A stretch of 33,153 bases of DNA from Mariniphaga sp. (lineage in GTDB: Bacteria; Bacteroidota; Bacteroidia; Bacteroidales; Prolixibacteraceae). Positions 1 to 33,153 of this stretch are shown one piece after another. The notes below the pieces were generated by a model, which had not been told where the DNA came from, did not search any database, and saw only the letters and a list, made by a program, of their open reading frames with translations. Made by a program: the position numbers and the translations under genes. The stretch spans positions 1-33,153 of the forward strand of contig JAAFHB010000031.1 of NCBI GenBank assembly GCA_010906965.1, in the 5' to 3' direction. Within the stretch, counting starts at the first letter, position 1; every line of letters starts with the position of its first letter.

Positions 1-536
1 TTGCCTTTGATGTATGTCCTGCCAACATTGTTTTAAACGAACTGGCACAACAGAAAGGGTTTGCCTACGATAAAGATGGACAAATGGGCGCATCAGGAAC
101 AATCGACGTGTCCTTGCTTCAAAAACTCAACAACCTTGATTTCTATTATCAGAAATGGCCAAAATCATTAGGCCGGGAATGGGCTGAGAATCAAATAATG
201 CCTTTATTATCAGCTTCGGGAAACTCCATCGAAGATCAGGCAGCTACCATGTATGAACACATTGCATTCCAAATCGCAAACGTGGTCGAGAATAAAGGCA
301 GGCTGCTGGCCACTGGTGGCGGATCAAAGAACCAATTTCTCATCAATCAGCTAAAGCTTAAAACCTCGTGCCAGGTAGTGCTTCCTGACGAAAAATTAAT
401 CGACTTCAAAGAGGCGCTTATATTCGCTTTTCTGGGAGTTCTGGCTTTCGATGGACAAATAAACGTACTTTCGTCGGTTACGGGGTCAACGCATGACCAC
501 ATCGGCGGAGTCATTTATAAGATTGAAAATAAATGA
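1..536 (+). CDS. anmK: Anhydro-N-acetylmuramic acid kinase, 3' part (5' end outside window)
   Basis: The reading frame is open from base 3 to the stop at 536, so this is the C-terminal ~177 residues of a gene that starts upstream. Translation from base 3 begins with the family-typical FDVCPANIVLNELA stretch. This is followed by an ASGTID segment, the PKSLGREW motif and a C-terminal ATGGGSKN glycine-rich ATP-binding loop, in the order seen in AnmK. In known members the enzyme phosphorylates and opens 1,6-anhydro-MurNAc to MurNAc-6-phosphate, recycling peptidoglycan fragments in the cytoplasm. An internal ATG at 84 is not the start, because conserved sequence lies before it. About half of the usual ~360-residue protein is visible. 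The next gene is 97 bases away and looks independently expressed. Confidence 0.9.
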   Translation, partial: AFDVCPANIVLNELAQQKGFAYDKDGQMGASGTIDVSLLQKLNNLDFYYQKWPKSLGREWAENQIMPLLSASGNSIEDQAATMYEHIAFQIANVVENKGRLLATGGGSKNQFLINQLKLKTSCQVVLPDEKLIDFKEALIFAFLGVLAFDGQINVLSSVTGSTHDHIGGVIYKIENK

Positions 537-600
537 CAAAACTCATTAAAAAAAGAGGCTTATCCGTATGATTAAAAAGCTTTAGATACAAGTAATTTCA

Positions 601-608
601 TATTTTTG
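601..608 (+). promoter_or_regulatory. Candidate Bacteroidota -7 promoter element for the C69 peptidase gene
   Basis: TATTTTTG matches the -7 consensus TAnnTTTG of the Bacteroidota primary sigma factor and ends 25 bases before the ATG at 634. I see no clean TTTG at the expected -33 distance; the nearest is TTTA at 581-584, with a short spacer. It is supported by position and one box only. Confidence 0.35.
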
Positions 609-633
609 TCAAAACTGTATTAATAAATTTACA

Positions 634-2310
634 ATGTTAAAAAATAGACTGTTATTAATCCTTCCGATATTAGTTGCTTTACAGATTACACCATCTGGCG
701 CCTGCACTAATTTTCTGATAACCAGGGGTGCTACAAAAGATGGGTCTTCAATGATCACTTATGCAGCAGATTCACATGTTCTATATGGAGAACTATATTA
801 CTGGCCGGCTGCCGATTATCCCGATGGTGCTATGCTCGATGTTGTTGAATGGGATACCGGTAAGTACATGGGGAAAATTCCTCAGGTAAAGCATACTTAT
901 CAGGTAACCGGAAACATGAATGAGAACCAGGTGGCAATTGGCGAGACAACTTATGGCGGCCGAAAAGAACTTGCAACACAAAAAGATGCACTTGTCGATT
1001 ATGGCAGTTTGATATACATCTCGTTACAACGTTCAAAAACTGCACGTGAGGCAATTACTGTGATGACCGATCTGGTTAAGAATTTTGGATATGCATCGAG
1101 TGGCGAATCCTTCTCAATTTCCGACGCCAACGAAGTTTGGATTTTGGAAATGATTGGCAAAGGTGAAGGCCAAAAAGGAGCTGTCTGGGTGGCGATGCGC
1201 ATTCCTGACGGTTATATTTCGGGACATGCCAACCAGGCACGTATTACCCAATTCCCATTGAATGATCCAAAAAATTGTCTCTACGCGACTGATGTTATTT
1301 CATTTGCACGCGAAAAAGGTTGGTTCGATGGAAAGAACCAAGATTTTAGTTTTTCCGACACCTATGCTCCCGTAGATTTTAGCAGCGCCCGTTTTTGTGA
1401 CGCACGCGTTTGGGCAGGCTTTAACAAGGTAAACAAGCAAATGAAGCAGTATGAAAGCTATGCGATGGGTAAAGTAACTTATGATGGAAATAAGTATGCT
1501 ACCAACCGCATGCCACTCTGGATTAAACCCGATTCACTACTTTCTGTAAAAGATGTGATGAACATGATGCGCGACCATTACGAAGGAACCGAACTCGATA
1601 TGACAAAAGATCCGGGAACCGGTCCATTTGGATCTCCTTATCGCTGGCGACCTATGACGTGGAAAGTTGATTCTGTTTCATATGTTCACGAACGTGCCAT
1701 TTCAACCCAGCAAACAGGGTTCTCTTTCGTCGCACAAAGCCGCCCGAACCTGCCAAATCCAATTGGTGGAATTCTATGGTTTGGACTCGATGACACCTAT
1801 TTGACTTGTTATATGCCCATCTATTGCGGAATTAAACAGGTTCCAAATTCAGTGAAGGTTGGTGATGGCGATATGCTTACCTGGTCCGACAATTCAGCTT
1901 TCTGGGTATTTAACCAGGTTTCGAATCAGGTTTATACAAGATACAGCGATATGATTGTTGATCTTCAAAAGGTACAATCGCAACTCGAAAACAAGTTTTT
2001 CAACCTTACCCCGGTTGTCGATCAGGCAGCCTTAACCTTGTGGAACAAAGGCGAGAAAGAACTTGCGCTTCAATACCTCACAGATTACTCTGTAAATCAG
2101 GTTGAAACCTCTGTTGCCAAATGGAGAGACCTGGGTCATTTTCTGTTGATTAAATACAAAGACGGGAATGTAATGATTGAAAAGGATGGTAAATTCGAAC
2201 GCAACGAATCGGGTATCGTACCTGCTTCGCCGCTTCACCCTGCTTATCCCGATTGGTATTACCGTCAAATCATTGAAAAAAACAAAGCGCATTTCATGGA
2301 AGTTAAGTAA
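634..2310 (+). CDS. Secreted C69-family dipeptidase (Ntn-hydrolase fold)
   Basis: A 558-residue protein with a hydrophobic N-terminal signal (residues 1-23) that ends directly before Cys24. That Cys starts the motif CTNFLITRGAT, the N-terminal nucleophile motif of peptidase family C69 (PepD-like dipeptidases), in which the Cys is freed by processing and attacks the substrate. The later parts match the family as well: the SYAADSH-type region (here TYAADSH), the ETTYGGR segment near residue 102, and ANEVWILEMIGKG near residue 169. The likely role is hydrolysis of dipeptides in the periplasm or at the cell surface. Because the Cys directly follows a signal sequence a lipoprotein reading is possible, but the GAC context and the catalytic motif fit nucleophile exposure better. 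The start at 634 is the first ATG in frame and gives a well-formed signal peptide. Confidence 0.88.
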   Translation: MLKNRLLLILPILVALQITPSGACTNFLITRGATKDGSSMITYAADSHVLYGELYYWPAADYPDGAMLDVVEWDTGKYMGKIPQVKHTYQVTGNMNENQVAIGETTYGGRKELATQKDALVDYGSLIYISLQRSKTAREAITVMTDLVKNFGYASSGESFSISDANEVWILEMIGKGEGQKGAVWVAMRIPDGYISGHANQARITQFPLNDPKNCLYATDVISFAREKGWFDGKNQDFSFSDTYAPVDFSSARFCDARVWAGFNKVNKQMKQYESYAMGKVTYDGNKYATNRMPLWIKPDSLLSVKDVMNMMRDHYEGTELDMTKDPGTGPFGSPYRWRPMTWKVDSVSYVHERAISTQQTGFSFVAQSRPNLPNPIGGILWFGLDDTYLTCYMPIYCGIKQVPNSVKVGDGDMLTWSDNSAFWVFNQVSNQVYTRYSDMIVDLQKVQSQLENKFFNLTPVVDQAALTLWNKGEKELALQYLTDYSVNQVETSVAKWRDLGHFLLIKYKDGNVMIEKDGKFERNESGIVPASPLHPAYPDWYYRQIIEKNKAHFMEVK

Positions 2311-2334
2311 TTAACATCTCCTCCAAATAATTTC

Positions 2335-2371
2335 AAACCCGATGGATTCATGTATTCCATCGGGTTTTTTG
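2335..2371 (+). terminator. Rho-independent terminator after the C69 peptidase gene
   Basis: A perfect 12-base inverted repeat: AAACCCGATGGA at 2335-2346 pairs with TCCATCGGGTTT at 2356-2367 across a 9-base loop. It is followed by more T residues up to 2370. It lies 25 bases after the peptidase stop codon and is the clearest terminator in the window. Confidence 0.9.
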
Positions 2372-2495
2372 TTTGGAATTTTATTATTGAATTAATTGCG
2401 ACAACATATTAACATCTCGTTTGGACTCTTCAAACTTTTCAAGCACCAAAATCATAGGGTAACAATCATATCGAAAGATGCCTATAAACACAACA

Positions 2496-2528
2496 TTTGT
2501 TAAAATTGCCTATTTAATCGTACTTTCA
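2496..2528 (+). promoter_or_regulatory. Candidate Bacteroidota promoter for the small secreted protein
   Basis: TTTG at 2496-2499 is followed after 21 bases by TACTTTCA at 2521-2528. This fits the TTTG-N19/21-TAnnTTTG promoter layout apart from the last two positions. The predicted transcript start near 2535 lies about 45 bases before the ATG at 2579, downstream of the terminator at 2335-2371, which is a sensible place for a new promoter. Confidence 0.4.
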
Positions 2529-2578
2529 CGCTGCCAAAAGGAGGTTGATTCCGTCTGGTGATTATAAATTAGTTGAAT

Positions 2579-3115
2579 ATGAAGTTGAAAGCATTTATCC
2601 GGATATCATCAATTGTTGCGATCACACTTATGATCTGCAATATTGCCATTGCAAAGAACAAAGAAGTTCATTACCTAAGGAATGGAATTTCGTTTTCGAT
2701 TGCCGGGGGATGGAAAACCATTGCAAATGATTCGATCGGAGACAATGCCTATTATTTTTCAGCCGAACGTACCGGCACTAAAGCGACAGGTTTGATCACC
2801 GTTATATGGGTCAATAAGACTGAAGATCCAGAGAAAACGATGGCGCTTCACCAGCAAACAATGAAGTCAGCAAATATTTACCGGAATCCGGGTATTGAAT
2901 TTTCGGCTGTAAATCCGGACACTTTTGCGGGTATGAAAGTTGTAAGCTGTCGCTACACAACCGTTGTGAAGGAACAAAAACTAGATGGGGTGATCTATTG
3001 TTTTAATTCCTCGCAAAAGACAGTTACAATCTTCTTGCAAACAGGTCTTGATGATCAGAAACTTAACCAAAAAGCCTTTGATCTGGTCAAACAGACGTTT
3101 AATTGCAGAGAGTAA
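2579..3115 (+). CDS. Small secreted protein of unknown function
   Basis: I do not recognise this 178-residue protein. I chose the ATG at 2579 rather than the in-frame TTG at 2573, because the ATG gives a normal start followed by a standard signal peptide (residues 1-25: two Lys, a hydrophobic core, then IAIA before the cut). The mature part of ~153 residues is rich in beta-type sequence. It opens with YLRNGISFSIAGGW, then shows a VIWVNKTEDPEKT segment and ends KQTFNCRE. This layout resembles small PsbP/DUF-type secreted proteins that begin with an 'f.i..P.gW' strand, but the resemblance is weak. It has its own candidate promoter and follows a terminator, so it is probably monocistronic. It is probably periplasmic; no lipobox is seen at the cut site. 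Confidence 0.75.
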   Translation: MKLKAFIRISSIVAITLMICNIAIAKNKEVHYLRNGISFSIAGGWKTIANDSIGDNAYYFSAERTGTKATGLITVIWVNKTEDPEKTMALHQQTMKSANIYRNPGIEFSAVNPDTFAGMKVVSCRYTTVVKEQKLDGVIYCFNSSQKTVTIFLQTGLDDQKLNQKAFDLVKQTFNCRE

Positions 3116-3276
3116 TAAAACCTAAGACCGTCATTATTTTGCAAGTTTGATTACTCCATTTCAGACCTGCAAAAGAGTAATATTGCATTGAATCCAACAT
3201 TTATTTTTATACATCAACGTAAAATTAAATTAGGATTTTATTATTTTAATACATATTTTTACACTACGATTTTTTT

Positions 3277-3351
3277 ATGCCAACACTGTCTTTTCTCGAA
3301 TGCGGAATTCCTTATCGCAGGATGGGACTGAGTGTACGGAGCTATAAATAA
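3277..3351 (+). CDS. Possible 24-residue micro-ORF
   Basis: An ATG at 3277 opens a 24-codon frame ending in TAA at 3349-3351. The peptide starts MPTLSFLECG and ends RMGLSVRSYK, so it is basic at the C-terminus with one Cys. It coincides with the only GC-richer patch in an AT-rich intergenic region, and a TATTTTTA-like -7 box lies just upstream. There is no ribosome binding site and no family I recognise. It could equally be part of a small RNA or of a leader. Confidence 0.15.
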   Translation: MPTLSFLECGIPYRRMGLSVRSYK

Positions 3352-3447
3352 ATATATTATAATTCTAATATTTGACATTTGACATTCCCCCTTGATTTGT
3401 TATCCGGTCTTTTATTTACAGTTAATTTATTTTCATCATTTCAATAA

Positions 3448-3455
3448 TATTTTTG
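3448..3455 (+). promoter_or_regulatory. Candidate -7 promoter element for the response regulator gene
   Basis: TATTTTTG fits TAnnTTTG. An imperfect -33 box, TTTA at 3426-3429, lies 18 bases upstream. A start near 3462 would leave a leader of about 150 bases before the ATG at 3609, long enough for leader-level control. It is supported by the motif only. Confidence 0.3.
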
Positions 3456-3608
3456 CGACAATTTTTTTACACTTTAGATATTAGGATTCATGATTTTAAG
3501 ATACACAAAAACGGCCACTCATAAATAATTCAAATGATCGTTTACGAATAGGAGGAAGACCAACTCTGAATAGACATCTCTCCAAATTAAATACAAGATA
3601 TTTACCAT

Positions 3609-3995
3609 ATGAAAAATAAAATTCTAATTATTGATGATGAAAAGAGCATCAGGTTATTACTGGAGAATTTTCTCTCTAAAAATTACGATGTAGTCAGCAA
3701 AAACGATGGGCTCGAAGCGCTTGAATGGTTGGAAGGGAATCTTCCGGACCTGATTATTTGCGACTTGCAAATGCCAATTATGGATGGCTATCTCTTTACT
3801 GAAAAAGTACGTCAGCGAGGTTTTACAAAACATACGCCAATAATCATGTTGTCAGGCGTTGAAAGCAGCAAAGAGCGGATTAAATGTTACAAACTTGGAG
3901 CACAGGATTTTTTGGCCAAACCGTTTAATCCCGAAGAGTTAGGTGAGTTAATACAGAAGAATTTATTCCCGGTTCATTATGCATTAAAGTGGTAA
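3609..3995 (+). CDS. Single-domain (CheY-like) response regulator
   Basis: A 128-residue protein that is entirely one receiver domain. The full active site is present: acidic pair Asp9/Asp10 in ILIIDDE, phospho-acceptor Asp52 in CDLQMPIMDG, Ser82 at the Thr/Ser position, and Lys104 in FLAKPF. No output domain follows, so it probably acts by protein contact, as CheY or Spo0F do. Its likely phosphate donors in this window are the two hybrid kinases encoded at 14125 and 17464. It sits 62 bases upstream of the transferase gene whose N-terminus is a degenerate copy of the same fold, which points to joint control of polysaccharide priming. The ATG at 3609 directly precedes the first beta strand, so the start is secure. 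Confidence 0.9.
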   Translation: MKNKILIIDDEKSIRLLLENFLSKNYDVVSKNDGLEALEWLEGNLPDLIICDLQMPIMDGYLFTEKVRQRGFTKHTPIIMLSGVESSKERIKCYKLGAQDFLAKPFNPEELGELIQKNLFPVHYALKW

Positions 3996-4057
3996 CCATT
4001 CTTACTTCATCAGACCTGGTAATCACTAAACATTAACATGTTGCATCAAGAATTAAT

Positions 4058-5263
4058 ATGGAAAATCTAATAAAAATTCTTTATATTGGCCGTTCTTCAG
4101 AGGATATCAATGATCTGCGAACCCATCCGGATGTATCGGTTGTACACAAGTCAAATAGCCTTGAAGCTATTAATTATCTTAAGTCGGGGAACAAACCGGA
4201 TGCCGTAATTTCGGAAATGATTTTGTCAGGAGGCGATGGGCTTGAAATGAATCAGTGGATTCGCGAAAGACCAGAATTCGACCGAGTGGCATTTATATTG
4301 ATCTCTTATGAGTTCAAGGATGAATTAATTAAAATGGCCTTTTCAAAAAGGATAGATGATTTTTTTGTGCTTCCAATACCCTCCGCCAAGAGTATCGTTG
4401 GACGAATAAAATTTTTAATCGAATTCAGGAATAAGTACTCGCTTGTATCCTATGTGAATACAGACAATCAAGATATTAAGTATGCAATGCCCTTGTCGAA
4501 GCGACTATTTGACTTGCTGGTTGCCATCTCTGCATTAATTGTTCTTTCTCCAATTTTATTGTTTATTGTAATTGCAATCAGACTTGAATCAAAAGGAAAA
4601 GTCTACTACATCTCAAAAAGAGTAGGACGCGAACCATTCGATTTTTACAAATTACGTTCGATGCGCGTTGGTGCTGACAGTGAGTTAAAAAAACTGGCAA
4701 AAGATAAAAATCAGTATGATACCGCTTCGAAACAGTCTGAAATCGACTTTTCGAAGCCCTGCCCGGTTTGTGCCAAATTATCCGGGGAGAAAAGTTGCTC
4801 CCCAATTCTTCACATTGGCCCACATTCTATTTGTGATTACTGGTATAACACGCAGAAAAGAGAGGTTGCCAAATCAAAATCAGCTTTTATTAAAATTGCC
4901 GACGATCCCCGAATCACCAAAGTTGGGAAATTCATTCGTAATACAAGTATAGATGAGCTTCCTCAATTGATTAATGTTATTAAAGGAGATATGTCGATTG
5001 TTGGTAACCGGCCGCTCCCTGTCTATGAAGCAGAGTTATTAACACGGGGTTTGCTATCGAAACGCTTTCTTGCCCCGGCAGGAATAACCGGATTATGGCA
5101 GGTTGAACTACGTGGAAAGGGTGGTGTAATGTCGGAGGATGAACGCATGAGGCTGGATAATGAATATGCAGACCATTTTATTGGAAATGCTTACTCATTC
5201 TGGTATGATCTTAAACTTATCTTAAGAACTGTTCCTGCACTTTTTCAGAAGGATACCGTTTAG
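4058..5263 (+). CDS. Pseudo-receiver / polyprenyl-phosphate sugar-phosphate transferase fusion
   Basis: 401 residues. Residues 5-125 align with a receiver domain, but every active-site residue is changed: Gly11/Arg12 replace the acidic pair, Glu53 (ISEMILSGGDG) replaces the phospho-Asp, and Leu105 (FVLPIP) replaces the Lys. Residues 146-400 are a bacterial sugar transferase of the WbaP/PglC superfamily. They comprise a membrane hairpin at 151-175 with the Ser-Pro kink (LSPILL), the FYKLRSM segment, the catalytic Asp299-Glu300 in SIDELPQ, GDMSIVGNRPLP, and GITGLWQVELRGK. The enzyme should move a sugar-1-phosphate from a nucleotide sugar to undecaprenyl phosphate, starting repeat-unit synthesis on the inner membrane. 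Residues 220-270 form an insertion with Cys235, Cys238, Cys247 and Cys259, possibly a metal site. The substrate sugar cannot be read from sequence. Confidence 0.9.
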   Translation: MENLIKILYIGRSSEDINDLRTHPDVSVVHKSNSLEAINYLKSGNKPDAVISEMILSGGDGLEMNQWIRERPEFDRVAFILISYEFKDELIKMAFSKRIDDFFVLPIPSAKSIVGRIKFLIEFRNKYSLVSYVNTDNQDIKYAMPLSKRLFDLLVAISALIVLSPILLFIVIAIRLESKGKVYYISKRVGREPFDFYKLRSMRVGADSELKKLAKDKNQYDTASKQSEIDFSKPCPVCAKLSGEKSCSPILHIGPHSICDYWYNTQKREVAKSKSAFIKIADDPRITKVGKFIRNTSIDELPQLINVIKGDMSIVGNRPLPVYEAELLTRGLLSKRFLAPAGITGLWQVELRGKGGVMSEDERMRLDNEYADHFIGNAYSFWYDLKLILRTVPALFQKDTV

Positions 5264-5276
5264 TCTTCCTTTTTAA

Positions 5277-5284
5277 TATATTTG
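5277..5284 (+). promoter_or_regulatory. Candidate -7 element upstream of the TolC-like/Wzc-like gene pair
   Basis: TATATTTG is an exact TAnnTTTG match in the 105-base gap after the transferase gene, about 85 bases before the next start. No TTTG lies at the proper -33 distance, so this could be an internal promoter of the locus or a chance match. Confidence 0.3.
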
Positions 5285-5368
5285 TATTCATAAGGTTTTG
5301 TCTCCTTACTTATCTTCACTGGTAATTATTTAGCAAGCCAATTCAGAAAATAATTTACACAATTTCTC

Positions 5369-6130
5369 GTGAAGTACATATTGTATCTGCCAATGATATT
5401 TTTTTATCTGATGATTGTTCAGAAATCAGGTTATGGACAAGTGAGAAAAGAGGCTGATTTAATGAATGATAACATTGAATTAATGCTTCCTCCACTTGAA
5501 ACAATTATCGACTCAGCAATCTCATTAAATCCCTATGTCAGATTCAGGGATTTGCAGATAGATGTTAATACGCACAAATTAAAGGCTAACCGTTCAGAGT
5601 GGACCAGGAATCTGGGATTCCAGACAGATGTGCGTTACGGAACGTTTGATAACTTCGCATCCAACGTTGTTGAAGGTCAGAATCCCGCATTATCTTCAAC
5701 ACGAAATACTCAGACCAACTATGGAGTCGGCGGATATATCCGAGTTCCATTTTATGATTTTGTAAATCGAAAAAATCAGATCAAACTTGCCAAAGCTGAA
5801 ATTGAACAGGCAAAGAGTTTCTCCCAGGTCCAACGCAATGAACTTCGGCAGTTGGTAATCAGACAGTACAATGAATTGATCATCAAACAAAAACTATTAA
5901 AGATAAAGACGAAATATACCGAAACTTCAAGAATTCATATGGAAATGGTTGAAAAGGAGTTTATCAATGGTACAATATCTTTGACAGAATATTCCAGCCT
6001 TTCCGAAATTGCTTCACGGGCCGAAACGGAACTGGAAAGCGCCAAAATGGATTTTAGAACAGCCTATATGATACTTGAAGAAATTGTCGGTATGAAATTT
6101 AACCTTTCAAATAAAATCAGCAATAAATGA
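5369..6130 (+). CDS. Half-size TolC-like outer-membrane protein
   Basis: A 253-residue protein. The frame has no ATG before residue 9, so I take the GTG at 5369; this gives a signal peptide (residues 1-23, ending GYG before Gln24). An ATG at 5393 is the alternative. The mature protein looks like one repeat of the outer membrane efflux (OEP) family: an opening helix LETIIDSAISLNP, a beta-strand stretch (residues 82-130), long coiled-coil-like helices (about 135-240), and the closing LEEIVGMKF, which resembles the usual 'LEELTG' end of such repeats. Normal TolC proteins have two repeats and over 400 residues. The gene overlaps the Wzc-like gene by 4 bases (ATGA), so the two are probably translationally coupled and may form an export pair. 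No Wza-type exporter is seen in this window. Confidence 0.75.
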   Translation: MKYILYLPMIFFYLMIVQKSGYGQVRKEADLMNDNIELMLPPLETIIDSAISLNPYVRFRDLQIDVNTHKLKANRSEWTRNLGFQTDVRYGTFDNFASNVVEGQNPALSSTRNTQTNYGVGGYIRVPFYDFVNRKNQIKLAKAEIEQAKSFSQVQRNELRQLVIRQYNELIIKQKLLKIKTKYTETSRIHMEMVEKEFINGTISLTEYSSLSEIASRAETELESAKMDFRTAYMILEEIVGMKFNLSNKISNK

Positions 6131-8853
6131 ATATTATCGATCTGATTCGTTTGTTGCGAAGGCACATAGTCCTTTTATTGATCACACCAATACTTTTGGC
6201 TGGTCTGGTCATTTATTTCACCAGAACACCTAGTTTTACTTATTCCTCTGAAACAACGCTCTATACCGGAATCGCTTCCGGCTCAAGTGTCGAGATGGGT
6301 AAATCGCTCAATTATTTTGCAACCAATACCGACTTTGATAATCTTATTAATGTAATCCATTCTCGCGAGACTCAACAGGAGGTCGCAATCAGGTTATTAG
6401 CCCAGCATCTTATGCTAAAGGAGTATGATTCGCGATATATCTCACAGAAGTCTTTCCAATATGTAAAAAGAATTACCCCAAACTATGTTAATTCGTTGAT
6501 TGCAAAACAAAAGTCTGAGTCAGAAAATATTAATAATAAAACGAATGCAGCAGCCAAAGGGACACCGATTCAAGCTAAGGAACCAGTTTCAATCGAATAT
6601 CAGGAGCATATAGTTAAAGAAAGCGAAACTCTATATTCCATCTCTCGTCAATACGATGTATCCGTTGAACAAATCAGAGAAGTTAACGGGCTAAATGACA
6701 ACAATATTAAGCCAGGTCAAACAATCCGGATAAGAAAACAAACCGAAAACAAACCAGGAATTGATATTAAAGACACTACTACCATTGTGCAGGATAAAGA
6801 CACTGCAACTTTTTCATTTTCAAAGCTCAACAATTCATTTCAAGATACGAGAAACTTACCTGCTTCCATCGATCCTTTAGCATATGAGCAGACAGTGAAG
6901 AATCTTACTGATTTGGCCAAAAGCGGAGATACCAATTTTGTCTATAACCTTTTAAATTACGACAGTCCTCATTATTCCCTTAAAGATATCTCAGAAATAA
7001 ATGTCCAAAGAATCAACAACAGTGATCTTGTCAAACTAAAATTTACTTCTGACGATCCTGGGATCTGCCAGCAAACTCTTATACTTTTCACTGAGGTTTG
7101 TATAAAAAATTATAGAAATATCAAAGAGAACAGCTCCGATGCTGTTGTTAAATATTTTGAATTTCAAGTAAATCATGCGACTCAAAAGCTAAAAACAGGC
7201 GAAGAAAAACTACTGGCATTCAATAAGGGAAATAACATTATCAACTATTACGAGCAGAGCAAAGCTGTTGCCCTGGCTAAAGAAGCCCTGGATGTCGATT
7301 ATAACAATATGAGAATCAAGCTTGCCGGTACAGAAGCTGCGATAAAAAGGCTGGAAGAGAAATTAGAGAGTCAGCAAAAAATTCAATTAAAAAGTGCTCC
7401 GATTGTTGAAAAAAGAAATCAGCTCAGCCAGATAAACACTAAAATTGCTACGGCCGAAACAATTGGATACAGCAATACATCCGACGGCCAGAACCTGGCT
7501 TCACTTAAAGCGGAAGCCGAACGACTAAAGGAAGAAATTCATGTCGCAGTAACTGATCTATACCGTTTTAGCAACACCACAGAAGGTCTTCCAATCAGCT
7601 CATTGCTGAATGATTGGATCACAAATGTTGTAAACTATGAAGATACCAAGGCAGGACTAGGTGTTCTGCAGAAACGGATACAGGAGTTTCAAAAACAATA
7701 CGAAATCTATGCTCCGGCCGGAGCAAATCTAAAAAGAATCGAACGCGAAATTTCTGTCTCAGAACAGGAGTATCTCGAATTGTTGCATGGATTGAACCAG
7801 GCAAAACTAAAAATGCAAGATATCGAACTTTCGTCAAATCTTAAATCGGTTGATCAACCATTTTTTCCGCTTACCCCCAACCCTACAAAACGTAAGATAG
7901 TGATTGTTGTTGCTGCGTTTTTAGGGTTTCTTTTAGTTTTATCATTAATCCTGGCACTTGAATTTTTTGATGCGACATTGAAAAACCCAAAGAAAGCGGC
8001 TAAGATCCTTAAGCTATTATCATTGGGCATATTCCCCAAAATTTATTTAAAATCACGGGCACTCAATTTCCCGTTCATCACCCAACGACTGATTGAAATT
8101 ATCGTCCAGCGCATTGAACTTTTGAAAAAAGAGAAGGCCGGATTTAATAGTCCTTTTCAGATTCTTCTTTTCAGTACGTCCAGCAATGAAGGTAAAACGG
8201 TCATCTCGATAAATCTGGCATCCCAGTTAAAGAAACTTGGGAACAAGGTGATCGTTATTAGGTATTCCCATGAAAATATAATACATAATGGATCAACTAA
8301 AAATCAATGTCCAGGCACTTTTTTAACTAATGACGAAGAACCACCAGTGCAGCAAAAAAGGTTCTCACTGATTAATTGGCTTTTAGGTTATGCTGATGCG
8401 CGAATAGATTATCAAAGTCGTATTTTATGCGAATACGGTTCGACGCTTTCAAAAGATCAATTCTACGAATTTGAAATTAATGATGACTACAATCGGATTA
8501 CTAGTTATAAAGAATTGTTAATCAATAATAATCATTCGCTATCATTTATTCCCGACTATGTATTAATCGAGATTCCCCCAATTCTTTTTTACCCTTATCC
8601 TTCAGGTTTGGTCGCATCAGTTGATCTGCCATTAATGGTGTGTCGTGCAAATAGAATCTGGTCTCAATCTGATCAGGGTGCGTTGGAAAATGTCGCTAAA
8701 ATCACTTCTCAAACACCCCAATTCATAATTAATGGGGTGGAATTGGAGGTCGTCGAATCGGTTCTTGGCGAATTACCAAAGAAAAGAAGCTGGCTTCGAA
8801 AGATTTCAAAAAGGATCATTTATTTCCAGTTCTTTGCGTCAAACCATTTGTAA
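6127..8853 (+). CDS. Wzz/Wzc-like polysaccharide co-polymerase with LysM domain and degenerate kinase domain
   Basis: 908 residues. TM1 is at about 12-32 and TM2 at about 590-612, with a large periplasmic part between them. That part holds the Wzz start (residues 5-115), a linker rich in Asn, Lys and Ser, a LysM domain at 160-204 (HIVKESETLYSISRQYDVSV then NNIKPGQTIRI), and long coiled-coil helices at 340-570. The PLTPNPTKRK segment before TM2 is typical of Wzz/Wzc. The cytoplasmic part resembles BY-kinases: Walker A SSNEGKT at 685-691. But the Walker A' strand reads VIVIRYS (Arg in place of Asp) and Walker B reads VLIEIPP (Glu in place of Asp), and there is no C-terminal Tyr cluster. It should control chain length and join polymerisation to export, while kinase activity is doubtful. 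It overlaps the upstream TolC-like gene by 4 bases. Confidence 0.85.
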   Translation: MNIIDLIRLLRRHIVLLLITPILLAGLVIYFTRTPSFTYSSETTLYTGIASGSSVEMGKSLNYFATNTDFDNLINVIHSRETQQEVAIRLLAQHLMLKEYDSRYISQKSFQYVKRITPNYVNSLIAKQKSESENINNKTNAAAKGTPIQAKEPVSIEYQEHIVKESETLYSISRQYDVSVEQIREVNGLNDNNIKPGQTIRIRKQTENKPGIDIKDTTTIVQDKDTATFSFSKLNNSFQDTRNLPASIDPLAYEQTVKNLTDLAKSGDTNFVYNLLNYDSPHYSLKDISEINVQRINNSDLVKLKFTSDDPGICQQTLILFTEVCIKNYRNIKENSSDAVVKYFEFQVNHATQKLKTGEEKLLAFNKGNNIINYYEQSKAVALAKEALDVDYNNMRIKLAGTEAAIKRLEEKLESQQKIQLKSAPIVEKRNQLSQINTKIATAETIGYSNTSDGQNLASLKAEAERLKEEIHVAVTDLYRFSNTTEGLPISSLLNDWITNVVNYEDTKAGLGVLQKRIQEFQKQYEIYAPAGANLKRIEREISVSEQEYLELLHGLNQAKLKMQDIELSSNLKSVDQPFFPLTPNPTKRKIVIVVAAFLGFLLVLSLILALEFFDATLKNPKKAAKILKLLSLGIFPKIYLKSRALNFPFITQRLIEIIVQRIELLKKEKAGFNSPFQILLFSTSSNEGKTVISINLASQLKKLGNKVIVIRYSHENIIHNGSTKNQCPGTFLTNDEEPPVQQKRFSLINWLLGYADARIDYQSRILCEYGSTLSKDQFYEFEINDDYNRITSYKELLINNNHSLSFIPDYVLIEIPPILFYPYPSGLVASVDLPLMVCRANRIWSQSDQGALENVAKITSQTPQFIINGVELEVVESVLGELPKKRSWLRKISKRIIYFQFFASNHL

Positions 8854-8983
8854 AAGATCAGTGAAATTGAAATATTTTCAATGCTGAAAAAAAAGATTTA
8901 GCGAATTTAAAGTATCAACTAACAATCCTTTTAATACCTGATAATTAGTCAGATATTATTTTTCACTTATTAAAAATCAACTA

Positions 8984-10351
8984 TTGAGAACTGCGTATCA
9001 AAAGGTGACCCAGGAAGCAAATTTTCTTTCATTAGCGGGGAATATCACAATCGCTTTTTTCGGTTTTGCAGGTTTCGCTTTGATTGCCAGAAGTTTCCCG
9101 ATAGAAATATTCGGTCAATGGGTGCTATATATTTCAGCGGGTGCATTCATTGAGATGTTCAGATTTGGTATCACAAATACTGCAATTATAAGGTATCTGT
9201 CGGGAGTTGAGCATGAAGAACGTTTAAAGTTTATCGGGTCTAATGGATTCATAGGCCTGGTTGCCACAACAGTAATAGCTCTGGTAATTTGGGCATGCCA
9301 TTTCTTTTTTGCCGTACCAATAAAAAATGCCGGATACGAGCTTTTCTTTGTCTGGTATCCATTACTTGCCTTTATAAATCTCCCTTACAACAATTCGCTG
9401 GTCATATTGCAGGCTGATCAGCAATTCGGCAAAATACTATTTATCAAGTCTTTTGAAAGCGGAATTTTTTTCCTGATCTTGCTATTCAATTATTTCTTTC
9501 TTAAGATGACACTTGTACAATTAGTAGTGGTGCAATTAATCATTAATTTGATTTCCTCACTTATTTGTACTGTAAAAGGATGGGACGGACTCCGTTATCT
9601 AAGACATGCAACAAGACGAACCAACAAAGTTTTACTTGATTTTGGGAAATACACCACATTTACATTAATTGGGAGTAACTTATTACGAAGCGCGGATACG
9701 CTGATTATTAGTCTTAGCCCATTAGGAACCGCTGCAGTTGCACTCTATAGTATTCCTATGAAATTAACCGAATTACAGCAGATTCCACTACGAAGTTTTG
9801 TAGCAACTGCATTTCCGAAAATGTCAAAAGCAAGTGTTCAGGGAAAAATTGAAGAAGTAAAGAATCTGTTTTATACCTATAGCGGAGCAATGTCATATCT
9901 GTTTGTATTCATCTGCATTATAACATTTGTCTTTGCCGAGTACTTCGTTTTGATTTTAGGAGGAGCTCAATATGTAGGAACAGATCCGGCTACAGGAGCC
10001 AATCCCGTTACAATCATGAGAGTATTTTCTATTTATGGATTGTTGCTTCCAATTGATAGAATGACAGGAATTGGTCTGGACAGTATCAACAAACCCGGGA
10101 AAAACCTCATTAAAGTTGGCCTTATGGTAATTGCCAATGTTATAGGTGATTTGATTGCTATTTTCATATTTAAATCGCTTCTTATGGTTGCAATTGCTTC
10201 CATTTTATTTACGGTTGTCGGGATATTGGTTGGATTCTATTTTTTGGATAAAGAACTTCATCTTAAGCATCGCAAAGTATTCTCTGCCGGGCTTAAATTT
10301 TATGAGGACATGTATAATAAAATTAAAGCACACAAATCAAAGACAATTTAA
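8984..10351 (+). CDS. Polysaccharide flippase (Wzx-like, MOP superfamily)
   Basis: A 455-residue, strongly hydrophobic protein with about twelve membrane segments and the N-terminal layout of the polysaccharide synthesis/MatE group: a short cytoplasmic lead, then AGNITIAFFGFAGFALIARSFPI and FGQWVLYISAG. It should move lipid-linked repeat units across the inner membrane. The start is TTG at 8984. The frame has a stop at 8942 and no ATG before residue 58, which lies after TM1, so a TTG (or the GTG at 9005) must be used. The 130 bases before the gene carry no clear promoter. The mid-protein segment SNLLRSADTLIISLSPLG (residues 230-247) is typical of these flippases. Confidence 0.85.
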   Translation: MRTAYQKVTQEANFLSLAGNITIAFFGFAGFALIARSFPIEIFGQWVLYISAGAFIEMFRFGITNTAIIRYLSGVEHEERLKFIGSNGFIGLVATTVIALVIWACHFFFAVPIKNAGYELFFVWYPLLAFINLPYNNSLVILQADQQFGKILFIKSFESGIFFLILLFNYFFLKMTLVQLVVVQLIINLISSLICTVKGWDGLRYLRHATRRTNKVLLDFGKYTTFTLIGSNLLRSADTLIISLSPLGTAAVALYSIPMKLTELQQIPLRSFVATAFPKMSKASVQGKIEEVKNLFYTYSGAMSYLFVFICIITFVFAEYFVLILGGAQYVGTDPATGANPVTIMRVFSIYGLLLPIDRMTGIGLDSINKPGKNLIKVGLMVIANVIGDLIAIFIFKSLLMVAIASILFTVVGILVGFYFLDKELHLKHRKVFSAGLKFYEDMYNKIKAHKSKTI

Positions 10352-10373
10352 TCTTTAAAATATACAGGAATAA

Positions 10374-11876
10374 ATGATTATGCAAGGCAATGTTCATCCC
10401 TTCGAAATACAAACAGGTTCCGGCAAATTGGGGAAACCATTTTATGTTGTATCGATTCTGTGCATCGTTGCCATAGCTGCAGTACTGATAAGCCGATTGG
10501 GAGTTGCTGGTGGGTTTGCCCTGATCCTTATGCCATTCGTTGTTGCCTATTTCAATTTTCTATTCAGATTCCCCATAATTGGCTATTATTCAGCCGTTGC
10601 TCTTAGTTTTGTTTTGTTGGGATTAGGAAGGTATATTGACGATCTGCCGATTGGACTGGCAATGGACGGGCTGTTGATTTTAACTTATATAGCGCTAATA
10701 TTTAATAAATTTTACGATCGGGTTGATTGGAAACCAGCAAAAAAAGATATTACGCTTTTGGCTGTTATTTGGTTTGGGTATTCACTTCTGGAGGTGCTAA
10801 ATCCCGAGTCGCGAAGCTTTTCAGCCTGGATGTCGGGGATGCGTGGCATTTCCTTTTATATGGTATTAATGATCCCTCTTGCATTGCTATTTATAAATAC
10901 AAATCACAAACTAAATCTGTTTTTGTATTTGTGGGGAATATTTTCAATAATCGTGTCTCTGAAAGGAATCATGCAAAATACAATTGGGGTCGACCCCTGG
11001 GAAAAAGCCTGGCTCGATGCCGGAGCAGCTGAAACCCATATACTATTCGGGAAACTTCGTATCTTTTCTTTTCTGAGTGATGCCGGGCAATTTGGTGCCA
11101 ATCAGGCCTATTCAGCTGTTGTTGCCACAATAATTGCACTTTCCGTAAAAAGTCGTCGCAGTAAAATATTTTGCATCATTATTGCGGTTTTGGGGTTCTA
11201 TGGAATGTTATTATCAGGAACACGTGGCGCAATCAGTATTCCTTTAGCTGGGTTCGCACTCTATTTTTTTCTGAAAAAGAACATCCTAGTCATGATTTCC
11301 GGCGTTATTATTCTTCTCTCAGTATTCTTTTTCTTTAAATATACCTCAATTGGTCAGAATATTCAAGAAATCAGACGTATGAGATCGGCTTTCGACCCTA
11401 ATGATCCGTCGCTTCAGGTACGGATCGAAAATCAGAAAAAACTGTCTGTTTATCTTGCCTCGCGTCCCATGGGAGGTGGAATCGGACATGCCGGGGTAAA
11501 AGCAAAGAAATTTCTTCCGAATGCATTTCTTTCTCAAATTGCCACAGATAGCTGGTATGTCTTAATTTGGGCAGAACAGGGAATAATTGGATTATGTTTG
11601 CACCTGTTTATTCTTTTTTATATTCTGATCAAAGCATCATACCGAATTATGTTCCGAATCAGGGATCCTATTTTGAAAATGAAAATGGCTGCACTTGCAT
11701 CAGGTATGTTTGGAATTATGGTTGCATCCTATGGAAATGCAGTTTTGGGAACAATGCCTACAGGAATGCTATTATACACATCAATGGCAGTAATGTTAAA
11801 TACAGATATACTTGATAAAGAAGCTATTTCGAAGAACCAGGAAGAGAAGTCTCTTCACTCTGAAAACGAATATTAG
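10374..11876 (+). CDS. O-antigen ligase/polymerase-like membrane protein (Wzy/WaaL type)
   Basis: 500 residues with about ten to twelve membrane segments and one large external loop (about 323-398) between late segments, which is the layout of the Wzy_C/O-antigen ligase family. Visible family features are LLSGTRGAI at 279-287, an Arg-containing loop (DPSLQVRIENQK, 344-355), and GGGIGHAG at 367-374 before TDSWYVLIWAEQGIIG. Such enzymes use lipid-linked oligosaccharides to build or transfer glycan; from sequence alone I cannot tell polymerase from ligase. Its place between a flippase and glycosyltransferases favours a repeat-unit polymerase. ATGs at 10374 and 10380 are both possible starts. Confidence 0.83.
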   Translation: MIMQGNVHPFEIQTGSGKLGKPFYVVSILCIVAIAAVLISRLGVAGGFALILMPFVVAYFNFLFRFPIIGYYSAVALSFVLLGLGRYIDDLPIGLAMDGLLILTYIALIFNKFYDRVDWKPAKKDITLLAVIWFGYSLLEVLNPESRSFSAWMSGMRGISFYMVLMIPLALLFINTNHKLNLFLYLWGIFSIIVSLKGIMQNTIGVDPWEKAWLDAGAAETHILFGKLRIFSFLSDAGQFGANQAYSAVVATIIALSVKSRRSKIFCIIIAVLGFYGMLLSGTRGAISIPLAGFALYFFLKKNILVMISGVIILLSVFFFFKYTSIGQNIQEIRRMRSAFDPNDPSLQVRIENQKKLSVYLASRPMGGGIGHAGVKAKKFLPNAFLSQIATDSWYVLIWAEQGIIGLCLHLFILFYILIKASYRIMFRIRDPILKMKMAALASGMFGIMVASYGNAVLGTMPTGMLLYTSMAVMLNTDILDKEAISKNQEEKSLHSENEY

Positions 11877-11936
11877 AAGTAATGGTTTGGTTAATTAAGA
11901 TCCGATTTGCAAACTCTTAAGTTGTAGAAATAAATT

Positions 11937-12851
11937 ATGGAAAGGCCGCTTGTTTCAATTATTACAGTTAGTTACGACCATCCCGAGGTTACTTGCGCAT
12001 TGTTGGAGTCGTTACGTAATATCACCTACCCGAACATTGAAATTATTGTGGTCGACAATGCTTCTCCAAACGATGATCCGGCAATTATATATCAATTGTA
12101 TCCTGAAATAATTTTTATTCAAAGCAAAGAGAACCTGGGCTTTGCTGGCGGAAATAACCTGGGCATCCAGCAAGCAAAGGGGAAATATGTTCTGTTTCTG
12201 AATAATGATACGGAAGTTGAAATGGGATTTCTGGAGCCGCTGGTTGAAAAATTTGAAAAAAACAACAAAATTGGAGCAGTTAGTCCAAAGATAAAATTCT
12301 TCTACAAACCGGATACAATTCAATTTTCAGGACAAGCCCCTATCAATCCTTACACAATACGCAGCCACGGATTTGGATACGGAGTAAAAGATAGCGGCCA
12401 GTTTGATCATGATACACTTACCTCATTTGTACATGGTGCAGCAATGATGTTACCCATGGAAGTCATAAAAAAAGTGGGGTTGATGGCAGAGATTTATTTT
12501 CTGTATTACGAGGAACTTGACTGGGGTGCCCGAATTAGAAATGCTGGCTACGAGTTGTGGTATGTTCATAATTCAACTGTTTTGCACAAAGAATCGATTT
12601 CAACAGGAAGGCTTTCCCCTTTCAAAACATTCTACATGAACCGATCAAGGTTACTTTACCTCCGGCGTAATGTGAACAGCACCACATTCGTAGTAGCTTT
12701 GCTTTATCAACTATTCGTTTCAATTCCTAAGAATATGCTTTCTTTCATCTTTAAGAAAAATAGCGGGCATTTTAAAGCCTACTGCAATGCTGTTAATTGG
12801 CATATTAAAAATATGTTTATCAAAGACATACACGATAATCCAACCTTGTAA
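11937..12851 (+). CDS. GT2 family glycosyltransferase (rhamnosyltransferase-like)
   Basis: 304 residues with a GT-A fold of the GT2 group: the nucleotide-binding strand VSIITVSYDHPE, Asp40 in IIVVDNAS, GFAGGNNLGI at 68-77, the NND metal motif at 89-91 (LFLNNDTEVE), and YYEELDWGARIRNAGYE near 190-205, whose acidic residues supply the catalytic base. This pattern is common in rhamnosyl- and galactofuranosyl-type transferases that add one sugar to a lipid-linked chain, but the donor cannot be assigned. It has no membrane helix at the N-terminus. A hydrophobic C-terminal patch (LLYQLFVSI) may sit on the membrane. Confidence 0.88.
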   Translation: MERPLVSIITVSYDHPEVTCALLESLRNITYPNIEIIVVDNASPNDDPAIIYQLYPEIIFIQSKENLGFAGGNNLGIQQAKGKYVLFLNNDTEVEMGFLEPLVEKFEKNNKIGAVSPKIKFFYKPDTIQFSGQAPINPYTIRSHGFGYGVKDSGQFDHDTLTSFVHGAAMMLPMEVIKKVGLMAEIYFLYYEELDWGARIRNAGYELWYVHNSTVLHKESISTGRLSPFKTFYMNRSRLLYLRRNVNSTTFVVALLYQLFVSIPKNMLSFIFKKNSGHFKAYCNAVNWHIKNMFIKDIHDNPTL

Positions 12852-12877
12852 TTCAAATCTATTAATCCGAATTAGTC

Positions 12878-14089
12878 ATGAATACGGCATTATATACAAT
12901 ATTTCAAATAATACAAATCTTTGCGTTCATCGTATTATTGCTACCGACACTCTATATTTTGATATTTGCAGTTGCGGGATTATTTTACAAGCAACAATCC
13001 TACCCTATCCAGCCCACATTACGAAGAATAGCAGTACTTATTCCTGGTTATAAAGAAGATGATGTGATAATTGAGGTTGCAAAAGATGCTCTTGAACAGG
13101 AATATCCTCATCAAAAATATGATGTTGTGATAATTGCCGACTCCTTTCAAAAGGAAACAATTTCCAGACTACGGGAATTGCCTATCAAAGTTATCGAAGT
13201 TAAATTTGATAAAAGCACTAAATCGAAAGCCTTAAACAAAGCGATGGAGCAGTTGCCCGATGAATATGATATCGCAGTTGTACTTGATGCTGACAACTTA
13301 ATGGCTGCCGACTTCCTGACGAAAGTAAATGCAGCTTTTGAACAGCGTTTTATGGCAGTTCAAGGTCACCGGGCAGCTAAAAACATGGACACTCATCTGG
13401 CTATTCTCGATGCCGTTAGTGAAGAGATCAACAACCACATTTTCCGAAAAGGACATCGCGTTTTAGGCCTTTCTTCAGCAATCATTGGTTCAGGAATGGC
13501 ATTTAAATATGATTTTTTCAAAACGATGATGTTATCAGTAACAGCGATTGGTGGATTTGATAAGGAAATAGAACTTAAAATGCTTAAAGAGAAACACAAA
13601 ATTGCTTATCTTGATGATGCTTTAGTTTATGATGAAAAAGTGCAGAAAGCTGAAGTTTTCAGTAATCAGCGTCGACGTTGGCTCTCAGCACAGTTGCATT
13701 ACTTTCGCCAGGATTTTGGTTCGTCTTTGAAAGCTTTTATAACTCAGGGAAATATCGATTACTTTGATAAAGCGATTCAATTTATTCAACCACCAAGAAT
13801 CTTACTGCTTGGTGCGGTAATTTTAGTAAGTAATTTATTTATTCTGACCAATTGGTTCTTAAATATTTTAAGTTTAAGTATCATTTTATGGTTAATACTT
13901 CAGATTCTTTGTTTATTAGCCTTCTTGTTCTCAATTCCAGGTTCGTTTTACAATGTTGGCACCTTAAAAGCAATGGCAAGCTTACCAAAAGGCATGTTAC
14001 TAATGTTTGGCTCGTTGCTTAAAATCAAAGGAGCTAATAAGCAATTTATTCATACAAAACACACTGTTGTTAAACCTCCTATTAATTAA
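12878..14089 (+). CDS. Membrane GT2 glycosyltransferase with QxxRW motif
   Basis: 403 residues. There is a membrane helix at about 8-35, then a cytoplasmic GT-A domain: IAVLIPGYKEDDVI, Asp88 in VVIIADSF, DAD at 137-139 (VVLDADNL), GSGMAFKYDFF, and the QRRRW (QxxRW) motif at 264-268. At least two C-terminal membrane helices follow at about 312-370. The QxxRW motif and flanking helices resemble the cellulose-synthase/hyaluronan-synthase type of GT2, which can be processive and extrude product. In this locus it might instead add a single residue or a side chain. It begins 27 bases after the previous GT2, so the two are probably co-transcribed. Confidence 0.86.
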   Translation: MNTALYTIFQIIQIFAFIVLLLPTLYILIFAVAGLFYKQQSYPIQPTLRRIAVLIPGYKEDDVIIEVAKDALEQEYPHQKYDVVIIADSFQKETISRLRELPIKVIEVKFDKSTKSKALNKAMEQLPDEYDIAVVLDADNLMAADFLTKVNAAFEQRFMAVQGHRAAKNMDTHLAILDAVSEEINNHIFRKGHRVLGLSSAIIGSGMAFKYDFFKTMMLSVTAIGGFDKEIELKMLKEKHKIAYLDDALVYDEKVQKAEVFSNQRRRWLSAQLHYFRQDFGSSLKAFITQGNIDYFDKAIQFIQPPRILLLGAVILVSNLFILTNWFLNILSLSIILWLILQILCLLAFLFSIPGSFYNVGTLKAMASLPKGMLLMFGSLLKIKGANKQFIHTKHTVVKPPIN

Positions 14090-14124
14090 TCATTTACTAA
14101 AATTTACTGTTACAATATAGACAT

Positions 14125-17100
14125 ATGAATATCAAAAATAAAATCCTCCTCTTATTTTCCGCTACGATAGTAATTTTAGCTGCGGTTCTGTTTTTATTTC
14201 GTAAAACTCAACAGCGACAAAATGATATGATTATACAATCTGCCGCAGAACAACAGGTTGTTCTGATCAATACTGCAATCCATGTTCAATCCGATCAGCT
14301 TGATCAGATCGTTCTGGATTATACCAATTGGGATGAAATAATTGTCAAACTTAAAACCCCAAATCAACGATGGGCAGACGATAATATTGCAAGTATCATT
14401 AAATCATTTAAACTTTTCTCCGTCGATGTATTTAACGCTGACAATCAGTTAATTTACGGTTTCGGCAAACAATCAACTAATATTCTGGGAAATTCAGCAA
14501 CTCGTAAATTAATCATCAATGCGATGAAGGATAAAGGAATCTTGCACTATTTCAAGCTAATTCCTGATGGCCTGTTAGAAATTTCTGCCGCATCGATACA
14601 TCCAACCCTCGATAGCTTACGGGTTTCTCCACCTTCAGGGTATTTTTTTATCAGCAGAATCTGGAACCAGGACTTTTTGCATGATTTATCAGAAAATACG
14701 GCAAGCACTATCTTCTTTGCGGAAAGGGAAATCCAGAACATCCAACGCCTGGAAAATGACTCGATTACTGTTTCTAAGGCACTATTGAGCTTTGATGAGA
14801 AAAGAATTGGAAACCTGGTAATTAAAAAACCAAATAATGTTCTTGTCAACTATCATAAATTAAGTGATTTTGTGTTTTACTTTCTTGTAATTACGCTGCT
14901 TATCTTGCTTTCATTATTCTTTATTATACTTTACCAATGGATCAGACGTCCACTAAAACTAATCACAGATAGTCTAAGACATGGAGACACTTCACAATTG
15001 GAAGTGCTCAAAAAAAAGAAGAATGAGTTCAGTCAGATAGCCCGTCTAATTTCAATTTTCAACCAACAGAAATTGGAGCTCGAAAAGGAGAACATCGAAA
15101 TAAACCTCATACAGACCGAATTAATAAAGCAACGCAGTGTCCTTCATGGGATGGCACTTGCATCTAATCATCTATTGACCAACGAAAATTTCGATTCCGC
15201 TATTCAGGAAGCGCTTGATGCCATAAGCAGTCCATCATCATTAGATCGGATTTTTATATACAAAAATTTATCAGACAATTCATTAGGCGAAAGAAATGCA
15301 AAAAGAGTATATAAATTTATTACTCCGGCCTTAAGGGATAAAGTTGATTCAAGAAACTGCGAAGAAATTTCATTCTCACAAACAGCTGAATGGTTTTCAT
15401 CCCTAAAGGAAGGCAAAACGATAAAAGGGCTATCAAGTGAATTCAATACAGAATTAAAGCAGTTAATTGAATGTCAATTAATTAAATCAATAATAATCGA
15501 ACCGGTTATTGATAAGAAGAAAAATCATTTCTGGGGATTTGTTGGATTTGCCGACTGCACGAATGATCATATCTGGACAACTGCTGAAGAGACAGTTTTA
15601 AGCATGCTGGCAAGTAACATTGGAGGAGCAATCCGGAGACAGGAGTCGCAGGAAGAGCTAAAAAATGCAATGGAACTAGCCAAATCAGCTGACCGCGCAA
15701 AATCTGAGTTTCTGGCCTCCATGTCTCATGAAATTCGTACTCCAATGAATGGTGTCATCGGTATGACCAGTCTTTTGCTGCTCTCAGACCTCACCCCAAC
15801 TCAGCGTGACTATGTCAATACAATAGAAACATCAGGCGAAAGCCTGATGAATATTATTAATGAGATACTTGATTTTTCTAAAATTGAATCAGGACGAATG
15901 GAGCTGGAAGAAAATTCATTCGATCTGCGTCTTTGTATCGAAGATGTTCTGGATCTTATGGCTCCTAAAGCGCTTGAAAAGCATCTTGATATCATTTATT
16001 TTATTGATCCTGAAGTGCATCAGTATATTTTTGGTGATGGTTTCAGGTTACGCCAAATAATTGTTAATCTGGTAAGTAACGCTATCAAATTCACTGAAAA
16101 AGGAGATATTCTGATCTATATTTCATTGGCTTCGCAGACAGATGGAAATGTTGTTCTCGATTTTTCAGTTAAAGATACGGGAATAGGTATACCTTCAAAT
16201 AAAATAGATTTACTATTTTTACCATTCACCCAGGTAGATGCCTCTACAACAAGAAAATACGGTGGAACTGGTCTTGGCTTGGCGATTACTTCCAGTCTCG
16301 TAAAATTAATGCATGGTAAAATTTGGGTGATAAGTGACGAAGGAAATGGGTCTAATTTCCACTTTACAATTCAAACACGAAATTCAACCCCTGAAGAGGA
16401 ATTCAATCAGGCTGATAAGACACTCCAAAATCTTCCGGGTAAATCAATTCTAATCGTTGATGACAATGCCACTAACCGTAAAATACTAAAATTACAGTGT
16501 GAATTTTGGGGAATGAAAGCGACTGCTGCTGAGTCCGGCGAAGAAGCCCTTATTTTACTTGGCAAAAACCATTATGATGCAGGTATTCTTGACATGCAAA
16601 TGCCTCAAATGGATGGAATTATGTTGGCACGCGAAATTAGGGTCCAGTTCAGCAAAGAAAAACTGCCATTAATAATGCTTACTTCAGTGGGTTTTAACAA
16701 AGAATCAGAGGAACTAAAAAAACTATTTTCATACTATGTTAATAAACCGATTAAGCATTCGCAACTTGCTGATATTTTACTGAAGGTGGTAACATCAATC
16801 AAAACACCAATAGTAGCAGCACCAATAAACTATGAAAAACTAAATGAAATTTCGAAGAAATACCCGTTTCAGATTTTAATTGCCGAAGACAACCAGATTA
16901 ATCAGAAACTAATACGAAATGTTTTTGAAATATTGGGGTATAAAACTGATATTGTAGCAAATGGCCTCGAAGCATTGGAAGCACTTAAACGAAAGAACTA
17001 CAATTTAATCTTCATGGATATTCAAATGCCAGAAATGAACGGTTACGAAGCAACCAGCATCATAGTCCAGCGCAGGAAAGAAGACCGGCCAATAATTATC

Positions 17101-17244
17101 GCCATGACTGCCAATGCAATGCAGGGTGACAAAGAAAAATGTCTGGAATCCGGAATGGATGATTATGTTTCCAAGCCGATGAAGGTTAATGATTTGGTCA
17201 GGGTTATAAAAATTTGGGGAGACAAGCAATTCTCTAATCAATAA
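14125..17244 (+). CDS. Hybrid sensor histidine kinase: CHASE4-like, GAF, HisKA, HATPase, two receivers
   Basis: 1039 residues. TM1 is at about 6-26. A periplasmic sensor at 40-245 opens like CHASE4 ([18 protein letters not shown]). TM2 is at about 249-270, followed by a HAMP-like linker and a coiled coil to about 340. A GAF-type domain lies at 345-505. HisKA has His535 in [14 protein letters not shown], and the ATPase has [17 protein letters not shown] and GGTGLGLA. Receiver 1 has Asp779/780, Asp823 and Lys874; receiver 2 has Glu921/Asp922, Asp965, Thr995 and Lys1017. Both receivers look active. No HPt or DNA-binding domain is fused, so output needs a partner such as the receiver encoded at 3609. 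It lies inside the glycosyltransferase cluster, 35 bases after one GT gene, and probably senses an envelope or polymer signal. Confidence 0.9.
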
Positions 17245-17463
17245 TCTGTTTGAATAAGTAATCATTTGCCTAATTATTGGAACATATTCTGTGGATATTG
17301 GTTTTATAGTTTAAGGATGACTTCAAAACCAAAATTAGTTTATTATTAACTTTTTCAGACTGCGATAATTTACATACGTGATATGTATCAGTTGCAGATA
17401 GTTTTAAGCAAGATAAAGAATGCATCATTGTGGATATTAACGCCTAATAATATGTTTTAGTAC

Positions 17464-20400
17464 ATGCAAAACTCTTACATACAAGTAATTAAAAGGCTGG
17501 ACACTTTTGCTACATCCTTTTCCGGAATATATTCCCTGGATGAGGTGGTGCAGTCTATTCAGTCAATATTGGAAGATGTTTTTCCTGTTAAGGTTAAGGT
17601 GTTTTATCTTTACGACCAGTCAGAAAACCGTTTAAAACTACTTTTTGTCAAATGCTTTAATGAAGAAGAAAAGCAATTCGCCGAAAAAAGTGCTTTGGAA
17701 GGTTACTCAGGAATAGTATTTCGAACAAAGAAAATGATTTATGTTCCTGATATACTTCTTGATCCAAATTACCATGCCATGCCAAATGAGCAATCATTTA
17801 TTGGCAGATCCCGATTGTTTCTGCCAGTTATGAATGGGACTCAAGTTGTAGGCGTCTTCGGAATTATTGATAATCAACCAAATGCTTTTAATGAGGAGGA
17901 TATCGCTATTCTGACATTTATTTGCAATATGGCAGGGACAATATACGGTAACATTATTAATCAGAATCTATTAAAATCTTCCAGCGAAGAAATCCTAAAT
18001 CTTTCCAAAATCTCTGGCGAAAATCCTGATCCAGTTCTTAGGATAAGTTATGATAAAATATTACTCTATGCAAATAAGGCTTGTGATCAATTATTAAACT
18101 TTCATGGTTTTAAAAATGGAGAAGTTGTAAGTGATGTATTTGGAGATGGGCTTACCGAATCAATCAAAACCGGGAATATCGTTGATCGGGAAATATCAGA
18201 TGGGATCAACATTTATTCCTTTCTTTTCACCCCTGTGAAAGGTGCAAGATATATAAACCTTTATGGCAGAGATCTGACGCAACGAAAAATCATTGAAACG
18301 GAATTAAAAAAATTGGCACTCATTGCCAAAGAGACTGGAAATGCGGTAATTATTACTAATAAAATAGGGAAAATTGAATGGGTGAATGAGGCTTTTATTA
18401 AAATGACTGAATATAGCCTTGAAGAAATAAAAGGAAAAATACCTGGCGCCTTTTTGCAAGGAAAAGAAACTGACAAACAAACCGTTGCCTTACTCTCCGA
18501 AGCTATTAAAAGCAATAAGCCGCTCGAAGTTGATCTGATCAATTATTCAAAATCAGGCAAAAAATACTGGATAAAACTTCAGATCCAGCCTGTTTTCAAT
18601 TCCAACGGACAATTGGAAAATTTTATTTCTGTTCAAAAAGAGATCACGAAAGAGAAAGAAACTGAGCAGGAGTTAATTAAGACAACTAATTTTCAAAAGG
18701 CAATCCTTAACAGCTCAGCGATTGCCATTATTTCGACTGATCTGAATGGGAGAATTCAATCCTTTAATCTGGCAGCCAGCAGAATGTTAGGGTATTCTGC
18801 CGAAGAGGTGATTGGGGAAACTACCCCGCTTCTATTTCACGATGAGTTAGAAATTCGTACACAAGCAGTTAATAGACCCGATCAAAGCCTTTGTTACTTT
18901 GGAGGTTGCAAGATCCATAATAACAAAGATTTAAACAATATCAGTATAGAAAGCAGTGAATATACGTGTATTCGTAAAAATGGCAGCAAATTTTCGGTTT
19001 CACTTACAGTGTCTCCTCTTCTGGGTGATCAGGGCGAGGTGACCGGATTTTTAGGAATGGCGGAAGACATCACTCAGCGGAAGGAACAGCAAGATGCACT
19101 TCGAATTGCAAATCTCAGATTTAGATCCCTCATTTCAAGTCTCCAGTCGGGAGTAATGGTCGAAGATGAACAGCGAAAAGTTGTTCTTGTAAACCAACGT
19201 TTCTGTGATTTATTTTCGATTCCTTTATCTCCGGAACAGTTAATTGGAAGCAACTGCATAGATGCCGCTGATGCGGTAAAAGAATTATTTAAAGATCCGC
19301 AGGTTTTTATTCTTGACATCGATCATACATTGGCTATCGGACAAATTGTTACAAATCATGAACTGCTGATGAAAAATGGTACTTCACTCGAGCGTGATTT
19401 TATTCCTATTGAAGATATTGAAAAGAAAAATTTTGGAATACTCTGGATTTACCGTGATATTACACAAAGAAAACGAAGTGAAAGAGATTTATTGCGCCAG
19501 AGTCGCGTATTAAGTGGTACAGCACAGGCAATGAATTACTTGCTAACTCTTCAGGATCATAATCAAGCTATTCAAAAAGCACTGGAAGCAATTGGGATTG
19601 CAGCTGGTGTCGATCGGGTTTACATTTTTGAAAATAATGAATCGACAGGAGAATCTTTTTTCAGTCAACGATTCGAATGGACAGCCAAGGGAATCGTTCC
19701 TCAAATAGATAATCCGGAACTACAGAACATGCCATACAGTACAAGCTTTCCAAGATGGTATAATCTATTGTCTGCCGGAAAGACAGTTTCAGGGTTAAGT
19801 AAAGATTTTCCTGAAAACGAGCGTAAAATACTTGAAAGTGAAGATATTGTTTCAATCATTGCAGCACCCATTTTTGTAAATGATCACCTTTGGGGCATGG
19901 TCGGTTTTGATGACTGTTCAATTGGCATTGAATGGTCGACCAATGAATTATCCATCCTTCTGGCGCTAGCTGGAAGTATAGGCGGAAGTATTTCGAAAAG
20001 AAATATTGAAAATGAAATAATTAATGCAAAGCACATTGCGGAATACGCTACAAAAACCAAATCGGAATTTTTGGCAACGATGAGTCATGAGATCCGGACG
20101 CCCATGAATGGAATAATAGGCATGACCAGCCTTCTCATGCAAACGCCACTGACTTTCAATCAACGCGATTATGCCGAAACAATCAAAATAAGTGGCGAAT
20201 TATTGCTTAATTTGATCAACGACATTCTTGATTTTTCAAAAATTGAATCGGGAAAAATGACGCTCGAAGAACACCGTTTTAACCTGAGGATGGCCATTGA
20301 GGATGTATTAGATCTGATGTCTACAGCTGCATTTGAAAAGAAGATTGGTTTATATTTCCAGGTTGATCCGGCTATTCCGCAAAAAATCACAGGCGATCTT

Positions 20401-21603
20401 ACCCGCTTGCGCCAGATACTAGTGAACCTGACGGGAAATGCACTCAAATTCACTGACCATGGCGAAGTTGTCATCAGCGTTAATCAGATTGAAATGCAAG
20501 GAGATGAAGCAATTCTTGAGTTTTCAGTTAAAGATACAGGTGTTGGTATTCCTGAAGAAAAAATAGACCGGCTCTTTAAACCATTCAGTCAGGTAGATGC
20601 CTCGACAACCAGAAAATACGGAGGTACAGGTTTGGGGTTGGCAATATGCTCAAAACTTGTCAAATTGATGAACGGCGCTATATGGGCAAAAAGTCAGTTA
20701 AATATAGGATCTGAGTTTGTTTTTACGATTAAAACCTCTTATCACTCTAAAGGCGAACAAATCAATATGCCTTTCCAACTACCCAAAGGTCTGAAAGATA
20801 AAAACATTTTGATTGTTGATGGCAATCCAACAAGCAGAAGTATACTCATCTCACTTTTCAAATATTTAGAAATGAATGTTTTGTCTGCTGATTCAAACAA
20901 AATGGCTTTAAATATAATTAATGAGACAAATGACATTGAGCTTTTTTTGATCGATAATGATCTTCCTGATATGGAAAGTAACCGGCTTGCATCCGAAATT
21001 AAAAAAACTGCGAAATATAAGGATCGACCTTTAATTCTGATTGCTTATCCCGCTTTAACTGAACAAGGATCAATTCCTGACAGCAATTTTCTTGTCAGGA
21101 TTAATAAACCATTAAAGCACTCTCAATTGATTACTTATGTGTCAGATTTACTCAACGGAAGTAAAGTAGCACAGAATCAAAGCCTTAATGAGCCTAAGCA
21201 ACTGCTAAAAATCAATGATCTGTATCCTTTAAAAATTCTTGTTGCAGAGGACAATGCCATTAATCAAAAGTTGATATCCAGATTGTTCGAAATGTTAGGA
21301 TATACGATACAAATTGCTGCCAATGGTTATGAAGTTATCAATGCCCTTAATCTGATGAATTTTGACATTGTTTTTATGGACATCCAAATGCCGGAAATGG
21401 ATGGTTTAGAGGCTACACAAAAAATTATTGCCCAATGGGGAAGTCACAGGCCGTTGATTGTAGCGATGACTGCAAATGCCCTTAAAAATGATAAAGAGAT
21501 ATGCCTCGCTGAAGGAATGGATGATTATATCAGTAAGCCGTTAACAATTGATCAGGTAAGAACTGGAATTGAAAAATGGGCATCAATGCAACATGTTAAT
21601 TAA
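17464..21603 (+). CDS. Soluble multi-PAS/GAF hybrid histidine kinase with two receivers
   Basis: 1379 residues with no membrane helix, so a cytoplasmic sensor. Order: GAF at 8-165, PAS-like at 175-275, PAS at 282-400 (GNAVIITNKIGKIEWVNEAF), PAS at 408-540 (IISTDLNGRIQSFN), PAS at 550-670, GAF at 680-845, HisKA with His875 in [13 protein letters not shown], HATPase with DTGVGIP and GGTGLGLA, and receivers at 1113-1230 and 1256-1375. Receiver 2 has a full active site (Glu1262/Asp1263, Asp1306, Thr1336, Lys1358). Receiver 1 keeps Asp1164 and Lys1215 but has Asp1119-Gly1120 and no Thr at the switch position. From the second GAF onward it is a close paralogue of the preceding kinase. A 219-base gap separates the two genes, with no recognisable terminator in it. 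Confidence 0.9.
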   Translation: MQNSYIQVIKRLDTFATSFSGIYSLDEVVQSIQSILEDVFPVKVKVFYLYDQSENRLKLLFVKCFNEEEKQFAEKSALEGYSGIVFRTKKMIYVPDILLDPNYHAMPNEQSFIGRSRLFLPVMNGTQVVGVFGIIDNQPNAFNEEDIAILTFICNMAGTIYGNIINQNLLKSSSEEILNLSKISGENPDPVLRISYDKILLYANKACDQLLNFHGFKNGEVVSDVFGDGLTESIKTGNIVDREISDGINIYSFLFTPVKGARYINLYGRDLTQRKIIETELKKLALIAKETGNAVIITNKIGKIEWVNEAFIKMTEYSLEEIKGKIPGAFLQGKETDKQTVALLSEAIKSNKPLEVDLINYSKSGKKYWIKLQIQPVFNSNGQLENFISVQKEITKEKETEQELIKTTNFQKAILNSSAIAIISTDLNGRIQSFNLAASRMLGYSAEEVIGETTPLLFHDELEIRTQAVNRPDQSLCYFGGCKIHNNKDLNNISIESSEYTCIRKNGSKFSVSLTVSPLLGDQGEVTGFLGMAEDITQRKEQQDALRIANLRFRSLISSLQSGVMVEDEQRKVVLVNQRFCDLFSIPLSPEQLIGSNCIDAADAVKELFKDPQVFILDIDHTLAIGQIVTNHELLMKNGTSLERDFIPIEDIEKKNFGILWIYRDITQRKRSERDLLRQSRVLSGTAQAMNYLLTLQDHNQAIQKALEAIGIAAGVDRVYIFENNESTGESFFSQRFEWTAKGIVPQIDNPELQNMPYSTSFPRWYNLLSAGKTVSGLSKDFPENERKILESEDIVSIIAAPIFVNDHLWGMVGFDDCSIGIEWSTNELSILLALAGSIGGSISKRNIENEIINAKHIAEYATKTKSEFLATMSHEIRTPMNGIIGMTSLLMQTPLTFNQRDYAETIKISGELLLNLINDILDFSKIESGKMTLEEHRFNLRMAIEDVLDLMSTAAFEKKIGLYFQVDPAIPQKITGDLTRLRQILVNLTGNALKFTDHGEVVISVNQIEMQGDEAILEFSVKDTGVGIPEEKIDRLFKPFSQVDASTTRKYGGTGLGLAICSKLVKLMNGAIWAKSQLNIGSEFVFTIKTSYHSKGEQINMPFQLPKGLKDKNILIVDGNPTSRSILISLFKYLEMNVLSADSNKMALNIINETNDIELFLIDNDLPDMESNRLASEIKKTAKYKDRPLILIAYPALTEQGSIPDSNFLVRINKPLKHSQLITYVSDLLNGSKVAQNQSLNEPKQLLKINDLYPLKILVAEDNAINQKLISRLFEMLGYTIQIAANGYEVINALNLMNFDIVFMDIQMPEMDGLEATQKIIAQWGSHRPLIVAMTANALKNDKEICLAEGMDDYISKPLTIDQVRTGIEKWASMQHVN

Positions 21604-21661
21604 GATAGCACATACTCTTTAAGCATCTAAATAACAAAATATCAACAAATATCGCATCACA

Positions 21662-22819
21662 ATGAAAATCGGTATCGAAGGACAACGTCTTTACAGAAAT
21701 AAGAAACACGGGATGGATATGGTCGCTCTGGAACTGATTCGCAACCTCCAGGAGATCGATCATAAAAATGAATACGTCGTTTTTATCAAACCTGATATTG
21801 ACGATGAAGTTTTAAAGCAAACCTCAAATTTTAAGATTGTTAAATTAAAAGGTGGTTTTTATCCTCTGTGGGAACAATTTTCGTTGCCGGCTGCTGCCAG
21901 AAAAGAAGGGTGCCAGCTACTTCATTGCACAAGTAATACTGCCCCGGTAAATACCCGGATACCATTGATTGTTACCCTTCACGATATTATCTATATGGAA
22001 AGCAATTACGTGAAAATTTTAAAGGGTAGCGGTTCGTGGTATCAAAAAATGGGAAATATCTATCGGCGATTAGTGATTCCAAAAATCGTAAAAAAGAGCA
22101 GCAAGATTATAACAGTCTCCCATTTTGAGAAAAATAGAATTGGCCAGTTTTTCGGAATCGAGGGCGATAAAAGACTAACAGCGGTCTATAACGGAGTCAG
22201 TGAGCATTTTAAACCGATAACAGATAATATTGAATTGCAACGTGTCAAAATAAAATACAACCTTCCCGAGCATTACTTCTTTTTCCTTGGCAATACCGAT
22301 CCCAAGAAAAATACAAAAGGAACATTGAAAGCCTTTTCGGATTTTCTCAAACAAACCAATAGCGACTTGAAACTGGTAATGCTTGATTATGATCGGACAG
22401 AACTTGAAAAATTGCTTAGTGAAACTGATGATAAATCATTGATTAACAGTATTTATTTAACCGGATATGTTGTAAATACCGATTTACCTGCAATTTACAG
22501 TCAATGTCAGGTGTTTCTTTACCCTTCTCTACGCGAGAGTTTTGGGATACCGATGCTTGAGGCAATGGCTTGTGGTGTTCCTGTGATCACATCCAACACT
22601 TCCTCAATGCCTGAAGTCGCCGGATCAGCTGCATTTATAATTGACCCTTACAAACCAGCAGAAATCACCGATGCCCTGATTCAAATTACCAGCAATCCGG
22701 AATTAAGAAAGCAGTTAATTGATAAAGGATTGCAGCAATCGGCTAAATTTTCCTGGAAAGCCATGGCAAAAGATGTTCTTGATATATATGAACAAATTGG
22801 CAACGCGTTTGCTAAATAA
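21662..22819 (+). CDS. GT4 family glycosyltransferase
   Basis: 385 residues with a GT-B fold. The N-terminal half opens MKIGIEGQRLYRNKKHG, with VTLHDIIY near 104-111 and ITVSHFEKNRI near 150-160. The C-terminal half holds FFFLGNTDPKKNTKGTL, VFLYPSLRESFGIPMLEAMA with the E-x7-E pair Glu292/Glu300, and CGVPVITSNTSSMPEVAG. This is the standard retaining GT4 pattern found in mannosyl- and glucosyltransferases such as WbaZ-type proteins. It acts at the cytoplasmic face on lipid-linked sugar. The next gene begins 16 bases after the stop, so the two form an operon. Confidence 0.92.
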   Translation: MKIGIEGQRLYRNKKHGMDMVALELIRNLQEIDHKNEYVVFIKPDIDDEVLKQTSNFKIVKLKGGFYPLWEQFSLPAAARKEGCQLLHCTSNTAPVNTRIPLIVTLHDIIYMESNYVKILKGSGSWYQKMGNIYRRLVIPKIVKKSSKIITVSHFEKNRIGQFFGIEGDKRLTAVYNGVSEHFKPITDNIELQRVKIKYNLPEHYFFFLGNTDPKKNTKGTLKAFSDFLKQTNSDLKLVMLDYDRTELEKLLSETDDKSLINSIYLTGYVVNTDLPAIYSQCQVFLYPSLRESFGIPMLEAMACGVPVITSNTSSMPEVAGSAAFIIDPYKPAEITDALIQITSNPELRKQLIDKGLQQSAKFSWKAMAKDVLDIYEQIGNAFAK

Positions 22820-22835
22820 TTAAACATCAAGACAT

Positions 22836-24047
22836 ATGATTCAAAATAGGGATATAATAGTCGTTGGAATTCAACCCTGGGATATTGAAATTGGGAGCAA
22901 TTGTAAAAATATTGCAGAGGAATTTGCAAAAAACAATCGGGTGCTGTACGTGAACTCTCCGCTAGACCGAATTTCAATGTATCGGCAAAAAAAACTTGAT
23001 CGAATCAGAAAAAGAATAAATATTGTAAAAAGCGGAAAGCCTGAGTTAATCGAAATATCCACCAACTTATGGAATCTTTACCCTGCATGTCTGATTGAAT
23101 CAATTAATTGGATCAGGTCACCCAAATTGTTCGACTGGATAAATAAGATAAATAATAAACGGTTTGCCAAACAAATTAAGTTAGCCATTGAAAAGCTTGG
23201 ATTTCAAAACTATATCATTTTCAATGATAGCGATATGTTCAGAAGTTTCTATATGAAGGAACTACTAAAACCGGAAACATATATCTACTACACACGTGAT
23301 AATCTGATTTCAGTTGATTACTGGAAGAAGCAGGGGGTGCGACTTGAGGCGCAGCATATGCAAAAAGCTGATTTGGTAGTTGCCAACTCGACTTATCTGG
23401 CAACTCTGGCAAAAAAATTCAATCCAAGTTCATTTTATGTTGGTCAAGGTTGTGATGTAAGTATGTTTGATGCAAAATTAATTACAGCAGTTCCGTCTGA
23501 TATTCAGAATATTCCAAAACCAATAATTGGATATATAGGAGCACTGTTATCACTTCGACTCGACATCAAAGTTATTGAACACATTGCTGAAAGTCGTCCT
23601 GAATGGAGCGTTGTTCTTGTTGGACCTGAAGATGACGCATTTAAAACCAGCAAATTGCATCAGCTTAAAAACGTATATTTCCTCGGAAATAAAAACGGAA
23701 ATGAACTCCCCTCCTACCTCATTCATTTCGATGTGGCTATTAATCCGCAAATTCTGAGTCCGGTAACAATCGGTAATTATCCCCGTAAAATTGACGAATA
23801 TCTGGCTATGGGAAAACCCACAGTTGCCACCAAAACAGAAGCCATGAGCATATTTTCCGATTTTACCTATCTTGCTGAAAACAAGAATGAATATATTACC
23901 TTCATTGAAAAGGCGCTTCGGGAAGATAATGATCAAATTCGCCTAAAAAGGGAAGAATTTGCGCACAACCATACCTGGAAAAATAATGTCTTCGAGATTT
24001 TCGGGGCAATTGAAACAGTTAAATCATCAAAATTAAAATCTAAATAA
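22836..24047 (+). CDS. GT-B glycosyltransferase (GT4/TuaH-like)
   Basis: 403 residues. The N-terminal domain starts RDIIVVGIQPWDIEIGSNC and has RVLYVNSPLDR; the link region has YIYYTRDNLISVDYW and ADLVVANSTYLA. The C-terminal domain shows PIIGYIGALLSLRLDIKV, WSVVLVGPEDD, VYFLGNKNGNELPSYL and NYPRKIDEYLAMGKPTVAT, where the Glu of KIDEYLA takes the place of the usual GT4 nucleotide-contact Glu. This pattern is common in transferases of the TuaH type in surface-polysaccharide loci. The donor is unknown. The stop codon overlaps the next ATG by one base (TAATG), so it is translationally coupled to the acyltransferase gene. Confidence 0.85.
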   Translation: MIQNRDIIVVGIQPWDIEIGSNCKNIAEEFAKNNRVLYVNSPLDRISMYRQKKLDRIRKRINIVKSGKPELIEISTNLWNLYPACLIESINWIRSPKLFDWINKINNKRFAKQIKLAIEKLGFQNYIIFNDSDMFRSFYMKELLKPETYIYYTRDNLISVDYWKKQGVRLEAQHMQKADLVVANSTYLATLAKKFNPSSFYVGQGCDVSMFDAKLITAVPSDIQNIPKPIIGYIGALLSLRLDIKVIEHIAESRPEWSVVLVGPEDDAFKTSKLHQLKNVYFLGNKNGNELPSYLIHFDVAINPQILSPVTIGNYPRKIDEYLAMGKPTVATKTEAMSIFSDFTYLAENKNEYITFIEKALREDNDQIRLKREEFAHNHTWKNNVFEIFGAIETVKSSKLKSK

Positions 24048-24673
24048 TGAGCATCGTTGAAAGAATCAAATCAAACCCGAAGCTTAAACAATTAGTTTTA
24101 AACCTTATGATGCCTAAAAACCAATCAAGGCCAAGGCTTTGGGTGAAATTATTTTTGAATCCTTTTAAACACAAAAAAGGAAAGAATTCCCGGATTTGTC
24201 GGTATACACGAATGGATGTGATGCCATTCAACAATTTCGAACTGGGAAATGATTCAACTATCGAAGATTTTTGTACTATCAATAACGGAGTTGGGGATGT
24301 ATTGATTGGTGACCGCACCCGAATTGGAATGAGTAATGTTTTGATCGGTCCCGTAACCATTGGTAATGATGTTATGTTTGCTCAAAACATTGTTCTCTCA
24401 GGATTGAATCATGGGTATGAAGATATTACAATTACTCCTCACAAACAGCCAGTTACGAAGAATAAAATTACAATTGAAGATGAAGTATGGATTGGAGCCA
24501 ATTCAGTTATTGTGGCAGGAGTTACCATCGGCAAACATTCGGTAATTGCAGCCGGATCAATCGTAACCAAAGACATACCTCCTTTCTCAGTTGCAGCAGG
24601 GAATCCTGCCAAAGTAATCAAGCAGTATAACCTCGAAACGGGAATATGGGAACGTGTTACTATAAAGGCTTAA
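24047..24673 (+). CDS. Hexapeptide-repeat O-acyltransferase (left-handed beta helix)
   Basis: 208 residues. After a basic N-terminal lead (1-55) come hexapeptide repeats of the LbH fold: IEDFCTINNGVGDVLIG, TRIGMSNVLIGPVTIG, a loop with His122 in GLNHGYED, then ITIEDEVWIGANSVIVAGVT and IGKHSVIAAGSIVTKDIP, closing with AAGNPAKVI. The closing motif and the loop His are typical of WcaF/serine-acetyltransferase-like enzymes that move acetyl (or another acyl) from CoA to a sugar hydroxyl. Here it probably decorates a sugar of the repeat unit. It overlaps the preceding GT gene by one base. Confidence 0.9.
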   Translation: MSIVERIKSNPKLKQLVLNLMMPKNQSRPRLWVKLFLNPFKHKKGKNSRICRYTRMDVMPFNNFELGNDSTIEDFCTINNGVGDVLIGDRTRIGMSNVLIGPVTIGNDVMFAQNIVLSGLNHGYEDITITPHKQPVTKNKITIEDEVWIGANSVIVAGVTIGKHSVIAAGSIVTKDIPPFSVAAGNPAKVIKQYNLETGIWERVTIKA

Positions 24674-24719
24674 ATAATTCTTTTCAAACAATTTAGTTAT
24701 CCTTTAATCATCAATTAAT

Positions 24720-25910
24720 ATGCAAGTTGTGCAAGTAATATTCTGGATACTTCTTTTTATTGTATTTTATGCCTATGTTGGCTATGGTATACTTTTATTC
24801 GCAATTATTCTCGTCCGAAGAATGCTTGGGCTTTCGAAAGTGCGCAACGAACGTTCTGATTACGAGCCAGAGGTTACCATTTTTATCGCCGCATACAACG
24901 AAAAAGATTTCATTGCTGAAAAGATTAAAAATACATTCGAACTTGAATACCCGGCGAATAAACTACATATGATTTGGGTCACAGATGGTTCGGACGATGG
25001 AACTCCTGAAGCACTACTCAATTACGAAGGAATAGAAGTACACCATCTCCCGCAACGGAATGGAAAAATCGGGGCAATGAACCGTGGGATGCAATTCGTC
25101 AAAACACCTGTTGTTATTTTTTGCGATGCAAATACGATGCTCGGAAACGAATCGGTTCGCAGAATTGTAAAGCTTTTTAGCGATCCTAAGGTTGGATGCG
25201 TTTCGGGTGAAAAGCGTATTTTCGGGAAGGACAAAGATGCTGCCGCCGGTGCTGGTGAAGGACTTTATTGGAAATACGAATCGAAACTTAAAAAATGGGA
25301 CGCAGAACTTTATTCCGTGGTTGGTGCTGCCGGAGAGTTGTTTGCTATCAGAACTGAACTCTATCAGGAAGTTGAAAAAGATACCTTACTCGACGATTTT
25401 ATTATTTCGCTCAGAGTTGCCCAAAAAGGCTATACGATACAGTATGATCCTGAAGCTTATGCAATTGAAAATGCTTCAGCCAACGTGAAGGAAGAACTAA
25501 AACGCAAAATCAGGATATCGGCAGGTGGAATTCAATCTGTAATCAGACTTAGTTCGTTACTGAATATTTTCAAATACGGGACGTTATCGTTTCAGTATAT
25601 ATCGCACCGTGTGTTGCGCTGGACACTCGCACCACTTTCACTACTATTTCTTATTCCTTCCGGATTATTTTTAGCAGTCAAGGAAGGGATTTTAGAGTTT
25701 GGATTTTACAGCATCTTATTTTGGCTTCAGATGTTATTCTATTTTAGTGCATTACTTGGCTGGTACCTCGAAAACAAATCAATTCGAATTAAGCTTTTGT
25801 TTGTTCCTTACTACTTTTTCATTATGAATTTATCAGTTTTTCTGGGATTTAAGCGTTACTTAAAGGGTACACAATCAGTAAACTGGGACAGGGCAAAACG
25901 AGGCAAATAA
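24720..25910 (+). CDS. Membrane GT2 glycosyltransferase
   Basis: 396 residues. There is an N-terminal membrane helix at about 7-33, then a GT-A domain: EVTIFIAAYNEKDFI, WVTDGSDDGTPE (Asp89 region), NGKIGAMNRGM at 114-124, DAN at 136-138 and GAAGELFAI at 202-210. The acidic TLLDDFIISLRV at 222-233 and RKIRISAGG at 262-270 take the place of the catalytic base and QxxRW region. Two or three C-terminal membrane helices follow at about 302-375. It resembles poly-GlcNAc/hyaluronan-type GT2 enzymes with a DDG motif. With the GT2 at 12878 this makes two membrane-bound enzymes of this kind in one locus. It starts 46 bases after the acyltransferase stop. Confidence 0.87.
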   Translation: MQVVQVIFWILLFIVFYAYVGYGILLFAIILVRRMLGLSKVRNERSDYEPEVTIFIAAYNEKDFIAEKIKNTFELEYPANKLHMIWVTDGSDDGTPEALLNYEGIEVHHLPQRNGKIGAMNRGMQFVKTPVVIFCDANTMLGNESVRRIVKLFSDPKVGCVSGEKRIFGKDKDAAAGAGEGLYWKYESKLKKWDAELYSVVGAAGELFAIRTELYQEVEKDTLLDDFIISLRVAQKGYTIQYDPEAYAIENASANVKEELKRKIRISAGGIQSVIRLSSLLNIFKYGTLSFQYISHRVLRWTLAPLSLLFLIPSGLFLAVKEGILEFGFYSILFWLQMLFYFSALLGWYLENKSIRIKLLFVPYYFFIMNLSVFLGFKRYLKGTQSVNWDRAKRGK

Positions 25911-25929
25911 TTTTCATTCAGTATATTAA

Positions 25930-27615
25930 ATGCATAAAAGTCTGGCAATATTTCTCTTAGGTGGATTACTTTCAACAACACACATTGCAATTGGTCAAAA
26001 AACCAGTTACCTGATTGATATTGACAAATTGTACATCGATGCCACCGATCAAGCTTACAAAAACATTAAACCTGGTGATACACTATTATTTGCAGCCGGA
26101 AATCGCGACTATCTATTAATTAAAAATTTCCAGGGCCAACCGGGAAAACCAATTGTGATGATGAATACAGGTGGTGAAATTATCATCGATACCGATCATT
26201 ACTATGGAATATCCATCCAGAATTGCCGTTATTTTAAATTTACAGGTACAGGAGACCCAAATAAGACTTACGGTATTCAGATAAAAAGAGTTGCAAATGG
26301 TGGCGGAATTGGGATTGGCGATTTAAGCTCTGACTTTGAACTCGACCACGTTTCGGTTGAGAACTGTTTAATTGGTGGTATCTACGCTAAAACAGATCCT
26401 GATTGTTCTTTAACTTCCGTCAGGAGTGCTTTTACTCAATATAATACCAATATTCACGACAACTATATTGCGAATGTTGGCAACGAAGGATTGTATGTTG
26501 GAAGTTCAAGCTATTGGGGGCAAACTGTGAATTGTAATGGAAATGACATGGTCCTGATGCCTGGTTTACTCGAAGGGGTAAAAATCTACAACAACATCAT
26601 CAGGTATTCTGGTTGGGATGGCATTCAGGTAAGTTCTGCCTCCAAAAATTGTCAGATATATAACAATACTGTGCTGTTCGACAGTCAATCGGAGACAGAT
26701 TCACAGATGTCCGGGATATTAATTGGAGGTGGCTCAAAATGTGATTGTTATAACAATTATATCAGTCAGGGCAAAGGAGATGGAATCGAAAGCCATGGTT
26801 TAGGTGGTTATCGTATATTCAACAATATAATCTTTGATGCAGGCCTCAGTTTTAAACCAAATGATATTACCCTGATGAAGTACGGTATTTTTGTGACTGA
26901 TATTTCGGTTCAAAAGGACTCGTCCTTTTACATTCAGCACAATGATATTATCAACCCTAAATCGGAAGGTATCAGATTTTCAAGTATTAAGAGTAAAAAT
27001 AACCTGATAGCTTCCAACGTAATCATCAATCCTGGGAATTTCGATTACTACGCAAACGGGAATACCAGTTTCACTGGAAACGACGCTTACATTATGTTTC
27101 AGTACACTCAATCAGAAGCGATTATCAAAAATAACTATTTGGCACGAAATGCCAATTCCGTAGGTTTTTCATCAACAAATATGCAATTGCCCTTTGATTT
27201 CAAATTAGTTGCAGGTTCTCCGCTGATTGACGGTGCAGATATCGATAAAAATATTAGCTTTGATTTTTCAGGTTTTACTCGACCTTACGGAGTAAAGTCA
27301 GATATTGGCGCCTTTGAATACGATTTTGCAACGCCGGTTGAAATCCGGCCAATTGTAGCTGATAATTTGATCAGGCTATTGCAAAATCCTGTGAAAGACT
27401 TTCTATTCATCAAATTACCTAAAAATTCGGATTCTGTTATTTATCTAAAAGTTTTCGATCTGAACGGTAAATTAATTCTTCAACTAAAACAATCGGATCT
27501 GTCTATTGGAAACCAGGTTATTCTGGCAAATGTTTCGCAAATAGTTCCTGGAGTATATGTTTACACAATTCGAGTTGGTGAAAATATAAGTTCAGGTAAG
27601 TTTTTAAAATTTTAG
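25930..27615 (+). CDS. Secreted parallel beta-helix protein with type IX secretion C-terminal domain
   Basis: 561 residues. A signal peptide (about 1-22) ends before Gln-Lys-Thr. The body (60-460) is a right-handed parallel beta-helix of pectate-lyase type, with many 'N.I.....GI.......n..I.nN.i' turns such as GVKIYNNIIRYSGWDGIQVS and DCYNNYISQGKGDGIESHG, and the closing SPLIDGADI ... DIGAFEYDF seen in such proteins. Residues about 475-561 form a Por-type sorting tail (NLIRLLQNPVKDFL, LKVFDLNGKLIL, VPGVYVYTIRVG, GKFLKF), so the protein should cross the outer membrane through type IX secretion and become surface-bound or released. It may bind, cut or epimerise the polymer made by this locus. 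No catalytic residues can be assigned with confidence. Confidence 0.87.
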   Translation: MHKSLAIFLLGGLLSTTHIAIGQKTSYLIDIDKLYIDATDQAYKNIKPGDTLLFAAGNRDYLLIKNFQGQPGKPIVMMNTGGEIIIDTDHYYGISIQNCRYFKFTGTGDPNKTYGIQIKRVANGGGIGIGDLSSDFELDHVSVENCLIGGIYAKTDPDCSLTSVRSAFTQYNTNIHDNYIANVGNEGLYVGSSSYWGQTVNCNGNDMVLMPGLLEGVKIYNNIIRYSGWDGIQVSSASKNCQIYNNTVLFDSQSETDSQMSGILIGGGSKCDCYNNYISQGKGDGIESHGLGGYRIFNNIIFDAGLSFKPNDITLMKYGIFVTDISVQKDSSFYIQHNDIINPKSEGIRFSSIKSKNNLIASNVIINPGNFDYYANGNTSFTGNDAYIMFQYTQSEAIIKNNYLARNANSVGFSSTNMQLPFDFKLVAGSPLIDGADIDKNISFDFSGFTRPYGVKSDIGAFEYDFATPVEIRPIVADNLIRLLQNPVKDFLFIKLPKNSDSVIYLKVFDLNGKLILQLKQSDLSIGNQVILANVSQIVPGVYVYTIRVGENISSGKFLKF

Positions 27616-27647
27616 TATGTTTAAAAAAAGGACAAACAGAGAAATAT

Positions 27648-30600
27648 ATGAATATCCAAAATAAAATAACATGTATCGTCGTTGGCGAGGGAAATCTACC
27701 ATTACGGTGCATTGGAATTCTCAAAGATCACGGCATCACTATCCAGGCATTGGTTTCGGGAGACGATTGGCTGCTTCATGAGAATGTGGCTGAAAGCTTT
27801 CCTAAATACAGTAATCTTTCTGATCTAACAGTCTTTGAACCGGTTGATTTTATTTTCAGTATCAACAACAGCTTAATCCTCAAGAAGTCATTCACCTCTC
27901 TGGCCAAAATCATGGCAATTAATTATCACGATGCCCCGCTTCCGCGATATGCTGGCATGTACGCAACTAACTGGGCTATATTGAATGGAGAAATGGAACA
28001 TGGCATATCGTGGCACGAGGTGGTTGACAAAATTGATGCCGGTGATATTGTTGCCAGTCAACCACTTCCTGTTATGCCAAACGACACTGCCCTTTCGCTC
28101 AATACGCGATGCTTCGAAGCCGCTTTAAAAAGCTTTGCCGATTTAATCGATTCAATTGTTGAAAACAGATTAACGCCGGTCCCTCAGAATTTGGAAAACC
28201 GAACATATTATCCATATGCTTCACGTCCGGAATCTTTAGGTCTGATAACCCATAAAATGACAGCCAGATCAGCAGATTCCTTGATTCGGGCTACTAATTT
28301 CAGCAGTCATTATGCGAATGAATTTACGCTGCCCTTGCTTTATATTCACAGCGAATACTATATAGTTACAAAAGCATCAGTCGTTTTTGATAAATCAGGA
28401 ATTTCTGGTAAAGTAATTGATTATAAAGGGAAAAGAGGCTTCTATTGTCAGGATGGATTAATTATTCCCGAAATTATTTACGATAAAAACGGCCATAAAA
28501 CCAAAATTGAAGAAATTTTTGGTATTGGTATTCAATTGATAATACCAGATAAAACCATTGCAAACAGTGCCTTAAATTACTTTGGCAATGTGGCTAAATA
28601 TGAACCTTTCTGGCGAAAACAACTTGAAATTGCTGAGTTTTTAACTTGGCCGGTACTGAATGGAGAACATAGTCGATCAATTACAAAATCGAACATAAAT
28701 AATCATTTAATTACCCAACTTGAAGCGCTTTTTCCGGGTCAGCAAATTGATGATATCCTGGTAGCTTCGCTAATGCTTTTCTTTCTTCGGATATCCAACC
28801 AAACATCAGGATCATTAGGATTTGTATCCTCTGAACTACTTCTGAGCATTAAAGAATTCGAGGATTTTTTCAATCCATGGGTGCCGTTCAATGTTGCAAT
28901 TGATAATTCGAATAGCGTAATAGCTGAAGTTGGAAGAATTTCAGGAATAATAAGGAAGGCTGAATTATCTAAAACATTCTTACGCTCAACAAGAATTCGT
29001 TATCCTGAATTACGAGGTAATGCTTCTGATATACCAAACATCATTCTTTCAAAAGCTTCGGTTGAAACTAATTATCAGAATGCTCATAGTATTATTATTA
29101 ATGTTGGAACCGCTGAAATCAGCTTCTGCATGCCTGATAATTCTAATTCTCCAGGCGCAAATTCGTTGGTTGAGAGTTTTGAAATGTTCCTGAATAACAT
29201 CATTCAATCACCTGGTCAGTCGGTTAAACAAATCGGGCTGTTGACTGCTGCAAAAGCACTGGAAATTATACAATCTGTTAATCGGGAGGTTTGTGAGCCC
29301 GTGATCGTAAATGACGTTATAGATCAGTTCTTTGCTGTATCTGTTAAGTATTCCGAACATACTGCTATTTTTGATTCAGGGAAAAGCTATTCTTACAACA
29401 CCTTCGAAATAGATATCGAGAATCTGGCAGCTAAAATATTGATTTTAGGTATTTTGCCTGATCAGATTGTTGCCGTTGCCATCGACCGCACCTACAATTA
29501 TTTTGTAGCAATTATGGCAATACTGCGTTGTGGCGCCAGTTTTCTGCCCATCGATCCGACGATGCCGTCAGAAAGAAAACAGTTTTTCTGTACCGATGCA
29601 AGTGTTTCGCTAATTCTTACTGATCATGCTATTTCAGATTTGGCCGATAGTATTCCGGTACTCAATGTCTCAGAAATAGAGAATTCGGGTCCAAATTATA
29701 ATCAAAAAATTGTTTATAATCCTGATAGTGTAGCCTATATAATTTATACAAGTGGTTCAACCGGAGTTCCGAAGGGTGTAAAAATATCACGAAAGGCGCT
29801 GGCTAATTTCATTTCCGGTGCATTGGGGTTGTACAAAATCACAGATAAAGACCATGTATTGCAGTTTTCGAGTCTTGCTTTTGATGCCAGTATTGAAGAA
29901 ATTTTTGCCTCATTTTGCTCGGGAGCTTCCCTCTATTTACGTACAGCCGAAATGCTATTAGCCGATGAGTTGCTGAATTTTTCGCACATACATCAGATTT
30001 CAGTTTGGGACTTACCCACCGCATTTTGGCGACAAGTCATTCAATCAGAAGCTTACACTGACAAAGATCTTCCGGATAGTTTGAGATTAGTAATCATTGG
30101 CGGTGAAGCTGTATCAACTAATGATGTAGTTTTATGGAATAAACGGGAAACTAAGCACAGGCTGCTTAACACTTATGGACCAACAGAAACGACAGTCGTC
30201 GCACTTGCATACGAAATAAAAACCGGATATAAACCCGAAACGACAGTTCCAATCGGTCAGCCTCTGCCGGGATACAAACTATATATTTCTGATACGAACC
30301 GTCAAATCGTTCCTGAAGGAATTGCAGGCGAACTACTTGTGGCGGGCGAAAGTTTGGCGCTGGGATACCTGAACCGTGAACAGGAACAAAACAAAGCTTT
30401 TATCTGGTTCGAAACTCCTGACAATGGACTTCAACGATGTTATTGCACGGGCGATTTAGTTATAGCCAGTAAAGATGGATTAGTCTATTATCAGGGACGA
30501 GTTGATGCTCAGGTCAAAATACGGGGATTCCGAGTAGAGCCGGGTGAAATTGAGCAACAAATCTGCTCGATGAATGGTGTTGAAACATGTGTCGTTGCTG

Positions 30601-31940
30601 TTTCCGCGAATGCTTTGGGAGAAAAATCGCTCTTTGCCTTTTATACTGAGAAAAATACGGTAACAAATGCGCAAACCATTAAAGATGAATTAAAGAAAAG
30701 GCTGCCGGCATACATGATTCCTGAAATGATTTTAAAAGTTGATGAGATTCCATTAACTGGCAATGGAAAAGTTGATAAAAAATGTCTGATTGGCACGGCA
30801 AAAAGGAAATCACAACAATTGACCAACGAAACAGCAAAACCGACCAACGAAACAGAAGAGTTTGTTCTTAACCTTTGGAAGAAAATTCTTTCAATTGAAG
30901 CAATGGGAATTGATGATGATTTCTTTGATTTAGGTGGCCATTCGTTAAAAGCTGTTCAGTTAATGGCCGAAATTAAAAAACAGAGAGAAATCAATATTCC
31001 ATTGGCTTCGCTGATTCAGAATTCCACAGTTCGCACATTCGCACCACTACTTTATTCGGATAAAAAAGATAGCTTTTGGCAATGTTTGGTCCCCATTCGT
31101 CCAAAAGGAGCCAAAACACCTCTTTTCCTGATTCATGGCGCAGGCCTGAATGTGCTTCTTTATCAATCGCTTACTCATCATTTAAAAGATGACCGCCCTA
31201 TATATGCATTCCAGGCAAAGGGATTGGATGGAAGCAGAGAATTGAGCAATGATATAGAGGAAATGGCAAACGACTACATTGAGGAAATCAAAAAAATTCA
31301 ACCAAATGGCCCGTATATGCTGCTTGGATTCTCACTTGGAGGTTTTATTGCCTACGATATGGCTAAGAAACTGGTGGCTCAAGGTAATGAAGTTGGTTTT
31401 GCCGGAGTTATTGATTCGGTTTCGTCAATGGCCAAACATATCCAATCTTCTTTTGGTCGAAAGCTTTTCAAAATCAAGGTATCATTGATTAAACCAATCT
31501 ATGTTACATGGTTATTGATAAAGGAACCTATGGATGGAAAAAAACAGCTTCTGAAAAATAAATACAAAAGCATACGGTTCTCTATAATCTTCAGACTAAT
31601 TAAACTGGGAATCATGAAAGAAAAAGATCGAAAGATCAAAATCGAAGATGGGCAGCCCATGTTTTTATCGGATAATATAGAGATGGCAATGACAGAGGCA
31701 CTCGAAAAATATGAAATCACTCCTACATCCATTCAGCTGGATTTATTTAGAGCCGGAAAGCCGACATTCTACATTCCAAACAGAAATGATTATGGATGGA
31801 GCAAATTTGCCATGAAAGGGGTTATTGTTCATACATTGCCAAGTGAACACTCCCGAATATTTGCACCACCAAATGACAAACATTTTGCTGAAGTGCTTGA
31901 TCAAAGGTTAGATGAAATTGAATCAAAAACAAAAAAATAA
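27648..31940 (+). CDS. One-module NRPS-like protein: formyltransferase, half condensation, adenylation, carrier, thioesterase
   Basis: 1430 residues. Residues 1-300 are a formyltransferase of the Fmt/ArnA type, with Asn92, His94 and Asp130 in INYHDAPLP and DKIDAGDIV, followed by an Fmt C-terminal-like part. Residues 305-540 match only the C-terminal lobe of a condensation domain, without HHxxxDG. The adenylation domain (550-1050) has YIIYTSGSTGVPKG, NTYGPTE, YCTGDLV, GRVDAQVKIRGFRVEPGEIE and Lys1041 in LTGNGK. The carrier domain has Ser1099 in DLGGHSLKA. The thioesterase has Ser1229 in GFSLGG, Asp1256 and His1401. It should activate one amino acid, hold it on the carrier, perhaps N-formylate it as LgrA's first module does, and release or transfer it. 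A 32-base gap follows the beta-helix gene, and the PPTase gene starts 3 bases after the stop. Confidence 0.9.
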   Translation: MNIQNKITCIVVGEGNLPLRCIGILKDHGITIQALVSGDDWLLHENVAESFPKYSNLSDLTVFEPVDFIFSINNSLILKKSFTSLAKIMAINYHDAPLPRYAGMYATNWAILNGEMEHGISWHEVVDKIDAGDIVASQPLPVMPNDTALSLNTRCFEAALKSFADLIDSIVENRLTPVPQNLENRTYYPYASRPESLGLITHKMTARSADSLIRATNFSSHYANEFTLPLLYIHSEYYIVTKASVVFDKSGISGKVIDYKGKRGFYCQDGLIIPEIIYDKNGHKTKIEEIFGIGIQLIIPDKTIANSALNYFGNVAKYEPFWRKQLEIAEFLTWPVLNGEHSRSITKSNINNHLITQLEALFPGQQIDDILVASLMLFFLRISNQTSGSLGFVSSELLLSIKEFEDFFNPWVPFNVAIDNSNSVIAEVGRISGIIRKAELSKTFLRSTRIRYPELRGNASDIPNIILSKASVETNYQNAHSIIINVGTAEISFCMPDNSNSPGANSLVESFEMFLNNIIQSPGQSVKQIGLLTAAKALEIIQSVNREVCEPVIVNDVIDQFFAVSVKYSEHTAIFDSGKSYSYNTFEIDIENLAAKILILGILPDQIVAVAIDRTYNYFVAIMAILRCGASFLPIDPTMPSERKQFFCTDASVSLILTDHAISDLADSIPVLNVSEIENSGPNYNQKIVYNPDSVAYIIYTSGSTGVPKGVKISRKALANFISGALGLYKITDKDHVLQFSSLAFDASIEEIFASFCSGASLYLRTAEMLLADELLNFSHIHQISVWDLPTAFWRQVIQSEAYTDKDLPDSLRLVIIGGEAVSTNDVVLWNKRETKHRLLNTYGPTETTVVALAYEIKTGYKPETTVPIGQPLPGYKLYISDTNRQIVPEGIAGELLVAGESLALGYLNREQEQNKAFIWFETPDNGLQRCYCTGDLVIASKDGLVYYQGRVDAQVKIRGFRVEPGEIEQQICSMNGVETCVVAVSANALGEKSLFAFYTEKNTVTNAQTIKDELKKRLPAYMIPEMILKVDEIPLTGNGKVDKKCLIGTAKRKSQQLTNETAKPTNETEEFVLNLWKKILSIEAMGIDDDFFDLGGHSLKAVQLMAEIKKQREINIPLASLIQNSTVRTFAPLLYSDKKDSFWQCLVPIRPKGAKTPLFLIHGAGLNVLLYQSLTHHLKDDRPIYAFQAKGLDGSRELSNDIEEMANDYIEEIKKIQPNGPYMLLGFSLGGFIAYDMAKKLVAQGNEVGFAGVIDSVSSMAKHIQSSFGRKLFKIKVSLIKPIYVTWLLIKEPMDGKKQLLKNKYKSIRFSIIFRLIKLGIMKEKDRKIKIEDGQPMFLSDNIEMAMTEALEKYEITPTSIQLDLFRAGKPTFYIPNRNDYGWSKFAMKGVIVHTLPSEHSRIFAPPNDKHFAEVLDQRLDEIESKTKK

Positions 31941-31942
31941 GT

Positions 31943-32620
31943 ATGAAATGGGAAAATTCCGTCAATTTACCGTATCTGAATAAAAATGAAGATGCAATGG
32001 TAATTATTTATGGAACTGACTTTCATATTAATTCACCAACTTTTCCTGAGATACTTACTCATGAAGAATTAATTTATTCAGAAAAATTTAAAAACGGAGG
32101 GCATAAAATATCGTGGCTTTCCTGCAGAGCAACTTTACGATTAATTTTAGGCAATTATCTGAATAAAAATCCGACTGAAGTTGAATTAAAAAAAGGTCGG
32201 TTTGGTAAACTCTATTTGCCTGCAACAGATTTATTTTTTAATGTCAGTCATTCAAACAATGCATTTTTGCTTGGGTTTAGTGTTGGAGGAAGGATCGGCG
32301 TAGATATCGAACTGCTTGATGGGTCTGAAGATCTGAGTTCAATGGTGAGTTATGCATTTTCAGAAGTTGAAGCCAAGTCATGTAATTATGGACAAAAATG
32401 CGAACGATTTACAGAAATATGGACGCTAAAGGAGGCCTTTCTCAAAGCAATCGGTATTGGTCTTGTAGATAAGTTAACAGCAATCACCGTTATCGAGTGC
32501 GAACAGAATGAGATTATGCGTTTAAAATTGAATCAAAAATCATTTATTTGTCCGAATGGAGAAACGGCAAGCATCGTCTACAGGAAAAATAAAACTGTAA
32601 AATTTATCTGGCTGAAATAG
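31943..32620 (+). CDS. Sfp-type 4'-phosphopantetheinyl transferase
   Basis: 225 residues. The Sfp/Gsp family motifs are all present: FFNVSHSNN at 98-106, GVDIELLDG with metal-binding Asp121 and Glu123, and WTLKEAFLKAIGIGL with Trp160, Lys163, Glu164 and Lys168. The length matches the family. It moves the phosphopantetheine arm of CoA to a carrier-protein serine. It starts two bases after the NRPS-like stop codon, so its natural partner is almost surely Ser1099 of that protein. An EPS locus with its own such enzyme implies that the carrier domain is used in the host pathway. Confidence 0.93.
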   Translation: MKWENSVNLPYLNKNEDAMVIIYGTDFHINSPTFPEILTHEELIYSEKFKNGGHKISWLSCRATLRLILGNYLNKNPTEVELKKGRFGKLYLPATDLFFNVSHSNNAFLLGFSVGGRIGVDIELLDGSEDLSSMVSYAFSEVEAKSCNYGQKCERFTEIWTLKEAFLKAIGIGLVDKLTAITVIECEQNEIMRLKLNQKSFICPNGETASIVYRKNKTVKFIWLK

Positions 32621-33063
32621 TTTGGAGCTAAGAATAAGGGAATCGCAAATTGTTATTAATAAAGAAAATATCAGAATCTGATTCCGGAATCATTAAGGTT
32701 GCTCTCCAAATGACTCATTTTAATTTGAATAGAAATACAACTATCGCATTGCATAAAATTGGTTATCAAAGATTAACAATAAATTTAGTTAATTTTATGC
32801 CGTTGCTGATGTCCGAAGAAACGATGTATTGGAAAAGGATTTCAAGAACTCATTAATTTAAATTACAGATTGAATTATTACTCATTTTGAAAGTGATGAA
32901 ACATATTGAACATGGGTTTATTTGACTATTTCTGAGCATTAAACTAAAAATATGTATTTTTTATTGAATTTTGTAAGGCCAATTAGGTCAAAACATTGAA
33001 AAGTTATTGTCTGTTAGATATCAAACGAACATTGATTATGTTACAATTTAAAATCTTAGTAAA
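32621..33063. other. 443-base gap before the sugar dehydrogenase gene, with a possible gene remnant
   Basis: AT-rich DNA between the PPTase stop and the dehydrogenase start. It contains one frame, open from TTG 32650 to the stop at 32854-32856, that may be a broken acetyltransferase gene (separate entry). I see no terminator hairpin and no strict TAnnTTTG promoter. The last 100 bases are very AT-rich and probably hold the promoter of the dehydrogenase. Confidence 0.5.
32650..32856 (+). pseudogene. Possible remnant of a GNAT-like acetyltransferase
   Basis: A 68-codon frame with only a TTG start and no ribosome site. Its middle part, NRNTTIALHKIGYQRL, looks like the C-terminal GNAT pattern (N..(S/A)I.L.EKLGF.R), and the end, MYWKRI, resembles the final strand of such proteins. 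The opening, LLIKKISESDS, could be the start of the same fold with the central CoA-binding part lost. A full GNAT enzyme needs about 140 residues. The resemblance is by eye only, and the frame could be spurious. Confidence 0.2.
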
Positions 33064-33153
33064 ATGAAAGTCGCAATTGTTGGAAGTGGATACGTAGGTC
33101 TGGTAACCGGAACTTGTTTCGCAGAAGTAGGGATCGAAGTCGTGTGCGTTGAC
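33064..33153 (+). CDS. Nucleotide-sugar dehydrogenase (UDP-glucose 6-dehydrogenase type), 5' end only
   Basis: Thirty codons reach the window edge with no stop. The peptide opens [20 protein letters not shown] and continues [10 protein letters not shown]. This is the Rossmann NAD-binding start (GxGYVG) of the UDP-glucose/GDP-mannose dehydrogenase family, and the GYVGLVTG(T)CFAE version is usual in UDP-glucose 6-dehydrogenases (Ugd/TuaD). The enzyme would supply a uronic acid donor for the polysaccharide. The family is certain enough; the exact substrate is not, because only the cofactor site is visible. Confidence 0.85.

Follow-up and report, generated by a model that had tools for sequence, protein, structure and literature searches.

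A stand-alone, probably formylating NRPS module with a lysine-like adenylation code within an exopolysaccharide locus of Mariniphaga sp.

The window analysed here, i.e., the whole 33,153-nucleotide stretch of contig JAAFHB010000031.1 (Mariniphaga sp., assembly GCA_010906965.1), carries on one strand the set of genes met in Wzx/Wzy-type loci, namely a sugar-phosphate transferase, Wzx, Wzy, a Wzz/Wzc-like protein, an outer-membrane protein and glycosyltransferases (GTs), together with an NRPS encoded by one 1430-aa open frame at 27648-31940 (+) in the ORF analysis. The features of this exopolysaccharide (EPS) locus and the NRPS domains are as follows:

4058-8853, +, sugar-phosphate transferase, outer-membrane efflux-type protein and Wzz-like/LysM protein (Pfam)
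8984-11876, +, Wzx-like flippase and Wzy-like polymerase/ligase (Pfam Polysacc_synt, Wzy_C)
11937-14089, +, two GT2 glycosyltransferases, GT2a and GT2b
21662-22819, +, GT4 glycosyltransferase GT4a
22836-24047, +, GT4 glycosyltransferase GT4b
24047-24673, +, hexapeptide-repeat acyl/acetyltransferase
24720-25910, +, GT2 glycosyltransferase GT2c
25930-27615, +, beta-helix protein with a T9SS tail, directly upstream of the NRPS (Pfam Beta_helix, Por_Secre_tail)
27648-28547, +, NRPS formyltransferase domain (F), catalytic N-domain at about residues 1-190 and C-terminal part to about residue 300 (Pfam Formyl_trans_N)
28584-29237, +, NRPS hC, the C-terminal lobe of a condensation (C) domain, without HHxxxDG (hhalign; Pfam Condensation in relative L029)
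29325-30791, +, NRPS adenylation domain (A), lysine-like code DAEDIGTVVK (Pfam AMP-binding)
30855-31052, +, NRPS carrier (thiolation, T), GGHSL (Pfam PP-binding)
31095-31937, +, NRPS type I thioesterase (TE), GFSLG with conserved Asp and His (Pfam Thioesterase; alignment; TE clade)
31943-32620, +, 4'-phosphopantetheinyl transferase, PPTase (Pfam ACPS, 46.7 bits)
33064-33153, +, first part of a UDP-glucose dehydrogenase-like gene that runs off the contig (reading frame)

The PPTase gene begins 2 bp past the NRPS stop, and a PPTase also adjoins the F-bearing NRPS (F-NRPS) in G011, G1587/L036 and G1626, while the naming of the UDP-glucose dehydrogenase-like start follows the complete gene found in the same place of G011 and G1626. 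Note that an earlier sequence-only reading of this DNA mentioned neither these two genes nor hC.

The motifs of the F, A, T and TE domains of this NRPS (F-hC-A-T-TE) are intact. Indeed, Pfam placed Formyl_trans_N at residues 66-161 (60.4 bits for a cut-off of 26.1), AMP-binding at residues 566-908 (217 bits) with AMP-binding_C at 967-1041, PP-binding at residues 1072-1132 (51 bits) and Thioesterase at residues 1158-1259 (87 bits). The carrier motif GGHSL lies at residue 1096 and the TE motif GFSLG at residue 1227, and conserved Asp and His residues occupy the usual TE places in the alignment, which we take to complete the catalytic triad. Asn92, His94 and Asp130 of the F domain did not vary in any of three alignments (9, 52 and 48 sequences, with members in common and the window copy included), and a Formyl_trans_N domain with this predicted catalytic set is a feature shared with sugar N-formyltransferases. 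The sequence-only reading was thus right in seeing an N-terminal formyltransferase with the Asn/His/Asp set and a complete A-T-TE in one protein. Between F and A, residues ~313-530 gave no Pfam match in the window NRPS itself, and a profile of this hC region built from 60 family members aligned with hhalign at 99.2% to columns 184-416 of the 416 columns of 25 condensation domains, in which the HHxxxD motif stands near column 131. In addition, relative L029 matched positions 194-451 of the 456 of Pfam Condensation (35.2 bits, cut-off 30.6), and the layout met across the F-hC-A-T family is a two-part F, then this C-terminal lobe, then A-T. Among three copies of the locus enzyme, identity reached 79-81% for the F N-domain, 83-85% for T, 73-82% for TE and 45-53% for hC; the F N-domain is therefore conserved near the level of T and TE and far above hC, which indicates that F is under constraint.

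No Condensation-domain match was found in the Mariniphaga genome itself (99.6% complete, 509-contig assembly), and the module therefore stands alone, as had been read from its single F-led layout with its own TE; a trans-acting partner module was rejected on the same zero matches. In G001, G009, G013 and G024, every Condensation match falls in the EPS locus. Chance or contamination (7.9% for this genome) was rejected since the locus of the contig is nearly collinear with that of the same-genus G011, and the C69 peptidase of the contig is 95% identical to that of G008. A review describes NRPS F domains as rare and always located in initiation modules, and known modules of this kind are ordered F-A-T (PMC8949500, in its available part). 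Given this order, the enzyme could be a conventional first module that passes a formyl-aminoacyl product in trans to other NRPS modules. We consider this extremely unlikely, because of the missing Condensation matches, because a TE closes the protein with no C domain downstream, which is not the arrangement of an initiation module, and because the F of its nearest relatives sits in a second module.

These relatives, the closest ones not in the EPS locus (G026, L037/L038, G220 and G321), have two modules in the order A-T-C-F-hC-A-T-TE, in which F is consequently part of an elongation module. They share with the window enzyme the F-hC clade (SH-aLRT 100), the code DAEDIGTVVK and an adjacent PPTase; unlike it, they retain a first module together with a complete C domain (with an extra T-TE in G220), and none of the glycan genes of the EPS locus was found in the stretches examined around them. 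The sequence-only reading had likened the enzyme to LgrA, whose F formylates a carrier-bound amino acid (available parts of PMC5053139 and PMC4504003). The two do share an N-terminal formyltransferase fused to A-T (F-A-PCP in the LgrA initiation module), and in the window enzyme formylation of a carrier-bound amino acid would likewise be expected. However, the likeness goes little further, as in LgrA the F is followed immediately by A and supplies more modules downstream, whereas the window enzyme has hC in between, a terminal TE, a lysine-like A code and a genome without C-domain match. The F itself is closer to ArnA, its nearest solved structure (73.4 bits, with 29.7 bits for the best LgrA match), and LgrA kinship was rejected on this weak match. 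Other sugar formyltransferases also rank high among the structure matches, and F might accordingly be a captured sugar N-formyltransferase that acts on a sugar while fused to a lysine-loading module. This appears very unlikely, since the fusion of F to hC-A occurs in many phyla, with most of the loci examined away from glycan genes, and since the 19 window ORFs scanned contain no aminotransferase or amino-sugar gene.

The first eight letters of the A code, DAEDIGTV, share 6/8 letters with the BacB-Lys code DAESIGSV (PMC3207962, available part). Glu-containing codes are not exclusive to Lys, as A domains taking Arg and other residues can have Glu at the third position too, e.g., ApnA (PMC5311044, available part). 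The best NCBIfam match of A is MxcG (448 bits, below the cut-off of 2300). The code looks lysine-like, and the substrate would most likely be L-lysine. The window enzyme would then share a lysine A domain with MxcG (myxochelin) and BacB-Lys, which, unlike it, belong to siderophore and peptide pathways; to our knowledge, neither an F domain nor an EPS context is present in these pathways.

Using the A codes, we compared internal-F modules with modules having an N-terminal F. Glu occupied the third code position in 19/19 internal-F modules whose code was read (10/10, 8/8 new and 1/1, kinship ignored; L089 is counted as internal although its F follows C-A-T and not a C directly). In the first sample (93 tree rows, minus 15 without a readable third letter; kinship ignored), this Glu was found in 8/46 modules with an N-terminal F lacking an insert and in 0/22 with a luciferase-type insert. 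The second sample comprised 26 loci, chosen from phyla to which two genomes with an already known internal F belong, and gave Glu in 8/8 internal cases, five of the rows (DGEDIGTVVK) being close kin, in 1/3 N-terminal cases without insert (L220, but not L219 and L238) and in 0/7 of the insert class, called here from length alone. Excluded from it were L242 (repeating L049), L241 (same contig as L076), L240 (beginning right at the edge of a contig), L221 (F and A encoded by different frames), L230 and L239 (with an internal F, but A beyond the stretch and hence no code), and L243 and L244 (free-standing F). Independent pairs on well-supported branches were about two for and none against the association of internal F with the code, which is too few for a kinship-corrected test. 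The insert class, with its Gly-type codes, may be kin of the conglobatin, oxazolomycin and rhizopodin modules, lines which carry F in the first module; the conglobatin F, which precedes PKS modules, is predicted to have Gly as its substrate (available part of PMC4504003).

We infer from these sequences that the F of the window formylates an amine of lysine, perhaps that of the side chain, which is suggested because this F is kin to the F domains of elongation modules. Conversely, the decoration proposed below could involve the alpha-amine, as in linear gramicidin, the internal-F pattern then reflecting kinship or a C/A preference. The LgrA precedent and the codes of many N-terminal-F relatives, which we assign to amino acids without a side-chain amine, favour the alpha-amine, and the unbroken third-position Glu of internal-F modules, counted without regard to kinship, speaks against it; we regard this alternative as a serious contender, although short of an even chance.

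The placement of the gene in an EPS locus, noted by the sequence-only reading, was borne out by the relatives. In all four genomes (three genera) found with the enzyme, F-NRPS and PPTase lie directly behind the same beta-helix gene, and the other three F-NRPS copies are 65-72% identical to that of the window over the whole protein. This beta-helix gene serves as the locus marker, present in 13/13 family loci compared; it had itself led to 11 of these loci, and TE to the remaining two (a biased addition). NRPSs occur in 7/11 loci found via the beta-helix gene and in 9/13 when the two TE-found loci are included. GT4b (at least 69% identity) is present in 9/9 NRPS-bearing and 0/4 NRPS-free family loci (7/7 and 0/4 without the two TE-found loci), and each of the 12 remaining family loci has GT2c at 75-90% identity, the G011 copy being split into two frames. 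GT4b was also matched in 31 additional genomes; five loci drawn from these, which carry GT4b (47-70% identity) but belong to other families, showed no NRPS in the stretches examined; GT4b is thus not sufficient for NRPS presence.

The other NRPSs found in the locus of relatives are small, with Gly-like and lysine-like codes and related TEs, and some of them have unrelated A domains: between the window enzyme and the non-F NRPSs of the locus, identity is 42-45% for TE and 32-34% for A. In the TE tree, all 11 EPS TEs fall within one 16-row clade (SH-aLRT 99), and 11/12 TE matches of at least 40% identity among 129 relatives lie in such EPS loci. TEs of this type are not confined to the locus (L037, L038, L167 and G044), and in L073 an F-hC-A-T-TE enzyme, likewise standing alone and lysine-like in its code, has none of the locus genes nearby. 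The expectation that homologues would sit beside glycan genes holds for the nearest clade and for the other NRPSs in the locus of relatives but mostly fails for the broad F-hC family, in which only 12/90 loci have at least two glycosyl- or sugar-transferase genes in the surrounding stretches (with flanks of uneven length and gene models seeded with the window genes), and many loci are parts of larger NRPSs.

The product of the enzyme might instead be a small molecule in free form (formyl-lysine or one of its derivatives), for secretion or signalling, with the EPS placement reflecting co-regulation rather than a reaction on the polymer. The protein indeed ends in a normal TE, no sugar-aminoacyl transferase adjoins it in the 19 window ORFs scanned, and the two-module relatives named above make a two-module product away from locus glycan genes in the stretches examined. 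However, the same locus position in 4/4 genomes with the enzyme, the recurrence there of NRPSs with unrelated A domains and the association of NRPS presence with GT4b speak against it, and we judge a free product rather unlikely, though by no means negligible.

We propose that the stand-alone NRPS module works within the EPS locus and that the polymer carries formyl-lysine, a reading to which we give about even chances. The neighbouring PPTase would prime the carrier of the NRPS, and the residue loaded by A would be basic, most likely L-lysine. F would then move a formyl group from formyl-tetrahydrofolate onto one amine (either one) of the carrier-bound lysine, and TE would release the formyl-lysyl group or hand it to a saccharide of the pathway, giving a polymer with formyl-lysine. 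DltABCD (D-alanylation of teichoic acids) and rfbK-N (tetronate attachment in a Vibrio O-antigen) each rely on an AMP-forming ligase and a carrier, and the window resembles these systems in having an A domain and a carrier within a polymer locus. Unlike in DltABCD, A, carrier and TE are combined in one NRPS with a predicted formylating domain, and Pfam found no MBOAT, DltD or similar dedicated aminoacyl transferase in the 19 window ORFs scanned; TE may simply hydrolyse. The other small synthetases in the locus of relatives suggest that these NRPSs decorate the polysaccharide with amino acids, and together with their related TEs they fit a shared type of glycan whose aminoacyl or dipeptidyl decorations can be exchanged.

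More tentatively, and as a combination that we hold as somewhat doubtful, the NRPSs would be exchangeable EPS decorators, in which a common glycan acceptor receives NRPS-made groups (aminoacyl, formyl-lysyl or dipeptidyl) from a conserved TE, and the F of this lineage, evolved inside elongation modules, would formylate the side-chain amine of lysine. Such an origin would contradict the published statement that F occurs only in initiation modules (available part of PMC8949500). An elongation-module F domain was not met in the available parts of PMC8949500, PMC1894796, PMC10212144, PMC5053139, PMC4504003 and PMC10587159. In a literature mostly outside subscription journals, no report was found of NRPS-made formyl-lysine (among the papers listed, by title, term counts and abstract start), none combining formyltransferase domain, adenylation domain, NRPS, thioesterase and exopolysaccharide, none on topic by title for NRPS with capsule or, among the papers listed, for lysine/N-formyl/polysaccharide, and none for Atu3671/luciferase.

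Altogether, a lone, probably formylating module lies in a polysaccharide locus in which relatives have other small NRPSs, and its F family includes elongation-module members, whose codes are diamino-acid-like in every case read. NRPSs are usually regarded as makers of free peptides. If the decoration proposed here is true, they would also offer bacteria a way to attach amino acids, activated and modified, to their surface glycans.

The NRPS of the window stands in an exopolysaccharide (EPS) gene row, in which genes for a sugar-phosphate transferase, an outer-membrane protein, Wzz/LysM, Wzx, Wzy, five glycosyltransferases, one hexapeptide acyltransferase, two hybrid kinases and a T9SS beta-helix protein lie 5' of it on the same strand. 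The features are as follows:

14125-21603, NRPS strand, a pair of large hybrid histidine kinases (CHASE4/GAF; PAS/GAF) within the EPS gene row
25930-27615, NRPS strand, T9SS-tagged beta-helix protein, adjoining the glycosyltransferase gene GT2c in 13 of the 13 family loci compared
27648-31940, NRPS frame of 1430 residues, with Pfam matches above cut-off for formyltransferase, adenylation, carrier and thioesterase
31943-32620, PPTase gene, beginning 2 bases past the NRPS stop
First 30 codons only, cut by the window end, UDP-glucose dehydrogenase-like gene (UGD)

The beta-helix protein may act on the exported polymer; frames of ~1000-1300 aa matching most of it also occur elsewhere in some genomes.

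The sequence-only reading of a formyltransferase (F) with an Asn/His/Asp set, joined to adenylation (A), carrier (T) and thioesterase (TE) domains, was borne out by Pfam and by an alignment of 48 sequences (including the window's), in which the catalytic Asn92, His94 and Asp130 are invariant. The ~220 residues between F and A are reached by no Pfam model in the window protein. A profile of this interval (60 family members) aligned with columns 184-416 of 416 of a profile of 25 condensation domains (99.2%), that is, with the C-terminal lobe only, the HHxxxD of the compared domains lying near column 131; the same lobe is seen directly by Pfam in the relative L029, and HHxxxDG is absent from all 83 stretches of this type tested. 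Thus, the architecture is F-hC-A-T-TE, with hC a half condensation domain. Among three locus copies, identity is 79-81% for the F N-domain, 83-85% for T, 73-82% for TE, 73-77% for A and 45-53% for hC, and since the F N-domain is so well kept, F does not look like a relic.

The proposal of one module only also held, since the Condensation family, searched against the own genome (5.87 Mb in 509 contigs, 99.6% complete, 7.9% contamination), gave zero matches and therefore no second module to take the product; the same search gave matches in 6 of 10 other given genomes and 4 of 14 control genomes. Carrier-domain matches in the own genome numbered four: the window NRPS, two small single proteins and one within an 824-aa frame. 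In the relatives' genomes G001, G009, G013 and G024, all Condensation matches lie inside the EPS locus, and G011 has one further NRPS away from it.

We compared 13 family loci carrying the GT2c-beta-helix pair, of which 11 were found via the beta-helix gene in 41 relatives. NRPSs occur in 7 of these 11, and in 9 of 13 when G1587 and G1626 are included, both entered through a TE search that can only add NRPS-bearing loci. In G011, of the same genus as the window, the locus is nearly collinear from Wzx to an NRPS 68% identical, and also holds PPTase, UGD, an epimerase-type gene and RmlD; compared with the window, one kinase (the second) is missing, an FkbM-type gene is present and GT2c is split in two frames. 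An F-NRPS and a PPTase stand directly behind the same beta-helix gene in L036 (identical to contig G1587:C132, genus g387) and in G1626 (genus g8); the UGD gene of G1587 is at the opposite end of the locus. The F-hC-A-T-TE form is found in the own genome, G011 and G1587, the two-module (hC)A-T-C-A-T-TE form in G001, G002 (contig break) and G024, and both in G1626; G024 has an additional A-T-TE, and G009 has C-A-T-TE. The NRPS is absent from the family loci of G008, G010, G012 and G015, the ~11 kb contigs of G010 and G015 both spanning GT4a to UGD, where other loci hold NRPSs. The glycosyltransferase gene GT4b, at 69% identity or more, is present in 9/9 NRPS loci (7/7 without the two found by TE) versus 0/4 NRPS-free loci. 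Counting against this association, an NRPS is absent from the stretches fetched for five GT4b-bearing loci of other families (GT4b 47-70%), those fetched among 31 further genomes with a GT4b match.

Note that the EPS locus of G013 (L175:12331-15744, reverse complement) carries a single-module hC-A-T-TE NRPS that starts with hC, without F. Variable genes of the same EPS loci (L174:8905-9972, L178:15246-17027, L176:13053-13988) encode acyltransferase-3, asparagine-synthase-like, phosphoribosyltransferase-like and FkbM methyltransferase proteins.

The ten A-domain code positions were set by motif alignment and follow the GrsA scheme. The window, G011, L036, L037, L038, G026, G220, G321 and G373 all share the code DAEDIGTVVK, and G1626 has DAEDIGTVIK. 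Lysine is the likely substrate of the window domain, and some basic amino acid is even more probable, since the BacB-Lys code is similar (DAESIGSV in the published table, PMC3207962) but the Glu-containing codes of ApnA accept Arg and others too (PMC5311044).

The F-hC-A family is broad, relatives being encoded by at least 571 of 582 candidate stretches, but within the own order it is rare: at E 1e-25 it occurs in 6 of 393 genomes. In a tree of 93 rows, the window falls within an eight-row Bacteroidota clade (SH-aLRT 100) made up of three EPS copies, L037/L038, G026, G220 and G321. All five relatives outside EPS loci (zero locus glycan genes matched within the stretch fetched) are A-T-C-F-hC-A-T-TE with an adjacent PPTase, split over two genes in L037 and with an extra T-TE in G220. 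This shared order places the earlier F of this lineage in an elongation module, and the EPS form most simply arose by loss of module one and of the C domain. As for the source of F, free-standing formyltransferases are possible: they match the F part of the F-hC profile, and the two checked are Formyl_trans_N plus Formyl_trans_C (Pfam). Such proteins (L182-L190, L243:6318-7235, L244:5669-6550), mostly ~300 aa, were observed in other Bacteroidota.

Third-position Glu in the code followed internal F. In the first sample (78 of 93 rows with a readable letter, 15 dropped), it occurred in 10/10 modules with internal F, 8/46 with N-terminal F without insert (three being EPS copies) and 0/22 with N-terminal F and a luciferase-type insert; in a second sample, drawn from two phyla, the counts were 8/8 (all new internal cases), 1/3 and 0/7, and G044 adds one internal case, making 19/19. 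A C domain directly precedes F in 18 of these 19 (in L037, in the neighbouring gene), and L089 has C-A-T. With the insert class excluded, Fisher's test on the first sample gave p = 1.2e-6, kinship being ignored; independent pairs on supported branches were ~2 for and 0 against, a count too small for a test. Side-chain formylation, which we predict, would explain this pattern: F in an elongation module would leave the N-terminus uncapped, and diamino acids have a second amine. The G044 case, from the same order (L269:3631-17427), is a four-module A-T-C-F-hC-A-T-C-A-T-C-A-T-TE NRPS with two lysine-like codes (DAEDIGSVVK and DAEDIGTIVK) and a TE related to the window's.

The luciferase-insert class is a second association of F-NRPSs with glycan loci: in 8 of 22 loci, at least two glycosyl- or sugar-transferase genes lie nearby, as counted with models seeded with window genes over flanks of uneven length. 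Its members L035 (annotated as MupA/Atu3671 family), L072, L074, L075, L086, L106, L108 and L112 carry the insert in A and Gly-type codes (DIL...). On rhizobial plasmids (L034, Sinorhizobium meliloti; L030 and L032, Bradyrhizobium), F-hC-A relatives lie beside transposases, the NRPS frames of L034 being in several pieces.

The locus NRPSs that lack F bear the codes DILQLGMVWK, DILQIGSIYK and DILQLGGIYK, which are Gly-like, and DAESIGTVIK in G024. Compared with the window, their A domains are 32-34% identical, the background level here, and their TEs 42-45%; among the 45 of 46 rows listed, TEs outside both the EPS group and the window's F clade show 23-37%. All 11 EPS TEs fall in one 16-row group (SH-aLRT 99), which also holds L037, L038, L167 and two G044 proteins, the four-module one outside any EPS locus of this kind and the other on an 8-kb contig. 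Among 129 relatives, 11 of the 12 TE matches at 40% identity or more lie in EPS loci of this kind, and the twelfth belongs to G044's four-module protein.

Because the TEs are related while the A domains are at background identity, the EPS-locus NRPSs would have their release or transfer step in common while the amino-acid donors vary. For the window NRPS, the sequence itself shows the parts, motifs, position and kinship, and we infer the substrate, formylation site and acceptor as follows: the PPTase would prime T, A would load Lys, F would formylate one of its amines, and TE would free the formyl-lysyl group or transfer it onto a saccharide, either ahead of repeat-unit assembly or in the course of it.
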